From Bacteroidota bacterium (GTDB lineage: Bacteria; Bacteroidota; Rhodothermia; Rhodothermales; Bin80): a stretch of DNA of 64,000 nucleotides. Positions 1-64,000 of this stretch are shown piece by piece. The translations under genes were made by a program, and so were the position numbers. Every line of letters begins with the position of its first letter. The stretch's first letter is position 1. The notes beneath the pieces are model-generated. The model did no database searches. It saw only the letters and a program-made list of their open reading frames with translations, and was not told the origin of the DNA. Location: assembly GCA_026708685.1 (NCBI GenBank), contig JAPOUL010000113.1:1-64000 (forward strand), given 5' to 3'.

Positions 1-196
1 CATCTATATACTCTGATGGATCATCCACCATTTGAGCGAAAATGACTGCTCGAGCAACTGCTAAGGGGCGTCTAGCCCACCATAGGTGTAATGTAGAAGG
101 ATGACCGTGGCGTATTGATTTCTCTCGCGAAGATGCTACATTTATCTCACTGAGAGGAAGTGCCACTTCAATAAGTTTCTTAGAGAATGAATTCAT
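1..196 (-). CDS. DUF1156 DNA methylase, N-terminal fragment (cut by window edge)
   Basis: The reverse strand reads an open frame from ATG at 196 to the left edge, 65 codons long. It opens [15 protein letters not shown] and contains [20 protein letters not shown], then [19 protein letters not shown]. This is the diagnostic N-terminus of DUF1156 proteins, large predicted adenine-specific DNA methylases (usually around 900-1000 residues) that occur in predicted anti-phage gene sets. Catalytic motifs lie outside the window. It is 345 bp downstream of the AlbA_2/HATPase gene on the same strand and probably belongs to the same defence block; whether it shares a transcript cannot be seen. Family assignment is confident; function is inferred from the family. 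Confidence 0.85.
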
Positions 197-540
197 TATG
201 CTGAAAAACTTCAGTTTTATCTGGGTGAGGCCGAGGTGAAGATAAGCATTATTGGTGCTGAGTCTGTTCAGTATTTTTAATACTTTTGGACAGGGAGTTT
301 GAATGGGGCCTTATCGTTAGGGATGGAATAATTAAATCACAGCCCAATGAGTGCCCCAGCGTCTCGTGACTAAATAATAAGCCATAACATGAATTTGCAA
401 GTGATATAGGAAATTACAAGGCAATCATTATGCAATAGAGAACCGTCATAACAACTGAATATAACAAACAGTCTTCAGTTCCAGTTTGATTCATCCTATC
501 TTGAGATGTCATGACGAATGGGGATTGGAACCAAGTCTAA
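197..540. other. Intergenic stretch, 344 bp
   Basis: No convincing reading frame on either strand. A short inverted pair CTGAA-aaac-TTCAG followed by TTTT lies at 201-218. Read on the plus strand it resembles a weak terminator, but no plus-strand gene ends here, so I give it no role. The stretch must carry the promoter or leader of the DUF1156 gene. Confidence 0.4.
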
Positions 541-1791
541 TCACTTGATATCTTGAGTATTGGCAGAATAAATAGTTAATAATAATTCGGAATCATCAAT
601 GAGTTGATAGACTGGCCTGCTACCAGAGTGTTTTTCGCTTTCATTTAATATAATAGGTACGCCATCCCCGCGCTTTTCCATGTAGTAATTGCGGCCTATA
701 TTTTGAATAGATTCGGATATAGGTGTCTCAGAAAGCAGATTACTGATCAGTTCATTCCGGGTTGACTGACGCAGGTGCATATTTTCAATGTTGACAGAAT
801 TCGGAAGGGAACCAGGTGAATAAATCTCTAAGCGATCATCAAACATGAAAAATCTGATTTTTGAGCCATAAACTGAATAATCTCTGTGAGCCACAGCGTT
901 AACAATTGCCTCAAATACTGCCCGTTCATTAAACTGTGGCTTTTCAATGCGATGAGGCCTTTTTACTGCTCCGATAAATTGGTTTTTCAAGAGGAAAGTC
1001 ATTGCATCATTTATCTGGCGGTATAATGGCCCACGAATTCTGTGAGCATCAATTTGATAGTTGGAATCCTGCTTAATTCCTCTGTAACGGACGGCTTCAA
1101 TATATGCGTTGGGCAAGAATTGTTCCGGTTGTGGGCAGCAAAATAAGATGCCCGCAACAGAAGCTGACAGATCTTCATTTTCCTCTTTTGCCAAGAGTGA
1201 GCGTTTCTCAAGAACAACTTCTATGGATTCATCCGATATGGTGATGTACCTTTGCCAAAGTTCTTGGCTTAGATCAGCAATGTTTGACTCAGGAACGGGC
1301 TGCTCTTCAAATCGGAACAATCGTGCCTGACTACGTTGTTGAAACATTCTGGCCAGATATTCAGGTCTCATTTTTCGCACTGAGCTTCCTAATCGGTGAA
1401 AATATCCACCGGGGCTTTCATGAACAAATAGACTACGAGGAATATCGATCTTTATAATTATCCGTAATGTACCGGAACTGTCGGGAATTTCCATTCTGGA
1501 CAAGGTAAAAATTACTGGTGGGGCGATACTGTCATCGCAAATTTCATATATATAACGCTCTACATCATCCAAATGTACAAGGGGTATTCCAACTGTCTCC
1601 CGTGTAGTATCATCTACACCCAAAACTAGGGTACCTCCCTGAGAATTAGCAAGTGAAGCAATTTCATTGGCTAGTTTCTTACGAGATGGTCCATGAATTT
1701 TTCCTCCTTCAAACACAATAGTTTTGAATTCAATTGAACTATCCTCTCCTAATCTAATTCGGCGGAGCAGTTCTCTTCGATTATTCACCAT
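541..1791 (-). CDS. AlbA_2 (Schlafen-type) and HATPase domain protein
   Basis: About 416 residues from the ATG at 1791. An upstream in-frame start at 1845 exists, but it would overlap the TrlF-like gene by 65 bp, whereas 1791 gives an 11-bp overlap. The N-terminal 130 residues hold the AlbA_2 fold, with EFKTIVFEGG, a conserved SLANSQGGTLVLGVDD strand-turn segment and VYIYEI-like surroundings. The C-terminal half has the GHKL-type ATPase signature ERAVFEAIVNAVAHRDYSVY followed by DDRLEIYSPGSLP. Proteins of this layout are often labelled 'ATP-binding protein' or 'RecG-like transcriptional regulator'; the AlbA_2 part is a nucleic-acid binding or nuclease-like module. Translational coupling to the TrlF-like gene suggests the two work together, probably in defence. 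The exact activity is unknown. Confidence 0.85.
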   Translation of the reverse strand: MVNNRRELLRRIRLGEDSSIEFKTIVFEGGKIHGPSRKKLANEIASLANSQGGTLVLGVDDTTRETVGIPLVHLDDVERYIYEICDDSIAPPVIFTLSRMEIPDSSGTLRIIIKIDIPRSLFVHESPGGYFHRLGSSVRKMRPEYLARMFQQRSQARLFRFEEQPVPESNIADLSQELWQRYITISDESIEVVLEKRSLLAKEENEDLSASVAGILFCCPQPEQFLPNAYIEAVRYRGIKQDSNYQIDAHRIRGPLYRQINDAMTFLLKNQFIGAVKRPHRIEKPQFNERAVFEAIVNAVAHRDYSVYGSKIRFFMFDDRLEIYSPGSLPNSVNIENMHLRQSTRNELISNLLSETPISESIQNIGRNYYMEKRGDGVPIILNESEKHSGSRPVYQLIDDSELLLTIYSANTQDIK

Positions 1792-4552
1792 CAATTTTAC
1801 CGGTTGCAATTCTACGGAAACGATTTTCAAATGCTTTACGACCACCCTCCATTATCGTGCAGATATTTTCACGAACATTCTTCTCTTGAAGACAACCGAT
1901 AGAACCTATTTTTGATTCACCATGTATTGGAGTGAGTGATAGGACTAATTCAGAATCACCATTCACAACAATATTCGCATTATGAGTAACAATAATTAAC
2001 TGACGTTGACGTTTTTGGCTCCGCAACTGCATAACGATCAGATCATAGATAAGTAAATTATCTAAATCATCTTCGGGCTGATCAAGAATCAAAGGTTCAT
2101 CTCCATAAGAAAGTAGAAAAGCCAATAGCGCAGCTGTCTTCTGTCCGGGGGAACCCTCCTTGATTGAAAGGAAGCGTTCCTTCCTACCAGTTGCACAATA
2201 TTGAACATCAAGTGAATCTTCGGGAAACCAGGTATCTATACGATCAATCAATTCAGGGGGAAGTTTAGAAAGATGATTAGAAAATCTCTGATCTTTAACT
2301 GACACGTCATCTTTTTTAAATGCGATATTCCTGATATCTTTTTTCACATCCATTAGATTTCTCTCAATAGTTCTAGTAGAGGCTTCTTTATCTCGAAAAA
2401 TTTTACCAAGTAATCCTTCCCCATCTGGGGAACCTATATCTCTTTCAAAACCTGCCCCTTCCCTTTGAAGTAACTTACGAAACTCTATTTCAGCAGCATT
2501 CCGTGCTCCGTAAGGTACTACTTTTATACGAACGTATGGATTCCCATTCAATACTTCAGATAAAAATTGGGTACGATTCTGCGTCAGAGTTCTCCGAAGT
2601 GTAACCATCCTATCTAGTTGATCTTGTATCTGAATACTCAGTTCTTTAATCCGTTCCTTAAATACAAGAACATCTTCCAATTGATCTTCCTTCAATTGCC
2701 GATCTTGAAGTAATTGACCATAAATCAAAGGATTATTCTGTTCCTTTTTCGCAAGATAATCGTTTAATTCATGATAATTTTTCTCGGCGAGCCTCGCAGT
2801 ATTTTTCCAAGAGGAGGAAGAAATATCTTGATGCCACTGAGATAAAATCTGATCGGCTTTTGTAGCCATAGACTTAAGTTCGTTTGAGAAATTCTCAAAA
2901 GACATACATACCTTATTAGCATAGCCTTGTAATTCAGAATCAGACTCTGAACTGATAAGAAAGGTTTCATTTTGAAGAAAGTCTGGAACCATTTGATCAG
3001 CCAATTTACGTAATTTTTCGGGAACATTTTCCCAAGTTAACTCCCAATCTCTGATGCTACGTTTTTGACGAGTCAACTTTTGAAAATTCTTCAATATTTT
3101 AGAATATCCTGCACTATCAAAAACACTCAATTTTCTTTTGATATCTTCCAGTTCACCACGCAATCGAGATTCTTGAGATAGATGAGATTCTAATTCTCTG
3201 ACTTCAGAGCAGAGCGAAAAAAATTTATTCTCTTCTTGATTCCACTGCTCCATCCAGTTTCGATGATTTACTTGCGGAGCTTCATCAATGACTCTAAGCA
3301 AAGCAAGAGGTTTCTTTGCAAGATCAAATATCTGTTTTTGACTATATATTCGTACCGGAAACCTATGAGGGATATCCCCCTCAGAGGGATGCCATTTTTC
3401 TTCAGAAGTTTGTTGTTCAATGGGTGTAAGATTACCATTTGGACTCCACTGTATGCGAAACAGGGTATTATCCTTTCGATAGTAGACCCTAATAGTGGTT
3501 TCTTCCGTTAGGAGCCCTCCATCTTCTCTATTTTTGTATACCTCTCTATATTTAACCAATTCCTTACGAAAATCATTGGGTAATTCGTCTTCCCTCCTCA
3601 TAGCAGTACGTAGAAATTCAACAAGAGTAGATTTACCAGTTCCTCTTCCACCGATGATGGAGTTGAGCCAAGGGTTAAATCTGACATTAAATGTTTCGGA
3701 TCGTCCGAGATAACGAGCTTGGGAAACCTCCATAGATTCTAAGGTCATTTCCGCAAAAACATTTGGATTTTCAGTCTGACTATCAGATCGAATCACCGAA
3801 AAAGAATCGTCTAGCAAAGCCAAACGCAATCCTTCAATTGATGGAGTACCCATTTTAATCCAAGTAAAATGACTGCCAGGATATTTTGTATCAGAAACAT
3901 CCGATGGATGGTGACTGTCGGATCCAAGGACTTCGGTCCAACTAATTTTTTGATCTGTGTAACCTTGAGGTTTTACATAATTAGGATCAGTCAGCTCTAC
4001 AGCGAAAATACTTTTATTGTTTAATGCTTGTGTTAGTGAATTACCACTTAATTTAAATAATCCTTTTTGATTGTCAACATGTGCAGGAATAGGTATTCCC
4101 CCCGCTGAAACAATTTCACGAATCACATCAGTTAAGGACCGATTCGTGTCAGAATCACTTGTACCTTTTTCAGATTTATATCCTACGCTACCCAGTAAGG
4201 AATCAATGTCTGATTTAGTCTTGTCACGATCAAAAATAGCTAGTAAATGAATACCTCCATTAACAGAAATTTCAACCCCAGGAAACAAATATAAAGGCCT
4301 AAACCCCTGAGGATGGTTATTTTCCATTAAATGAAGCTCGTCCTTAACTTGGTCAATCCAAGCACCAGTATTGTGATCGGTAATAGCCACACAATCAATC
4401 TCCGCTTGCATATAATCAAGCAACCAGTCTCTGGGCGTAAGTTGCTTCAAGCGTTCATATTCAGGTCCTTTACCATAATCATTGGACGCAGGGGTGTGGG
4501 TGTGTAAGTCAAACTTCCACCAACGTGCACCACTCCATTGCCGATTACTCAT
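1781..4552 (-). CDS. TrlF-like PHP-AAA (SMC-type) ATPase
   Basis: A 923-residue protein. The N-terminal ~240 residues form a PHP metal-dependent hydrolase domain: FDLHTHTPAS near residue 15, CVAITDHNTG near 55, FPGVEISVNGGIHLLAIFD, IPAHVDNQKG and GSDSHHPSD supply the expected His/Asp/Glu ligands. A P-loop follows near residue 300 (IIGGRGTGKSTLVEF), then a long hydrophilic, coiled-coil-rich central part (about 430-700), and a C-terminal ABC/SMC Walker B region EPLILDQPEDDLDN with a LIIVTHNANI H-loop. This PHP-plus-split-ATPase order matches the TrlF family of AAA-like ATPases. The expected role is an ATP-gated nuclease or phosphoesterase in phage defence or nucleic-acid surveillance. First gene of a two- or three-gene minus-strand block. 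Confidence 0.88.
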   Translation of the reverse strand: MSNRQWSGARWWKFDLHTHTPASNDYGKGPEYERLKQLTPRDWLLDYMQAEIDCVAITDHNTGAWIDQVKDELHLMENNHPQGFRPLYLFPGVEISVNGGIHLLAIFDRDKTKSDIDSLLGSVGYKSEKGTSDSDTNRSLTDVIREIVSAGGIPIPAHVDNQKGLFKLSGNSLTQALNNKSIFAVELTDPNYVKPQGYTDQKISWTEVLGSDSHHPSDVSDTKYPGSHFTWIKMGTPSIEGLRLALLDDSFSVIRSDSQTENPNVFAEMTLESMEVSQARYLGRSETFNVRFNPWLNSIIGGRGTGKSTLVEFLRTAMRREDELPNDFRKELVKYREVYKNREDGGLLTEETTIRVYYRKDNTLFRIQWSPNGNLTPIEQQTSEEKWHPSEGDIPHRFPVRIYSQKQIFDLAKKPLALLRVIDEAPQVNHRNWMEQWNQEENKFFSLCSEVRELESHLSQESRLRGELEDIKRKLSVFDSAGYSKILKNFQKLTRQKRSIRDWELTWENVPEKLRKLADQMVPDFLQNETFLISSESDSELQGYANKVCMSFENFSNELKSMATKADQILSQWHQDISSSSWKNTARLAEKNYHELNDYLAKKEQNNPLIYGQLLQDRQLKEDQLEDVLVFKERIKELSIQIQDQLDRMVTLRRTLTQNRTQFLSEVLNGNPYVRIKVVPYGARNAAEIEFRKLLQREGAGFERDIGSPDGEGLLGKIFRDKEASTRTIERNLMDVKKDIRNIAFKKDDVSVKDQRFSNHLSKLPPELIDRIDTWFPEDSLDVQYCATGRKERFLSIKEGSPGQKTAALLAFLLSYGDEPLILDQPEDDLDNLLIYDLIVMQLRSQKRQRQLIIVTHNANIVVNGDSELVLSLTPIHGESKIGSIGCLQEKNVRENICTIMEGGRKAFENRFRRIATGKIDGE

Positions 4553-5065
4553 TGATTCTGCATTTTAAGGTAAGTAATTTAACGATTGAAAACCAGAAAG
4601 GTATCAGATACTTCTCTATCAGCGGGTTGTTTCAATGAGGTCTAAACAACCCACTGTGAGTCCTATAATTAAGCGTAGTCAGAAATTTCACCAATAAATG
4701 ATTTAACAAAGTTGATTAACTAACCTATAAATCTTACAATAATTGGTTCATACTAAACAGTATTACCAGTTACTTGCAGTGTAAAGGATTATACCATCCA
4801 AGTGATAAGACCGGATAAATATGGAGAAAATGTTTCCAATTAGATAACATTTTCTTAAGTCACTACAAATAGGTAAAGATGCACCATGATGAAGTCTCAT
4901 CATTCATGAGTAATTTACTGACATTATAGTCAGGGGAATTTAAAGATACTAAGAACATACTCATCAGTTGGATCAACTCGGAGTTAAACTAACATATTCC
5001 AGAAAGAGATGTTCATCATAACATTTATAATCAGAATGAATGTCTGTGGCTTCTAAATCAGACCA
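4553..5065. other. Intergenic stretch, 513 bp
   Basis: Separates the TrlF block from the RDD gene; both neighbours are on the minus strand. It is AT-rich and shows no supported coding frame. Its one clear structure is the hairpin at 4620-4656, listed separately. It must contain the promoter for the TrlF-like gene. Confidence 0.5.
4620..4656. promoter_or_regulatory. 13-bp inverted repeat upstream of the TrlF-like gene
   Basis: The arms CAGCGGGTTGTTT (4620-4632) and AAACAACCCACTG (4644-4656) are complementary at 12 of 13 positions around an 11-base centre. The structure sits 68 bp upstream of the TrlF-like start codon. There is no T-run on either side, so an operator or a 5' leader hairpin is likelier than a terminator. 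Regulatory function is inferred only from position. Confidence 0.45.
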
Positions 5066-5566
5066 TTAATTGCCCTCAAAGGACACTTCTTTTCTTTCTA
5101 CAACCTTGGGTGCAACTACCACAGTTCCAGCAAGCTTGTCATGCCATCCTTGGTTTTTAGGATCAAATGCTATCCAAATGTACCCCAATCCAAGAGGAAG
5201 AGTGGATAAAACATAGCCGAAATATCGTCCAATATATTGACCAGTAGTGGGAGCCATCCCCGTTTTTGCATTAATAATCTTTGCATGGATTGCCATTTTC
5301 CCAGGTGTTGCTTGTTTTGCAACCCAAAACCAGATCGTAGCTACCGCAGGAAATACAAAAGACAAAAAGAAATCAAACGGTCCTTCTAACAAATCATCGT
5401 TAGTCCAGTAAGACTCTCCATAGTAGAACATAAGAATTGGAAGCGTGATGCAAAGAACGATAATGTAATCAATCAGCGACGCACCAAATCGTTTCCAAAA
5501 CCCTACATATATCAGATCGCTGGTAGTAGAATTGATGGAGTTTTCCATCGGATCAGAAGAATTCAT
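5066..5566 (-). CDS. RDD family membrane protein
   Basis: A 166-residue integral membrane protein. GFWKRFGASLIDYIIV (about 24-39) is the RDD-type start of the first membrane helix (R-F-x-A-S-x-x-D). A second helix lies near 64-84 (FFLSFVFPAVATIWFWV), followed by the typical ATPGKMAIHAKIIN loop, and a third near 110-130 (YVLSTLPLGLGYIWIAF), ending with GWHDKLAGTVVV. All are hallmarks of RDD proteins, whose biochemical role is mostly unknown. It is the last gene of the kinase/FHA/VWA cluster, 242 bp after the VWA gene, so membership is likely but less certain than for the tightly packed genes upstream. Confidence 0.85.
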   Translation of the reverse strand: MNSSDPMENSINSTTSDLIYVGFWKRFGASLIDYIIVLCITLPILMFYYGESYWTNDDLLEGPFDFFLSFVFPAVATIWFWVAKQATPGKMAIHAKIINAKTGMAPTTGQYIGRYFGYVLSTLPLGLGYIWIAFDPKNQGWHDKLAGTVVVAPKVVERKEVSFEGN

Positions 5567-5808
5567 TGAGTGTATTTATTTTTATGATGAGAAAAAAGGC
5601 CGGACTAAGTTGATCAATAACGCTGGAGCGGGAGAGAAAAACTTTGACCAGTCCATACGGATTGCATAGATCTTGGATTGACAAGAGGGTTTCAAGAGAT
5701 GGAAGTCTTTGTAATGAATCTCTTCAATTGGCTTGATCCGTTTCATACAGAATTTCTGGATCATCAAATTCCCAATCATGTCAAAGAAAATAGTGTCATT
5801 GCAATAAC

Positions 5809-6636
5809 TCATAAGATAGCCAGCAATAAACTGCTTAAGATGGACTCTCCACCTGCAGCATCCACAAAATTTCCTTGACCTGCCTCAGCGAGTTCTTTCA
5901 AAAACCGCAGTGCTTCTTGGTCATCATCGGCAAAACCCCTGATCTGAGCTCGCACAGTTGAGACATGTTGATCTTCTACGGAGGAAAAACTTGTAGCGGC
6001 CGTGATGGCAGCTGTTTCTCTGTCTGGGTATGCCGCATTATCGGTAATCACGATAATGAATCTAGTCTCACTTTCTGATCGCCAGGACAATGTGGTCGCA
6101 TGTTCTAATGCTGTGGTAACCGCCTCGGGTCCATCACTGTTCAAATTTGAATCAGGATCGTTCATCCCAGGAGTCAGGTCATCAACGAAACTCTGAATCG
6201 TCGTCATATTGGTTGTTTCGGTAATATCCAGATCATAGATCGGCTGTCGATACCGACGATCACCAAAAGCAACAATTCCAATACCTACGGAAGGGGAAAT
6301 TTTATCTAACACTTCCGACAGTGCTGAAATCTCAGCTTTGAGTCCATCAATCTGGCCATACATGCTTCCCGTAATATCCAGGCAAATCACGATATCCAGA
6401 GTTGGGATCCTGAATGTTGCTTGACTGAGGGTCATGACCAAATCTTCCAAGTCCTCAGACCTTGATTGAGCGGATTCAAGCTCGGCTTGCATGTTTTCTC
6501 TTTGGGATGACGTTTCTGTATTCGGGAAAAACGGCATTACAGTCACTGCAAGCAAAACAAACGCCCCCATTCCAGACGCAAATAGATCCAATGCGGACAT
6601 AGAAAATACATTAAGTTCTCTGCGCTGATGCTTCAT
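5809..6636 (-). CDS. VWA domain protein with MotB/ExbD-like N-terminal helix
   Basis: A 275-residue protein. After a short basic N-terminus there is one membrane helix (about 14-36, SALDLFASGMGAFVLLAV) with an Asp at residue 17. This resembles the single helix of MotB/TolR/ExbD/ZorB-type stators, where such an Asp carries ions. A coiled linker (about 43-75) leads into a von Willebrand A domain with MIDAS-like elements: IVICLDITGSMYG (a D-x-T-G-S variant), DGPEAVTTALEHA and IVITDNAAYPDRE. The domain should be periplasmic. The gene start overlaps the stop of the membrane FHA gene by 4 bp, indicating coupled translation. The VWA call is firm; the stator-like reading of the helix is inference, supported by the MotA/TolQ-type gene four genes upstream in the same run. 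Confidence 0.85.
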   Translation of the reverse strand: MKHQRRELNVFSMSALDLFASGMGAFVLLAVTVMPFFPNTETSSQRENMQAELESAQSRSEDLEDLVMTLSQATFRIPTLDIVICLDITGSMYGQIDGLKAEISALSEVLDKISPSVGIGIVAFGDRRYRQPIYDLDITETTNMTTIQSFVDDLTPGMNDPDSNLNSDGPEAVTTALEHATTLSWRSESETRFIIVITDNAAYPDRETAAITAATSFSSVEDQHVSTVRAQIRGFADDDQEALRFLKELAEAGQGNFVDAAGGESILSSLLLAIL

Positions 6637-8057
6637 CCCAAGATCTTAATGGACAACGTTACATCTCCTAAAACGATCATTGATCCCTGAGATAGGGAAT
6701 ACGTTTTACCCGGAACGAGTTTCTCCCCATTGAGCATAATTCCATTCAAACTATTGAGATCTTCAATCATGAGCGTGCTCCCAGTTAAAGTGATTCTTGC
6801 ATGCTGTCTGGATACGCTTCCTTCGGCAATGACACAATCAGAGTGGGCGGAGGAGCGTCCGATGATAACTCCCTCATCGTTCTGAGCAAGAACATCACCC
6901 TTGATTTTTAGCCGAATTTCGCTACCATTGGGTCCATGACCATGTAGAAGTATATCCGAAAACGTTGCAGATTTTTGCTCAATAACACCTTCGGCCTTAC
7001 GTAGCTCATCATCTTTATCCAAGAGTTCTTCTTCTGCGGCTTGCTTTCGTCTCCAGAATAGAAATAAAAAGAAAACAGCTAGCAAAATCAAAAGGAAGGA
7101 AATTCCTCCAATCAAGAATATTTGCCTGCGATTATTTTCTTCTTGGGCAGACAATTGACGACGGGCCAAGCTATCTAAAAGCACCAGACTATCACGTTGA
7201 GATTGAAGTTGTTCACTTTCAATGAGAACGGAATCTTGAATGGCCAACATGGAGTCAGCTTCAGCAATCTGTGTTGCAAGAGAATCTTTCTGTCGCCCGA
7301 TAATTTCAAGCTGTTCAGCCGTCTGATTGATAGCTGCTGTACTGGAATCCTCTAACTCGGTCAGTTGACTTTTTAGAGAATCAAGATCTTGTTGAAGTGA
7401 AGTACTCAGAGACTCAGCTTGAGAGAGTTGCGTAGCCACAGTAGGGCAGGGGGTGGGAGCAGTCGCTAAAGAGATGCCATTTAACTGGAGGAATGATGTC
7501 AACAATGAATAGCTCTCGCTAAATCCAGTCAAATTCCCCATTGAATCTAATTCACCTGAAATGACAGAAATCAATTGGTCACATCGATTCAAAAGTGGAG
7601 AACCAATCATGTATGAGTCCACATCTATCGAAAAACGATAGATCAGCGAAGTCGGTGAAAGGTATTGATGACTCAATAGAACGTTAACATGATCGCTATC
7701 TATTGAAGGGAAGTGTGCATGGGAATTAGATTGAGGGGGTTCATGAGAAAGCGTAGGAGCATTGGAGGAAGGTAATCCTTGGGCAAACAGAAGAACCAAG
7801 GATTCCGAGGATGACTGAATCTCTGCCAAATAGCGAGCACCTGTTTCTGGATTCTCAATGAAAAATTGATCTCCCCAATGTAGAATGGATTCCGAGGTCA
7901 ATAACCGGTTTTCAGCAACCCAGATTCCCATTGCCTGTGCGGTTTCCTCGCCTTCATAGTAAATGATTACCTTATAGATCGTGCTTTCAGCACTTGGGGA
8001 TATCAGTCCCATTGCTAGAAAGCAGATCAAAAAACAAAATGAGATGCGTTGAAGCAT
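6633..8057 (-). CDS. Membrane FHA protein with periplasmic protease-like and coiled-coil parts
   Basis: A 474-residue protein. A signal peptide (1-25) is followed by a ~180-residue region whose spacing recalls a trypsin-like fold (GIWVAENRLLTSESILHW near 43-60, IGSPLLNRCDQLISVIS near 150), but no clear His-Asp-Ser triad can be seen. A coiled coil follows (about 212-305), then one membrane helix (about 312-335, FLIGGISFLLILLAVFFLFL) with a basic stop, then a second short helix-rich stretch and a C-terminal FHA domain (about 395-472: VIIGRSSAHSDCV, GSVSRQHARI, DLNSLNGIMLNGEKL). The predicted layout is a periplasmic sensor with a cytoplasmic phosphothreonine reader. It lies 12 bp after the PP2C gene. 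The kinases of the same cluster are the natural source of its ligand. Confidence 0.85.
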   Translation of the reverse strand: MLQRISFCFLICFLAMGLISPSAESTIYKVIIYYEGEETAQAMGIWVAENRLLTSESILHWGDQFFIENPETGARYLAEIQSSSESLVLLFAQGLPSSNAPTLSHEPPQSNSHAHFPSIDSDHVNVLLSHQYLSPTSLIYRFSIDVDSYMIGSPLLNRCDQLISVISGELDSMGNLTGFSESYSLLTSFLQLNGISLATAPTPCPTVATQLSQAESLSTSLQQDLDSLKSQLTELEDSSTAAINQTAEQLEIIGRQKDSLATQIAEADSMLAIQDSVLIESEQLQSQRDSLVLLDSLARRQLSAQEENNRRQIFLIGGISFLLILLAVFFLFLFWRRKQAAEEELLDKDDELRKAEGVIEQKSATFSDILLHGHGPNGSEIRLKIKGDVLAQNDEGVIIGRSSAHSDCVIAEGSVSRQHARITLTGSTLMIEDLNSLNGIMLNGEKLVPGKTYSLSQGSMIVLGDVTLSIKILG

Positions 8058-8069
8058 AAGAGCGATTAT

Positions 8070-8816
8070 TTATCGATAACGGTAAACGATTAAGGAAGCA
8101 TTATCCTGTCTTGGACGATTCATTGCAACAACTGATTCTAATAGGACTTCTACAATGTCATGAGGAGAAGGGCGACCTGCCGTTACAATTTGGAGGATTT
8201 CATCGTTTGAGCATGTTTCAATGCCATCACTTGCGCAAATAAGCACATCTCCTGGATGTAATACAATAGGATCAGTTGGAGCATCAACATAATCAATCTC
8301 TGCACCTAATACTGCTGACACGAGATGATTACGTTTATCAGAATTTTTGGCAGCTTCCCAAGAAATTTCACCAGCTTGTGCACGCTTATCAAGGATGGCT
8401 CCTATGGAATGATTTTCATTGAGTTGGGCAATACTCCGTCCCCGAATCAACCAGAGTGGGCTATCTCCAACACTGATCCAGTAGAATTGATGTCCAATGA
8501 CAACTGCTCCAATGATCGTTGTCCCACCCAGAGTTGATATTGTTTGATGCTCTTTTTTCTCCATGTAAAGAGCATCGTTTACGGCTTGAAGAGAATTGAT
8601 GAGTCGATCTCTGATACTGGATGTAGATTGATCAGAAGTAAATGTATTCTTGAACTCTCTGACAGCGATATCAGAAGCTATTTTCCCGCCTTTGGCTCCA
8701 CCAATACCATCGGCTAAGATCATCAAGTAGTGGTTTTGTTTCCATTCAAGGTAGGAGAATGCGTCTTGTTGATATTCTCGTGCGCCTTGAATCTGACCAC
8801 CAGCAATTGAATCCAT
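8070..8816 (-). CDS. PP2C-type Ser/Thr protein phosphatase
   Basis: About 248 residues from the ATG at 8816, 11 bp after the FHA gene. A start at 8864 would overlap that gene by 38 bp and add residues not typical of the family. Metal-binding PP2C motifs are present: QGAREYQQDAF, MILADGIGGAKGGKIASDIA, STLGGTTIIGAVV, ICASDGIETCSNDEI and the terminal RPRQDNASLIVYRY. It should remove phosphate from Ser/Thr residues and so oppose the two kinases encoded upstream in the same run. It is soluble and cytoplasmic by prediction. Sitting between two FHA genes is typical of bacterial Hanks-type kinase signalling loci. Confidence 0.93.
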   Translation of the reverse strand: MDSIAGGQIQGAREYQQDAFSYLEWKQNHYLMILADGIGGAKGGKIASDIAVREFKNTFTSDQSTSSIRDRLINSLQAVNDALYMEKKEHQTISTLGGTTIIGAVVIGHQFYWISVGDSPLWLIRGRSIAQLNENHSIGAILDKRAQAGEISWEAAKNSDKRNHLVSAVLGAEIDYVDAPTDPIVLHPGDVLICASDGIETCSNDEILQIVTAGRPSPHDIVEVLLESVVAMNRPRQDNASLIVYRYR

Positions 8817-8826
8817 GTGGAGTCGC

Positions 8827-9459
8827 TTAATCAGACCATGTAAACTGTTCGTCGCAGAATGCAATAAAGCGCAACGTAGTGGAACCAGTCACAATTTTAC
8901 TTCCAGAACTCAGTGGGGTAGGGGACAACACTGGTTCACCTTCAAGATAGGTTAGATTCGTTCCCATACCGGGCTGGATGTAATATTTATTGTGCTTAGG
9001 GTCATAGGTAATGATCGTTTGAGAGTCTCGGGAAATTTCATCATCTCCAAAGTCTATACGCACCCGTGCCTGCATTCCACGTCCCACAGTATTCTGCCCA
9101 GATCCAAGTTGACATGATACCCCTTTTCCAGGACCATCAATGATTACCAACCATCCTACAACGGGATCAGATGGAAGATTTGAACTGATATTGGGGGTTT
9201 TTAACGATTCATGAGCTTTAGAAGATGGTCCAGATCGAATGATGACTTTTGTCAACGGTTCACCAGTAGAAGGCTCTAAGCCTGACCCTGCATTCGGAGG
9301 CATATTTCCCTGGGCGATCCGAGTTGGTGGATCATCAGGAATCCTTAGAGACTCGTCATCCTGTCCAAGATTTAGATCACGAAATAAATCACTCCCTTTG
9401 TCGGGAATGATGGTAGGAACGTCTTCGGGAAGCCCGTCCTTGTTCAGTTTTTTTGCCAT
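8827..9459 (-). CDS. Soluble FHA domain protein
   Basis: A 210-residue cytoplasmic protein. The first ~100 residues are polar and disordered-looking, with several Thr/Ser next to acidic or Pro residues (DVPTIIPDKG, PPTRIAQGN), which are candidate phosphosites. The C-terminal part, from VGWLVIIDGPGKGVSCQL, is an FHA domain: NTVGRGMQARVRIDFGDD, EISRDSQTIITYD, and a degenerate loop where the usual S-x-N-G-x-x-V stands (GTNLTYLEGEPV). FHA proteins with a long N-terminal tail commonly act as kinase-regulated adaptors. It lies 11 bp downstream of the MotA/TolQ-type gene and 11 bp upstream of the phosphatase. Confidence 0.85.
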   Translation of the reverse strand: MAKKLNKDGLPEDVPTIIPDKGSDLFRDLNLGQDDESLRIPDDPPTRIAQGNMPPNAGSGLEPSTGEPLTKVIIRSGPSSKAHESLKTPNISSNLPSDPVVGWLVIIDGPGKGVSCQLGSGQNTVGRGMQARVRIDFGDDEISRDSQTIITYDPKHNKYYIQPGMGTNLTYLEGEPVLSPTPLSSGSKIVTGSTTLRFIAFCDEQFTWSD

Positions 9460-9470
9460 TTGAATGAAGT

Positions 9471-10286
9471 TTATTCTTCGTATAAACGATTGATGAGATG
9501 ATCTAAAACATACTGTCCAATCCCGTTGAGACCGGATTCCTCACGTCCCTGAGCAATATGTTGTAAGAAGACTAAAATTGCAGCCATCACCAAAGCTAGG
9601 AATGTTGTATTGAACGCGAGACCAAGTTTCGTTGTCATGGCTCCAAACCACATCTTGATCGCCTCAGAATCTTCTAAACTCGGCATGTCATTGGCTGCTG
9701 ACAGAGCAAGTGCAATCCCAATGACCGTTCCAATAAATCCAAGGGTAGGAATGAGCCAAACCACATAGCGGAGCATATTATACTTCAGATCAATCTCATG
9801 TTGCATAAGTTCCAAACTTGAATTGACCAGGCTACTTGCTTGATTCGCCGATTGGCTGATTTGGAATTGCTGAATGGCTCGTAGAATGAGCCGTTGGAGT
9901 CGGTGATCCTGACGGCGTTTAGACTCTTTGATTTTCCGAAAAATCGGGATAAGATCTTTGGAGCGTAGGATACTCGTATCATCATCTGGAAGGATTCGCA
10001 TTTTCAGCTGTTTTAGTTCCAGATTGGCACGATTAAAGCGCAGGATGACTTCTGCAATTCCAACCGAAAACATGAACCACATCAGATTTTGAATGGTGAA
10101 GGGATAGCGAACACTACCACGATCAAACAGAATATCCGAGAGATAAATTCGGTTGGTCCCTGTTTGCGGTATCGGCAACAATAATGAAAAGATCGTAATC
10201 AGAACCGATGCGATCGCAAGGGCAATAAGAACCCCTATCACTCGACTATTTGATTCCTTCAGATCTAAAAGATTAACAGAACTCAT
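9471..10286 (-). CDS. MotA/TolQ/ExbB-type proton channel protein
   Basis: A 271-residue membrane protein. Predicted helices lie at about 16-38, 61-81, 170-194 and 222-241. The third carries VVWLIPTLGFIGTVIGIALA and the fourth GLAFNTTFLALVMAAILVFL, the two pore-lining segments that define the MotA/TolQ/ExbB family. A basic, helical cytoplasmic segment (about 83-165) separates the two pairs. Members form pentameric channels around a dimeric MotB/ExbD-type partner and turn ion flow into motion. No separate tolR/exbD/motB gene is present in this window; the likely partner is the single-helix VWA protein encoded nearby. It begins the tight five-gene run ending at the VWA gene. Confidence 0.88.
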   Translation of the reverse strand: MSSVNLLDLKESNSRVIGVLIALAIASVLITIFSLLLPIPQTGTNRIYLSDILFDRGSVRYPFTIQNLMWFMFSVGIAEVILRFNRANLELKQLKMRILPDDDTSILRSKDLIPIFRKIKESKRRQDHRLQRLILRAIQQFQISQSANQASSLVNSSLELMQHEIDLKYNMLRYVVWLIPTLGFIGTVIGIALALSAANDMPSLEDSEAIKMWFGAMTTKLGLAFNTTFLALVMAAILVFLQHIAQGREESGLNGIGQYVLDHLINRLYEE

Positions 10287-10340
10287 TGGTTGAAGTTATC
10301 ATCACAATTAATGAACTTAAAAAGAGACGACCAAGGTTTG

Positions 10341-12236
10341 CTATGGAGATAGATGATTTATGAATATAAATAACGAAGCATTAATCGACAGAAATATGAT
10401 AATCATGATAATCACGATATTAAATTTAACCCGTTGAAATGTGGTAACAATTAGCCAAAGCCCCCACCAGAACACCATAAATACCGCAAGGGCATATGGA
10501 AACAAAAAACTAAGGAAATCACTATTAAAACCTGGGGTATAAGACAATAATAATAATAATGATCCAATAGCCAACCCAGATCCCAAAAATAATCTTAGTA
10601 ATCTTAATAATATACCTTTATAATCGAACCGTGTAACTCCCGAGCGAAAAACAAATTCTAATCTTTTTCTTGCATTTTTATGGCCCCGATCTGAAGCCAT
10701 TTTGAGCCATTCAGCAGCTTTGGAGTTGTTTTTAGTTACTCCAGTTCCGTTGAAATAACAAATGCCAAGCTCAAACTGGGAATCTGCATGCCCTTGTTCC
10801 GCGGCCTTGCGATACCATTTAACGGCTTGCCGTTTTTTGGAATGATTGCCAAGAAAATATTGTGAATCAATATGTCCATGAATTGCAGCTATTTGGACGC
10901 ATCTGAAACCCTCCCGATCGTTTCTTAATGTCCCTTGTCCCTTAAAATATCTCTGAGCAAGAGAAAATAATGCGTCAAGGTGACCATCATCAGCCGCTAA
11001 CTTTAACCATTTAACAGCTTCTTGTTCATCCTTGTTTATTCCAGCACCATCCAAAAATCTATTACCTATCTCATACTGTGCTTCAACATGTCCAAGATTT
11101 GCAGCTTGCAAGAATAAATTTGATGCTATTTCATCATTTTTTTCTACCCCTTGGCCATGAGCATATTTTACGCCAAGGTCATAAATGTAACTAGATGCAC
11201 TAAAAGATTCTGTTTCAATTAATTTAATTTGATCGATTTGGCGATACAGTGATTCAGTATCAGATGATTGAACATGATAATTTTCTTGTTGATCGGAAGA
11301 CGTTTTTTCTTTCAGTGGAGGATTTAACTCTTGCGAAAATCTAGGACGAATTTCATTCAAAAGTTCATTACAATTTTGAATTCGGTTTCGGAGATTGACA
11401 ACCAAACAATCATCAATGGATTGAAGAATCTCTTCATTGAATCGGCTGTGTCCAACAAGTTTTGCTGATGGGAGTGGATCTTCTCGACCATACATCAATT
11501 CAAATGCTCTTTTTTGGCTGGTTACTGGAATAGGTGGGGAAAACGGAGGGTTTCCACCAGCAACCATTCTCCACATTAGGGCTCCGACACCGTAGATATC
11601 CGTCCATGGGCCAATATCTCCTTCTCCGACTTGTTCTAATGCGGCATATCCATCTGAGTATGGGGCAAAAGACTTTGTATGTCTATTGATCTCATGCTTC
11701 GCAGCTCCAAAATCAATGAGAACAGGTACACTATCGGCTCGGCGAATTATGATATTTGAGGGTTTAATATCACGATGGCATACACCGGCATCATGAACTA
11801 GTTGTAATCCATTTAAGACTGGGAGAACGACCTGTAGCATATCATTTTCTGTAAATGGGTTTCCTTGTTTCTCTCTTTGTTCTAAAAGTATTGACAGAGG
11901 AACTCCATGAATGTAATCCATCACAATGTATGCAGTACCATTTGTATTGAATAAGTCTCTACAAGTCACAATATTTGGACACTCCCGAAAATTTTCAAGT
12001 TGTCTTGCTTCTTTGATGAAGCGGTCCAGGCTCTCTTGAAATGATTCCCGAAATTCTTCTTTACTTGGTTGGACAATACCATTTTGACGAATACACAATT
12101 CTACTGGGAAGAACTCCTTGAGTGCGACATCAATCCCAAGAGATGGATGCTTAGCTTTATAGATAATCCCAAAACCTCCAGTTCCGAGAACAGAGAGGAT
12201 TTCATACCCATGAATAATGGTGTGAGGTGCGAGCAT
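10341..12236 (-). CDS. Ser/Thr protein kinase with Sel1 repeats and C-terminal membrane helices
   Basis: A 631-residue protein. Residues about 12-300 form a Hanks-type kinase: glycine loop GTGGFGIIYKAKH, Lys in VALKEFF, catalytic loop VCHRDIKPSN, metal-binding DFGAAKHE, and a TDIYGVGALMW segment. About five Sel1-like repeats follow (roughly 350-540; AQYEIGNRFLDGAGINKDEQ, DSQFELGICYFNGTG), then three hydrophobic helices (about 550-630), so kinase and repeats appear to be on the same, cytoplasmic side. The kinase half is closely similar to the neighbouring kinase gene, pointing to a tandem duplication, but the arrangement of membrane and repeat parts differs. It lies 54 bp upstream of the MotA/TolQ-type gene on the same strand. 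Confidence 0.92.
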   Translation of the reverse strand: MLAPHTIIHGYEILSVLGTGGFGIIYKAKHPSLGIDVALKEFFPVELCIRQNGIVQPSKEEFRESFQESLDRFIKEARQLENFRECPNIVTCRDLFNTNGTAYIVMDYIHGVPLSILLEQREKQGNPFTENDMLQVVLPVLNGLQLVHDAGVCHRDIKPSNIIIRRADSVPVLIDFGAAKHEINRHTKSFAPYSDGYAALEQVGEGDIGPWTDIYGVGALMWRMVAGGNPPFSPPIPVTSQKRAFELMYGREDPLPSAKLVGHSRFNEEILQSIDDCLVVNLRNRIQNCNELLNEIRPRFSQELNPPLKEKTSSDQQENYHVQSSDTESLYRQIDQIKLIETESFSASSYIYDLGVKYAHGQGVEKNDEIASNLFLQAANLGHVEAQYEIGNRFLDGAGINKDEQEAVKWLKLAADDGHLDALFSLAQRYFKGQGTLRNDREGFRCVQIAAIHGHIDSQYFLGNHSKKRQAVKWYRKAAEQGHADSQFELGICYFNGTGVTKNNSKAAEWLKMASDRGHKNARKRLEFVFRSGVTRFDYKGILLRLLRLFLGSGLAIGSLLLLLSYTPGFNSDFLSFLFPYALAVFMVFWWGLWLIVTTFQRVKFNIVIIMIIIFLSINASLFIFINHLSP

Positions 12237-12400
12237 GACTGCTAAATCACATTAAGATTAGTCACTAAAACAACACCACATTCAACGGTTTCATTTCAAG
12301 ACTGGTTGCATGATTATTTTCAAAATGATCTTGATGAACTGGCAAATAGGATCAATTACAATGTCCTGATTGAATCTGTGCAGTCCAATCGTGTAGCGAA

Positions 12401-14749
12401 TTATTGTGGGCATTCAGCAATGATTTGAGCTGAATACCGCTCCGCTTGACGGAGAGCATATCCAGTTAACTGGGGGCGGACAGTAGAATTCAATCTCTCA
12501 AAGTCTTCATCCTCTGGCATGAATACCAAGCCAGAATGAAGCCAAGCATACGCCAAGACATAATTTTCTGAGTTTGAATAGTATTCTGCAAGAAATTTCA
12601 TGGCATCCACATGGCACTGATTCGCGGCAAGGCGAAACCACCTGAGTGCCTGACGATAGTTTTCTGGAACCCCGTAACCATAGGAGTACATGATACCTAT
12701 ACTAAATTGAGCATCCGCATGACCTTGCTCAGCTGCGAGCTGATACCACTCCAAGGCCTCACCATTATCTTCTTGGACTCCATGACCATAAAAATACATT
12801 TCTCCAATCTGATATTGTGCATCTGCAAATCCTTGATCAGCAGCAAGTTTGTACCACTTCATGGCTTCAAGCTTGTCTTCCTGAACCCCAAAGCCATAGT
12901 AATACATGTCCCCCAAACGATACTGTGCAGGGAAAAGCTCCTGATCGGCTGCCAATCTGTACCATTTCAGTGCCTCAAGATTGTCTTCTTGAACCCCCTG
13001 ACCATAGTAATACATATCTCCAACACTATACTGTGCGGTGGGAAGTCCTTGATCGGCGGCGAGCCGAAACCATTTGAGTGCCTCGCTATGGTCTTCAGCA
13101 ACCCCATAGCCATAATAATGCATGACCCCAATACTGAACTGGGCAGCGGCATGATCTTGCTGGGCCGCAAGTCCGTACCATTCCATGGCTTCGGAGTAAT
13201 CTTCTTCAACCCCGTGGCCATAGTAGTACATATCTCCAATATTGTATTGTGCCTCTGCAAGATCTTGTTCAGCTGCTAGACTGAACCATCTGAAGGCCTC
13301 AAGATTGTCTTCCTCTACACCATTGCCCATATAGTACATGGTTCCAAGTGAATATTGTGCCATTGCAAGCCCCTGAATTGCAGCCTCACGGTACCATCTT
13401 ACCGCTTCTTCATCGTCTTCAACGACTCCCTGTCCGAGGTCATATATAAACCCAAGACTCAGCTGTGCTTCTGCATGTCCTTGATGAGCAGCACGATCGT
13501 ACCATTTGACTGCTTCTGTAAGATCTTCTGGCATTCCGAATAAACCATTGTCATAGGCAAGACCAAGCTTGAATTGAGCATCCGCATCCCCACTTTGAGC
13601 ATCCGCCATGATGTTTTCAATACTCTCACCTTCATTCATCCTGAACAATGCAAATATTGTGAGTAGCAAGAGGATGATACCACAGGTTAATCCCCAAACT
13701 AAAGGTTTTCGTGATTTTCGTGATGTGTGATTAGAAGATCTTTTGAAATCATTTTGCTCCGACGTATCTACAATGGTTTCTTGATTTGTGATTGCAGAGG
13801 TAGGCTTAGATGAATGACTCTGAGGGAATGAATTTCCAGTCACTGAATCAAGCCTTTCCATGAGTTCTTTGCAGCTTTGAATACGATTTTTAACATTGAT
13901 GATCAGCGAATCATCTATGGCTTGCAGTATTTGATGTGAAAACCGCTCAGCACCGATTACTGTTGATGATGGCAAAGGATCTTCTCGCCCATGCATCAGA
14001 TCAAATGCTCTTTTTTGCGAGTTCATGGGAATTGGTGGATCAAATGGAGGATTCCCCCCAGCCACAATCCGCCACATCAGTGCACCTATACCATAGATAT
14101 CTGTCCAAGGGCCAATGTCTCCCTCTCCAACTTGCTCTATCGCTGCGTACCCATCTGAGTAGGGTGCAAATGATTTTGTATGTTGGGAAATTTCATGTTT
14201 CGCAGCACCAAAATCAATTAATACGGGCACACTGTCATCGCGGCGTATAATTATATTGGATGGCTTAATATCTCGATGGCATACCCCCGATTCATGTACA
14301 ACTTGAAGCCCTCTTAATACTGGGAGTATGACCTGAAGAAGCTCACTTTCGTTCAATGGTTTTCCACGCTTTTCTCTCTGCTCAAGAAGTACGGATAAAG
14401 GAACTCCAAGAACATATTCCATCACAATGTAGGCTGTACCATTCGCCATAAAGAGGTCCCTGCAGGTGACGATATTCGGACAATTGTGAAAGTTTTCCAA
14501 CTGCCTCGCCTCCTTGACGAATCGATCCAGTCCCTCGTTGTAGGATTCCTGAAACTCTAATTTGCTCGGCTTTACAAGTCCATTTTGACGAATACATATT
14601 TGAGATGGAAAATACTCCTTGATAGCCACATCAATTCCTAGTTCTTGATGTCTGCCTTTGTATACGATTCCAAACCCTCCTTGGCCAATCACCGAGGAGA
14701 TTTCATACCCATTGAGATGTATTCCTACTGGAAGCATGTTATGACTCAA
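12401..14749 (-). CDS. Ser/Thr protein kinase with one membrane helix and a Sel1-repeat ectodomain
   Basis: A 782-residue protein. The N-terminal kinase (about 12-300) has GQGGFGIVYKGRH, VAIKEYFPS, VCHRDIKPSN, DFGAAKHE and TDIYGIGALMW. A Ser/Thr-rich linker is followed by one membrane helix (about 347-367, GLTCGIILLLLTIFALF) and then nine regular 36-residue Sel1 repeats (AQ[FY]xxG...GxGVxED...A..W[YF]xLAA) and a degenerate tenth. By orientation the repeats should be periplasmic, suiting a receptor or scaffold, whereas in the paralogue they come before the membrane helices. It is the first gene of the cluster, 164 bp before the second kinase. The strong identity of the kinase halves suggests duplication of the whole gene with later rearrangement of the C-terminus. 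Confidence 0.93.
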   Translation of the reverse strand: MSHNMLPVGIHLNGYEISSVIGQGGFGIVYKGRHQELGIDVAIKEYFPSQICIRQNGLVKPSKLEFQESYNEGLDRFVKEARQLENFHNCPNIVTCRDLFMANGTAYIVMEYVLGVPLSVLLEQREKRGKPLNESELLQVILPVLRGLQVVHESGVCHRDIKPSNIIIRRDDSVPVLIDFGAAKHEISQHTKSFAPYSDGYAAIEQVGEGDIGPWTDIYGIGALMWRIVAGGNPPFDPPIPMNSQKRAFDLMHGREDPLPSSTVIGAERFSHQILQAIDDSLIINVKNRIQSCKELMERLDSVTGNSFPQSHSSKPTSAITNQETIVDTSEQNDFKRSSNHTSRKSRKPLVWGLTCGIILLLLTIFALFRMNEGESIENIMADAQSGDADAQFKLGLAYDNGLFGMPEDLTEAVKWYDRAAHQGHAEAQLSLGFIYDLGQGVVEDDEEAVRWYREAAIQGLAMAQYSLGTMYYMGNGVEEDNLEAFRWFSLAAEQDLAEAQYNIGDMYYYGHGVEEDYSEAMEWYGLAAQQDHAAAQFSIGVMHYYGYGVAEDHSEALKWFRLAADQGLPTAQYSVGDMYYYGQGVQEDNLEALKWYRLAADQELFPAQYRLGDMYYYGFGVQEDKLEAMKWYKLAADQGFADAQYQIGEMYFYGHGVQEDNGEALEWYQLAAEQGHADAQFSIGIMYSYGYGVPENYRQALRWFRLAANQCHVDAMKFLAEYYSNSENYVLAYAWLHSGLVFMPEDEDFERLNSTVRPQLTGYALRQAERYSAQIIAECPQ
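12620..13600 (-). repeat. 108-bp tandem coding repeat (Sel1 units)
   Basis: Nine successive 108-bp units encode the Sel1 repeats of the second kinase. Several adjacent units are nearly the same at DNA level (recurring segments coding for MYYYGxGVxED and LAADQ), which suggests recent unit duplication. The out-of-frame open stretches on the other strand are by-products of the repeat. Confidence 0.85.
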
Positions 14750-15249
14750 GTTCTATCGTTATTAGAACGATCCCAAACAGGATATCCAATGAGTAGCAGG
14801 AAAAGGTAAATGTTCGGTAACATTCGAAATATGTGTATATTTCAGCAATCATGATTCATGACAACTAGGAATATTTCAGTTGCAATGATTCAAATTGTTG
14901 AATTAGCGAGAGTTCTACAAATTTGATGATGGAATTGTTGTATAGGTTGAGAAGCAACTTGAGAAACTTGCAACCACGATCAAATTCTAGTTTTGACTAT
15001 GATCACCGCACTGGTGTGTCATTTACGGGGAATTTCGCCATTCAAGTAGCAATATCTTGTAGAATGATGATCCGATCAATCTATGGTGGTAGATCACGTG
15101 TTGTATTCGCTGGAGGACTGATCTAACTTTGATGGATCTATGTTCTGTGATTCGGTGGTTCGTTGTAATGCTTACACTATGTAAATCTACCATTAAACAG
15201 TTCTCATCCAACCGTGGGGATCAATAGATAAAGATGTACAAGTACGCAT
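14750..15249. other. Divergent intergenic stretch, 500 bp
   Basis: Lies between the minus-strand kinase cluster and a plus-strand glycosyltransferase, so it should hold both promoters. A perfect 7-bp inverted pair GAAATAT-gtgt-ATATTTC is at 14826-14843, 77 bp upstream of the kinase start and therefore a possible operator. No supported coding frame. Confidence 0.45.
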
Positions 15250-16410
15250 ATGGAAGCTATACCATTAGATAGTAACCCTCAAAGGATTGTTCTTGTTGGA
15301 CCAATGTATCCTTTTCGTGGGGGTATTGCACATCTGTCCGAGAGAATGGCGACGGGTTTTGTAGAACGAGGGTATCATGTTTCAGCAATCACGTTTACTC
15401 GCCAATATCCTAATTTCCTTTTCCCTGGGAAAACTCAGTACGAAACCCAAGCTGTTCCAGATCGTGCTGTGGACGCAGAGCGGCTGATTGATTCATTGAA
15501 TCCATTTTCGTGGTGGAAGGCATCAAGAAGAATTCAAGAAATGGAGCCGGACATTGTGATTTTCAGATACTGGCTTCCCTTTTTTGCACCAGCATTTGGT
15601 ACAATCGCCCGTTTGCTCTCTTACCGTGGAATTAAGTCAATTGCGGTAGTTGACAACGCCCTGCCTCACGAACGTCGTCTTGGAGATATTGCATTAGGGG
15701 GTTACTTCTTCAGAGCTATCAAGGGGTGTGTTGTCATGTCTTCCTCGGTTGGTAAAGATATTGATTCCATGAATTTATCTTGCCCTAAGGTTTATGCTCC
15801 TCATCCGCTCTATGATAGTTTTGGTGCCCCATCCGATCCTGTTAAAGCACGTGAAAAATTACAAATAGATCATGATGCACCAGTAGTCCTCTTTTTTGGC
15901 TTTATTAGGAGATACAAGGGCTTACATATTTTGATTGAGAGCATTAGTGAAATCAAAGAAATACTCCCGAATATCCGTGTTCTTGTGGCTGGAGAGTTTT
16001 ATGAAGATGAGGCTTTTTGTAAAGTACAAGTCAAAGATCTTGGTTTATCAGATCAAATACGTTTTTTTGATCATTACATTCCAAAAGATGATGTGGCAGG
16101 TTATTTTGCTGCTGCAGATGTAGTCGTTCAACCATATCTATCAGCAACTCAGAGTGGAGTTGCTCAGGTTGCGTATCATTTTGAAGTACCAGTGATCACT
16201 ACGGATGTAGGTGGATTGGCAGAAGTGGTGGCCCACGAGGAGGCTGGGCTCATTGTGCCTCCTAATGATTTCGAAGCACTTACTCACGCAATTAAAAGAT
16301 TTTTTCTTGAGGAGATGAAAGACAAACTTACAAAGGGGGTACAGTCCCAGAAAGGACAATTTGGATGGGACAGACTACTTGATGCCATTGAGATCGTCAT
16401 CAATACCTGA
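15250..16410 (+). CDS. GT-B fold glycosyltransferase (family 4-like)
   Basis: A 386-residue protein. The N-terminal Rossmann part opens with IVLVGPMYPFRGGIAHLSER, where GGI is the usual acceptor-side loop. The C-terminal half contains LFFGFIRRYKGLHILIESI, VAGEFYEDEA, ADVVVQPYLSATQSGVAQVA and VITTDVGGLAEVVAHEEAGL, the donor-binding region of family 4 retaining glycosyltransferases. It should transfer a sugar from a nucleotide donor in the cytoplasm during glycan or glycolipid synthesis; the substrate cannot be told. It stands alone, away from the polysaccharide genes at 31-35 kb. Confidence 0.9.
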   Translation: MEAIPLDSNPQRIVLVGPMYPFRGGIAHLSERMATGFVERGYHVSAITFTRQYPNFLFPGKTQYETQAVPDRAVDAERLIDSLNPFSWWKASRRIQEMEPDIVIFRYWLPFFAPAFGTIARLLSYRGIKSIAVVDNALPHERRLGDIALGGYFFRAIKGCVVMSSSVGKDIDSMNLSCPKVYAPHPLYDSFGAPSDPVKAREKLQIDHDAPVVLFFGFIRRYKGLHILIESISEIKEILPNIRVLVAGEFYEDEAFCKVQVKDLGLSDQIRFFDHYIPKDDVAGYFAAADVVVQPYLSATQSGVAQVAYHFEVPVITTDVGGLAEVVAHEEAGLIVPPNDFEALTHAIKRFFLEEMKDKLTKGVQSQKGQFGWDRLLDAIEIVINT

Positions 16411-16548
16411 ATTGTTAGTACAACATCACCAACGATAGGATTGAATGATCATGATGATGATTTCTTGAGATAAGATTAATTTGAATCTAAATATGGAAGA
16501 AGCATAATTTGATGTAGGGCTTGCGATCAGAACAGAACTATTGAGTGA

Positions 16549-17436
16549 TCAGGCCTTATTTTCTTGATTAATACGGTAAGCCATACTTGCGAGTACATAT
16601 GATTGATTCTCAATTACTGCTCTGCTCGCACCATCTGCGTTGGGAAATAAGCGGGCGGCATTGATGCCAAAGAGGCTACAAAGTTTATAGAGTTTGAAAC
16701 ATTCAGAAATGGGCATTGTCAGTTTGAGAATTGATTGATCTGAGGGTAGATACTCTTCAAGACTTTTAATGAACACAGGTTCATCTACTTTTTCAAGGAG
16801 TGGATGGACGGTAAAAACTCCATGTTGAGCAACTACATTTTTTGAAACAGAACCACTAACCTTAAGAACTCTAACTTCGCCCCGAAAAGTATTCTTAGAG
16901 GTTCCCTTATCAAAAGCAAATATAGCTATTTCTTGATCACCTTTCCAATCAGGCTCAGATAGTGCATGACTCATGGCAAAATAAGCTGCTATAAACGGAT
17001 TGGTGGTCCAATCAAGAAGTCGGGTAGGGATCCCATGAAGTTGTGCCATTGCCATAGCATCAATTAATTCTTCATGTGGCCATTCATCAAGGTTGGGTAG
17101 ATACTTTTGAAAGTTATGATCAAACAAATTTCTTTCTCGGAATCCGACAGAATCATTGGGAATTATACTCCCGGCTTCGTCACAGAAGTAGATAAAATCC
17201 CTTAACATTGAAAATTCTGCCCAAACTAAATCTTGAGAAAGCAATTTATCAGAGATTAAATGCTTGAACACTTCAATCGACTGAGGGCGTAAAAGTGTAG
17301 GAATTAAATCCCATTGAGCATTGCCTTGCCCTCTATAAATTACTTCGGTATCATCAAAGTTAGTGCTTTGGTGTAATGCACTTAATTCAGCCCATATGGA
17401 ATCTGCAGTCTCCAACTTTCTATTTTTGATCATCAT
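16549..17436 (-). CDS. FRG domain protein
   Basis: A 295-residue protein. The FRG signature is clear: VIYRGQGNAQWDLIPTLLR near residue 33 and the partner block LHGIPTRLLDWTTNPFIAAYFA near 140. The FRG domain takes its name from the F/Y-R-G motif and is frequent in accessory regions and defence-linked loci; its chemistry is not settled. The gene follows a small gene by 27 bp on the same strand, so the two probably form an operon. The start at 17436 gives MMIKNRKLE; the second Met is equally possible. Confidence 0.85.
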   Translation of the reverse strand: MMIKNRKLETADSIWAELSALHQSTNFDDTEVIYRGQGNAQWDLIPTLLRPQSIEVFKHLISDKLLSQDLVWAEFSMLRDFIYFCDEAGSIIPNDSVGFRERNLFDHNFQKYLPNLDEWPHEELIDAMAMAQLHGIPTRLLDWTTNPFIAAYFAMSHALSEPDWKGDQEIAIFAFDKGTSKNTFRGEVRVLKVSGSVSKNVVAQHGVFTVHPLLEKVDEPVFIKSLEEYLPSDQSILKLTMPISECFKLYKLCSLFGINAARLFPNADGASRAVIENQSYVLASMAYRINQENKA

Positions 17437-17463
17437 CTTGAGTTAATGACCATTTGATAAGAT

Positions 17464-17718
17464 TTAAGATCGCGTATATGGCTTGACCCCAATCATTCTA
17501 CCAGAGCCAACATGCTCCATGATGGTTGTGTAGGGAAAGATGGTTCTCGTCCGGATTGTCCATGACTCCATGTCTTCCCTATCTCTGACGATTACCTTGT
17601 GAGTTGGTGACCACTCCAATAATTTAGGTAAATCAGGATAGAAAACTTCCCAGACTGATCGATCACTGAGTGTGATTTTTTTTCCGTAATTTTCAATCTT
17701 AACAATCTGAAGTTCCAT
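17464..17718 (-). CDS. Small protein of unknown function upstream of the FRG gene
   Basis: An 84-residue protein with an alternating strand-like pattern (IVKIENYGKKITLSDRSVWE, then WSPTHKVIVRDRE), suggesting a small all-beta fold. I do not recognise a family. It starts with ATG and is followed after 27 bp by the FRG gene, so it may be a partner or a neutralising protein; that is inferred from operon layout alone. The even codon pattern and the clean start support a real gene. Confidence 0.6.
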   Translation of the reverse strand: MELQIVKIENYGKKITLSDRSVWEVFYPDLPKLLEWSPTHKVIVRDREDMESWTIRTRTIFPYTTIMEHVGSGRMIGVKPYTRS

Positions 17719-17989
17719 GGATCAATTAGTGAATGGATTTAGAATATCTTATAGTTTTAATTTTATCGTTTGTTCCATAATTGTATTTCTTGGAAATGTC
17801 ATTCTCTCTCCACTTAATAGAACATAGAGTTGATGTATTGGATGAGAAAACACGGCTCTGACAGTATTTGGTCTATCCTCACGGGAATTGTCTTTTCTAA
17901 ACTGCTACCACCAAAATCATGAGTATAATTCATCGTAGATTTCCGAATTATTACTTGATCTGAATCAATTAAGATGAATAACCCTTAAC

Positions 17990-18562
17990 TCAAGGATTAG
18001 GTTTTGTTTTATGAAATAATTTTCCAATGATATGATCAGGTTCTCCAATCAAGTTATTAAAATACACCCGCTCAACTCTTCGATTACAGTCGTGAACTAG
18101 AATGTGTTTATAGCTTAACTGTGAGGCAGAATAAATACTTTGCATTCGGCCAGGAGTCTTTCTGTTGGATCCTCTTGGAGCATCTATAAAGATGAGATCC
18201 CAGTTGGTCTTTACAATGTAATCTGGAAGATTCATCCATAATTTATCAGGCTGATCAATAAGCTTTCTCCAATGCTTTCTTTGAGTATGGTAATTGACAG
18301 TGATTATATTCGCATCGGGACGCTCATTCTTAGTATAATTGATCCATTCATGGTTATCCTCTAAAAAATAAGTGTGTCCTCCATCGTTGAGTTTGATCCA
18401 ATATGGACTATCATATCCTGTTCCAAAGACAAGAACATTACCAGGGCTAAAGTCATGGATTAAATCAGCAATATAGAGATACTCTTCAACAGAGCAATTG
18501 TCAGGATTGATGTTGACTAATTCTTGAAAGTCAATCTTCATCATCATATAGATTTTTATCAA
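17990..18562 (-). CDS. DUF579-like methyltransferase (plant GXM/IRX15 type)
   Basis: A 190-residue protein; the start could be any of several clustered Met codons (MIKIYMMMK). The block order matches DUF579, known from plant glucuronoxylan 4-O-methyltransferases: NVLVFGTGYDSPYWIKLN (SAM-binding strand and turn), GGHTYFLEDNHEW, DANIITVNYHTQ, WDLIFIDAPRG, TPGRMQSIYSAS, ILVHDCNRRVERVYF and a C-terminal IIGKLFHK. These motifs make a SAM-dependent sugar O-methyltransferase plausible, perhaps acting on a surface glycan uronate or other hydroxyl. No polysaccharide gene is directly adjacent. The family call rests on my memory of the motif pattern, not on a search. Confidence 0.7.
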   Translation of the reverse strand: MIKIYMMMKIDFQELVNINPDNCSVEEYLYIADLIHDFSPGNVLVFGTGYDSPYWIKLNDGGHTYFLEDNHEWINYTKNERPDANIITVNYHTQRKHWRKLIDQPDKLWMNLPDYIVKTNWDLIFIDAPRGSNRKTPGRMQSIYSASQLSYKHILVHDCNRRVERVYFNNLIGEPDHIIGKLFHKTKPNP

Positions 18563-18775
18563 AGATCAGAAGCATTTTTCAGTGAGATTGAGCTTAAATG
18601 GGGTGGTGGTTTCGATGAATCAAAAATCATTAAAGAGATGTTCATATTCTTCATTCTATCCAATGCTCTTGAGGTTGAGATTGAGTAGATTTTATGTGAG
18701 CATTCTTACGAGATATCAACTTCGTTACTTGTTGAATCGTCGCAATAGCAGATCATTTAAGGAAAGTGAGATTTG

Positions 18776-19423
18776 TTAAAAGAGCACTCCGGCCATGATT
18801 GCCCACCCCTGATTGTTGAGTACTGTTGTCTCACCTGTTTCGGATGATGGTTTGGTGACATCATTTTGTCCGCGATAATATCGTATCTCAATGGTAAATC
18901 GTTGATTAATCAAGTGAACATCAATTCCAGCACCCGTGATTAGTCCATAATCAAACGATTCAATGGAATCATTTTCATCAAGAAACACTTGCCCACTTTC
19001 ATCAGCTTCTACAAGAATTACAGATTCCAAAACGAATAGTGATGCACCACCGAAAAAGACTCTTGGGCGAAGAATTCCAGATGAATCAAACCTAAATTGA
19101 GCCAATACAGGAATCGATAGGTATGAAGCTCTGATTGTTAAAAGACCGGGAAAACTATTGAACTGAATTCGCGTTTTTGATCCCATTTGGATGTAGAGGA
19201 GTTCTCCAACGGCACTAAGTTCTCCAATAAGTCTCAGTTCGGATGCGGCACCTCCAGCTACTCCTGAGATAGAACTCCATGTGGTTTCCCCAGCGGCAAG
19301 ATTTCCAGCAAATGTAGTCTGAGTCATCCCAAATTTCAGTCCTCCACTGATCAATTGGGCGTGAGCCGATATATGACCAATCTGGAAAACGATTAGCATC
19401 ACAAGGATGGTGAGGAATCGCAT
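18776..19423 (-). CDS. Outer-membrane beta-barrel protein (PorT-like)
   Basis: A 215-residue protein with a signal peptide (about 1-22, MRFLTILVMLIVFQIGHISA, then HAQ). The mature part opens LISGGLKFGMTQTTFAG, as in the Bacteroidota-type outer-membrane barrel family, and continues with alternating polar/apolar strands (ELLYIQMGSKTRIQFN, YLSIPVLAQFRF, GLITGAGIDVHL, FTIEIRYYRGQND) and ends in a hydrophobic strand ending MAGVLF with a terminal aromatic. It is predicted to sit in the outer membrane; transport or structural role is unknown. No gene partner is obvious. Confidence 0.75.
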   Translation of the reverse strand: MRFLTILVMLIVFQIGHISAHAQLISGGLKFGMTQTTFAGNLAAGETTWSSISGVAGGAASELRLIGELSAVGELLYIQMGSKTRIQFNSFPGLLTIRASYLSIPVLAQFRFDSSGILRPRVFFGGASLFVLESVILVEADESGQVFLDENDSIESFDYGLITGAGIDVHLINQRFTIEIRYYRGQNDVTKPSSETGETTVLNNQGWAIMAGVLF

Positions 19424-19659
19424 GAATCAACAAAAGATGGAGCAGAGGAGAAGTTGGGAAAGATATTACAATGATAAAGAGTCAAGCCATTCGTTCGGAT
19501 AAATAGAATCAATCGCTTGCGGCTGGTCCAGAAACAATAAAGATATTCATGACTCTGAAAATCTCCGAGGACGGCACAATGATAATATTGTGAGTTGTAC
19601 TTTGAATTTTGATACATATCAAAGCCTTCAACAATAAAATCAACATTGTGTTTTCCGAA

Positions 19660-20928
19660 TTAATAACTGAGAGGTTTTGGGTTACTTTCCCATAACATTC
19701 GTATTGGAACCATGTACATACCGTTTCCGAAGCTAGCACAGACCTCTCCGTCATAAAGCACAGCACCGTATGTGAACTGATCAGGGCATGTAGACTTGAG
19801 TTTACGTAAACCTTTAAAGTCAGAATTTACGATAGAAGCCCCTGCCTTAACTTCAATTCCTGCAATTTCGAAAGCACCGCGTTCAATGACTAAGTCTACT
19901 TCGACTTGATCCCTATCACGGAAATGAAAGAATGAATACTGTTGATCGGAAAAACTTGCCTGTTTTTTCAGTTCTTGAAACACAAAGGTTTCAAGCAGAT
20001 GTCCAAGAAGAGTGCGTTGTTCGTTTAAGTCATTGGCATTCAAGCCAAGTAGTGCACAAGCAATCCCAGTATCACCAAAATGAATCTTTGGTGTTTTGAT
20101 TAACCTATTGAGTCGATTGGTATACCAAGCTGGTAGGCGTTCAATCAGGAACTGGTACTCCAATAGTGTCAAATAATCCTGAGTTGTATTGCGATTCATT
20201 TGTAGACTGGATCCGATATCAGAAATGTTTAAAAGTTGCCCAGTTAGATGGGCAACCGATTGGAGCAATTTGGGCAATACTTCAATTGAGCGAATTTTAG
20301 ATAGATCTAGAATATCCTTTGAAATAATATTCTCAACATAATTTTTAAGCCAGTTGGAGCGTTTACGGTCAGATGATAGGTTGAGTACTTGAGGATAACC
20401 ACCTAAAACGATGCGTTGAGCAAGGTTTGTAGAAAGAGCTTCAGCTGAACATGTTGGAAAATCACCGGAAAATAACCGCTCTATAAATGACTTTGATTGA
20501 CTCTGTTCAATTTCCTGTTGAGAAAATGGATGTAAGCGAAGTGTTTCCATGCGACCAACCAGTGCGTCGGCCAAATCTGGCATCATTAAAACATTTGAAG
20601 AACCAGTAAGCAAGAACATTCCTGCTTTGCGGTTACGATCATCAGCTATTTTAAGGTTTCGGCTCAATTGTGGGACTCTTTGAATCTCATCAAGTATTGT
20701 CCGCTCAGAGCAATTTCGGAGGAACAAGTTAGGATCATTCTGGGCAGATATTCGCACCTCATCAGAGTCAAAAGTGAAGTAGGTATACCCAAGATCTTCC
20801 CCTATCTCTTTACACAGGGTAGTTTTTCCGCACTGTCTTGGTCCATGAAGGAGGGTAACGGGCGAAGACTCTAACGATTCAATAAGTAACGACTTGAGAT
20901 GTCGAGGGACAAATTTACCAGATCTCAT
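19660..20928 (-). CDS. AAA ATPase with DUF4143 domain
   Basis: A 422-residue protein. P-loop LLHGPRQCGKTTLCKEI near residue 25, Walker B RTILDEIQRVPQL near 80, sensor region MFLLTGSSNVLMM, and a C-terminal DUF4143 domain (about 200-370) including NRNTTQDYLTLLEYQFLIE and FHFRDRDQVEVDLVIERG, the last a PD-(D/E)xK-like strand pattern with IAGIEVKAG. This matches the widespread 'ATP-binding protein, DUF4143' family, common in accessory regions of unknown purpose. Monocistronic here. Confidence 0.92.
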   Translation of the reverse strand: MRSGKFVPRHLKSLLIESLESSPVTLLHGPRQCGKTTLCKEIGEDLGYTYFTFDSDEVRISAQNDPNLFLRNCSERTILDEIQRVPQLSRNLKIADDRNRKAGMFLLTGSSNVLMMPDLADALVGRMETLRLHPFSQQEIEQSQSKSFIERLFSGDFPTCSAEALSTNLAQRIVLGGYPQVLNLSSDRKRSNWLKNYVENIISKDILDLSKIRSIEVLPKLLQSVAHLTGQLLNISDIGSSLQMNRNTTQDYLTLLEYQFLIERLPAWYTNRLNRLIKTPKIHFGDTGIACALLGLNANDLNEQRTLLGHLLETFVFQELKKQASFSDQQYSFFHFRDRDQVEVDLVIERGAFEIAGIEVKAGASIVNSDFKGLRKLKSTCPDQFTYGAVLYDGEVCASFGNGMYMVPIRMLWESNPKPLSY

Positions 20929-20973
20929 CAGATAAATTAGTGGTATAAAGGATGTCTAATAGTGTGAGATTTA

Positions 20974-21050
20974 TGCAAAATCTATTGTAATAATGCACCT
21001 CAGATGTTCCAAAGCAGTATTTCTACCAGAACGCAGAGGTTTTGCAAAAA
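20974..21050 (+). repeat. Short repeat with palindromic ends, copy 1
   Basis: Begins TGCAAAATC and ends GAGGTTTTGCAAAA. Positions 21001-21049 match the reverse complement of 23472-23520 at about 40 of 49 bases. Ends of the form TTTTGCAAAA recall the tips of small non-autonomous insertion elements. See copies at 23472 and 36033. Confidence 0.6.
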
Positions 21051-21203
21051 CATTCGTATTACATTGAAATTCATCGATTATCATATCTAGGAGCTATCCA
21101 TAAACACTGAGTAAACATATAAAACTTTTCACGACCAGCCGAAATGTTGCTCCAGATTACTTCTAACAGTGTGTGATACTATATTGAAGAATTTCTGTTT
21201 CAT

Positions 21204-21480
21204 TTCGGCAGAATGTTAAGTAAATATACGGCAAAATGTCAACTATATATACGACAAATTATCAAGAAATCATACGGCAGATCGTCAACTATGTATACGG
21301 TAAATTATCAAGAAATTATACGGCAGATCGTCAACTATAATACGGTAAATTATCAAAAAACTATACGGCAGACCGTCAATTATATATACGGCAAAATGTC
21401 AAAAAAATATACGGCAGATCGTCAAATATGTATACGGCAAAATGTCAAGAAATTATACGGCAGATCGTCAACTTTTTATT
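21204..21480 (+). repeat. Tandem array of about 12 units, 23-bp period
   Basis: Units begin at 21204, 21227, 21250, 21273, 21296, 21319, 21341, 21364, 21387, 21410, 21433 and 21456. All steps are 23 bp except one of 22. The core is TACGGCAGATCGTCAA or a variant such as TACGGCAAAATGTCAA, followed by about 7 AT-rich bases. The two core types mostly alternate, giving a 46-bp higher order. There are no unique spacers, so this is not CRISPR. Since 23 is not a multiple of three, the open frame across it is a by-product. Function unknown; iteron-like protein binding sites are one possibility. Confidence 0.9.
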
Positions 21481-21566
21481 AAAAATACAAAAATCGTATA
21501 GTTTTAATACGAATCCACTCATTCGGGAATCTGCGTTATGATCGTAGGATATTCTAAGAGGTGATG

Positions 21567-21575
21567 TTATTTGGT
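21567..21575. repeat. Target site duplication, left copy
   Basis: TTATTTGGT, repeated exactly at 23395-23403 directly outside the right end of the insertion sequence. Confidence 0.88.
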
Positions 21576-23394
21576 CAGCAATTCCCACTTAGTCTAAAAC
21601 TCCCCCCTTGGCGTACCTACGGTACCTATTCTCAGAAGTGACTTCGTAAACTATCTGCTGAATTTTCGTCACAAGTGCACATTTTGACTGCTTTTACAAC
21701 TCAGCCCATCCATGCAGATCAAATCGGCATTTTTGAAGATTCTTATGCGAACGATGATCCTATAGGTGAAGTTGGATTGATTATTTTGCTGTCCTTTTGT
21801 GTATTTGAGTTTTGATTGGCCCCCATCTTTCATTACTTTGCCTCACGAATGAAACGGAAGTTACGCAAACAGTTCAACAAGAAAAGTTTGATTCACACCG
21901 TCCGTAGCTGTTTTGAACAGATTGCAGATCCAAAAATTTCACGGGGATTTACGCTCGTGGATTATCTGATGTCGGGATTTGCTGTGTTCTCTTTGAAGTG
22001 CCCCTCCTTACTAGAATTTGATCAAACGATTCGTAAGGGCTCTACTCCGATCATCACCAATATGAAGCGTCTCTTTGGAGTGAACCATGTGCCCAGTGAT
22101 TCGGGTATGCGCAAGCGTCTTGATGAAGTGGATCCTTTCGATTTGCGTGGTGCATTCAAAACGATCTTTGCCCAATTGCAACGGGGGAAGATTCTGGAGC
22201 TTTTTCGGTATATCAACGATCATGTTCTACTTGCTATTGACGGGAAGGGATGTTTTCATCCAAGTCGGTCCATTGTGTGCATTGCTGTGAGAAGCATCAT
22301 CGTGATGGAACGAAGACCTACTTTCATCACATGCTATGTGCTGTACTGGTGCATCCGTTCAAAAAGATCGTCATTCCTCTGGTGCCCGAGGCGATTATCA
22401 AAAGCGATGGAGCAACAAAAAACGACTCTGATTGCAATGCTAGCTAGCGATTCTTGGACCATTTTCGGCGAGAACATCCCCATTTGAGGGCGATTGTTGT
22501 CCAAGATGGACTCTTTTCCAATGCACCCTATCTTCGGCTTTTAAAAGACTATGATTTACGATATATCATAGGGGCGAAGCCGGGAGATCACAAGTTCCTG
22601 TTTAACGCTATCGATAGCAGTGATGATACGCAAGATGTAGAGATGGTGGTCCAGGGAATTCATTATCGGTTTCGGTTTATCAATAACGTTTCTCTGAACG
22701 CATCCAATCCAGAGGTTCGGGTCAATTTTTTAGAGGTCTATGAAACCAGACCAGATACAAAGAAACATCCCGAACCCAAAAGGATGCGCTTTTCCTGGGT
22801 GACCGATCTACCCCTTGATGAGACGAATCTCATGAAGATCATGAGAGCGGGTCAATCCCGATGGAAAATTGAAAATGAAACCATCAATACACTCAAGAAT
22901 CAGGGCTACCATTTTGAGCATAATTATGGACACGGTTACAAACATTTATCCACGGTATTTGCCTGCCTGATGATGCTTGCCTTTTTGGTGAATCAAATTG
23001 AACAACTCTGTGATGTGTTATTCCAGGATGCACTCAAACAAAGGGGGCGACTCAAGTATTTGAGAAAGACGATGGAAGTCATGTTTCAGCAATTTTATAT
23101 AGAGAGTTGGGAAGCATTGTATGGGAAGATAGCAGAGGGATATTTGGGCAGTATACAGCTGGATTCATCTTGAATTCTTCCGAATAACAAAAGGATGGCA
23201 AGAGGGGAAAGTAAGGTTTTTTGACCCGAGGGGAGTGGTGTGTCCAGTCATCAGAAAGTACAGAAAAAAGATCTGAAAATGCCCGATTGGAGCAGGAATT
23301 GCTCCTGTAAAACACGGAAAATCTGTCAGATTTGTAGACGATATACCTGAAATACTAGACCTACTGAATTCTAAGTCGTTAGTGGGAATTGCTG
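21576..23394 (+). mobile_element. Insertion sequence with IS4-like DDE transposase, decayed
   Basis: An 1819-bp element. Its left end CAGCAATTCCCACT (21576-21589) is the perfect inverse of its right end (23381-23394), and both are flanked by the 9-bp direct repeat TTATTTGGT. A single transposase gene reads left to right but is broken. Non-coding parts lie at 21590-21848 and 23174-23380. Ends, target duplication length and transposase type fit an IS4-like group; the exact ISfinder family cannot be given without a search. Confidence 0.92.
21849..23173 (+). pseudogene. IS4-like transposase pseudogene
   Basis: The reading frame starts at ATG 21849 (MKRKLRKQFNKKSLI) and runs through PSDSGMRKRLDEVDPFDLRG to LLAIDGKG. 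A one-base loss in the GGG run at 22247-22249 then moves it to the frame that reads MFSSKSVHCVHCCEKHHRDG from 22250. A TAG at 22445-22447 interrupts that frame (NDSDCNAS-stop-RFLDHFRREHPHL), probably an altered Lys codon. The rest (AIVVQDGLFSNAPYLRLLKD, IIGAKPGDHKFLF, ENETINTLKNQGYHFEHNYG) is intact to 23173. Acidic residues of the DDE fold are visible at AIDG and VVQDG, and ENETIN supplies the Glu. With two lesions the enzyme should be inactive unless both are bypassed. Confidence 0.9.
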
Positions 23395-23403
23395 TTATTT
23401 GGT
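23395..23403. repeat. Target site duplication, right copy
   Basis: TTATTTGGT, identical to 21567-21575. Confidence 0.88.
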
Positions 23404-23471
23404 AGAGGTTCAATCATTTCATGATCCTTGTCTCACAGAATGTCGCCCTTTATATACATTATAAATGAAGC

Positions 23472-23557
23472 TTTTGCAAAACCTCAGAGTTTTCGTAGAA
23501 ATATTGCTCTGAAGCACCTGTGACGCATTTTCTATAGTTCACTAAGAGGTTTTGCAA
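23472..23557 (-). repeat. Short repeat with palindromic ends, copy 2 (inverted)
   Basis: Begins TTTTGCAAAACCTC and ends GAGGTTTTGCAAA, so its own ends are inverted repeats of about 13 bp. It is inverted relative to copy 1; together they bracket the 23-bp array and the insertion sequence. Confidence 0.65.
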
Positions 23558-23928
23558 ACGGCTCAAATATCAACTAAGCGGTCTTGATCTAAACTCGGGA
23601 CGAACAGATTGGATTGCGTGATACCTGAACATTGTCTTAAGCATCCGAACTATTAAATAGCTGATTGAAGTAACATGGAATGATTTTGTTACTACGATTG
23701 ATGAGCATGTAGTACGCTTTGAACACGATTTCAATAAATGAATCATAAAAACGGACGGAATGAACAGCAATAATCTTGCCTAAATTTATTGTGATTGAAT
23801 GGTTTCATTATTACTGGAGTTTTAGTATTATTTGCATTCATGACTACATGAATCTGAAGAATATAGAGAAAATAGAATTAAAATATATCGTATCCATTAT
23901 CGTCTTTATATTCGTAAAAATTTGAAAT
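23558..23928. other. Intergenic stretch, 371 bp
   Basis: Downstream of the Gabija helicase gene (minus strand). AT-rich, no supported coding frame. GTAACA and TGTTAC at about 23670-23692 form a weak inverted pair. No clear terminator was seen. Confidence 0.4.
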
Positions 23929-25845
23929 CTATACTTTAAGCTCTTGGCTATCTTGACGAACGGGACGCTCATTTACAGATATACCCATCTCCATGAGAAA
24001 TCGTGAAGGTGATTTTACGCAATCCTTGTATTTTTCGGCTCGTGATAAAATGAGTCGTTTTTTTGTACGAGTAATCGCAACAAAACAGGCACGACGTTCC
24101 TCTTCAAGGGCATTGCCTCCATTATTTTTGTGAATGCTGTGCCATGAAGGAAGAATTTCTTCAACCAAACCGATCAAATATACAATGTCAAATTCTTGAC
24201 CTTTAGCACCATGAATTGTTGCTAAAGATACCGATTCAGGTTGTGGGGATGGAATTTTAGAACGTAGATCTAACTCCTGTAGAAATTGAGCTAAGGATGA
24301 GTGGTCAATCTCATGATTAGCCGAATGTGGGAGATTGAACCAACTCGACAAGTCTTCTTGTAAATCCATATCATCGGTTTCAGATTGAAACAGTTTAATC
24401 ACTTTGTTGATTGCTGAGTTGAGTTTACAAGATCCGCTGCTAAGTTCCAATAATATCTCAATGGCATTAGTAGTTTGAGAAGGTAATTGGGAGTTTTTTA
24501 CAAGGTTGATCCATGTTGAAAGATAAGAGATACTTTCAGATTCAGAAATAGAAATAATATCCTCAATATTTAGAGATGTCGGAGTGATGTGTTCAAAAGT
24601 ATTCATTAACGTAGCCAAATTGTGGAAATCAAGAGGTCGGTCAATCTGTCTAAGGCAGGAGATCATCCATCTCATTTTGGGAGATATAAAATCATCTCTG
24701 CGGAGTTGTAATGCCGAGGGAACCCCTTTTGCCATGAAGGATTCATGAATTGACTGAAGTAATGTTCTATTTCTAGCTAGAACAGCTGTATGACTACGTT
24801 CTAATTCGTTTAAGTTACTAATTTCTTTTGTGATACCCTCAATCTCCTCATGATCTGAGGAAAACACACGGATCTCAATAGCACCAACACCGTTGAACTG
24901 ATCCGTTTGTGATGAGATGGCTTGACGCTTGTTCGCCAAGCGTTGGGTATTAAAGACCATTAAACAGTTTGCAGCTTCAACGATTGGGGGCGGGCAACGG
25001 AAGTTTGTGGGAAGCTGGATTATGTTACACGAAAAATCAGAAACCATTGAGTTAATTCTATTGATACTCGCCCCATTCCATTCATAAATGGTCTGATCGT
25101 CATCAGCAACAGCAAAAACTTCTTGAAAATTGTTTGAAGCCATGCGTTGTAGCAGTTTGTACTGGGCATCGTTGGTATCTTGAAATTCGTCAACTAACCA
25201 ATACCTGTAAACAGATTGATAATGCTTAACAAACACTGGATAATCAAATAATTTATACGCTTGAAGAATGAGAGAGTGAAAATCTAAAGCATTTGCCCGA
25301 TGAAGTTCATCTTCATAGAGACGATAAGCTTTCAGGAGGATTGGAGTTATTTTGACCGACTTGCATTCATCAACTCCAATCAATTTTTGTTTAAGTCTAT
25401 CAATCTGAGGGAGAAAAAAATTGGTGCCATATTTAGCTAATTCATCGTCTCTCCCAATAGCACTGTGTAGCAATGCTCTTCGGTCTTCCCGTCTAGAGTA
25501 GATTCTGAAATTTGGTTTAATTCCTAAGTGAACGCCATGCTGACGTAACATTTTTGAGCAAAAACTGTGAAATGTGAAGATATTCACGCGATCGGTGAGT
25601 TCGGGGACAAATGAATTCACTCGATCACTCATTTCATCGGCTGCCTTATTTGTAAACGTAAGGGCTAGGACGCGGAATCTTTTATCTCTGGACTCATCCA
25701 GCAAGCGTGCTATTCTACAGGTAAGGACACGGGTCTTCCCAGAGCCAGGGCCGGCAAGTACAATAAGTGCACCTTTATTCCAGTCTACGGCCTGTCGTTG
25801 AATATCGGTCAACTCACTTAATGATGATTGTAGTTTCGGGTTCAT
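23929..25845 (-). CDS. gajB: Gabija helicase component GajB (UvrD-like)
   Basis: A 638-residue superfamily 1A helicase. Visible motifs: Q-motif LTDIQRQAVDWN, motif I LAGPGSGKTRVLTCRIA, Ia LALTFTNKAADEM, II WLVDEFQDTNDAQ, III AVADDDQTIYEWNGAS, IV LPTNFRCPPPIVEA, V SLATIHGAKGQEFDIVYLI and VI ERRACFVAITRTKKRLIL. It starts 8 bp after an OLD-type nuclease gene. That pair is the defining composition of Gabija, in which GajB helps the GajA complex sense or process phage DNA. It is longer than the GajB proteins I know of (around 500 residues), so a generic UvrD helicase remains a minor alternative. Confidence 0.82.
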   Translation of the reverse strand: MNPKLQSSLSELTDIQRQAVDWNKGALIVLAGPGSGKTRVLTCRIARLLDESRDKRFRVLALTFTNKAADEMSDRVNSFVPELTDRVNIFTFHSFCSKMLRQHGVHLGIKPNFRIYSRREDRRALLHSAIGRDDELAKYGTNFFLPQIDRLKQKLIGVDECKSVKITPILLKAYRLYEDELHRANALDFHSLILQAYKLFDYPVFVKHYQSVYRYWLVDEFQDTNDAQYKLLQRMASNNFQEVFAVADDDQTIYEWNGASINRINSMVSDFSCNIIQLPTNFRCPPPIVEAANCLMVFNTQRLANKRQAISSQTDQFNGVGAIEIRVFSSDHEEIEGITKEISNLNELERSHTAVLARNRTLLQSIHESFMAKGVPSALQLRRDDFISPKMRWMISCLRQIDRPLDFHNLATLMNTFEHITPTSLNIEDIISISESESISYLSTWINLVKNSQLPSQTTNAIEILLELSSGSCKLNSAINKVIKLFQSETDDMDLQEDLSSWFNLPHSANHEIDHSSLAQFLQELDLRSKIPSPQPESVSLATIHGAKGQEFDIVYLIGLVEEILPSWHSIHKNNGGNALEEERRACFVAITRTKKRLILSRAEKYKDCVKSPSRFLMEMGISVNERPVRQDSQELKV

Positions 25846-25852
25846 AGCACTA

Positions 25853-27739
25853 TTAACAAAGATTTCGGATTGCCGTTTGAAATGCTACGAGTTGGTCATC
25901 AGCAATTGTCACATGACTACGAATCATCTGAGCAAAAATTGGCGAGTACTCGCTTTTTTTACGTTTCAGTAGCTCAACAATTTTCATATTGCTCAACTCC
26001 TCAGAATTTCTAACTCCTAGTCCTGTCAGTATTTTATGCAGGACTGAATGAAATCCATCTGAAACTAACTGGTCTTCCAAGGCCCCAGCTTGATGAAGGT
26101 GACATTGATCTATAATCAAGTCAGGAGTACAGTCAAGGTTTTTAATATTCTGGATATATTGCTTCCCAGATTGATCGCCATCAAATACAGCTTGCCAGGG
26201 AATATTCAATGCACTGGCCAATTGAACAAAAGCTTGAGGACTACCATTGTTCTTTGCATCAATGACTGATATACCGTGTTGATCCAAATCGTAGTGGAGA
26301 AAATGTGCTATTGCGTGCACAATTAAAAAATCACTCTGTCCCTCGACAATTAGCCAGCCGTCTGCGAAAAATATATCACCACGCATTCGTTGTGCATGAG
26401 TTTCTAAACTACGTAGGTCTGCATCTGAGATGTACAAAGATGCACGCTCTCGAAGATTTGAGAGTGATTGTTCAGCAATACTTCTATCTATATGCATTCC
26501 GTAGGACATTAACAGCTTACGATATAGATTTTCATCAAGACTACCCGATATAGTGAGAGTTTGGAGAATATTATTATAACTAATCTTACCATCAGTCTTT
26601 GGAATAATCTGAGCAAGCTTATCAGATGGCGGGATAACAACTGAATATTGTTTTTGTAGTGAATGAACTTCAGTGCCGTTGGTTGTGAATTTAATGAGGC
26701 GAAGATCACGAAAGTGGACGTGTTGAACAAAATAGGGTGAATGTGTAGTAATAATCTTTTGTCCGGGTAAATTATTGAGATATGTCCATAATGCACGGGT
26801 AGCATGTGGGTGAAGATGCTTTTCTGGTTCTTCCAAAAGAAGAATGGGCTCATGTCCACTGGCATATAGTTCGCTCAGTAAACATTCAATGAACACCTGA
26901 AATAGAAATACAACTAATAAGCTTTGCACTCCTTCACCTTGGTTTTGGATTGGTAGCCATGGAGTAGTGGATTCGTTACGTAAGATTATCTGTACCTTAT
27001 TCAATATATCCAGAATGCTTGTGGGCATTGTTTGCAAGCCAACGCTACCACCTCCTTGATTCCTGAGTGTAATTTCGGTTGCCCCTTTTAGAGTATTTGT
27101 AACTCGTTCTAGAAAAGAATCAGATTCAAGAATCTGCTCATTGAGCTGATTTAGAACTTCCAGTGTTTGTACTTCGGTATCATGTGGGATAGAGACTCTA
27201 TTGAGCAACTGTCTCCAAAATTGAGATGATCGTGACGAAAATTCGTCTTTGACGGTCCGAAGAGCTCCCAGATAGAATAATGGAAGATATTGTTGAAATC
27301 TATTAAAATCTGAATAGCTGGTCCCTGAAAGATATTCACCTTTAGCGTTAAGAAAATGCCGAGTCATCTCGAAATTATCGATTTCGCTGTTCCACCCGTA
27401 TTGAGTTTGAAGGTGAACGAATTGGCGGTTGGTATTTAGATCATATTGAACAATTTCATTCAGGTCTTCAATCAACTGATCCTCCGTTCTACAAGTAATT
27501 GTAATTTGTGCACCATCAGAAGTTTTTGGATCCGAGATATTTTCATTGAGATGAATATCTTGTTCGGTAATATGTTTTCGTCTCTGTTCTTTAGAGTTAG
27601 GCAAAGCCAGACGAATTGCATCAAGAATTGCAGTTTTTCCAGCATTGTTAGGTCCGATCAAAACGGTTGTCTTTCCACAATCAAGGGTTAAATGACGAAT
27701 TGATCTGAAATTATGTATCTCTATATGTGAGATTTTCAT
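25853..27739 (-). CDS. gajA: Gabija nuclease component GajA (OLD-type ATPase-TOPRIM)
   Basis: A 628-residue protein. The N-terminal ABC-type ATPase opens IEIHNFRSIRHLTLDCGK with Walker A LIGPNNAGKTAILDAI (about 32-47), a signature-like NQGEGVQSLLVVF, Walker B ILLLEEPEKHLHPHA and H-loop KIITTHSPYFVQH. The C-terminal TOPRIM part has GWLIVEGQSDFLIVHAIAHF (catalytic Glu) and AVFDGDQSGKQYI (D-x-D), followed by AGALEDQL. This is class 2 OLD architecture, which pairs with a UvrD-like gene in Gabija. In that system the GajA complex is a DNA nuclease held back by nucleotides and released during phage replication. Start at ATG 27739. Confidence 0.85.
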   Translation of the reverse strand: MKISHIEIHNFRSIRHLTLDCGKTTVLIGPNNAGKTAILDAIRLALPNSKEQRRKHITEQDIHLNENISDPKTSDGAQITITCRTEDQLIEDLNEIVQYDLNTNRQFVHLQTQYGWNSEIDNFEMTRHFLNAKGEYLSGTSYSDFNRFQQYLPLFYLGALRTVKDEFSSRSSQFWRQLLNRVSIPHDTEVQTLEVLNQLNEQILESDSFLERVTNTLKGATEITLRNQGGGSVGLQTMPTSILDILNKVQIILRNESTTPWLPIQNQGEGVQSLLVVFLFQVFIECLLSELYASGHEPILLLEEPEKHLHPHATRALWTYLNNLPGQKIITTHSPYFVQHVHFRDLRLIKFTTNGTEVHSLQKQYSVVIPPSDKLAQIIPKTDGKISYNNILQTLTISGSLDENLYRKLLMSYGMHIDRSIAEQSLSNLRERASLYISDADLRSLETHAQRMRGDIFFADGWLIVEGQSDFLIVHAIAHFLHYDLDQHGISVIDAKNNGSPQAFVQLASALNIPWQAVFDGDQSGKQYIQNIKNLDCTPDLIIDQCHLHQAGALEDQLVSDGFHSVLHKILTGLGVRNSEELSNMKIVELLKRKKSEYSPIFAQMIRSHVTIADDQLVAFQTAIRNLC

Positions 27740-28044
27740 GTGTATGGCGTTCGGGAAGAATCGACAAAATCATAAAGAGTTAAAACTGGAAACAGCATTT
27801 CATACCAATTTTACTATATGATGTTCATTGCAAATGGTGCTGAATGTAACAATACTATTTTAGTGATTTAGCAGGATTTTAAATTACTGTCAATTTTTTG
27901 CTGAAGATAACTTCTGTATGTATCAATTGAATACCATAATCATTAGACATCAACATTTTGAAGAAAACCTCGTTCAGGACTGCTTGATGTTCATTTTGGA
28001 TACTGACTAGTGAGGTGTACATTAGATTCAAATAGGAAAACCTA

Positions 28045-28215
28045 TCATCGTATCAAATCAAGCCTATCATTGACAAGTGCCGATTGAAGTGTGGTCTTCC
28101 AGCCCATAAAAAGATTTTTCCATAGTTTGTAGAGTTTAGTGAAAAGTAGTATCAAGGCAAAGAAGAGTACCATCTGTACTATAAATCTACGATGGAATGA
28201 CTGCGGAAGTAGCAT
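28045..28215 (-). CDS. Candidate small single-pass membrane protein
   Basis: A 56-residue frame from ATG 28215 to TGA 28045. It has a basic N-terminus (MLLPQSFHRRFIVQ), one strong hydrophobic helix (MVLFFALILLF, about 15-25), and a basic amphipathic tail (TKLYKLWKNLFMGWKT). It lies 305 bp upstream of gajA on the same strand. The composition looks like a real small membrane protein, but no ribosome-binding site stands out and I know no family, so it may be spurious. Confidence 0.3.
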   Translation of the reverse strand: MLLPQSFHRRFIVQMVLFFALILLFTKLYKLWKNLFMGWKTTLQSALVNDRLDLIR

Positions 28216-28721
28216 AATGGAACAGTATGGTAATTATTTGTTAAAATAGATCATTAGTAATGTTTATTGGGTCATAAATTATTGCTCTACTCCTTCGTTT
28301 TTGATGAAGTGTGCTTCACTGACACCAGCATTATCTCCAAGACTTCATACAAATGAGGGTTGTTATTCTCTTAAATACTGATTTTATTGAATTGCTCTCT
28401 CAGTTATCAAAACTTCACGAATTTGGGGTAGATGTTTTCTCAATATCGCAACTTGAATTATTCGTTTGAAAAGGCCTAATGGTAGGACTAACAGATCTCC
28501 TTCGGCAGATAAAACCTTGCATGAACCCAATCCTTTCTTGGGTTTCATTGGTACGTCTGGGTTTCGGTCTCTTAGTATGACCATGTTCTTAAAGCGTTGT
28601 ATGCAATTTGATACTTTATGCCAGTCTACGCTAATGTGGATCCTTGTGAATAATTCATTTTGATCATTACTTAGGATGTATTCTATCTGGAATTACAGTG
28701 GTCGTTCACATTGGGTTTTAA

Positions 28722-28729
28722 TAAATTTG
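28722..28729 (+). promoter_or_regulatory. Possible Bacteroidota-type -7 element before gatC
   Basis: TAAATTTG fits the TAnnTTTG consensus used by Bacteroidota primary sigma factor and lies 72 bp before the gatC start. A TTG at -33 spacing is not obvious, so this is a weak call. Confidence 0.25.
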
Positions 28730-28800
28730 AAGTGCGACCTTGATCACTTGAGAACAGAGTGATTAACAACATACACTTTACCATCTTAATTTGACACCAT

Positions 28801-29088
28801 ATGTCTATCACAATAGAAGAAGTTCGTTATATCGCAAAATTGGCAAGACTAAGTTTTTCGGAAACGGAGGAAGAAGTCTTAGCAAAAGACATGAGTCGGA
28901 TTCTTGATTACGTAGGAACACTCAATCAGGTAGACACCTCTGATGTTGAGCCAATGACCCATGTACATGATCAGTCCCGTGCCCTCCGTCAAGACTCTGT
29001 GGATGAACGGATTTCCCACGAGGATGCCCTGAAAAATGCTCCCGAATCAGACGGGGAGCATTTTATGGTTCCTAAAGTCATTGGATAG
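28801..29088 (+). CDS. gatC: Asp-tRNA(Asn)/Glu-tRNA(Gln) amidotransferase subunit C
   Basis: A 95-residue protein of normal GatC length. It opens ITIEEVRYIAKLARLSFSE, followed by RILDYVGTLNQVDTSDVEPM and the PESDGEHFMVPKVIG tail, all typical of GatC. It acts in the cytoplasm as the small clamp between GatA and GatB in the transamidation of misacylated tRNA. gatA and gatB are not in the window, as is common in this group. The next gene starts 10 bp later, so it may share a transcript with the YfhO-type gene. Confidence 0.95.
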   Translation: MSITIEEVRYIAKLARLSFSETEEEVLAKDMSRILDYVGTLNQVDTSDVEPMTHVHDQSRALRQDSVDERISHEDALKNAPESDGEHFMVPKVIG

Positions 29089-29098
29089 TCGTTACCCT

Positions 29099-31591
29099 AT
29101 GGGCAAATCTAAAACCGCGAAACCTATTCAACCTACTCATTCTTGGTGGACTTCACAGTCCCCAATTATCCAGCATGTACTGTGCTTTCTAGCACTCATT
29201 GCAGTGGCTATATACTTTTGTTGGGCACCATTATTCTCAGGAATGAGCCTCGTAGGAGGGGATGTCATTCAATGGCGGGGGGTAGCTGAAAGTATGATGG
29301 AGCATCGGGAGAAGACTGAAGAAGAGCCACTGTGGGCCACCAATGTTTTTGCTGGAATGCCGGGCTATATTATATCTCCATCCCCTTTAGTCCCTCAGAT
29401 TGATGAAATACCACGAGCACTACGCAAAATTACTTGGCCGTTTTCGCATGTGATAGTGATGCTTATCGGTGCTTATATGCTGGTGTGGTATTTAACAAAG
29501 GACAGTCTGAGTTCATTGCTTGCAGCATGTGCTTACAGCTTGACCACGTATCTACCAGTCATCTTAGTTGCTGGCCATAATTCTAAATTTGTTTCACTCG
29601 CTTTTGCTCCATGGCTTCTATTGACCTTTGCCTACGCCATTCGAAAGCCAAATATCCTTGCAAGTCTTCTATTTACCATTGCGTTAGCAGTAAATCTTAG
29701 AGCTGGGCATGTACAGATCACGTATTATTTGACCGTTCTTATCCTTATTTGGTGGGTTGTTTTATTTTTTCAGGCTCGCCAGCGTAAAAATGTATCCGAT
29801 TTTTTAAGATCCACTGGCTTACTTGCACTTGGATGTTTATTGGCGTTGCTCATGGTTGCAGAGTTCTATTGGCCAAAACTTGAATACAAGGAGTACAGCA
29901 TCAGAGGTACATCTGCAGGGGGAGTAGAAGGAGGGTTGAGTTGGGATTATGCAATGAGATGGAGCCAAAGCCCTGGCGAACTTCTCACATTATTGATTGC
30001 CGATGCCTTCGGCGGATCCAGACATTATTGGGGCCCAAAACCCTTTACAGGTGGACCGCACTATTCTGGTAGTATTGTACTCATACTTTCCCTCATAGCA
30101 CTCTGGCGCACGCGTACATATCTGATAGCAGCTCTTGGAATCGCAGGAGGTTTCATGGTGTTGTTTGCATTCGGACGACACTTTGAGGTGCTCAACAGAG
30201 CAATGTTCAACTATTTTCCTTTGTTTGATGCGTTCAGAGCTCCCGAAACATGGCTTATTTCGGTTGCACTCGTTCTTGCAGTTCTTGCAGGATTTGGGCT
30301 TAAGTATACTGTACAGAGAGCATTGCCTGGAATAGGAGAGCGTACCAAATGGCAATCTATTTATATCGTGGTTGGGCTTGTAGGCATCATTCCTTTGATG
30401 ATGGTTTCAGTTGGAGATTCCATATTGAATTTTGAGCGTGAAGGGGAACGACAGCAAGTGATTGCCTATGTAGCTCAAACCGCTCAACGCAATCCATCTG
30501 ATCCTCAGGTGATTGCTGCATCAGAGCAGATTCTTGAAGAACAAGTAATTAATCCAAGAAAAGATGCTCTGCGGGGAGATGCAAGACGATCACTCCTGTT
30601 TACCTTTCTGGCAGCTATCGTATTGATTGGTTTTCAGCGTCGCGTCATCCCATCATGGATGCTACAAATCAGCCTAGTGCTCTTAGTAGTCCTTGATTTA
30701 GGAGGTGTCGCTGGAAGGTATCTTAATGTTGACAATCTGAGCCCTTCAAAGTATTCGGCTGATCAAATTAGTGCACTTGATGTGGACGAGTATATCTTGA
30801 ATCAGGAGGGGCAGTTTCGGGTGCTCTCCTTAGAACGTTCTGATCAAACTGCACTCTCAAGACCATCTTATTTTCATGAATCTCTCGGGGGATATAGTGG
30901 GGCAAAATTAAGAATCTATCAAGATTTTCTTGATAATATTCTCTTTAATCCTAACTCAGGAATGCCGAATTCGAATGCATTAGATATGATGAATGTTCGG
31001 TACATTTTATCTCCATCTCCAGTATTGGGCACCCTTGATGTCGAATACGGTTCTGAATCTGGACTAACGGTTTATGAAAATCTTGATGTTCTTCCGAGGG
31101 CATTTTTTGTCGGAGATATTGAAGTGATTGAAGAGCCTATTGAAGCAATGGGGCGTCTTCAAGAAAATAGTTTTAATCCTGAAGAAAAGGCTTTACTCTT
31201 ATCACCAATAGATGAACAGATCATACCGATTGATTCTTCAAGTATAGTAACAGTCAATCCTGTTGAGTATGGGCCACGAAAAATTTCCTATGAAGTAGAA
31301 ACGGATGCATCACGGCTTTTGGTCGTCAGTGAGGTGTATTACCCAGCTGGATGGGAGGCGAAGTTGAATGGCGTAGATGTTCCGATTCATAGAGTGAATT
31401 ATTTACTTCGTGGAATTACAGTCCCGCCCGGTGATCATCTTGTAGAGATGACATTCAACCCTGTAAGTTATATCATGGGGAAGAGACTGTCGGTGTTTTC
31501 AACGATCTTTGTGTATGGAATGGCTATCATTCTCATAGGATTGAATGCTTATGGTTATTTTGTGAAAGGTGATAAAAGAGATGCTTCATAG
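29099..31591 (+). CDS. YfhO family membrane protein
   Basis: About 830 residues from ATG 29099 (MGKSKTAKPIQPTHSWW); a longer frame starting at 29036 would overlap gatC. Many membrane helices (for example HVLCFLALIAVAIYFCW, LLALGCLLALLMVAEFYW, SVALVLAVLAGFGLKYTV) are combined with large outer loops. ATNVFAGMPGYI near residue 75 and the C-terminal block VVSEVYYPAGWEAKLNG ... LRGITVPPGDHLVEM are characteristic of YfhO. Family members are large multi-pass proteins of the GT-C-like superfamily, linked to lipoteichoic acid glycosylation in Firmicutes; the role in Gram-negative bacteria is unknown. Two glycosyltransferase genes and a sugar epimerase follow, which fits glycan work. Confidence 0.9.
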   Translation: MGKSKTAKPIQPTHSWWTSQSPIIQHVLCFLALIAVAIYFCWAPLFSGMSLVGGDVIQWRGVAESMMEHREKTEEEPLWATNVFAGMPGYIISPSPLVPQIDEIPRALRKITWPFSHVIVMLIGAYMLVWYLTKDSLSSLLAACAYSLTTYLPVILVAGHNSKFVSLAFAPWLLLTFAYAIRKPNILASLLFTIALAVNLRAGHVQITYYLTVLILIWWVVLFFQARQRKNVSDFLRSTGLLALGCLLALLMVAEFYWPKLEYKEYSIRGTSAGGVEGGLSWDYAMRWSQSPGELLTLLIADAFGGSRHYWGPKPFTGGPHYSGSIVLILSLIALWRTRTYLIAALGIAGGFMVLFAFGRHFEVLNRAMFNYFPLFDAFRAPETWLISVALVLAVLAGFGLKYTVQRALPGIGERTKWQSIYIVVGLVGIIPLMMVSVGDSILNFEREGERQQVIAYVAQTAQRNPSDPQVIAASEQILEEQVINPRKDALRGDARRSLLFTFLAAIVLIGFQRRVIPSWMLQISLVLLVVLDLGGVAGRYLNVDNLSPSKYSADQISALDVDEYILNQEGQFRVLSLERSDQTALSRPSYFHESLGGYSGAKLRIYQDFLDNILFNPNSGMPNSNALDMMNVRYILSPSPVLGTLDVEYGSESGLTVYENLDVLPRAFFVGDIEVIEEPIEAMGRLQENSFNPEEKALLLSPIDEQIIPIDSSSIVTVNPVEYGPRKISYEVETDASRLLVVSEVYYPAGWEAKLNGVDVPIHRVNYLLRGITVPPGDHLVEMTFNPVSYIMGKRLSVFSTIFVYGMAIILIGLNAYGYFVKGDKRDAS

Positions 31592-31615
31592 ACTGTCAAC
31601 TCTTTTTGATTTTAA

Positions 31616-32926
31616 TTGGCCGTGAAGCGTATCCTTTTGATCAGTTATTACTTTCCTCCATCGGGAGGGCCTGGTGTGCAACGAATTCTAAAATTTGCAC
31701 GCTATCTTCCAGACAATGGGTGGCTTCCCACTGTCTTAACGGTTAACCCTAAATCTGCGGCTTTTCCGTCCACAGATGAATCTCTACTTGATGAAATTCC
31801 ACCTGAGGTGGAAGTGATTCACACACCGGCTTGGGATCCATTCCGTTTGTATGCACGCATTCAGGGAAAAAAGAAAAATGAGGTGGTAAAAGTCGGTTAC
31901 ATTGAAGGGGAGCAGATATTTAAAAAATTTGCACGATGGCTTCGTGGGAATATCTTCTTACCAGATGCACGTGTTGGATGGGTACCATATGCCATTCAAG
32001 CGGCTCGTAGACTTTTAAAAACTCGTCAATTTAATGCTATTATGAGCACTGGCCCACCACATTCAAGTCATCTCATCGGGTTGTCTGCTCATAAAGCTTC
32101 GGGGCTCCCTTGGGTGGTAGATATGCGGGATCCATGGGTTGAGATCTATTACAGTGATCAAATGTACGAAACGGCTCTGGCACAGAGCATTCAGACACGA
32201 TTGGAGCGAAAAGTATTGAGTACAGCCACTGCTGTAATCTGTGTCAGTAATTTTTTGGGGGGGGGGCTTCAGCTCCGGGCACCCATAAAGTTGTATGAAA
32301 CAATCCCCAATGGTTTTGACCCATCCGATATTAGGGCCAATAAGGACTCTTCATCCATTCATCAGGGAAAAACTTTTAAGGTTGCACATGTTGGAACATA
32401 TAATCTACTTGGACACTCTGATGCATTTGTACTTGCCTTAAAGAAAGTTAAAACTATAATTGATATTGAAGTTAATCTTGTTGGATCGGTTGATTCCAAT
32501 GTATTAGAAAAATATCAATCTAGAGGAATTAAAATGAAGTCAGTGGGATATGTGCCCCATCGTGATGCCATTGATTATATGAATTCTGCAAATCTTCTTT
32601 TGCTTGCATTACCCCAAGTAGACACCAGTAGTGGACCAGGTCTTATTTCAGGAAAGGTTCTTGAGTACTTGTCCACTCGTCGCCCCATCCTTGCATTGGG
32701 TCGTACCGATGGTGATCTTGCTCAGCTACTTCAGGATACAGGTGCAGGAGAAATTTTCGATCATAACGATCAGGAAGGGATTTATTCGTTTGTAAAAAGA
32801 TGTATTGACCTGAAAGAGCAACCTTTGAAAATCAATGAGGAAGCCCTTTCAAAGTATGAACGCCCTCGTTTGACAAGTCAACTGGCTCAACTACTAGATC
32901 ACCTCACTAACACACAAAAGAATTAA
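31616..32926 (+). CDS. Glycosyltransferase, GT-B fold
   Basis: A 436-residue protein. Starts at TTG 31616 (or GTG 31622). KRILLISYYFPPSGGPGVQR is the N-terminal motif of family 4 glycosyltransferases that act on surface glycans, with WVVDMRDPW, AVICVSNFLGGG, ETIPNGFDPSDI and SGPGLISGKVLEYLSTRRPI in the donor-binding half. It should act in the cytoplasm on exopolysaccharide or O-antigen precursors. It lies 24 bp after the YfhO-type gene and 1 bp before the epimerase gene, so the run is probably one operon. Confidence 0.9.
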   Translation: MAVKRILLISYYFPPSGGPGVQRILKFARYLPDNGWLPTVLTVNPKSAAFPSTDESLLDEIPPEVEVIHTPAWDPFRLYARIQGKKKNEVVKVGYIEGEQIFKKFARWLRGNIFLPDARVGWVPYAIQAARRLLKTRQFNAIMSTGPPHSSHLIGLSAHKASGLPWVVDMRDPWVEIYYSDQMYETALAQSIQTRLERKVLSTATAVICVSNFLGGGLQLRAPIKLYETIPNGFDPSDIRANKDSSSIHQGKTFKVAHVGTYNLLGHSDAFVLALKKVKTIIDIEVNLVGSVDSNVLEKYQSRGIKMKSVGYVPHRDAIDYMNSANLLLLALPQVDTSSGPGLISGKVLEYLSTRRPILALGRTDGDLAQLLQDTGAGEIFDHNDQEGIYSFVKRCIDLKEQPLKINEEALSKYERPRLTSQLAQLLDHLTNTQKN

Positions 32927-32933
32927 ATTGATC

Positions 32934-33995
32934 ATGCGTGTATGCACCTTAGTGGGGGCTAGACCTCAATTTGTTAAAGCTGCTACCGTAAGTCCAGCAT
33001 TAGGTGAAGTTGGAATAAATGAAACTTTGGTTCATTCTGGCCAACACTATGATAAGCTTCTAAGTGAGGTTTTTTTTGAGGAACTTGGAGTTCCTTCACC
33101 TGCGGCAAATCTTGAAGCAGGGTCGGGATCTCATGCAGCACAGACGGGTGAGATCATGGTACGGTTTGAACAGTTTCTACAAGAAACTGGCCCCTATGAT
33201 GCGGTGATTGTATACGGGGATACGAATACTACCCTTGCAGGTGCAATTGTAGCTGCCAAGTCGAATATTTCGCTTGCTCATGTGGAGGCGGGAATTCGAA
33301 GTTTTAATTGGTTAATGCCCGAGGAGATCAATCGAATTCTAACCGATCGTATTTCTAAGTGGCTCTTTGCTCCTACTCAACTTGCCGTCAACAACTTGGA
33401 GAATGAAGGCCTTGTAAAAAATACTATCTTGGTCGGTGATGTAATGTTAGATGCTACTGAGATATTTATAGAACGAGCCGTACAGTTACACCCGCTTGAT
33501 TCAATCATACCATATTCATCTGGAGAGTATTATCTTTCAACGGTTCACCGTCCATCTAACACGGATGATATTCAAAATCTACAGAGCATTTTTAATGCTT
33601 TTGCACAATTGCCTCTACCGGTGATTCTTCCTCTTCATCCACGAACGAAAGCTGTTCTATCTGCAATAAAGATTCCGAATAATGTAGAAATCATTGATCC
33701 AGTGGGTTATCTGGTCATGCTAGTCCTGACACGGAATGCTAAACGAGTGCTCACGGACAGCGGAGGACTTCAGAAAGAAGCTTACTGGTTCGGAGTACCA
33801 TGTACGATTCTACGAGAGGAAACGGAATACCCAGAGACTTTTAAGAATGACTGGAGTGTATGTACTGGTGCAGATCAAGAATCTATTATAGATGCTACGA
33901 TGAGTCAACCAAGCGGCCCACAATGTCAATTTGGTCTTGGACCCGAAGGAAGTGCCAGTTCAATGATAGCTAACGCTCTCATGCAAAAATCATAG
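32934..33995 (+). CDS. wecB: UDP-N-acetylglucosamine 2-epimerase (non-hydrolysing)
   Basis: About 353 residues from ATG 32934 (MRVCTLVGARPQFVKAA); a TTG at 32928 would add two residues. Family motifs are clear: VIVYGDTNTTLAGAIVAAK, LAHVEAGIRSFNWLMPEEIN, TVHRPSNTDDIQNLQ and LTDSGGLQKEAYWFGVPC. The enzyme interconverts UDP-GlcNAc and UDP-ManNAc, supplying ManNAc-type sugars for surface polysaccharide. Neighbouring glycosyltransferases support that role. The usual RxxENTD motif reads RPSNTDD, which is within the family's range. Confidence 0.93.
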   Translation: MRVCTLVGARPQFVKAATVSPALGEVGINETLVHSGQHYDKLLSEVFFEELGVPSPAANLEAGSGSHAAQTGEIMVRFEQFLQETGPYDAVIVYGDTNTTLAGAIVAAKSNISLAHVEAGIRSFNWLMPEEINRILTDRISKWLFAPTQLAVNNLENEGLVKNTILVGDVMLDATEIFIERAVQLHPLDSIIPYSSGEYYLSTVHRPSNTDDIQNLQSIFNAFAQLPLPVILPLHPRTKAVLSAIKIPNNVEIIDPVGYLVMLVLTRNAKRVLTDSGGLQKEAYWFGVPCTILREETEYPETFKNDWSVCTGADQESIIDATMSQPSGPQCQFGLGPEGSASSMIANALMQKS

Positions 33996-34061
33996 AATGA
34001 CTCTACTTAGAGTTTGTGCATTGATAAGAAAGTACAATACATATTAGAGGTACAGACTTAA

Positions 34062-35303
34062 ATGATTGTGAAAAAATTCTCTAATGAAATTCCTCCCCCA
34101 AAATCTTCAGATTCGTATCGAATCCTCATGATTTTGGATCACCCATTCCCGTCAGATACTCGCGTAGAAAACGAGGCTACAGCCTTAACAAAAGCAGGTT
34201 TTGAAATCTTCCTATTGATCCTGTCTCCTCAAAATGGACCATCTATAGAAAAACACCTTGGATTTACAATCATTCGTGTACATGTTCCTAAAAGACGTTC
34301 CAACTGGATGCGTGGACTGTCTGGTACGCTTCCTATCCTTTCTTTGTTTACAGCCTACCATGTTCTAAAACTGCATCGGCAGTATTGCTTTGATGCGATT
34401 CATGCACACGATCTGTATATGTGTGGGGGAGCACTACGGGCTGGAAAACATGCTGGTATTCCAGTCGTGGGAGATTTACATGAAGTATGGGTTTCGGTGT
34501 TGGGATTATATGCATGGAGTACTCGATTTCCAGGCAAGCTCTTTGTGAGTATTCGTAGGTGGATGCGGTTAGAAAAAAAGTGGGCTAATCAATTAGACAA
34601 GATCATTGTGATCACAGAGGATATGCGAAAGCGTTACATATCTATGGTAGATACCAAGGTTGAGATCATTGCCTTGCCGAATACCATCAATACAGAGGCC
34701 TTTGATGAGTATCCAATTGATGACGAGATTCTACAATCGCATTCATCAGAGTTTACGCTCGTGTATACAGGTACCATCAATCCACACCGAGGTCTAAGCT
34801 TCCTTCTTAATGCTATGCCACTGGTTCTTCAACAGTGTAATGCCCGACTCGTGATTGTTGGAGATGGTCGAATTCGTCCAGAGTTAGAAGCACTTGCAGA
34901 AGATATTCATATTTCAGATCATGTCTATTTTGAAGGCTGGCAAGAACAATCTAAGATTAAAAGCTACATTTTGGCCAGTGATGTGTGTTTAATGCCACTG
35001 ATCAAATGTGAACAGACCGAAAAAGCGGCACCACACAAACTCTTTCATTACATGTATCTCAAACGTCCTCAGATTGTTACCGACTGCTCTTTCATTCAGA
35101 AAGTTGTAGAATCAACGGACTGTGGGTTGGTTGTTCCGTATGGAGACGTAGAAGCATTGGCCTTGACCATTATTGATTTATACAGAGACCCAGAAGGTCG
35201 CCAACGGATGGGCGAGAACGGTCACCGTGCGGTTTTAGAACAATATAATTGGGAAAAATCAGCCCAGTCTCTGATTGAAATGTACAAGGGAATGAGATCA
35301 TAA
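34062..35303 (+). CDS. Glycosyltransferase family 4
   Basis: A 413-residue protein. ILMILDHPFPSDTRVENEAT is the typical N-terminal motif. FDAIHAHDLYMCGGALRAGK follows, and the donor half has LVYTGTINPHRGLSFLLNAM, LVIVGDGRIRPELEALA, YILASDVCLMPLIKCEQTEK and APHKLFHYMYLKRPQIVTD with DCGLVVPYGDVEAL. It is a retaining glycosyltransferase with unknown sugar specificity. It lies 66 bp after wecB and is the last gene of the polysaccharide run. Confidence 0.92.
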   Translation: MIVKKFSNEIPPPKSSDSYRILMILDHPFPSDTRVENEATALTKAGFEIFLLILSPQNGPSIEKHLGFTIIRVHVPKRRSNWMRGLSGTLPILSLFTAYHVLKLHRQYCFDAIHAHDLYMCGGALRAGKHAGIPVVGDLHEVWVSVLGLYAWSTRFPGKLFVSIRRWMRLEKKWANQLDKIIVITEDMRKRYISMVDTKVEIIALPNTINTEAFDEYPIDDEILQSHSSEFTLVYTGTINPHRGLSFLLNAMPLVLQQCNARLVIVGDGRIRPELEALAEDIHISDHVYFEGWQEQSKIKSYILASDVCLMPLIKCEQTEKAAPHKLFHYMYLKRPQIVTDCSFIQKVVESTDCGLVVPYGDVEALALTIIDLYRDPEGRQRMGENGHRAVLEQYNWEKSAQSLIEMYKGMRS

Positions 35304-35665
35304 AACTCCACAAAGAGATCATCTATTTCATTGAATAAAGTGATGTAGACTCAATGACAGTCCTTGAAAATGGATACATTGAATAGATCTAATTGCCATT
35401 CGAAAAAGAATTTTATCTTTACGATGGTTCTCTCATGAATGTGCGTTTACTATATCAATGATCTTGATGGACCCACTCGCAAAATTCATAAAGATTGCAA
35501 GTTTGTTAGGCTTCCACTCTTCCAGTGGGTAAGCTATGAAAAAGGTGCTCTAATAACTTTCGGATTCACTGTCCCTAGTCATCGTAATAGAAAAGAATAA
35601 CGAACCAATCCATATTTTAGGAGTTACACACGCTTATCCATCAACAAATATTTATTGAAGTTCAC
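35304..35665. other. Intergenic stretch, 362 bp
   Basis: No supported coding frame and no strong hairpin. It ends the polysaccharide run and must include the promoter for the small membrane protein at 35666. Confidence 0.4.
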
Positions 35666-36025
35666 ATGACTGTTGAGATTTCTTCAGTTATCTTTATTGT
35701 TTCCATCGCTTCTGCTGTTTTCATCATTCTTGGAACATTGCTCAGTGTTATGTTTTTTCTGTCTAAGAGAAATGAACGCTATATGGAACGTCTTGACTCA
35801 AAAATTGATAATGCCGTAGAACGGATTGAGGCTAATCAGCAACATGCGGTTGAAAAGATTGAGACAAATCAGCAACATGCGACTGAAAAAATTGAGACAA
35901 AACTTGATAATATGACAGAACTTCTCTATATTCTTAATGGGCAACTACAGAGGCTGATTGGGCGAGTCTTTGGAAATAAATCACTCGTTGAGGAGGATAA
36001 GATTGAAGAAAAGGAACTCGTGTAA
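35666..36025 (+). CDS. Small membrane protein with coiled coil and internal duplication
   Basis: A 119-residue protein. One N-terminal membrane helix (about 6-33, VIFIVSIASAVFIILGTLLS) is followed by a charged coiled coil. An 11-residue unit (RIEANQQHAVE / KIETNQQHATE) is repeated, encoded by a 33-bp tandem duplication near 35821-35888. A hydrophobic heptad segment (about 86-103, MTELLYILNGQLQRLIGRV) and an acidic tail end the protein. I do not recognise the family; it resembles short membrane-anchored coiled-coil proteins of many accessory loci. It is followed directly by a repeat element at 36033. Confidence 0.65.
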   Translation: MTVEISSVIFIVSIASAVFIILGTLLSVMFFLSKRNERYMERLDSKIDNAVERIEANQQHAVEKIETNQQHATEKIETKLDNMTELLYILNGQLQRLIGRVFGNKSLVEEDKIEEKELV

Positions 36026-36032
36026 TTGAATC

Positions 36033-36116
36033 CTGCAAAACTTTGGGACTAACCAAAAACGCTTCAATAGTGCTACATTGGATTGTTATTACCACATGTG
36101 TGGGTTTTGCAAAAGC
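36033..36116 (+). repeat. Short repeat with palindromic ends, copy 3
   Basis: Begins TGCAAAACTTTGGG and ends GTGGGTTTTGCAAAAGCC, with the same palindromic tip (TTTTGCAAAA) and size (84 bp) as the elements at 20974 and 23472. The interior is only weakly similar (TATTACCAC against TATTTCTACC), so relationship is likely but not proven. Confidence 0.45.
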
Positions 36117-36309
36117 CTCTCGGTATAGGTTTGCTGGTGATGATGCTGGACTAATCATTTCTGGATATTGATGTAATAGGACATCAAGGATGATCACGTA
36201 TGTGTGATAGCCGATTTTTGGACTGTCAAGAATATTCATATGATGGAGTTTAATTCACGGATTCACTATTTGATTGGTTGCTTCCCATACAGGGTATATT
36301 TGTAAAGTC

Positions 36310-37353
36310 ATGATTGACCGTTTACAACAGTTTTGGAGAGATCTACGGGTAGTTGTCTTAGGTGATCAGTCTACTCTCAGTGAGCCCAGTCATCCTACTG
36401 AAATTCGGCACCGAGTCTTGATTTTCAGCCTGCTCGCTTCCATACTGATCTGGTTTATTTTAAGTCTTTCTGAAAATTATTATCTACCCATTGAATATGC
36501 AACTTGTACAGCTGCGGATGTAGAAGATTTTTCCGGTACATGTATTGAAGGCTTGGCGGAAGATTCTGCACTGACTCAACGTTTACCAGAAACCATTCAG
36601 GCTACGCTATATGGTTCTGGGATCAGTCTGATCATCCAACGTTTCCAGGCACGTTATTGGAGCAATCCAATTACCTTTAATTCAGATCAAGCCACTGTTG
36701 ACGCGCAGTTATTGCTTCGGGTCCCAGAGCAGATTACCATAGAGAGTATTTTTCCAGAACGAATTGAGTTTATCAAAGAAGAAAGAGTAGATCGCAGAAT
36801 TCCTGTTGAGTCCCGCGTTGATTTCGTATCCCAACCCCCACACTTTTTTATAGGTCAACCCCAGTTGAATCCTGACTCTGTAGTGATTTCGGGGCCAGCC
36901 TCCATGGTTCGTCAAATCCAGTCGTGGCCTACTGAACCATTCACTTTACTTGGAGTCCATGACACCGTACAGGTTCAGGTTGATCTCAGTGATTCTCTGC
37001 GAGGCATGGTGAGATTAGACTCAGAGACGACAACAGTCACCGGAATGGCACCTCAGTATACGGAGGGTCAAAAAGAAGGTGTTCGTGTTGAGATCATTGG
37101 GATTCCGAATGCGAACAGTATCGTGCAATTAGAGCCAGCCACAGTAACTATCAATTACCAAGTTCCCGTCTCAAAATACTCCAAGGCGTATGGATCAGAG
37201 TTAATTCAGGTTTTTGTTTCGTATAACCAGATTTATAGTGATACGACCGGCCATGTACAGCCAACGGTGGAATTCCCAGCGGAGTTCATGTTACGTCAGA
37301 TTAGAGTTTCTCCGGATCAACTCAGGTATTATGTCAATATTGGATCTCTCTAA
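36310..37353 (+). CDS. YbbR/CdaR-like membrane protein
   Basis: About 347 residues from ATG 36310 (MIDRLQQFWRDL); a TTG start at 36274 is less likely. One membrane helix (about 38-55, LIFSLLASILIWFILSLS) is followed by strand-rich periplasmic repeats of YbbR type, recognisable by RRIPVESRVDF, LNPDSVVISGPASMVRQI and EPATVTINYQVPV. YbbR/CdaR proteins regulate the diadenylate cyclase CdaA in many bacteria; no cyclase gene is seen in the window, so the partner here is unknown. A membrane protein gene follows 62 bp downstream. Confidence 0.75.
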   Translation: MIDRLQQFWRDLRVVVLGDQSTLSEPSHPTEIRHRVLIFSLLASILIWFILSLSENYYLPIEYATCTAADVEDFSGTCIEGLAEDSALTQRLPETIQATLYGSGISLIIQRFQARYWSNPITFNSDQATVDAQLLLRVPEQITIESIFPERIEFIKEERVDRRIPVESRVDFVSQPPHFFIGQPQLNPDSVVISGPASMVRQIQSWPTEPFTLLGVHDTVQVQVDLSDSLRGMVRLDSETTTVTGMAPQYTEGQKEGVRVEIIGIPNANSIVQLEPATVTINYQVPVSKYSKAYGSELIQVFVSYNQIYSDTTGHVQPTVEFPAEFMLRQIRVSPDQLRYYVNIGSL

Positions 37354-37414
37354 CCATAGAGCGAAACCAAAAGGGTAGGGGTAGGGTTCAATCAAACAGA
37401 TTACTCAAGAAGAG

Positions 37415-38056
37415 ATGGCATGGCCTATTTGGCCGAAAAAGACCGTAAAATACCATAGTACTCCTCAAGGTATTCTTACGGAGTCTGGGGTTTGGTACAA
37501 GACCACCATTCAACATCTGAACGACTATGCGGGGGATCTATTTGATCAAGAGCCTCTTGATGTCTATCTTGCTCTCGCTGATACCTGGATCCGTTCTCCC
37601 TATACAATCTCTCTCTGGCTGTTACCATTTGGAATCCTTTCTTACGATCTTTTTCAGTGGAGCGTCATCGTCCTTTCATTTTTTTTAATTTGGCAAATCA
37701 TCGCTCCTGCTCTGGTCAATCGAACCCTATCACCATTGTTAAAACTGCTTGATGCTGTTCTGATGCAGGCGCTTCTATATGCCGTAACGATGTCCATTTT
37801 AGCCATGTCTGGTCGGTATGATGCGTTAGCTGTCGGTCTTTTAGGATTTATCTTATTCAGATGGGGAATACTGAGCTATTTGACGCGACCTATCGTAACG
37901 TTCTGTTGGAAAACCATGTACACTCTTCCAGCTCCTGACCATATCCTTAGAGCATTTATAATCAGAGGTGCATTACGCAATGGGATTACATTAGCCGACT
38001 TTGAGGATATTGAGCGAAAAGTAGCAGAACAGATCACGAAAAAGAAATCAACCTGA
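37415..38056 (+). CDS. Membrane protein of unknown function
   Basis: A 213-residue protein. The N-terminal ~65 residues are soluble. Hydrophobic segments follow at about 63-80 (SLWLLPFGILSYDLF), 82-97, 115-130 and 137-157 (ALAVGLLGFILFRWGIL). The C-terminus is amphipathic and basic (ADFEDIERKVAEQITKKKST). I recognise no family. It starts 62 bp after the YbbR-like gene and ends 13 bp before menF, so it is probably co-transcribed with the menaquinone genes. Confidence 0.7.
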   Translation: MAWPIWPKKTVKYHSTPQGILTESGVWYKTTIQHLNDYAGDLFDQEPLDVYLALADTWIRSPYTISLWLLPFGILSYDLFQWSVIVLSFFLIWQIIAPALVNRTLSPLLKLLDAVLMQALLYAVTMSILAMSGRYDALAVGLLGFILFRWGILSYLTRPIVTFCWKTMYTLPAPDHILRAFIIRGALRNGITLADFEDIERKVAEQITKKKST

Positions 38057-38069
38057 GATTATACCAGCA

Positions 38070-39455
38070 ATGATGAATCAAACACATGCAGACTCTCTTT
38101 GTGCTTTGAAAGCATCCGTAGCACAACTCCATGCCAAGTACTTTCAAACAGGCAAATCTGCTATTGTGAGAGTCTCCGTGCAGTTTGATGATTTATCTCC
38201 CCTAGATTGGCTCATGAATCAACCCCGCGGGGGAAGGATTTATTGGTCTGGTAGAGATTACGGAATTGAAGTTGCAGCAGTTGGCGAAGTTGATGTTCAA
38301 TACTCATCCTCTGCTACCCACCTAGGTGATTTGCATGATCATCTCATGTCTGCTCTTTCCGAGTGTGAATTTGGGATTCGATATTACGGGGGGATTCGCT
38401 TTGACCTACAAAATCCTTTTGAGAACCACTGGGCATCCTTTGGTTCTTACAGATTTGTTCTCCCCCGGATAGAGCTTCAAAAAACATCCAATGGAATTCT
38501 TCTTTTTTGTAATCTCAAGTTTCCAAGGGACGATCACAGGTTAGATACCATCTTAAATCAAATCGATCAACTGAAAACGACATCTGATCACCGAATAACT
38601 CAATTTGAACCTGTTCGCCATACGCTTCGTCCAGACTATCTTGAATGGCAGGAAATTGTAGTACAAGCACTAGATGCATTCGATTCAACTTCGCTGGATA
38701 AGGTGGTTCTTGCCAGAGAGGCAGCTACTGAAATGGCCCCATCGCTGGATCCATTGTGGATCATCAGACAACTCCAGCAGCTTAAATCCAACTGTTTTCA
38801 TTATGTATTTGAACCCAATGCAGATGAGGCATTTTTAGGTGCATCACCTGAACGATTATTCAGGCGTGAGGGGCGATCCGTTGAAAGTGAAGCCGTTGCT
38901 GGTACATGTCAAAAAGGAGAATCGGATGTAGATGATGCAAGATTGATTGATGAACTATACAGAAGTGCGAAAGAGCAACGCGAGCACGAGTTTGTCCGGA
39001 TCAGTCTACAGGAAGAAATTTCTCAGTTGGCAGCTCATGTGACCATGGATACTCAACCTTCCATTATGCGACTCGCATCAGAGCGACATCTTGTGTCACG
39101 ATTGCGAGCAATCATGAAGCAAGGCTATACAAGCCTTGATGTATTGGAAGCTTTACACCCGTCTCCTGCGGTAGGTGGATATCCCTCTGATCAGGCTCTG
39201 GAGTTTATCAGGACCCATGAACCTTTTGATCGAGGTTGGTATGCGGGGCCAGTTGGTTGGTTGGGGGTCAATGAAGCTGAATTTGCAGTGGGAATTCGTT
39301 CAGCATTGGTGTCGGGATCCACGATTCGCCTCTATTCAGGAGCAGGAATTGTTCGAGGGTCTACCTCTCTGAATGAATGGAACGAAGTTGGTTACAAGGT
39401 AGGCAACCTGACCAAAATTCTCAATATCGAAACGCCACACTTGAATCCGAATTAG
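38070..39455 (+). CDS. menF: Isochorismate synthase
   Basis: A 461-residue protein. The C-terminal chorismate-binding domain has KVVLAREAATEM, FLGASPERLFRREGRSVESE, AVAGTCQKGESDVDDARL, ALHPSPAVGGYPSDQALEFI, RGWYAGPVGWLGVNEAEFAV and SGAGIVRGSTSLNEWNE. It converts chorismate to isochorismate, the first committed step of the o-succinylbenzoate route to menaquinone. An entC-type role in siderophore synthesis would be the alternative, but menD begins 8 bp later, so menF is the better name. Two adjacent Met codons (38070, 38073) can serve as start. Confidence 0.94.
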   Translation: MMNQTHADSLCALKASVAQLHAKYFQTGKSAIVRVSVQFDDLSPLDWLMNQPRGGRIYWSGRDYGIEVAAVGEVDVQYSSSATHLGDLHDHLMSALSECEFGIRYYGGIRFDLQNPFENHWASFGSYRFVLPRIELQKTSNGILLFCNLKFPRDDHRLDTILNQIDQLKTTSDHRITQFEPVRHTLRPDYLEWQEIVVQALDAFDSTSLDKVVLAREAATEMAPSLDPLWIIRQLQQLKSNCFHYVFEPNADEAFLGASPERLFRREGRSVESEAVAGTCQKGESDVDDARLIDELYRSAKEQREHEFVRISLQEEISQLAAHVTMDTQPSIMRLASERHLVSRLRAIMKQGYTSLDVLEALHPSPAVGGYPSDQALEFIRTHEPFDRGWYAGPVGWLGVNEAEFAVGIRSALVSGSTIRLYSGAGIVRGSTSLNEWNEVGYKVGNLTKILNIETPHLNPN

Positions 39456-39462
39456 AAAACCA

Positions 39463-41172
39463 ATGATTGAGGCAAATGCTACGCGAGCCCGCTTAATCAT
39501 TGAGGAATTGGTTCACTGTGGTGTCACTCAGTACGTCATTGCCCCTGGATTTCGAAGTGCACCCTTGGCCCTAGCTGCTGCAAGTCATCCATCCACTGAT
39601 GTGATGGTTCATTACGACGAGCGGGGGAGTGCGTTTTTCGCCCTTGGTTATGGGCGAGCCATGCACAAACCCTGTGTATGGATCACAACTTCAGGAACAG
39701 CTGCTGCCAATGGTTTTCCAGCAGTCATTGAAGCAGCCATGGACGATGTACCCCTGATATGCTTGACGGCTGACCGTCCATCTGAACTTCGTGATACGGG
39801 ATCCAATCAAACGATAGATCAGGTTCATTTATTTGGCCGTTATCCTGTGTGGTTTGCCGATTTACCCGCTCCGATAGATGGCTTGGACGAATCATTTGTG
39901 CGTACTACAATGAGCTATGCCGTTCATCAATCAGAGTGTGGGCCAGTTCATTTGAATTGTATGTTTAGAGAGCCCCTGTTGGAGATGAGTGATCAGCAAA
40001 ATTCAATTCCAGCTATGGAATGGGCACAGTCGAAAGAGCCGTATACATCCTATACTTCGGTGACCTCTGAATCATACCATCTTCATGATGATCTATGCCA
40101 GAAGATTACAGGTGCTCAACGGGGATTGATCATCGCTGGGCGATTGCAAACCCAGAAAGAGGGCAGGGCTATTGGACAGTTGGCAGATCATTTAAGGTGG
40201 CCACTCCTTGCTGATATTTGTGCCCCAATTTCAGATACTAATAGCTCTATTCATTTTTTTGATTTGATACTGCGGAATCCATCATTTATAGAATCGTATC
40301 GCCCAGATATCATTCTTCACTTTGGTGGGAGGTTGGTATCAAAAAATCTTCTGAAATATATCGCAGATTCAGCCGTAGAGATCTACATGATGATTTCATC
40401 GTCTTCTAAAAGAATTGACCCGTCTCACATCGTGACTCACCGGATTCACTCAACGACTGATAGTTTTTGTAATGCTGCCATGTCGTCCATCAGATCTGAT
40501 GCATCAAATTCCTCCTGGCTTCACACATGGCAACATGCCGATGAAATCATTCACAGAGTGCTTCCCGCAAAACTAGGAGATGATCTTTCCGAACCATCCG
40601 TGGCATGGATGCTTTCTGATTTATTGGAGACTGTTGACTGGGTTGTTTGTGCAAGCAGTATGCCAATCCGAGATTTGCAGGCATTTTTCCGACGGACAAC
40701 TTCGGTCCAAGTATTTGCAAACCGCGGTGCAAGTGGGATTGATGGGACTCTGAGCACGACGGCTGGAATCTCCAAAGTGATTTCTGGACGCGGGGTTGTA
40801 TTGCTTGGAGATTTGGCCATGCTCCATGATCTGAATTCATTACCATTACTAAAGCAGGCTAATGTAACGATCATTGTCTTGAACAACAATGGGGGAGGGA
40901 TCTTTCACATGTTACCGATTGCCTTACCGGATCAATCCTTTGAGAAAGTTTTTGGAACCCCCCATGATTTAGATTTTCAAAAAATAGCAGGTCAGTTTCA
41001 GATCCTTTACTCAAAGGTAGAGTCTTGCGACCAATTCAGGCAGATCTTTCATCAGGCATCAGCTACTCGGGGTCCCCATATTATAGAAGTAGAAACGGAT
41101 CGGCAACAAAATGCTCAACTACACCATACACTATTCAACTCTGTTATCAATTCGGTAGAATCCATTCTTTAG
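39463..41172 (+). CDS. menD: SEPHCHC synthase
   Basis: A 569-residue ThDP enzyme (2-succinyl-5-enolpyruvyl-6-hydroxy-3-cyclohexene-1-carboxylate synthase). It opens ARLIIEELVHCGVTQYVIAP with GFRSAPLALAA, then HYDERGSAFFALGYGRA and ITTSGTAAANGFPAVIEA. The ThDP half has VFANRGASGIDGTLSTTAGI, VLLGDLAMLHDLNSLPLL and TIIVLNNNGGGIFHMLP. It joins isochorismate and 2-oxoglutarate. It follows menF by 8 bp. The next men gene is nearly 7 kb away, separated by an accessory island. Confidence 0.96.
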   Translation: MIEANATRARLIIEELVHCGVTQYVIAPGFRSAPLALAAASHPSTDVMVHYDERGSAFFALGYGRAMHKPCVWITTSGTAAANGFPAVIEAAMDDVPLICLTADRPSELRDTGSNQTIDQVHLFGRYPVWFADLPAPIDGLDESFVRTTMSYAVHQSECGPVHLNCMFREPLLEMSDQQNSIPAMEWAQSKEPYTSYTSVTSESYHLHDDLCQKITGAQRGLIIAGRLQTQKEGRAIGQLADHLRWPLLADICAPISDTNSSIHFFDLILRNPSFIESYRPDIILHFGGRLVSKNLLKYIADSAVEIYMMISSSSKRIDPSHIVTHRIHSTTDSFCNAAMSSIRSDASNSSWLHTWQHADEIIHRVLPAKLGDDLSEPSVAWMLSDLLETVDWVVCASSMPIRDLQAFFRRTTSVQVFANRGASGIDGTLSTTAGISKVISGRGVVLLGDLAMLHDLNSLPLLKQANVTIIVLNNNGGGIFHMLPIALPDQSFEKVFGTPHDLDFQKIAGQFQILYSKVESCDQFRQIFHQASATRGPHIIEVETDRQQNAQLHHTLFNSVINSVESIL

Positions 41173-41351
41173 TTTCTTCTCCATGTTCCTATCCAGATGA
41201 CTTAGTTGGTCAGAACAACTCAAGAATGTGAGTTACCGGCTATAAGACTTAAAACTCCAATCAATCTATTAATGGAGTAATATTACTTGTATAGTAGGAC
41301 ATCCTCGTACTGAATCTGGCCACCATTCTTATAGGTCATCTACGCACTCTT

Positions 41352-43010
41352 CTATGATTCTGTTGTGTCACTGTCTGAAATCGGATCATCAAGGTGAATT
41401 TCAGGTAATTGAATTCGTTTTTGTTTCATAAACTCTCTCTCTCCGATGATTAAATCTTTCTGTCGAGTCTCAATGAACTTAGATCGGTTTTTACTTCGTA
41501 ATGCAGAAATGGATGGCTGAATTGAATTGGGTTTAAAACCATGTGTAGGAAGAATTTGTGCTAGTTGATCACTGGATAGAATGGCTAAATGATCCATAAT
41601 GTCTCCATTTATTTCTTTATCCACAAACATCCTGTTTGCAGGAATACTCGAAAATATGATTTTGGATGGATTATAATAGATGTATCCTAATGCGTTAGAT
41701 TTTAGGGAGGCGAACAGATCACTTATTTTTAATTCATCCGTATGATTTTTTATGATTGAACATGGCTTAAGCGATGCAAGATACAATAAAAATGCACGTG
41801 TTCGAGCACTATGACCACTGAAAGTCTTGGGAAAGGGCAGTGCCATCTCATTCAGGTTAACTTCATGGAATCCTTGACTGGTTCCATTTGCTAGTTGACG
41901 AATTTCTTGTAACGCACGAGTAGCTTGGGAAGAACTTACAGAGCCAAACCATCCTGAAAAAGATGTAACCCAAAACCAGCGTTCAAGTAATTTTCTGAGC
42001 TCTGGAGAAGGATTATTACATAACCTGAAAAATTCTCCAAGTAGTACGAGTTGAAGACCATAAGGTAATATCCGATCAGATATTACACCCAAACCCTGAA
42101 GGAAATTAAGTGCATCATTTATACCATTCATTGCTGATTGACAACTCTTAGGTAACCTTGTCTGTATCTCGTCCTTAACGACTAAATCAGCCCAATCCCT
42201 TGCGTAAATATCCTCATCAAGTGCAGCTAGTATGGATCGAAGTAGAAAAATGCGCTTCAAACCACCAAATCCTTTCCTAACAAGTTCATCCTGATATTTG
42301 TCTAATTCTCCTGCAAGATGGAATTTGCCTTCACGATAGGTAAGTGCGGAGATCATTTGATCAGGAGAAATCTTACGGCCAGTACGATTGAGTCGAGTGA
42401 AAACTGTTACCACTCCGCTGAGAGTGGCCTCTTGAATACGAACAATGGGAAGCTGATAATCTCGGAATGAGTTCGCGAGATTATCTGCGGCACTGAGCCA
42501 TTGATGTTTTTTTCTCATATCATCAATGTTTTGTATTTCGTGAGCTGCCGTTAGAAACTTTGATGTTTCAAGTAGTTTGTTTAGTGGAAAATACCGAGAT
42601 GTACATCCTCCCCGGGGGGTTCTCATAAAATTTGGCTTCTCCAAGTCAAAGTATATGCGCCAATCAATCCCAGATTGAATGGACTGAGAATTTTCATGTA
42701 ATGTGAGAGTTCCAACTAAAGATGTAATCCTCTGTTGGCCATCCAGAATATAGCTTAGGGATCCGTGTGGCCTAGATACAATATCAATCGGACCAATGGA
42801 CGAAGAACATTCTATGGATTCGCCTGTTTCCCATATGAGAATTGAGCCAATTGGATACCCCTTGTACACACTATCTAATAGTGAGATAATGTCCTGTTGC
42901 TTCCAGACAAATGGTCTCTGAAACTTTGGAATTCTAACTTTCCCTTCAACAATCTTTTGGATTAATTTACCCAGAAAAATAACTTCGGGGTTGACCACTA
43001 TCTGAGACAT
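41352..43010 (-). CDS. DUF262 domain protein
   Basis: A 552-residue protein. The N-terminal DUF262 domain has RIPKFQRPFVWKQQDIISLL, KGYPIGSILIWETGES and YILDGQQRITSLVGTL; DGQQR is the ParB-like motif for which the family is known and is intact. VFTRLNRTGRKISPDQMISA follows. The C-terminal ~200 residues are helical, without a visible DUF1524/HNH motif, so this is a GmrS-like part without the GmrD-like nuclease. It is the last of three minus-strand genes, 24 bp after the TOPRIM-like gene. Other DUF262 proteins hydrolyse nucleotides within type IV restriction systems; its role here is inferred from that and from its partners. Confidence 0.87.
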   Translation of the reverse strand: MSQIVVNPEVIFLGKLIQKIVEGKVRIPKFQRPFVWKQQDIISLLDSVYKGYPIGSILIWETGESIECSSSIGPIDIVSRPHGSLSYILDGQQRITSLVGTLTLHENSQSIQSGIDWRIYFDLEKPNFMRTPRGGCTSRYFPLNKLLETSKFLTAAHEIQNIDDMRKKHQWLSAADNLANSFRDYQLPIVRIQEATLSGVVTVFTRLNRTGRKISPDQMISALTYREGKFHLAGELDKYQDELVRKGFGGLKRIFLLRSILAALDEDIYARDWADLVVKDEIQTRLPKSCQSAMNGINDALNFLQGLGVISDRILPYGLQLVLLGEFFRLCNNPSPELRKLLERWFWVTSFSGWFGSVSSSQATRALQEIRQLANGTSQGFHEVNLNEMALPFPKTFSGHSARTRAFLLYLASLKPCSIIKNHTDELKISDLFASLKSNALGYIYYNPSKIIFSSIPANRMFVDKEINGDIMDHLAILSSDQLAQILPTHGFKPNSIQPSISALRSKNRSKFIETRQKDLIIGEREFMKQKRIQLPEIHLDDPISDSDTTES

Positions 43011-43034
43011 TTTACTTGCAGATAATTGTATAAA

Positions 43035-43996
43035 CTAAATCTCATTACGAATCATGGAAATACCATATTCTAAATCGCCACATGAACGGTCGCGTAACTC
43101 CTGCTCAATTCCTTCGTCTTCCAATAGTTCCCAACACTGATGTAGCTTGCTCTTGTGAAAGCCATGTTCAAGAATCGTGTAATTCGCATCGGATATATCT
43201 TGAAATAATGGATATTTTGCATCGTCACGATTCTCAGGGAGACCATTTTTCATGTCATAGAAATCCTTCTGCTCATCACTGAGTTTCTCCCAAACTTCAA
43301 CCTTAGTGAGATGCATCTGATTGTATGGTTTGAATTGCTTGAGAAGAATAGCAGGGAGGTAGTTTTCAGCAGCACGCTTTGCCAAAATCCAACATGAAAT
43401 ATTTTCTGATTCACATAAACTACGTAAATCTTGGGCACTAGAGCTTTCCTGAGAGGACGCAGATTTTTTGTCACTATCTGCAATTGCTATCAAACGATAT
43501 CGAGAAGAGTTCTTACTAAGCAGATCTTGAATTAGGTGAGGCATTTGACCAATTCCCCCAATGCTGTCAATTCTTATAGCACCAAGTACTAACAACTCTG
43601 ATATTTCTGGAGCAATTTCTTTAAAAATACGCCCGATAAATTTACCATCATTAATTTGATTTTCAACAATTATGATTAAAGGTTCATTGACCATATTTGC
43701 AGCGTCCTCTGGAGTGAGTTCATTTTCATTTTGCGGGGAAGATGTTAAAATAATCTGCTTCTTATGATGCCCTGTATCCCATAAATCTCGTTCTGATGAT
43801 TTTGTGAAGACTTCAAGAATTTCTACACCTTTGGTTCCCCTCTCCCGAATCCAGGTTGTATTTTCATAGGCTGAAAATCAACATGACCATTGATATCCCA
43901 AATATGCCAGCCATCCGATACCCGATGAAGAATACGATCTAACCAGTGGTGGGCATTTGAATCGTCCGCAATAGATGGTTCAATAATTATACGCAT
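43035..43996 (-). pseudogene. TOPRIM-like partner of an AAA ATPase, frame interrupted
   Basis: The gene starts at ATG 43996, 3 bp after the ATPase stop (MRIIIEPSIADDSNAHHWLD), and reads HIWDINGHVDFQPMKIQ before hitting TAG at 43823-43825. A second frame, open from 43877 to 43035, continues sensibly with TTWIRERGTKGVEILEVF, DLWDTGHHKKQIIL and then the TOPRIM-like block: PLIIIVENQINDGKFIGRIF (Glu), IDSIGGIGQMPHLI, YRLIAIADSDKK (D-x-D) and ILAKRAAENYLP. One missing base between 43877 and 43823 joins both into a ~320-residue protein. The domain resembles the nuclease halves of OLD and DUF4435 proteins. This is either a recent lesion or a sequencing slip in the AAAA or GGGG run there. Confidence 0.75.
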
Positions 43997-43999
43997 ACC

Positions 44000-45250
44000 T
44001 TACATCATTTCATGAAGATCCCGTACAGCACGTCGAATAGCCATGACTTCTTCGTAATCCTCAGTAAATACACCGTGAGGCCATGTACTGACTGCTCCCC
44101 GCTCATTAATTGTAATCTTTGTGAGACTTGATGCTCCTTCAGAGTCACTGTCAACCCAATAAATCAGCACATTTTCAGGAAGCAATCTTCTCTCAGCAAT
44201 CCAACGTCTTAAACGTAGTAGTATTATCTCTGAATGTGTTTCAAGAATCATTGGCCGTTTACTAGGTGAAACAGTATTCAGTAATAGTTCAGCAACATGA
44301 GCATGGGCAGCTGGATGAAGATCGGATTCTGGATGTTCAAAAATGTCAATGCCAGATTGAATAGACGCAGATGTCAACGCTGTCACAGCAACTGGAAGAA
44401 CCTGAGAGAGCCCCTCACCAGAAAACTCAAGAAGTACATTGTTTTTTTGATTTTTTGATCCAACCATGAGGTCAAAATATTCGCCAGACATTTTAACATA
44501 AAGATTGAGATTAAAAGCTGTGCGATACCATTTTTGGACAGAATTTCTGATCTCGTCTGATTTGGCCAATATAAATGGTGCATGGATACCTGTTGGATGA
44601 TGATAATGTGTATGTGATTCGTTGATAGAAAGAGCAGATGACTGAAAGTTGCGAGGATATCTAAGATAGCGAATATCTTGGCTCCACTTTTTCATGGCAT
44701 CAACTTGTTCATTGACCCATTCGGGAAGTTGGGTAGAAGTTCTGGGTAATATCCCTTGCCAATGGATCGGGAACGTATTCTCACAAATACCAAATCCAGA
44801 TACAATGTATGAGGAATTCAATTCAAGATTTTCTATGGAAGCCTTAAACATTTGACCATCATAATCAAGTTTCCAATTGATAATCCGCTCTTGAAACTCT
44901 GATGCCAGTGATGAAATTGAAATGTTCTGTATAGTAAGTGAGAGTTTGATCTCTATATTATTACGATCGGCAAACACAAGAGTCATATTTAGATTTCCAT
45001 GCAATGCTCGTCCATTTATTAAGTCCCTGAAAGTCCGAGCATGCCGAATTCCATCAACATTTAGATTCAGAAAATTTCGTTGATCTCCGTTGGACGCTCC
45101 CATGTTACCACACAATAAGTGTATGAGTTGGAGTAATGCTGATTTACCAGAGTTATTGCGACCCACAATAATGGTCAACGGAGCAATTTCAAGAATCGTA
45201 TTGCTCTTAAAACACTTATATCGTTCAATTGCTACCCTGATTAATTTCAT
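44000..45250 (-). CDS. AAA_15/AAA_21-type ATPase (DUF3696-like)
   Basis: A 416-residue ABC/SMC-type ATPase. It opens VAIERYKCFKSNTILEIAPL with Walker A IVGRNNSGKSALLQLIHLL (about 28-46). The signature-like region is FSGEGLSQVLPVAVTALTSA, Walker B is DIFEHPESDLHPAAHAHVAE and the H-loop is ILETHSEIILLRLRRW. A C-terminal strand VLIYWVDSDSEGASSLTKI is typical of the DUF3696 group. It has no nuclease domain of its own; the TOPRIM-like protein is encoded 3 bp downstream. That ATPase-plus-TOPRIM pair recalls split OLD or PARIS-type (AriA/AriB) systems. First gene of the three-gene operon. Confidence 0.88.
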   Translation of the reverse strand: MKLIRVAIERYKCFKSNTILEIAPLTIIVGRNNSGKSALLQLIHLLCGNMGASNGDQRNFLNLNVDGIRHARTFRDLINGRALHGNLNMTLVFADRNNIEIKLSLTIQNISISSLASEFQERIINWKLDYDGQMFKASIENLELNSSYIVSGFGICENTFPIHWQGILPRTSTQLPEWVNEQVDAMKKWSQDIRYLRYPRNFQSSALSINESHTHYHHPTGIHAPFILAKSDEIRNSVQKWYRTAFNLNLYVKMSGEYFDLMVGSKNQKNNVLLEFSGEGLSQVLPVAVTALTSASIQSGIDIFEHPESDLHPAAHAHVAELLLNTVSPSKRPMILETHSEIILLRLRRWIAERRLLPENVLIYWVDSDSEGASSLTKITINERGAVSTWPHGVFTEDYEEVMAIRRAVRDLHEMM

Positions 45251-45596
45251 GGATATAGATCATTCTGGAACATTTGAATAAACAATTGTGAGCATTTTGT
45301 TTGTAGGATGAACCGCTCTAGTCCCCTGATCATGAAATAAGATTCTTACAAAAATAATTGCCAGAACAACCAAGTTTCTTTCAAACGTAAGTAGAACTCT
45401 AATGTCACAAAAAGCACAAATCACTTGTATAATTTGAAACTACTACATGTTCAAACTGGATATTATGATTCCCAATGTTTAGATCAGGTAAAATATACAA
45501 CAATTCATCTTACTGGTCTCATCTTACTGGTCATGAATTATCATTATTGGAACTTAGAAAGGTCTTGTATGTTTATATCAAAATACGAAGAAGAAC
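45251..45596. other. Divergent intergenic stretch, 346 bp
   Basis: Contains the start regions of the minus-strand ATPase operon and the plus-strand AAA gene. A 14-bp tandem pair CATCTTACTGGTC[TA] lies at 45506-45533. No supported coding frame. Confidence 0.45.
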
Positions 45597-46826
45597 ATGG
45601 TCACTTTCATGGGTAAAAAGAAACATCCCCCCCATGGACCACCCGCATTCGACCGAGGTCCTACTCCCCATTTTCATGGACGAGCCTATATCTTAGATGA
45701 ATTCAGCATTCTTTTGGAACGTGCGATGCGGACACACATGGGAACCACATTCATCATTCAGGGTGCACCGGGTGCTGGAAAGACCGCCTTGCTTTACAAG
45801 ATGGGAAGCGATGCTCCTAAACCATGGCAAGTCGTGCATATTGATCCAGATGCGTTATGGGATACGAATTGGTTAATGCATGCTCTCGGCAGAGGTGGTG
45901 AATTCAATATCTCCGAGGTGACAGGGGGAGTGAGCCTCGCGGGTTACGTTAAAGGTGATGTAACATCCGTCCCTGTTCTCCCAAACCCCATAAGCGTCAT
46001 TGAACAATGGAATGTTCCGCTATTGCTCATTCTTGATGAAGCACAAACTATAGCTGAGGGAAACAAACCAGAAGGTAAAGATAAAAGCATCGCGACCAAT
46101 CTTCTTAAGCGCATCCATAACGGAGAGATGGGAAGACCAGTTGTTCTACTCATCGCAGGACTGGAAACAACACTGGGAGCATTTGAATCCTTAGGCCTAT
46201 CAAGGATCGGATTACAATGTGATGTGAAACTTGGTTCACTGAATTCCACATCTACCCGTGCAATCATTCAATCTTGGCTCACAAAGGATGGCAGAGCCAA
46301 GGGAGATGCCACTGTCTGGATTGACGCAATTGAACAGGAGTCGCATGGCTGGCCCCAGCATATTGCTGCATATGTGGAACCAGCCTTAAGGTACCTCCAA
46401 GCAAATCATGGGCATCTCACCCCCACAGGTTTAAGTAAAGTGTTGGAGTTGGGCAGAAAAGGACGCGCAAGCTACTATGAGCAACGTGTCCGCGACATTG
46501 AGGGAGGCGATGTCATACGTTTAGCTGAGGCTATTTTTGATCTTCCGGTTGGAATGAGGTTTGAGAAGAAGGCGATTGTATCGGAACTCAAAAAGGATCA
46601 TAGTGCAGAGAAAGTAGAAGGTATATTCCGCAAGTTCATAGAAAAGGGCATCATTGCAGAAGATGGTCAAGGATACTCAATTCCTATACCATCCATGCAT
46701 GACTGGCTGAAGTCAGAGCTGCTACTCCATAAAGAACGACTTTGGAAACCCCCGCCATCACCACACCCCAACAAAAGCCGTGGCAAATCAGGTGGAGATG
46801 GGGTCAGGTTTGATATGGAAAGATAA
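45597..46826 (+). CDS. AAA+ ATPase of mobile or accessory type
   Basis: A 409-residue protein (start ATG 45597 after GAAGAAG, or ATG 45609). A His/Pro-rich start (KKKHPPHGPPAFDRGP) is followed by FHGRAYILDEFSILLERAM, Walker A FIIQGAPGAGKTALLYKM (about 58-75), Walker B LLLILDEAQTIAEG and sensor VVLLIAGLETTLGAFES. The C-terminal ~90 residues look like a winged helix (EKKAIVSELKKDH, EGIFRKFIEKGIIAEDGQGY). The layout is like Orc1/TniB-type AAA+ proteins with a DNA-binding end. Function is unknown; the ruined recombinase that follows suggests it arrived as mobile cargo. Confidence 0.82.
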   Translation: MVTFMGKKKHPPHGPPAFDRGPTPHFHGRAYILDEFSILLERAMRTHMGTTFIIQGAPGAGKTALLYKMGSDAPKPWQVVHIDPDALWDTNWLMHALGRGGEFNISEVTGGVSLAGYVKGDVTSVPVLPNPISVIEQWNVPLLLILDEAQTIAEGNKPEGKDKSIATNLLKRIHNGEMGRPVVLLIAGLETTLGAFESLGLSRIGLQCDVKLGSLNSTSTRAIIQSWLTKDGRAKGDATVWIDAIEQESHGWPQHIAAYVEPALRYLQANHGHLTPTGLSKVLELGRKGRASYYEQRVRDIEGGDVIRLAEAIFDLPVGMRFEKKAIVSELKKDHSAEKVEGIFRKFIEKGIIAEDGQGYSIPIPSMHDWLKSELLLHKERLWKPPPSPHPNKSRGKSGGDGVRFDMER

Positions 46827-46881
46827 CTATCGCCTACACTGAAACTTTCCTGTGAAATTAGATCTCACAAAGTATTCTCCC

Positions 46882-47140
46882 ATGCAGGGTGAAGTTGCCA
46901 CACTCTCCAAAACCAAAGAGAGTTTGATTCAATCAAGTATTAGTGAGAACACGCGACTTGCTTATCAAAGGGCTTGGTCACGGTGGAACGGTTACCGAAA
47001 GTAATACAATGTAAGCGAAACCGATGTAGACTGGTAGGCTTCATCATGTATTTGCACCAAGTTGATCAGTTGTCCAAGTCACCATCGAAATCACCTTGCA
47101 CGGATCCGATTTGCCTATAAATTATACGAGAGACCCTTGC
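46882..47140 (+). pseudogene. Tyrosine recombinase remnant (core-binding domain)
   Basis: A 40-codon frame from ATG 46882 to TAA 47002 contains SISENTRLAYQRAWSRWNGY, the typical N-terminal core-binding start of phage-type integrases. After the stop the same frame gives YNVSETDVDW, then TAG. Further on, in shifted frames, VTIEITL and LARIRFAYKLYERPLLNPRV continue the expected helical pattern (S-T-I...L..I+.A+). The catalytic domain (R..HxxR..Y) is not seen. So this is a multiply broken fragment, not an active gene. Confidence 0.65.
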
Positions 47141-47458
47141 TGAACCCTCGCGTAGCTCAGAAATACTGCCATGCAGAAACTGTGATGCTTTTTTATAGTT
47201 GACTGTGAGGTTTTCATTAGGGTCTGAATCATTGGTGGTACAATGCCTAAATATGTTTATGGTCCGAGATATGTTAACGATTATCCTGAAAGCCCTCTTC
47301 AAGTGCTTCAGGGGCCCTCTGTGAGTTCCATGTACAGATGGTTCACTGCACCAGAGCCAACGCAGTGATTCAATGGCATGTCTAACCTTAGCGTTATCTA
47401 ATCCTAATCTCTGCATCACCTCTGCCCTAGTACCTGAGCATAGAAGATCCTTGATCAA
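47066..47458 (-). CDS. Uncertain small protein with HTH-like N-terminus
   Basis: A 130-residue frame. TRAEVMQRLGLDNAKVRHAI near residues 11-30 has the spacing of a helix-turn-helix. The rest has no recognisable features, and its 3' part lies antisense to the recombinase remnant, so the frame may be partly chance. It could be a small regulator left from the same mobile element. Confidence 0.3.
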   Translation of the reverse strand: MIKDLLCSGTRAEVMQRLGLDNAKVRHAIESLRWLWCSEPSVHGTHRGPLKHLKRAFRIIVNISRTINIFRHCTTNDSDPNENLTVNYKKASQFLHGSISELREGSARVSRIIYRQIGSVQGDFDGDLDN

Positions 47459-48106
47459 AAAGAAATATCAACATCACCACGCTGGATCTTCACGTCGATT
47501 CCATTTGATCAATAGACCAGAATGATCCTAATTTTACCGAATGAAGCATCAAGATTTTATGAGTGTATCGTGTATGGAAAAACAATCTTGGTGAACCAAA
47601 ATTAATCAATTCCATTCAAATACGGTAAGTCAATTGGTCAGTAAATATGGTTCCAGATTCATAACTGAAATTGCAAATGGAGTCAAAGATTGATGAATTA
47701 CCCAGACCAGTTGCTAATATTCTCTGGGATGTTTGGACAATGTATGCGAGATCGGTATGAATCCTCTAAAGTGCGTGCAAGAATCAACCTTGATCTTGCC
47801 CGATCGTACATTTCATGAGACTGCAGACCACCATCGCTAAGTAGTCCATGTTTGATAATACCTACATTTCTATAAAAATAGGAACGCTGTAGTAATGATT
47901 GTCTACACTAACCTCAATAACCATAACCAACACTCCAAGTGATTCTTTTCTGAGAGTTAAGGGTACAAGGTTCATCACATCCAGTTTTTCTGTTTAGATT
48001 TAATTCCACAAAAACTTAAGTATAAGTCATTGGGGAATAAAGATCATGATGACTTGAACAGTGCTTGAAGTGCCAGCTCCTACAATTCATTTTTATACAC
48101 ACATTG
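47459..48106. other. Intergenic stretch before menB, 648 bp
   Basis: No supported coding frame, tRNA or repeat. It forms the right margin of the accessory island and should include the menB promoter. Position and emptiness suggest decayed mobile DNA. Confidence 0.4.
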
Positions 48107-48991
48107 ATGAGCAAGAGGAAACATCATTTTACACATCGTCCGACGGTTTCAGGTCCCATTGAATGGGACAGAAATGGTGATTATACAGATATCATTTATG
48201 AGACAGGTATCCCAGAAACCGATACTGCAGGTATCGCAAAAGTGACGATCAATCGTCCAGAGGTACGCAATGCCTTTCGTCCATTGACCGTCACCGAAAT
48301 GCAACATGCCTTTGACAAAGCACGTGATGATCCATCCATTGGTGTGATCATTCTGACGGGAGCTGGATCGGATGCATTTTGCTCGGGCGGTGATCAGCGC
48401 ATTCGAGGGGATTACGGCTATACCGAAGAGGGTTCTGGTACGCAGCGTCTGAATGTACTTGATTTTCAGAGGCAGATCAGAACCTGCCCCAAGCCGGTCA
48501 TTGCAATGGTTGCAGGGTGGGCCGTCGGTGGAGGTCATGTATTGCATGTGATCTGTGATTTAACGATTGCAGCAGATAATGCTAGATTCATGCAGACGGG
48601 TCCCAAGGTGGGTTCCTTTGATGGTGGTTATGGTGCGAGTTATCTTGCTCGCCATGTAGGTCAGAAAAAGGCGAGAGAGATCTGGTTTTTATGTCGACCC
48701 TACAATGCTGAGGAGGCCCTGCAAATGGGATTGGTTAATACTGTAGTTCCATTGGAGGACTTAGAACGTACGACTGTACAATGGTGCAGAGAGATTTTAA
48801 TGAATTCAAATATTGCCATCCGAATGCTTAAAGCAGGATTTAATGCAGACTGTGACGGGCAAGCGGGGCTACAAGAATTGGCAGGGCATGCTACCATGCT
48901 CTTTTATATGACAGAGGAAGGTCAGGAGGGAAAGAATGCATACCTAAGTAAGCGTCCCCCCAACTTTGACAAGGACGGATATAAGCCATGA
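48107..48991 (+). CDS. menB: 1,4-dihydroxy-2-naphthoyl-CoA synthase
   Basis: About 294 residues from ATG 48107 ([12 protein letters not shown]); an in-frame ATG at 48065 would add 14 residues that do not fit the family. Crotonase-fold motifs: [80 protein letters not shown] and [20 protein letters not shown]. The [18 protein letters not shown] segment is typical of MenB. It closes the ring of o-succinylbenzoyl-CoA in menaquinone synthesis. The stop overlaps the menA start by 4 bp. Confidence 0.97.
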
Positions 48992-49875
48992 GTGAACACC
49001 GAGCCCATGTCTGGGTCATGGCCGCTCGCCCGAAAACACTCCCCGTTGCTTTCGCTCCAATCATTGTAGGTTCTGCAATGGCTTGGGATGATGATGGCTT
49101 CCATTTTCTATCAATGGTGATTGCTACACTTTGTGCTACTTTAATTACCATTGGTACCAATTTCTGCAATGATTTTTCTGACTTTGCCAAAGGTGCTGAT
49201 ACCGATGAACGCAAAGGTCCGACCCGCGTGACTCAGTCGGGGCTGATTCAGTCTCAAACGATGAAGATAGCTACGTTGATTGTTTTTGGACTCGCGGTCT
49301 GCCTTGGAATGGTTCTCGTTTATCGGGGAGGCTGGATCATTCTACTGATTGGCATGATTTCCATCTTGGCGGGAATTTTTTATACAGCAGGTCCATGGCC
49401 ATTTGGATACAAGGGGCTTGGGGATGTGTTTGTATTGATTTTTTTCGGACCCGTTGCTGTTGGCGGTACCTACTATGTTCAAACACTAGAACTTTCCATC
49501 CATGTTCTCATGGCTGGTTTTACCACGGGATTACTGGCGACAGCCATCCTTGTTGTGAATAATATCCGAGATATTGAGGAGGATCGGGTATCTCAAAAAA
49601 TGACACTCGTAGTGCGTTTTGGAAGGAGATTTGGTGTTGGACTTTGGGCTTTCTGTATCGTGATGGCATCGGTATTACCACTCTTTCTGATCGTTCAGTC
49701 CAATGATCATATCTGGTCTGCACTCGCCGCACTGGTTCTCATTCCAGCCATCCCGCTGTTTTTGACGCTTAGCCAACAATCCGATCCTTTTCGCCTCAAT
49801 CCGATCTTGGGGAAAACGGCATTCCTGCTACTGAGCCATAGTGTACTCTTCTCAACTGGCTGGATTCTATCCTAG
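48988..49875 (+). CDS. menA: 1,4-dihydroxy-2-naphthoate polyprenyltransferase
   Basis: A 295-residue integral membrane prenyltransferase of the UbiA superfamily. It opens [19 protein letters not shown] and has the first Asp-rich site in [20 protein letters not shown] with [11 protein letters not shown], and the second at [20 protein letters not shown]. About eight to nine membrane helices are predicted. It attaches the polyprenyl chain to dihydroxynaphthoate in the inner membrane. Translation is coupled to menB through an ATGA overlap. Confidence 0.96.
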
Positions 49876-49902
49876 ACCTCGCTAATTATAGTGGAAATCC
49901 TC

Positions 49903-50406
49903 ATGACGAAAACATTGGAGCGAAGATTTGAACATACGCTCAAATTTCTTGATCAGACTTCCCCGCCGCCATCTCGTATTCTGGATTTAGGCACCCCCAA
50001 TGAACTTGGAAAAAGAATGCAGCTACATGGATATGAAGTTTCCAACACCGAAGGGGATCTTGAATGCCCAGAACCACTGGGACAGCATGCTGATCTTGTA
50101 ACGGCATTCGAAATTCTGGAGCATCTGGTATCCCCTGCAAATGTATTACGTGCCATTCAGGCACCCCGACTCATTGCCACAGTGCCCCTTAATCTCTGGT
50201 TTTCTAAAGCATATCATAATCCAAAGGATCTATGGGATCGTCATTATCATGAGTTTGAAGATTGGCAGTTTGACTGGTTGTTAGAGCACTCTGGGTGGAA
50301 GATTGTAAGGACCGAAAAATGGACAAGTTATGGGACATGCAACGGGATCCGTCCGCTTCTGCGACGTTTTACGGATCGTTATTATGCGGTTGAAGCGATG
50401 CGATAA
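49903..50406 (+). CDS. SAM-dependent methyltransferase (class I)
   Basis: About 167 residues from ATG 49903 (MTKTLERRFEHTLKF); a GTG at 49891 is possible. PPSRILDLGTPNELGKRM holds the SAM-binding glycine loop, DLVTAFEILEHLVSPANVLR is the Methyltransf_11-type acidic segment, and LIATVPLNLWFSKA follows, with ENHPKDLWDRHYHEFEDWQF-like spacing downstream. It is not a MenG by length or motif; the substrate is unknown. It follows menA by 27 bp and is probably in the same transcript. Confidence 0.8.
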   Translation: MTKTLERRFEHTLKFLDQTSPPPSRILDLGTPNELGKRMQLHGYEVSNTEGDLECPEPLGQHADLVTAFEILEHLVSPANVLRAIQAPRLIATVPLNLWFSKAYHNPKDLWDRHYHEFEDWQFDWLLEHSGWKIVRTEKWTSYGTCNGIRPLLRRFTDRYYAVEAMR

Positions 50407-50431
50407 GTGTTAGTCTGACTGTCATCGCTGA

Positions 50432-51457
50432 TCAACCTGTAGAGAATACCTCTTCCAGAGAAGAAACATTCAAATCTGATTTGATTACAGAGTTCATGAC
50501 GTTATGCATTCGTGAATGCATCAATGGTAGGAGATCCGTAAATACGTCTTTCTGAAAGATTTGATAGGTATCAAGTCCATGGACTTCATCAGGACAGTGT
50601 TGTGCCAACTCAATGAGTCCAAGTAGTCCGATCCCAGATTCATAAGAAGAGCTGATGACGCATCGTTTCAGATGTGTATGAGCCAAGTCAATCAGTTCAA
50701 GAGTTTTCGTTCGCCCTCCAAAGAGAGTTGGCTTGATCACCAATACATCGGCTAGAGGCCTGTATCTTTCTGCGTCAGATTCACGGAGAGTTTCATCCAA
50801 TGCGAGGGGTACTGCACTGAATTTGCCGAATTGAAAGAGTTGTGTTTTATCTTTGAGAGGTTCTTCAATGTAATCCAACATTAAGCCCTGAGTTTGATCA
50901 ACAAACTCCTTGGCATCGTTCACATTCCAACCTCGATTTGCATCAATACGAATCTTAATGCCGGGATTTTTATTGCAGATATGATGAACAAATTCTATAT
51001 CCTGCTCTAAGGTTTGCAGTCCAACTTTCAGTTTGATCGCTTTGTATCCGCTCATGGTGAACTTAACAGATGGATTACGTAGTTCATGAGTCACCAATTT
51101 GCATGATGTGATAGGACAGGGAGAGGGGGCTGGTTGTCGGTGTAGTGCTTTGTTTAGGTTGTGATGAGCCAGTTCAAATCCAAAAAGGACAGATGGGTGA
51201 ATGTGTTGATCTTCAATGAGAGGGGAGAGGTCTGGACAGCTGATGAGCAGCTTGGAATAATGGAGGGATTGCTTGATGGCTTGAGACAGAGACTCTTGAC
51301 TGAACCCAGGTAATGGACTGATTTCACCCCAGCCTTCGTGGTTTGAACTTGATAGACAGATTAAGAGTCCAGTTCGGTGAGTGTGCTGGGTACTAGCCCA
51401 ACTCACAGGATGGATCAGGGGAAGGTGATATTTATAGAGGTCAATCCGATCAATCAT
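50432..51457 (-). CDS. menC: o-Succinylbenzoate synthase
   Basis: A 341-residue enolase-superfamily enzyme. YHLPLIHPVSWASTQHTHRT opens the capping domain with GWGEISPLPGFSQESL. Barrel residues: AIKLKVGLQTLEQDI (K-x-K), KIRIDANRGWNV (Asp), DYIEEPLKDKTQLFQF (Glu), PLALDETLRESD (Asp) and LVIKPTLFGGRTKTLELI (Lys). It dehydrates SHCHC to o-succinylbenzoate. It runs convergently to the menB-menA transcript; the two stops are 25 bp apart. menE and menH were not found. Confidence 0.93.
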   Translation of the reverse strand: MIDRIDLYKYHLPLIHPVSWASTQHTHRTGLLICLSSSNHEGWGEISPLPGFSQESLSQAIKQSLHYSKLLISCPDLSPLIEDQHIHPSVLFGFELAHHNLNKALHRQPAPSPCPITSCKLVTHELRNPSVKFTMSGYKAIKLKVGLQTLEQDIEFVHHICNKNPGIKIRIDANRGWNVNDAKEFVDQTQGLMLDYIEEPLKDKTQLFQFGKFSAVPLALDETLRESDAERYRPLADVLVIKPTLFGGRTKTLELIDLAHTHLKRCVISSSYESGIGLLGLIELAQHCPDEVHGLDTYQIFQKDVFTDLLPLMHSRMHNVMNSVIKSDLNVSSLEEVFSTG

Positions 51458-51626
51458 GGCGTGGATGACTGCACTCAGGAAAGAAACGAATAATGGTGCA
51501 TGATAGTAGGGCTCCTGTGGGACAGAAGAGGTTATCTATGTTGGGTAGAAAAGAAGAGATTCAGGCAAGCCTGATTTGGGGAAGATCACCATTCATATGT
51601 TAGACAATCCAACCAAGACAACATAG

Positions 51627-52583
51627 CTACACATCCCATGCAAGTGCAGCCGCACCTTTCACCACACCATAATCAGGCATGTCGGAAACTTCGATCAATA
51701 CCTCCTCTTCAGGGGGATACCGAAATGTATGTTGATGGACATGTGCACGTACCTGCTCTAAGTAGTAAGATGCTCCAGTAGAAGCACCACCACCGATAAT
51801 GATGATTTGCGGGGAATACATATGCACTACGCTAACCAGAAACCACCCTAACTCTTTTGTCCATGTCGACAGCACATCCAAACACAGTGCATCACCACAT
51901 TTTGCACCATCAAGAACCGTTTCATAATCGATACGGCTTGGATCCTGAAAGTAGAGATCATTCAATTGAGAGGGGAGACCTCTGGCTAATCCATCGCGAG
52001 CAAGGACCGCCAGAGCGGAAGCAGAGCACAGGATGTTGGCCGTTCCTCGTGCACGGGTAATACACAAACGATCGCTATTAGACTGTTGAATAATATGGCT
52101 CGCTTGTGTGCCAAACTGAAGATGTGGGTCACGTAAGATCTGACCGTTCAAAAGTACACCTGAGCCAACGCCAGTTCCAAGGGTAATCGAAACCGCCCAG
52201 TCATAGTCTCTGGCTTTGCCATATTTCGTTTCACCAAGAATGGATAATCGTCCATCATTATCAGCAATGACGGGTAGGTCAAGTGCATCAGCCAGATTGC
52301 TGACCATTGGGTAGCCCTCTATGCGAAGTTTTCCTGGCAACAGGACTACCCCTTTGGCGGGATCTACCGCACCTGGGAAGGCGATTCCAATGGATGCAGG
52401 AGCGGGGCCAATCCGCGATTGGATGGATGAAATTTCCTTGAGGAGGGTGGCTTCAAGTTGTTCCGCGGTTTGATGATAGCCAGATGGACATAGGTGCGTT
52501 TCAATCAGAGTGCCGTCATCAAGCACAGCACCCATTTTGATGCGGGTTCCACCGACATCTATTCCAATCACATAGTCATTCAT
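51627..52583 (-). CDS. ROK family sugar kinase
   Basis: About 318 residues from ATG 52583 (MNDYVIGIDVGGTRIKMGAV); an upstream in-frame ATG at 52622 overlaps the SIS gene by 47 bp and is unlikely. ATP-binding and ROK elements include ASIGIAFPGAVDPAKGVVLL, PVIADNDGRLSILGETKYG (catalytic Asp), AVSITLGTGVGSGVLLNGQ and QIIIIGGGASTGASYYLEQV. The CxCGxxGC zinc motif that most ROK proteins have is missing; the matching region reads RLCITRARGTANILCSAS. It overlaps the SIS gene by 8 bp, so both probably handle one amino sugar or sugar phosphate. Confidence 0.88.
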   Translation of the reverse strand: MNDYVIGIDVGGTRIKMGAVLDDGTLIETHLCPSGYHQTAEQLEATLLKEISSIQSRIGPAPASIGIAFPGAVDPAKGVVLLPGKLRIEGYPMVSNLADALDLPVIADNDGRLSILGETKYGKARDYDWAVSITLGTGVGSGVLLNGQILRDPHLQFGTQASHIIQQSNSDRLCITRARGTANILCSASALAVLARDGLARGLPSQLNDLYFQDPSRIDYETVLDGAKCGDALCLDVLSTWTKELGWFLVSVVHMYSPQIIIIGGGASTGASYYLEQVRAHVHQHTFRYPPEEEVLIEVSDMPDYGVVKGAAALAWDV

Positions 52584-53352
52584 CGGTGAACAGGTGAGCC
52601 AAGCTTTTTCTGTACGAGTCATAGAACAGGTCTAATTGATGCTCAGCTGAAGTGTTACCGATGAATTGGTGACTGGGCAAAAGAACGGGTGGATGACCAA
52701 GTGCCAAAAGTTTTTCTGCCACCGAAACCCTTAACATATTCATCAACATTCCACCAGTGACCGTCGATATCGGTCCAGTGCGCCACTGAAGTCCTTCAAG
52801 TTCAAGGATACAGTCACCAGGGGGACACTGGTTGTCAAGAACGATGTCCGCGATATCAACGAGTTTTTTACCTGATGGATGTGGAGCATCTGTAGCATCA
52901 CTATGTGCTCTGGAAACCACACTAATCACGGGCATATGGCGTTCTTTAACTCCTAAAGCCATTTCTACAATCAGAGGACGAATTCCACTGGTGGAAATGA
53001 TGATAAATGCGTCATGCGGACCAAAACGAAAACTCTTTAAAATTTCTTCGGCATACCCATGTACTTTTTCTAAATGGAGTGGTCCACGCAGACCATTTGG
53101 TCCAATGATCGCAGAATGGTTGGAAAGAGCTAATTCTACGAGGGCATAAAAACCAACAAATCCTCCTTGACGAGGTGTCATTTCTTCACACATCATCCGA
53201 GAGTGCCCTGCACCAAAACAGAAGATCAGCCCCCCTTTAGCAATCCGGTGAGCACATAATTCAGCCGCCCGGTCAATTTCCTCCGATTGCGTTTCTTTCA
53301 GCTGTTGCAACCGTTGTAGTGTCTGGTCAAAGTAACTCAATGCTGCTGACAT
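52576..53352 (-). CDS. SIS domain sugar isomerase-like protein (UPF0309-like)
   Basis: About 258 residues from ATG 53352 (MSAALSYFDQTLQRL), 9 bp after the HU-SPOR gene. A SIS fold is shown by IFCFGAGHSRMMCEEMTPRQ, DAFIIISTSGIRPLIVEMAL and MPVISVVSRAHSDATDAPHP. The overall order, including GGMLMNMLRVSVAEKLLALG, matches UPF0309-type proteins rather than GmhA or KpsF. SIS domains bind sugar phosphates. Coupled to the ROK kinase gene downstream, it suggests a two-step route for an unknown phosphosugar. Confidence 0.85.
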   Translation of the reverse strand: MSAALSYFDQTLQRLQQLKETQSEEIDRAAELCAHRIAKGGLIFCFGAGHSRMMCEEMTPRQGGFVGFYALVELALSNHSAIIGPNGLRGPLHLEKVHGYAEEILKSFRFGPHDAFIIISTSGIRPLIVEMALGVKERHMPVISVVSRAHSDATDAPHPSGKKLVDIADIVLDNQCPPGDCILELEGLQWRTGPISTVTGGMLMNMLRVSVAEKLLALGHPPVLLPSHQFIGNTSAEHQLDLFYDSYRKSLAHLFTDE

Positions 53353-53361
53353 AAAGACCAA

Positions 53362-54483
53362 TCAGAAATCGAGAATATTCATCACCCAGGAATCGGAGGG
53401 GATCTCACTAAGATTTTCTTTGAGAAAAACCGCTTCCGGAATCGTAGAAACTTGACCAATCGTGACTCGAAAGCGATTATTGGTGCCAATCAGTGTATCT
53501 ACTGGGATGGCAGGGTAGATCGCACGGTATTGTTCAACGACAGTGAGGGCCCGAGAAGACACATTGAATGATGCAATCACTAGGGTGTAGCCACCTAATT
53601 GACGATCGAGCGTCGGTAATTCTCGACTCGGGGCAGGTACATTAGCAGGAGTTTCAGTAGCAGGTGGATTGGTATCTGATGATGGAGTCTCTGGTGGATC
53701 CTCCACAACAGGATCGGTTTCTGAAGGTTCCTCATCCTGGGAGGCCACAGCCTCACTGGAAGGGGAGATCTCGGATGATGCTTCATCCTGAGATGGCTCT
53801 GCCTCTGTATCAAAAAATTGGCCCAGATTGGAGAAAAATTCTTCGGTTTCGGTAGGGGGAGCCTCCGTCGTGTCTATATCTGACGGTCCAGCATTCTCAA
53901 TCGCCTGATTAGTAAACTCAGTGATTCTTGGAATGAGAAAATAACTTGCAATGATGAGAACGAGTACAGTGGGAATGGCAATCAGGGGCCATGCGGTTCG
54001 TTTTCTGGCAGGAGACGGTCTTTTTGAAGGTGATGAAGCGGGTGGTGGATCTTTAATTTCTACTGGAGTGATCTCCAATGAATGTCCAAAAATGAATTTG
54101 ATCAGATCCGTGTCGGCAGAAAAGGAAAACCCATCATGTGACTTGGAGAATGTTCCCAGTCCATCAATGGCTACGGGCATCTGACCAATCAACTCTTTGG
54201 TCAAAACAGAAATGACTGCCTCTGATTGCTCAGGTGAGACTCCAAGATCTGAAGCAAATTCAGCGACGAAAGACTCATCCACACTCTCAGAGACATCACT
54301 TTCCAGAAGTATATTTCTATTGGGGGGATGAATGCTAAACTTGTCGGGCCCCAATGACTCAGACCTGCTCGGCACTGAAACGACAGTCAGTGTGCCAATT
54401 CCTGGAAGAGAAACGCGAAGATCCTTTTTTAGAATCTTACGAACAGTTGCAACAAAATCCTTAAAAACTCTTTTACTTTCCAC
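53362..54483 (-). CDS. HU-like N-terminal domain, membrane helix and SPOR domain protein
   Basis: A 373-residue protein starting with GTG (54483). Residues 1-140 form an HU/CCDC81-like module, with VSLPGIGTLTVVSVPSRSES and the matching GQMPVAIDGLGTFSKSHDGF. After a basic Pro-rich stretch there is one membrane helix (about 170-188, WPLIAIPTVLVLIIASYFLI). A long acidic Pro/Ser/Glu-rich linker (about 195-290) follows, then a C-terminal SPOR domain (about 298-373: YTLVIASFNVSSRALTVVEQ, FRVTIGQVSTIPEAVFLKEN). SPOR binds denuded peptidoglycan at division sites. This domain combination is typical of Bacteroidota and relatives. Confidence 0.88.
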   Translation of the reverse strand: MESKRVFKDFVATVRKILKKDLRVSLPGIGTLTVVSVPSRSESLGPDKFSIHPPNRNILLESDVSESVDESFVAEFASDLGVSPEQSEAVISVLTKELIGQMPVAIDGLGTFSKSHDGFSFSADTDLIKFIFGHSLEITPVEIKDPPPASSPSKRPSPARKRTAWPLIAIPTVLVLIIASYFLIPRITEFTNQAIENAGPSDIDTTEAPPTETEEFFSNLGQFFDTEAEPSQDEASSEISPSSEAVASQDEEPSETDPVVEDPPETPSSDTNPPATETPANVPAPSRELPTLDRQLGGYTLVIASFNVSSRALTVVEQYRAIYPAIPVDTLIGTNNRFRVTIGQVSTIPEAVFLKENLSEIPSDSWVMNILDF

Positions 54484-55089
54484 CTGTCAAGTCAATTAAA
54501 ATGGGGTTGATGAAAAACACAAACCAGTATTGAGCAAAGATATTTAAGCTGGCAAGAGGTTAACGATCCATTGAAACGATGGTTCATTCTGGTGAAGGAT
54601 GTCCATGACGATCAAAGGTAATCAAATCACTGCAGATCCTATCCATCACGACTCACCAAGCACCAGATCAAAGATGATGTGCCATTGATGATTGTTTGTT
54701 CCATCCATAACGAAGTGATGGGGGGGTATACAAAGTTTGTCAAGATACCGCCAATCATACAGCATCAATTATATCCATGAACCTTTTGCCTACCCTCAAG
54801 AGCAACTCCAGAACATCAATGAAGAGAAATCAGGACCTGATTTCGACGAAAACATGGAGATTTGCAGATGCCTCAGTCTCTTTGTAATCACACACTTAAG
54901 AAGATTCGGTCAAGATGCATTGATTGGGAAATCATTCTGTTCAATGACGGAATTCTATCGGATTGATCAACAATGCAAGAAAAATGTTCAATGCTGTTCA
55001 TCAATCAAATATACGTTTTATGCATTCGGGTTCTGGGAAGAATCTAGTGTTGCACTTTGCACATCATCTCATTTTTAATTTTTCATCGT
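54484..55089. other. Divergent intergenic stretch, 606 bp
   Basis: Lies between the minus-strand HU-SPOR gene and the plus-strand PfkB gene. A plus-strand frame at 54737-55078 has Cys/Phe-rich chance-like composition and I do not accept it. A CATCAATGA-rich segment occurs, but no strong repeat. Confidence 0.4.
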
Positions 55090-56019
55090 ATGAGCATTCT
55101 CATTGCAGGAACCCTTGCATTGGATACCATTGAAACCCCTACAGACAAAGCCGAGCGAATTTTGGGAGGCAGTGCAACGTATATCGCACTTGGTGCCCGC
55201 CCATTGGTAGCATCAATTGGACTAGTTGCAGTTATAGGCAGAGACTTTCCTGATGAGTATCGCCAGATCCTAAAATCCATCAATGTAGATCTCAGCGGTG
55301 TACAGCATGTCAAAGACCAGGACTCGTTTGCATGGGGCTGTCAATACAGAGATAATCTAAATACCAGAGAGACCACCTTTACGCATCTGAATGCACTGGA
55401 ACACTTTCAACCCATCGTACCAGAGCATTTTTCTCAGTGTAAAGTCCTTTGTTTGGGTAATTTAGCACCTCATATTCAAAGTGATACTTTAAGTCAGGTG
55501 AGTGATGCATCATTTGTAGCATGTGACACGATGAATTATTGGATTCGCGAAACGCCTGCGGATTTGAGACGCGTACTTCGAGAAGTGGATTGCCTCGTCA
55601 TTAATGATGAAGAAGCCATCCAGATGACCGATCAAACAAATCTGTTTGCAGCTGCTCATCAGGTCTTAAGGATGGGGCCAAAATCCCTGGTGATCAAGAA
55701 GGGGGAGCATGGTGCAATGTTGTTTGTAGAAGATCACATCTTTATTGTCCCCGGATTCCCTTTGAAAGATGTTCAAGATCCAACGGGTGCTGGAGATGCC
55801 TTTCTTGGTGCTATGGCTGGTAGCCTGTGTAATGAAACCCACATAGGATTGGATGCACTCAAGAGATCGGTCGTGTATGGGGGGACGGTGGCCTCGTTCT
55901 GTGTAGAAGCCATAGGACATGATCAACTCATGGATCTATCCCCATTCACCATTGAACAGCGTGCAGCACAGTTTGGCGGTGTTACTGAGTGGCCTTCACT
56001 GCAACGCCAAACAGAGTGA
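55090..56019 (+). CDS. PfkB family sugar kinase
   Basis: About 309 residues from ATG 55090 (MSILIAGTLALDTIETPTDK); an ATG at 55057 adds an unlikely hydrophobic leader. Typical elements: ERILGGSATYIALGARPLVA, DCLVINDEEAIQMTDQ, LVIKKGEHGAMLFVEDH and the anion-hole signature VQDPTGAGDAFLGAMAGSL with the catalytic Asp. It phosphorylates a small sugar or nucleoside in the cytoplasm; the substrate is unclear. This subtype (start of the sequence, GGSATY) is frequent in Bacteroidota and is annotated only as sugar kinase. Confidence 0.93.
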   Translation: MSILIAGTLALDTIETPTDKAERILGGSATYIALGARPLVASIGLVAVIGRDFPDEYRQILKSINVDLSGVQHVKDQDSFAWGCQYRDNLNTRETTFTHLNALEHFQPIVPEHFSQCKVLCLGNLAPHIQSDTLSQVSDASFVACDTMNYWIRETPADLRRVLREVDCLVINDEEAIQMTDQTNLFAAAHQVLRMGPKSLVIKKGEHGAMLFVEDHIFIVPGFPLKDVQDPTGAGDAFLGAMAGSLCNETHIGLDALKRSVVYGGTVASFCVEAIGHDQLMDLSPFTIEQRAAQFGGVTEWPSLQRQTE

Positions 56020-56124
56020 TCTCTCACTGCTCACACTATGGTTTTAGCAAGAATGCCAGATGCTTTGTGAAATGAATCTTTCAAAATCATCAATGACGAG
56101 TTCAATCATGCTGATGGGGCAAGA

Positions 56125-56490
56125 ATGCACCTGATTCGGCTTGTCAATGCCACCTTTTTCGCCCATCATGGGTGTACTCCCCAAGAACAGCATGTCGGTG
56201 GGCGTTATGAAGTGGATGTTGAGGTCAAGTTTGATTTTGAAGCAGCAGCTCGCACAGATGATCTTCATCTCACGGTGTGCTATGAAGACATTTATGCTAT
56301 TGTCAATACGATCGTTCAGGACCATCAATTTGATTTGATTGAACGGATGGCGTATCTTATAGCCGAACAGGTTTGTGAATTATCTGACAAGATTGATTAC
56401 GCTGAAGTGGTTGTTAGAAAGTGTAATCCACCGATCAGGGGAACTGCTGACTATGCAGAAGTTGTGTACAGAAGTGTCACTCAAAGTTGA
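56125..56490 (+). CDS. folB: Dihydroneopterin aldolase
   Basis: A 121-residue protein of standard FolB length. IRLVNATFFAHHGCTPQEQH has the family's YGYHG-like segment, YEVDVEVKFDFEAAARTDDL follows, with LTVCYEDIYAIVNTIVQDHQ and the catalytic-loop LIERMAYLIAEQVCEL; AEVVVRKCNPPIRGTADYAE closes the fold. It cleaves dihydroneopterin in folate synthesis. It converges on maf; the two genes overlap by 14 bp at their 3' ends. Confidence 0.93.
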   Translation: MHLIRLVNATFFAHHGCTPQEQHVGGRYEVDVEVKFDFEAAARTDDLHLTVCYEDIYAIVNTIVQDHQFDLIERMAYLIAEQVCELSDKIDYAEVVVRKCNPPIRGTADYAEVVYRSVTQS

Positions 56491-57079
56491 CAAGATCGTC
56501 ATAATTCTGCTTCAACAGTACATACAATCTGTGAAGCGGCAACCCCACAACGGTATAATAATCTCCGTTGATGCGTTCAACAAATAAAGCCCCACTGTCA
56601 TCTTGAATTCCATAGGCACCTGCCTTATCCATAGGTAGCCGGGTTTTTATATATCTTGATATTTCGTCATGACTCAGTTTCCCGAACGTCACCTCCGTTG
56701 CTTCAACTGCTGTAACGGATCTATGTGAACAGTGATGTATCAATGCGATTCCAGTGTAGACGGTGTGGGTTGTACCACTCAACTGCTGAAGCATCCTCTC
56801 TGCCTCATCTTCGTCTTTTGGCTTATTGAAAATCTCTCCCTTACAGACGACAAGAGTGTCAGCACCAAGAACCAGTGCATCAGGCTTTTGGGTTGCAATG
56901 GTTGTAGCTTTTTGAAGAGCCAGATACTCAGCCAACTTTTGGGGTGTAGAATGATCATCGGGTGTCTCGTCAATGTTTGCGGGGATGGCCATAAAAGGCA
57001 TGCCTACCTGCTCAAGGAGTTTGCGCCTTCGCGGAGACTGAGATGCGAGAATAAAAAGGGTATTGATCTTCATGAACAA
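56477..57079 (-). CDS. maf: Maf-like nucleotide pyrophosphatase
   Basis: A 200-residue protein, starting at ATG 57079 or the second Met at 57073. FILASQSPRRRKLLEQVGMP is the Maf signature. IPANIDETPDDHSTPQKLAE, DALVLGADTLVVCKGEIFNK and SGTTHTVYTGIALIH follow, with DKAGAYGIQDDSGALFVERI and the VVGLPLHRLY C-terminus. It hydrolyses non-canonical or excess nucleoside triphosphates. Start codons of maf and the ParA-like gene are close and divergent, so the short region between 57080 and 57126 must serve both. Confidence 0.95.
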   Translation of the reverse strand: MFMKINTLFILASQSPRRRKLLEQVGMPFMAIPANIDETPDDHSTPQKLAEYLALQKATTIATQKPDALVLGADTLVVCKGEIFNKPKDEDEAERMLQQLSGTTHTVYTGIALIHHCSHRSVTAVEATEVTFGKLSHDEISRYIKTRLPMDKAGAYGIQDDSGALFVERINGDYYTVVGLPLHRLYVLLKQNYDDLVNFE

Positions 57080-57126
57080 GAAATTTGAAACACAAATTTT
57101 TCAACAGTCCATCACTGGAAAGTCAC

Positions 57127-57897
57127 ATGCGAGTCATTACAGTTTGTAATCACAAAGGTGGTACGGGAAAAACGACCACATCTATGCATCTTGCTGCCGC
57201 CCTGAATCTGGTAGGATACAAAACCCTGGTAATTGATTTGGATCCCCAGGCCTATCTGACCTGCATGATGGATGTTGATATGTCCACCATTGTACACTCA
57301 TCTCTGAATTTGTTTGAACCAGACTCCCATCTTTCTGATCTTGAAATCCTTCATTTGCCATCGTTTGACTTATTGCCATGTACGGATGGACTGATTCAAA
57401 AATCTCAAAAACTGACCCATGTGACGGACATGTTTTTGCTGAAAGAATCGATTCAGGGTCTAATTGGATATGATGCAGTGATTCTGGACACCGCCGCTGC
57501 CATTACTGTGTATGTGTTAAATGCGTTGGTTGCCACAGATATCTTGATGATTCCTGTTACGCCAGAACTCCAGTCCGTACATGGTGCATCACAAACATGG
57601 GATACGGCTAAAGAGATTCGTGAAAAATGGAACCCTGGACTTAAGATTGCTATGTTTCTTCTGACCAATGTACATGGTCGAAAAAAAGTTCATCGCCAGT
57701 ATAGCAAGTACATGCGCAAAAAGTATGGACACCTTGTCATGGATAGTGTCATCCGTACGTGTTCTTCCTTGGCAGTTGCCTGCAAAGATGGACGCACCGT
57801 CTATGAAACCCAGATTCTTTCACGCGGAGCGAGGGATTATGCTTCGGTGGCGGATGAGTTAATCAGACATGTGCTTCCACCCATTACTCGCCGTTAA
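57127..57897 (+). CDS. ParA family ATPase
   Basis: About 256 residues from ATG 57127, preceded by GGAAAG at good spacing; an ATG at 57085 is possible but would add 14 residues before the family start. RVITVCNHKGGTGKTTTSMH is the deviant Walker A of ParA/Soj ATPases, VIDLDPQAYLTCMMD is Walker A', and DAVILDTAAAITVYVLNALV is Walker B, with ILMIPVTPELQSVHGASQTW downstream. It uses ATP-driven dimerisation on DNA for segregation or positioning. No parB was seen next to it, so an orphan positioning role cannot be excluded. Confidence 0.92.
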   Translation: MRVITVCNHKGGTGKTTTSMHLAAALNLVGYKTLVIDLDPQAYLTCMMDVDMSTIVHSSLNLFEPDSHLSDLEILHLPSFDLLPCTDGLIQKSQKLTHVTDMFLLKESIQGLIGYDAVILDTAAAITVYVLNALVATDILMIPVTPELQSVHGASQTWDTAKEIREKWNPGLKIAMFLLTNVHGRKKVHRQYSKYMRKKYGHLVMDSVIRTCSSLAVACKDGRTVYETQILSRGARDYASVADELIRHVLPPITRR

Positions 57898-57910
57898 TAT
57901 CTGATCATTC

Positions 57911-60319
57911 ATGTTTAAGTTTATCTTTCAATTCATTTGGGCTCCTCTCCTTTTGTGGGTATTGCATATGGGGCCGGGTGGAATTGCCCCCATAGGAAAT
58001 CTCATTGATCCTCTGCGAGGGTTGTATCATAATGCACGTATTGCAGAGCATACAGTCTCAGACGCTTCCAATCTAGATGTTTTGGACGATTCAGTGACGA
58101 TTGAACGAGATGAGCGGGGAGTGCCTCATATTTTTGCTTCCAGCGACCGCGATGCGGTCATTGCATTAGGATATGTATCTGCTCAGGATCGTCTCTTTCA
58201 GATGGACTTCATTAGCCGTGTTGCTGCTGGAAGACTCTCAGAAATTTTTGGACCAACATCCATTGCGTCGGATCAATTTCTACGGTCAACTGGAATGCGA
58301 TGGGCATCCTATCAGATTATTGAAGCACTTGCTGAGGAAGAGAGTCTGGACTATGATATCATGAGCTGGTTTGCTGATGGGGCCAATGCGTACATTCACG
58401 ATCTCTCGTATGCAGAGTGGCCGATTGAATTCAAGTTGTTTGATTATGCTCCTGAACCTCGTGAGCCCATTCATACTGTACTGATGGTTCAGTATTTTAA
58501 CTATGATCTTGGATGGGGGACCGATGATCCTGCTTACAGCCTTGCCTATGATCGCTTAGGTGCAGAGGATTACTTACAGCTCTACCCAAGAGAAGCCTCA
58601 CGCTTTGTTCCTATCATTCCTGATCCCAAGCCAATCGATCCGATGGTGCATTCGGATTCTGCCCATGTTTTAGTGGCCTCCTCGGGTGCAATGAAGATGC
58701 TCACGCATATGCATGAAACGCTACGCGATCATGGAATTGAAGGGTACTGGCCATCAAAAGGATCCAACAACTGGGGCGTTTCTGGAAGCAAATCAACGAC
58801 AGGGTCAGTCATCATAGCTGGTGACATGCATCTTGGACTCACTTTACCATCGATTTGGTATGAGGTACACATGGTGACTCCCAAGATGAATACCTATGGA
58901 GTCCTTGCACCGGGTACGCCCATCCCCATTGAAGCCTATAATGATTATGTTGGCTGGGCGTTTACGAATTCACATATTGACGTGATTGATTTTTATCACC
59001 TGCAGCTCAGCGAGGATCAGCACAGCTATCAGTATGATGGGCAATGGCTTCCACTGCAATGGTTGCCCGATACGATTGGAGTCAAGGGACAGGATGCGTT
59101 TGTGGATACCCTGAGGATAAGTCACATGGGCCCTGTTGTTCAGGATTCTGCACACGCAGTCGCTATTCAATGGGTTGCACATCAGAAGAATTACATGATG
59201 TCTGCACTGTGGAATATGAATCATGCCCATAGTGCTGCCGAGCTTGATAGTGCACTGATGAACTGGCATGCCCCCTCACAGAATATTCTCTTTGGAGATG
59301 TCTACGGAAACTTAGGAATCAGGGTAGCCGGTACAGTTCCCATACGTGCCTCTGGAGAGGGGATAGGACTGCTGGATGGTACGACCAGTAGCAGTGCATG
59401 GATAGGAACCATTCCGTTTGAGCATTTACCTCATTCCATTAATCCAGATCAAGGATATTTGGCTTCCACGAACCAGCCTGCATTCTCTACCCCTTATCCG
59501 TATTATCTCAACCAGCACTGGGAGCCCGCCTACAGATCACTGAGAATCAATGAACTCCTTTCCGAGAAAGAGCAGCATAGTTTTGACGATATAATGCGTT
59601 ATCAGAGTGATGTGTATGTTGGACAGTACGATGCGTTTGTACCCTATCTGCAGTCCGTTACTCCGCATACCCCAGGGGGAGAACACGTCAAACAGGTATT
59701 GACCAATTGGGATGGTTATGCAACCGTTGAGTCCAAGGGGACGCTTGCTCTTTATGAGTATCTGAGAGCATTGAAACGCCTTACATGGGACGAACCACTC
59801 TTCAATGGCATTCCCCTCCCCAATGAGGTTGAGTTATCGATATTTCTAGAGCAGGGATCAAAATGGTTTGATCAATACGACACTCCTGAAGTGGAAGATG
59901 CCCACATGATCATGGCACTCGCACTGGATGAAACTGCGCAGGTCCTTCAGAATCAGTATGGAGATGACTGGACATGGGGACGACATCATAAGGTGCTTTT
60001 TCGACATTTAACACAAACTAATGCCTTGGATATTCTGTGGAGAGGACCCTATAGTTACCCCGGCTTTAATCAGACGTTAGGGCCGGCAAGTGGCATGACG
60101 GTCACCTCCAGTGCGAGTTGGAGAGTTGGTGTTGATTTTAGTCAACAGCCACCCGTAGGGACAGGGATATATGCAGGTGGACAAAGCGGTAGTCCCCTGA
60201 GTGAGTATTACGACCTGCAGGTACTTGATTACGTGAATTACCAGACCTATCCTCTTCACAAACCGCGTGAACCCGGAGAGTTAGACTCTACGCTCTCAAC
60301 GCTCACATTACACAAGTAA
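57911..60319 (+). CDS. Penicillin acylase family Ntn-hydrolase
   Basis: An 802-residue secreted or membrane-anchored protein. The N-terminal hydrophobic stretch (about 1-20) precedes the alpha-chain region with VTIERDERGVPHIFASSDRD, ALGYVSAQDRLFQMDFISRV and AAGRLSEIFG. The beta chain would begin at Ser285 in KGSNNWGVSGSKSTTGSVII, where autocleavage exposes the catalytic Ser, followed by AGDMHLGLTLPSIWYEVHM. LASTNQPAFSTPYPYYLNQH and WGRHHKVLFRHL are also typical. The family hydrolyses amides such as penicillins, acyl-homoserine lactones or other N-acyl compounds; the true substrate is unknown. Confidence 0.93.
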   Translation: MFKFIFQFIWAPLLLWVLHMGPGGIAPIGNLIDPLRGLYHNARIAEHTVSDASNLDVLDDSVTIERDERGVPHIFASSDRDAVIALGYVSAQDRLFQMDFISRVAAGRLSEIFGPTSIASDQFLRSTGMRWASYQIIEALAEEESLDYDIMSWFADGANAYIHDLSYAEWPIEFKLFDYAPEPREPIHTVLMVQYFNYDLGWGTDDPAYSLAYDRLGAEDYLQLYPREASRFVPIIPDPKPIDPMVHSDSAHVLVASSGAMKMLTHMHETLRDHGIEGYWPSKGSNNWGVSGSKSTTGSVIIAGDMHLGLTLPSIWYEVHMVTPKMNTYGVLAPGTPIPIEAYNDYVGWAFTNSHIDVIDFYHLQLSEDQHSYQYDGQWLPLQWLPDTIGVKGQDAFVDTLRISHMGPVVQDSAHAVAIQWVAHQKNYMMSALWNMNHAHSAAELDSALMNWHAPSQNILFGDVYGNLGIRVAGTVPIRASGEGIGLLDGTTSSSAWIGTIPFEHLPHSINPDQGYLASTNQPAFSTPYPYYLNQHWEPAYRSLRINELLSEKEQHSFDDIMRYQSDVYVGQYDAFVPYLQSVTPHTPGGEHVKQVLTNWDGYATVESKGTLALYEYLRALKRLTWDEPLFNGIPLPNEVELSIFLEQGSKWFDQYDTPEVEDAHMIMALALDETAQVLQNQYGDDWTWGRHHKVLFRHLTQTNALDILWRGPYSYPGFNQTLGPASGMTVTSSASWRVGVDFSQQPPVGTGIYAGGQSGSPLSEYYDLQVLDYVNYQTYPLHKPREPGELDSTLSTLTLHK

Positions 60320-60500
60320 AATGGATCCCATTCACCAATTATAGTGTCATTATGCTGTTATGGTGCGTCTATATAGGTATCAACGGTCTTCATCAGTAGG
60401 TATGAAATGCACTGACCATCGGTCCAGACAGCTCCATAGCCCTGTCAATCGGGTAATGGATGTGATTGATCTTCCGAGAACTTTGATATAGTGGTTCGTC

Positions 60501-61994
60501 ATGGACAGTGATAGGCAACGCTTCACATCACGGTGGGGAATGCTCCTGACCGTTCTTGGAATGGCAGTGGGAACTGGAAATATCTGGCGGTTCCCTCGTA
60601 TCGCAGCCAACAATAGTGGAGATGATGGTGCTGGGGCATTTTTGATTGCTTGGGTAGTTTTTCTCTTTTTGTGGAGTGTGCCTCTCATTATTGCTGAGTA
60701 TGCTCTGGGGCGAAAGGGAAGGCTGGGGGTGATTGGAACCTTCACCAAACTGGCTGGCAGTCGTTTTTCGTGGATGGGTGCCTTCTGCATTTTTGTAGGT
60801 GCCGCCATTTTATTTTATTATACCGTTGTTGCAGGGTGGTGCTTCTTCTATCTTGGTCGCATGGTTTTTGTCGGGCCTGACCTGACCATGGATGCTGCAC
60901 AGGGTGCATGGGATGGGTTTCAGAGCAGTTACTTTCCAGTGCTCTTTCATGCTGTTGCAATCGGGTTGGGAGCATGGGCAGTCTGGAAAGGGGTAGGACG
61001 GATTGAGCGGGTGAACCGCATTTTAGTCCCGGCCTTACTGGTGATTGTTGTGATTTCACTGGTACGAACCCTCTTTTTAGAGGGGGCGATGGAAGGACTG
61101 GCTTTTCTGTTTACTCCCGATTGGCCCACCCTATTCAATCCCAAAATTTGGTTGGAGGCTCTCACACAAAACGCTTGGGATACGGGTGCAGGATGGGGAC
61201 TGGTGTTAACGTATGCTGCCTATATGCAAAGTAAGCATGGTGTGGTACAGAATGCCTTGATTACGGGTGCAGGCAATAATATGGTGTCCATTATGGCAGC
61301 GATGATTGTTTTTGGAACTGTATTTGCCATTCTTGGACAGGAGATGTCACGTTCAGAAGTTCTTGATGTCATGCGTACGAGTGGACCCGCGGCGACGGGG
61401 CTCACCTTTATTTGGATGCCTCAGCTCTTTGCCAAAATGTCTGCGGGCCCTTTTCTGGCCATTCTCTTTTTCCTTGGACTTTCGTGTGCAGCATTGAGTT
61501 CTCTGATTTCTATGATTGAGATGGTGGTGCGCTCTGTGATTGATTTTGGTGTCCGCCGTTCCCATGCCATCATGGGGGTTTCCATTGCAGTTTTGGTGTT
61601 TGGAATTCCATCCGCAATGAATCTTGGATTTTTTCAGAATCAGGATTTTGTATGGGGGTTGGCATTAATCATCTCTGGAGCATTTATGGCGATCGTTGTG
61701 ATCCGCTTGGGTGTCCGATCATTCAGGGAGCATGAGATTGATGCAAGGAAGGGAGACTGGAGTTGTGGTCGCTCTTGGGATTTGGTCATAAAGTACGGTA
61801 TACCTTTGCTGTCATGTGTATTGTTAGGGTGGTGGTTATGGCTTTCCGTTACGGTGTATTCTCCTGAGACATGGTATCATCCGACGGATCCCTTCAGTTT
61901 GATGACGTGTATCTTGCAGTGGGGAATCGTGATTGCCGCATTGCTGATGTTGAATCGCATGATTTCAGAGAGGATCCAGTCCGTGAATTTATAA
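60501..61994 (+). CDS. Sodium-coupled neurotransmitter-type (SNF/NSS) transporter
   Basis: A 497-residue inner-membrane protein with about 11-12 helices. MLLTVLGMAVGTGNIWRFPR is the signature first helix with the sodium and substrate sites, and AGAFLIAWVVFLFLWSVPLI follows. FYYTVVAGWCFFYLGRMV, LTQNAWDTGAGWGLVLTYAA and FLGLSCAALSSLISMIEMVV (helix 8-type Ser-rich sodium site) agree with the LeuT/NSS family. It imports amino acids or related compounds with sodium. It is separated by 181 bp from the penicillin acylase gene; functional linkage is possible but unproven. Confidence 0.94.
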   Translation: MDSDRQRFTSRWGMLLTVLGMAVGTGNIWRFPRIAANNSGDDGAGAFLIAWVVFLFLWSVPLIIAEYALGRKGRLGVIGTFTKLAGSRFSWMGAFCIFVGAAILFYYTVVAGWCFFYLGRMVFVGPDLTMDAAQGAWDGFQSSYFPVLFHAVAIGLGAWAVWKGVGRIERVNRILVPALLVIVVISLVRTLFLEGAMEGLAFLFTPDWPTLFNPKIWLEALTQNAWDTGAGWGLVLTYAAYMQSKHGVVQNALITGAGNNMVSIMAAMIVFGTVFAILGQEMSRSEVLDVMRTSGPAATGLTFIWMPQLFAKMSAGPFLAILFFLGLSCAALSSLISMIEMVVRSVIDFGVRRSHAIMGVSIAVLVFGIPSAMNLGFFQNQDFVWGLALIISGAFMAIVVIRLGVRSFREHEIDARKGDWSCGRSWDLVIKYGIPLLSCVLLGWWLWLSVTVYSPETWYHPTDPFSLMTCILQWGIVIAALLMLNRMISERIQSVNL

Positions 61995-62007
61995 TCATTT
62001 TATTCCA

Positions 62008-62580
62008 ATGAATTACAGGGTTATTCGTCGGTTATATCTTTCAGTTTTGCTGGTCTTGTGCTTGTTCCCCTCAACGGTGATAGCACAGATGGCCATTGGG
62101 GGAGACTTGCCTGATATGCCGTTGGAGTCTATCAATGGTGGAGGGACTTCTGCCCATGCCCTCATGGGCAATCAAGGTGGTGTTTTTGTTTTCTGGAGTA
62201 ACGACTGTAACTGGACTAGTCAGTATCAAAGCCGGATAGAGTCACTTGATCGTGCGAGAGTCCCTGTGATTCTGGTCAACAGCAATGATGGAACCGTTTT
62301 TCCCAAGGAAGCAGATTCTGGTAAGCGATATAGTGTCGCTTATGTTCGTGATCGTGGGGGAAGACTAGCCAGGGCATTGGGTGCTGAGCGAACCCCTCAT
62401 GTATTTGTTTTTGATTCCCGTAAACAGCTCGTTTATGCGGGAGGCATTGATGATTCCCCTGCGGATGCACAAATCGTTCAGTCTCACTGGTTGCGAGATG
62501 TGATGAGCCAGCTTTCCAGCGGACAGTCGGTCAGCGTACCGTCTACCAAATCTTTCGGCTGCAGAATCAAGCTACCGTGA
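62008..62580 (+). CDS. Exported thioredoxin-fold redoxin
   Basis: A 190-residue protein with a signal peptide (about 1-26, LYLSVLLVLCLFPSTVIAQ). GVFVFWSNDCNWTSQYQSRI is the redoxin active-site region; it has only one Cys (C-N-W-T), as in peroxiredoxin-like proteins of the 'SNxCPxV' group rather than true CxxC thioredoxins. VILVNSNDGTVFP, YSVAYVRDRGGRLARALGAE and RTPHVFVFDSRKQLVYAGGI follow. It probably acts in the periplasm in thiol chemistry. It begins 13 bp after the transporter gene and overlaps the LuxE-like gene by 4 bp. Confidence 0.82.
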   Translation: MNYRVIRRLYLSVLLVLCLFPSTVIAQMAIGGDLPDMPLESINGGGTSAHALMGNQGGVFVFWSNDCNWTSQYQSRIESLDRARVPVILVNSNDGTVFPKEADSGKRYSVAYVRDRGGRLARALGAERTPHVFVFDSRKQLVYAGGIDDSPADAQIVQSHWLRDVMSQLSSGQSVSVPSTKSFGCRIKLP

Positions 62581-63509
62581 CTATTGCGGACATCGCAACT
62601 CGGTTTACTGAGATCCATTCACCTCATGAGTTTCAAGAGTTTGAGGATGTAGTGGAAGTTTACCAGCGAGAGCATTGCCAAGTGTATCGTCGTTTCGGGT
62701 ATAAGTATTTGCCCGTTGAAGCATTCAAGCACACAGATGTGGTGACCTTTCCACCTACGGATGCGGAGAAGGTATTTTTAAGCAGTTCCACGGGGGGCAA
62801 GGATCGGAGTCGTCACTATGTGCGATACGCATCCATCTACGAGGCATCGGTTACTACATTGTTTGCGTCCGTCTTTGGTCAAGGCCCCTTCACGATTTGG
62901 GCCTATCTTCCAGACTATGCACAGGAATCATCACTGGTCAGTATGATGAAAATCTTGATGCACCATTACGGAGGTGATCAGAGTCAATTCTTCCTCGGCA
63001 ATGCGTTACCAAACATTACGTTAGATGCCCCACCTTTAGTATTCTTTGGTGCTGCCTTTGGTCTTTTAGATTTAGCAGCCAACGATGATACCTTCTTGCC
63101 TGATAGTGCAAGAATTGTTGAGACGGGTGGAATGAAAACCCATCGACGCGAAATCACACGTAGAGAGCTCCATGTTCAATTGGCCGAAGGTTTTGGGATT
63201 CCAGTCCATCAAGTTTGGAGTGAGTATGGCATGTGTGAATTGTTGAGTCAAGCCTATGCTCAGGGAGGTCCTATCTACTATCCACCCCCATGGATGCGTG
63301 TGGAGGTAGTGGACCCAGAAGATCCGAATCATCTTCTGCCAGAAGGTCGACAAGGGCTTCTGGCCGTTACTGATCTTGCGAATCTCTATACGGTCTCAAA
63401 TCTTCTTACCGAAGATCTTGGAGTCAAACGAGGCGATGGGTTTGAAGTTTTAGGAAGACAATCTGGAACTGCTCTTCGGGGGTGCAACTTCTTATTGGAT
63501 CAACCATGA
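62577..63509 (+). CDS. LuxE-like acyl-protein synthetase
   Basis: A 310-residue protein with a GTG start that overlaps the redoxin stop by 4 bp. FKHTDVVTFPPTDAEKVFLS with the AMP-loop SSSTGGKDRSRHYVRYASIY is the adenylate-forming signature. TGGMKTHRREITRRELHVQL and HQVWSEYGMCELLSQAYAQG then match LuxE and the Bacteroidota 'acyl transferase' group, with DLANLYTVSNLLTEDLGV at the end. It activates a carboxylate and hands it, by way of a Cys, to a reductase. Overlap with the LuxC-like gene indicates they act together on an acyl substrate. Confidence 0.88.
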   Translation: MTIADIATRFTEIHSPHEFQEFEDVVEVYQREHCQVYRRFGYKYLPVEAFKHTDVVTFPPTDAEKVFLSSSTGGKDRSRHYVRYASIYEASVTTLFASVFGQGPFTIWAYLPDYAQESSLVSMMKILMHHYGGDQSQFFLGNALPNITLDAPPLVFFGAAFGLLDLAANDDTFLPDSARIVETGGMKTHRREITRRELHVQLAEGFGIPVHQVWSEYGMCELLSQAYAQGGPIYYPPPWMRVEVVDPEDPNHLLPEGRQGLLAVTDLANLYTVSNLLTEDLGVKRGDGFEVLGRQSGTALRGCNFLLDQP

Positions 63510-64000
63510 AATCCCTTGCATCTGCGATATCGGATGCAGCTCAGTTGTGGTGTGAACCTCCGCTTCATTCGTATCGAAACGATTCGGTTCAGTCAACCTT
63601 AGATGCACCCAACTCATTTACTGCGGAGGCGATTGCATTTGCCATAGATCAGCAGATGAGTCAAATGAGTGAATCTGCGTTGACGAATTGGTTGGCAGGG
63701 CGCATGCCAATACGAAAGCAACAAGTTGGAGTGATCAATGCTGGGAATATTCCTCTGGTAGGATTGCAGGATTTACTGGCTGTTCTTCTTTGTGGGCACA
63801 CTTATATTGGAGTTTTATCGAGTAAATCTTCATATTTCTTGCCGGCTTTTTGTGAGACCGTTCGTGAAGTAGGGGGGAAGTTTGATGCTCGTTTTGTAGG
63901 TATTGAGGAGATCTGGGAGGATGCAGAGATGGTTATTGCAACAGGTAGTGATGCAACGATTGCTCAGATTCAATCACTTTCGTTAGACTATGGATTGGAT
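63506..64000 (+). CDS. LuxC-like acyl-CoA reductase, N-terminal part (cut by window edge)
   Basis: 165 codons from ATG 63506 to the edge, starting MKSLASAISDAAQLWCEP. The pattern ALTNWLAGRMPIRKQQVGVI, NAGNIPLVGLQDLLAVLLCG and SKSSYFLPAFCETVREVGG, then EMVIATGSDATIAQI, is that of LuxC-family acyl reductases. These reduce an activated acyl group to the aldehyde with NADPH. The ATGA overlap with the LuxE-like gene implies coupled translation. The catalytic Cys lies beyond the window. Confidence 0.88.
   Translation, partial: MKSLASAISDAAQLWCEPPLHSYRNDSVQSTLDAPNSFTAEAIAFAIDQQMSQMSESALTNWLAGRMPIRKQQVGVINAGNIPLVGLQDLLAVLLCGHTYIGVLSSKSSYFLPAFCETVREVGGKFDARFVGIEEIWEDAEMVIATGSDATIAQIQSLSLDYGLD

Follow-up and report, generated by a model that had tools for sequence, protein, structure and literature searches.

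Do the genes for a MotA/TolQ/ExbB-type channel, a VWA protein, a PP2C phosphatase, two FHA proteins and two Ser/Thr kinases that lie side by side in the window (the whole stretch of 64 000 nucleotides analysed here) encode one machine, and what would it do? Flagella, division, transport at the outer membrane and phage defence all run on ion-driven 5:2 motors; to our knowledge, their switching is understood in few cases. With a probability of roughly 0.55, we favour an ion-driven motor of the inner membrane that is gated by phosphorylation and whose moving arm is a periplasmic VWA domain. If this holds, we know of no earlier ExbB/TolQ-type motor that is phospho-gated and brings a signalling set of its own.

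Gene set and extent of the locus

The first-pass annotation had described eight genes. All eight ORFs are found on the minus strand and every domain is confirmed by Pfam; the features are as follows.

12401..14749, minus: STK1, Hanks-type Ser/Thr kinase (Pfam Pkinase 4.8e-36, Sel1 6.2e-89)
10341..12236, minus: STK2, Hanks-type Ser/Thr kinase with Sel1 repeats (Pfam Pkinase 8.9e-36)
9471..10286, minus: channel/stator ring protein, MotA/TolQ/ExbB family, 271 aa (Pfam MotA_ExbB 7.3e-11)
8827..9459, minus: soluble FHA protein (Pfam FHA 1.8e-6; kept in all core loci)
9250..9324, minus: candidate phospho-switch tail within the soluble FHA protein (11-locus alignment)
8070..8864, minus: PP2C-type Ser/Thr phosphatase (Pfam PP2C_2 1e-12; NCBIfam Stp1-like 1.2e-37)
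6633..8057, minus: membrane FHA protein (Pfam FHA 2.6e-17; AF2 and Foldseek)
7482..7979, minus: periplasmic part of the membrane FHA protein, a degenerate domain of trypsin-like (DegS/HtrA) fold (alignment, AF2, Foldseek)
5809..6636, minus: VWA protein (Pfam VWA_2 8.7e-9; alignment)
6526..6621, minus: TolR/ExbD-like pore helix of the VWA protein, RELNVFSMSALDLFASGMGAFVLL... (alignment)
5066..5566, minus: RDD-family membrane protein, a neighbour judged to be outside the system (Pfam RDD 6.6e-26)

The tight packing claimed for the genes from channel to VWA holds as well: the spacings are 11, ∼10, 12 and −4 bp when the PP2C gene starts at the ATG at 8816, a choice backed by homologues (the longest ORF has a TTG start at 8864 and a 38-bp overlap). 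The RDD gene, which had been counted as a component, lies 242 bp downstream, and none of the other core loci was seen to carry a counterpart; since it is not conserved, the system spans ∼5809–14749 and consists of seven of the eight genes. A 222-aa plus-strand ORF (12611–13279) runs antisense to the Sel1-repeat region and was taken as an artefact.

Conservation and co-occurrence

Five genes form a core of fixed order: channel, soluble FHA protein, PP2C, membrane FHA protein and VWA protein. Counting the window, the core is found in the same order and on the same strand in 11 loci, each with a single VWA gene; the hosts of the 10 further complete loci are Rhodothermales, Gammaproteobacteria and a Pseudomonas. 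The component set is also kept in rearranged variants: two loci (L051 and L052) have a reversed gene order and an inverted FHA/trypsin order, and a Rhizobium conjugative plasmid (L053) carries all components in a rearranged form (the channel clade including Rhizobium has support of 98/97). Rhizobium leguminosarum BT01 has the system on its plasmid pRlBT01d. The linkage check set by the first-pass annotation therefore came out positive across distant bacteria, with kinase genes near the core in nearly all loci, at shifting positions. In one locus (L111, in the relative G060), the genes channel–FHA–PP2C–FHA are followed by a kinase gene, and a VWA gene is missing from the 6.2-kb contig; this counts against a phospho-gated VWA motor.

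The pairwise-identity matrices of the five core proteins are highly correlated (r 0.92–0.97; 0 out of 2000 permutations as high), so these proteins travel together. Channel, PP2C and FHA genes are jointly present in 6 out of 16 genomes of the host family and jointly absent from the other 10, and their co-presence is again perfect in a second family (one out of 6 genomes); the chance of such co-presence is 1/C(22,7) = 5.9e-6, uncorrected for phylogeny. The gene arrangement is far beyond chance. The distribution is patchy and accessory (4 out of 10 genomes of the genus), and no relative of the VWA protein was found in phages.

In the host genome, the sole PP2C_2 match and the sole FHA match over the cut-off are at this locus, as are two of the four kinases; two paralogous kinases are unlinked to it. 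The putative motor is packaged with a full dedicated phosphorylation switch, and since phosphatase and phospho-readers occur in the host family only alongside the motor, its control by Ser/Thr phosphorylation is directly testable.

Putative motor proteins and phosphorylation module

The channel protein matches PF01618 with 42.4 bits (cut-off 22.9). It has invariant IPTLGFIGTV and AFNTT helices, and P180, T181, T187, N226, T227 and T228 (pore-lining Thr/Pro helices) are invariant across 12 sequences. A structure comparison was needed for this protein because a profile search of the PDB gave just a 13-bit match to MotA: the AF2 model, which is only moderate (pLDDT 81; best PDB E-value 5e-3), resembles TolQ, ZorA (8vvn) and ExbB structures with a probability of 1.00. 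The VWA protein consists of an N-terminal pore helix, a coiled coil and a periplasmic VWA domain with an intact MIDAS motif (DITGS). Both the stator-like helix and the periplasmic location proposed earlier are borne out: the N-terminus forms a pore helix of TolR/ExbD type that hardly varies between loci, and its Asp17 is invariant in 11 sequences (by eye it aligns with TolR, EINIVPLLDVLL, when set beside E. coli TolR, ExbD and MotB), and topology signals place the VWA domain in the periplasm. No ExbD/TolR-like ORF is among the ORFs of the locus (ORF list and Pfam); the genome has three further MotA_ExbB loci, which have ExbD/TolR-like short reading frames nearby (read by eye) and are without FHA, PP2C and VWA genes.

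The membrane FHA protein has a signal peptide, a periplasmic trypsin-like domain, a coiled coil, a transmembrane helix (∼313–331) and a cytoplasmic FHA domain, in which R401, S416, R417, H419 and N438 are invariant. The trypsin-like fold, absent from the first-pass account, is recognized by Foldseek with the AF2 model (matches to Rv3671c, HtrA1 and DegS at 4e-9 and weaker). An active protease is ruled out in the window, where the His-Asp-Ser triad has lost its His (the motif reads LLTSESI) and its Ser (GSPLLN for GNSGGP); the protease motifs are intact in some variant loci (L089, L085, L087, L051 and L052).

Both kinases have intact motifs (GxGGFG, VAIKEYF, HRDIKP and DFG in STK1). By hydropathy, STK1 has one transmembrane helix (∼350–368), followed by nine Sel1 repeats that are presumably periplasmic, and STK2 has three C-terminal transmembrane helices. 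The metal-site motifs of PP2C are present (QQD, ADGIGG, GDS, SDG and QDN). The soluble FHA protein has a disordered N-terminal tail and a C-terminal FHA domain; Thr46 (PPT) and Thr70 (EPxT) of the tail are invariant in the 11 aligned loci, making it a candidate phospho-switch by analogy with GarA/OdhI. Its FHA domain is degenerate near the phospho-site (SRxxH in place of SRxH), a feature that would count against phospho-gating of the motor.

Judging from the gene set, order and co-occurrence, the topology signals, the intact kinase, phosphatase, FHA and MIDAS motifs and the pore-helix aspartate, all read directly from the DNA, a phospho-gated motor that pulls via its VWA domain is the likely mechanism. 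The channel protein would form a pentamer, as in its family, and two VWA proteins would place their N-terminal helices in its pore (a 5:2 assembly), with Asp17 as the ion carrier of a presumed ion flow. The VWA domains would extend into the periplasm or to the outer membrane, bind a ligand via the metal site, and transmit the putative pulling step. The kinases, one of which seems to use periplasmic Sel1 repeats for sensing, would phosphorylate threonines (their presumed substrates possibly include Thr46/Thr70 of the soluble FHA protein); docking of FHA domains, that of the membrane FHA protein included, would then start or stop the motor. The periplasmic pseudo-protease may sense the envelope, and PP2C would reset the switch.

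Alternative readings and known systems

In the cell, the system probably serves envelope upkeep or attachment to surfaces. The main rival role is defence, by a Zorya-like anti-phage machine whose ion-driven motor would detect damage to the envelope when a phage enters and whose phospho-signalling would trigger a response. We consider this unlikely, yet several genomic contexts speak for it. The distribution is patchy and accessory; the window also encodes Ppl (1781–4552), an intact Gabija pair (23929–27739) and PDC-M55 (41352–45250); the nearest relative locus (L025) adjoins Ppl and a DRT1a reverse transcriptase; and cyanobacterial plasmid channels, ∼30% identical, sit among defence genes. Like Zorya, the system has a MotA/ExbB-type ring with a single-helix partner, a channel model resembling ZorA, and defence genes nearby in the host's genus. 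Weak matches of the channel (ZorA, E 0.005) and of the pore-helix stretch (ZorB, PADLOC E 0.018) also speak for it, at a marginal 12–14 bits. Membership in Zorya was rejected on profile scores and gene content: none of the eight proteins matches ZorC/ZorD or ZorE effectors in PADLOC, the locus contains no effector nuclease or helicase and no peptidoglycan-binding or OmpA-like domain, and a phospho-module is found instead. Gammaproteobacterial loci are amid housekeeping genes (by reading, L031 and L033 share the same flanking oxidoreductase genes, and L085 has an ftsK-like gene upstream). The two closest relatives share 95% identity in the channel but only 58% in Ppl, which therefore did not travel with the system; for this reason, and because it is located at the other flank of the locus, Ppl was rejected as a partner gene.

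Somewhat more doubtful still is a device for controlled secretion, adhesion or movement over surfaces, like the Agl-Glt gliding machine of Myxococcus, in which VWA would engage and move outer-membrane or extracellular partners. There, too, a TolQ-type channel (AglR) is joined with an FHA-bearing inner-membrane protein, the FHA/TonB protein GltG (PMC3169522); the intact MIDAS would suit such a role, and PMC12204202 cites CglB, which is a VWA adhesin. But Agl-Glt has separate ExbD/TolR subunits, missing from the loci here, its GltG is an FHA-TonB fusion, and no PP2C is seen in the portion of PMC3169522 drawn on here; nor is an outer-membrane barrel, TonB-like or adhesin gene seen conserved among our loci. 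That the kinase, PP2C and FHA genes are a signalling cassette merely beside a motor, co-transferred without joint function, is very improbable and already disfavoured: the kinase genes do vary in position and domain tails between loci, and the unlinked kinase paralogues fit this, but FHA and PP2C genes sit between channel and VWA in one tight operon (with 4-bp overlaps in many loci), are gained and lost with the channel, and are kept in rearranged variants.

The phospho-gated motor shares its channel fold and Asp-bearing helix with Ton (ExbBD) and Tol (TolQR), but VWA replaces the TolR/ExbD periplasmic domain, no TonB/TolA is seen, and control would be by Ser/Thr phosphorylation. In the threonine phosphorylation pathway of T6SS (PpkA/PppA/Fha), a similar set of kinase, PP2C and FHA proteins switches an envelope machine; no T6SS gene is recognized at the locus, and this assignment was rejected for the membrane FHA protein (TagH TIGR03354, 37.5 bits against a cut-off of 120.25). 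No TerY-type family is among the NCBIfam or Pfam matches of the VWA protein.

The earlier statement that no named system has this composition is too strong for the motor half, which is not new, because VWA-driven 5:2 motors were predicted in 2025: in TPH-vWA motors (Idiomarina type; Mol Biol Evol 2025, msaf138; PMC12204202), a related class, VWA pore helices and a TolQ-like pentamer form AF3-predicted 5:2 complexes. Both have a TolQ-like channel without a tolR/exbD gene and a VWA protein whose pore helix is TolR/ExbD-like and has a conserved Asp. VWA genes there are 'predominantly' heterologous pairs, a feature not essential to that class, whereas the core loci have a single VWA gene with PP2C, two FHA proteins and kinases; in the main text of PMC12204202 'kinase' is absent, as is 'FHA' apart from FhaC. 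The literature searched (preprints and most subscription journals lie outside it) contains no description of the kinase/PP2C/FHA/protease control module or of this gene set. It may tentatively be an unnamed machine class, for which we see slightly less than even odds: a proton-driven 5:2 motor with rotor-borne periplasmic VWA, a dedicated kinase/PP2C/two-FHA switch and a transmembrane protease-fold sensor reporting to that switch. Such a system would tie this sensor to a mechanical output and give bacterial FHA/PP2C pairs, which mostly lack a known target, a clear home. Four other loci in our collection (class B: L092, L093, L099 and L100) resemble the paired-VWA arrangement of TPH-vWA.

Gene content, linkage and distribution

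Our verdict, from sequence comparison, is that the locus belongs to a genuine system, coherent and spread widely: a predicted ion-driven motor of the VWA type that comes with protease-fold sensors and a phosphorylation switch of its own. The first-pass annotation placed all eight ORFs correctly, on the minus strand, and each domain of their products passes its Pfam cut-off:

about 5809-14749 (-): two Ser/Thr kinases (STK1, STK2) with Sel1 repeats, a MotA/TolQ/ExbB channel protein, a soluble FHA protein, a PP2C phosphatase, a membrane FHA protein and a VWA protein
5066-5566 (-): an RDD protein

Intergenic gaps from the channel gene to the VWA gene are 11, about 10, 12 and -4 bp, assuming that the PP2C gene starts at the ATG at 8816, chosen because homologues begin there. 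Motifs are intact in the kinases, PP2C, the FHA domain of the membrane protein and the VWA metal site.

Searched against 84,980 species genomes, the channel protein has matches in Rhodothermales MAGs, one MAG labelled Bryobacterales (its locus, L030, may be a misbin; several host assemblies are MAGs, in which binning errors are possible), SAR86 and other Gammaproteobacteria, and Pseudomonas sp. WN033. Strong matches to the five-gene core type of the window (class A) occur in six out of 369 sampled gammaproteobacterial genomes. The linkage across genomes that the first-pass annotation proposed to check is borne out: the order channel, soluble FHA, PP2C, membrane FHA, VWA and the strand are kept at every locus with complete flanks (11 including the window; identity 24-95%), and at six of the 10 others the membrane FHA and VWA genes overlap by 4 bp. 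Pairwise-identity matrices of the five core proteins correlate at 0.92-0.97, so the five genes are passed on together. Kinase genes lie near the core in variable positions: they are upstream of it in Rhodothermales and downstream of it in most Gammaproteobacteria, and run divergently in Pseudomonas. The RDD gene, earlier counted as a component, does not recur at related loci and is therefore excluded.

The host genome (3.83 Mb, 99.6% complete) has its sole PP2C_2 match and its sole FHA match above cut-off within the locus, together with two of its four Hanks kinases; STK1, STK2 and a pair of close paralogues at an unlinked site (L124, G000:C17:736-4306) are all of its Pkinase matches. Channel, PP2C and FHA occur together in six of the 16 host-family genomes (G000, the host, and G002, G004, G005, G012 and G014) and none of them in the other 10. 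A second family of the order has a sole carrier of all three, G060 (the VWA gene was not seen on its short contig), and its five relatives have none. A perfect match over these 22 genomes has a probability of 5.9e-6 under independence, a figure that ignores shared ancestry. The phosphatase and phospho-readers of this lineage thus exist only with the motor, and no other finding argues as strongly as this co-presence for a single system of signalling and channel genes.

Channel, VWA helix and related motors

The AF2 model of the channel (pLDDT 81) has a fold like TolQ, ZorA and ExbB (Foldseek probability 1.00, but E only 5e-3). The stator-like helix previously noticed in the VWA protein is upheld: the N-terminus, RELNVFSMSALDLFASGMGAFVLL, is more conserved than the VWA domain, has an invariant Asp17 in the alignment, and shares its layout with E. 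coli TolR (EINIVPLLDVLLVLLLIF) and ExbD. ExbD/TolR-like short reading frames were seen by eye near the host genome's three other MotA_ExbB loci, none of which has FHA, PP2C or VWA; at the window locus the sole such candidate is the VWA protein. Because its helix is TolR/ExbD-like and it stands alone there, it is likely that a channel pentamer holds two VWA helices in its pore. A 2025 study (PMC12204202) predicted the same arrangement for VWA proteins of a related class, so it is not new here. The earlier statement that no named system has this composition is accordingly too strong for the motor half, whose principle has a precedent in that study; the dedicated phosphorylation switch appears undescribed in the literature searched.

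In the channel tree, core loci, variant loci L085-L089 and a copy on the Rhizobium leguminosarum conjugative plasmid pRlBT01d (with channel, VWA, FHA proteins, PP2C and kinases) form one clade (support 98/97); deeper branches are long and uncertain. A second, gammaproteobacterial motor type (class B; L092, L093, L097, L099, L100, L102, L104) combines a channel with a heterologous pair of pore-helix proteins (FSLSFLDIMSCGLGA), and is probably equivalent to the Idiomarina type described in PMC12204202. Class-B locus L096 also has an FHA protein and a TPR kinase. These eight loci encode a 420-460-aa protein (FHA-bearing in L096), and class-B loci also have lipoproteins, PEGA/FGE-sulfatase and TPR-kinase proteins. 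Two genomes (G450, G451) carry both classes.

FHA proteins and protease folds

The membrane FHA protein starts with a signal peptide, and a coiled coil and a TM helix lie between its periplasmic domain and its cytoplasmic FHA domain. The periplasmic domain has the fold of DegS, HtrA1 and Rv3671c (Foldseek best E 4e-9; profile search E about 1e-3). The protease triad is lost in the window's protein, which has LLTSESI and GSPLLN at the motif positions; protease motifs are intact in FHA-TM-trypsin proteins of sister loci L089, L085, L087, L051 and L052. The last two have an inverted layout (FHA N-terminal, trypsin C-terminal), so the two domains have stayed together, or been brought together, in two arrangements. 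In the soluble FHA protein the FHA domain is degenerate, and the disordered tail holds two threonines that are invariant in the alignment, Thr46 and Thr70, candidate phospho-sites by likeness to GarA/OdhI.

Gammaproteobacterial loci have an extra TM-FHA protein with a thermolysin domain (HExxH intact) and a second PP2C. L031 (5344-9442), L033, L034, L035, L030 and L036 encode thermolysin (M4)-TM-FHA proteins whose HExxH is intact. They form a pair or a fusion with a PP2C that bears a thermolysin propeptide motif; by sequence, they are a putative and unusual phospho-reader/metalloprotease fusion.

Envelope function or defence

By composition, the nearest experimentally studied analogue is the Myxococcus Agl-Glt gliding machine, which has a TolQ-type motor and an FHA-bearing inner-membrane protein (PMC3169522). 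We favour a general envelope function. The main rival, a Zorya-like defence role, fits the setting in the host genus, where the locus shares a variable region with Ppl, Gabija and further candidate defence genes, but the gammaproteobacterial copies, among apparent housekeeping genes (by eye), point the other way.

Candidate defence genes in the window are:

541-1845 and 1781-4552 (-): a DNA-binding-like gene and the adjoining Ppl/TrlF anti-phage-type ATPase, respectively
16549-17436: FRG-like PDC-S15
19660-20928: PDC-S01
23929-27739 (-): an intact Gabija pair, GajA (628 aa) and GajB (638 aa) (PADLOC E below 1e-180)
41352-45250 (-): a candidate defence set of three genes, PDC-M55 A/B/C

The Ppl/DNA-binding-like pair also lies beside the system at L025/L109 (outside the window), on the other side, with a DRT1a reverse transcriptase between. 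On cyanobacterial plasmids, L054 (8911-11490) and L055 (8911-11511) encode a channel protein of 466-470 aa together with two small proteins of the pore-helix kind; these loci, possible Zorya relatives, adjoin type III CRISPR/viperin genes or a methylase/helicase set.
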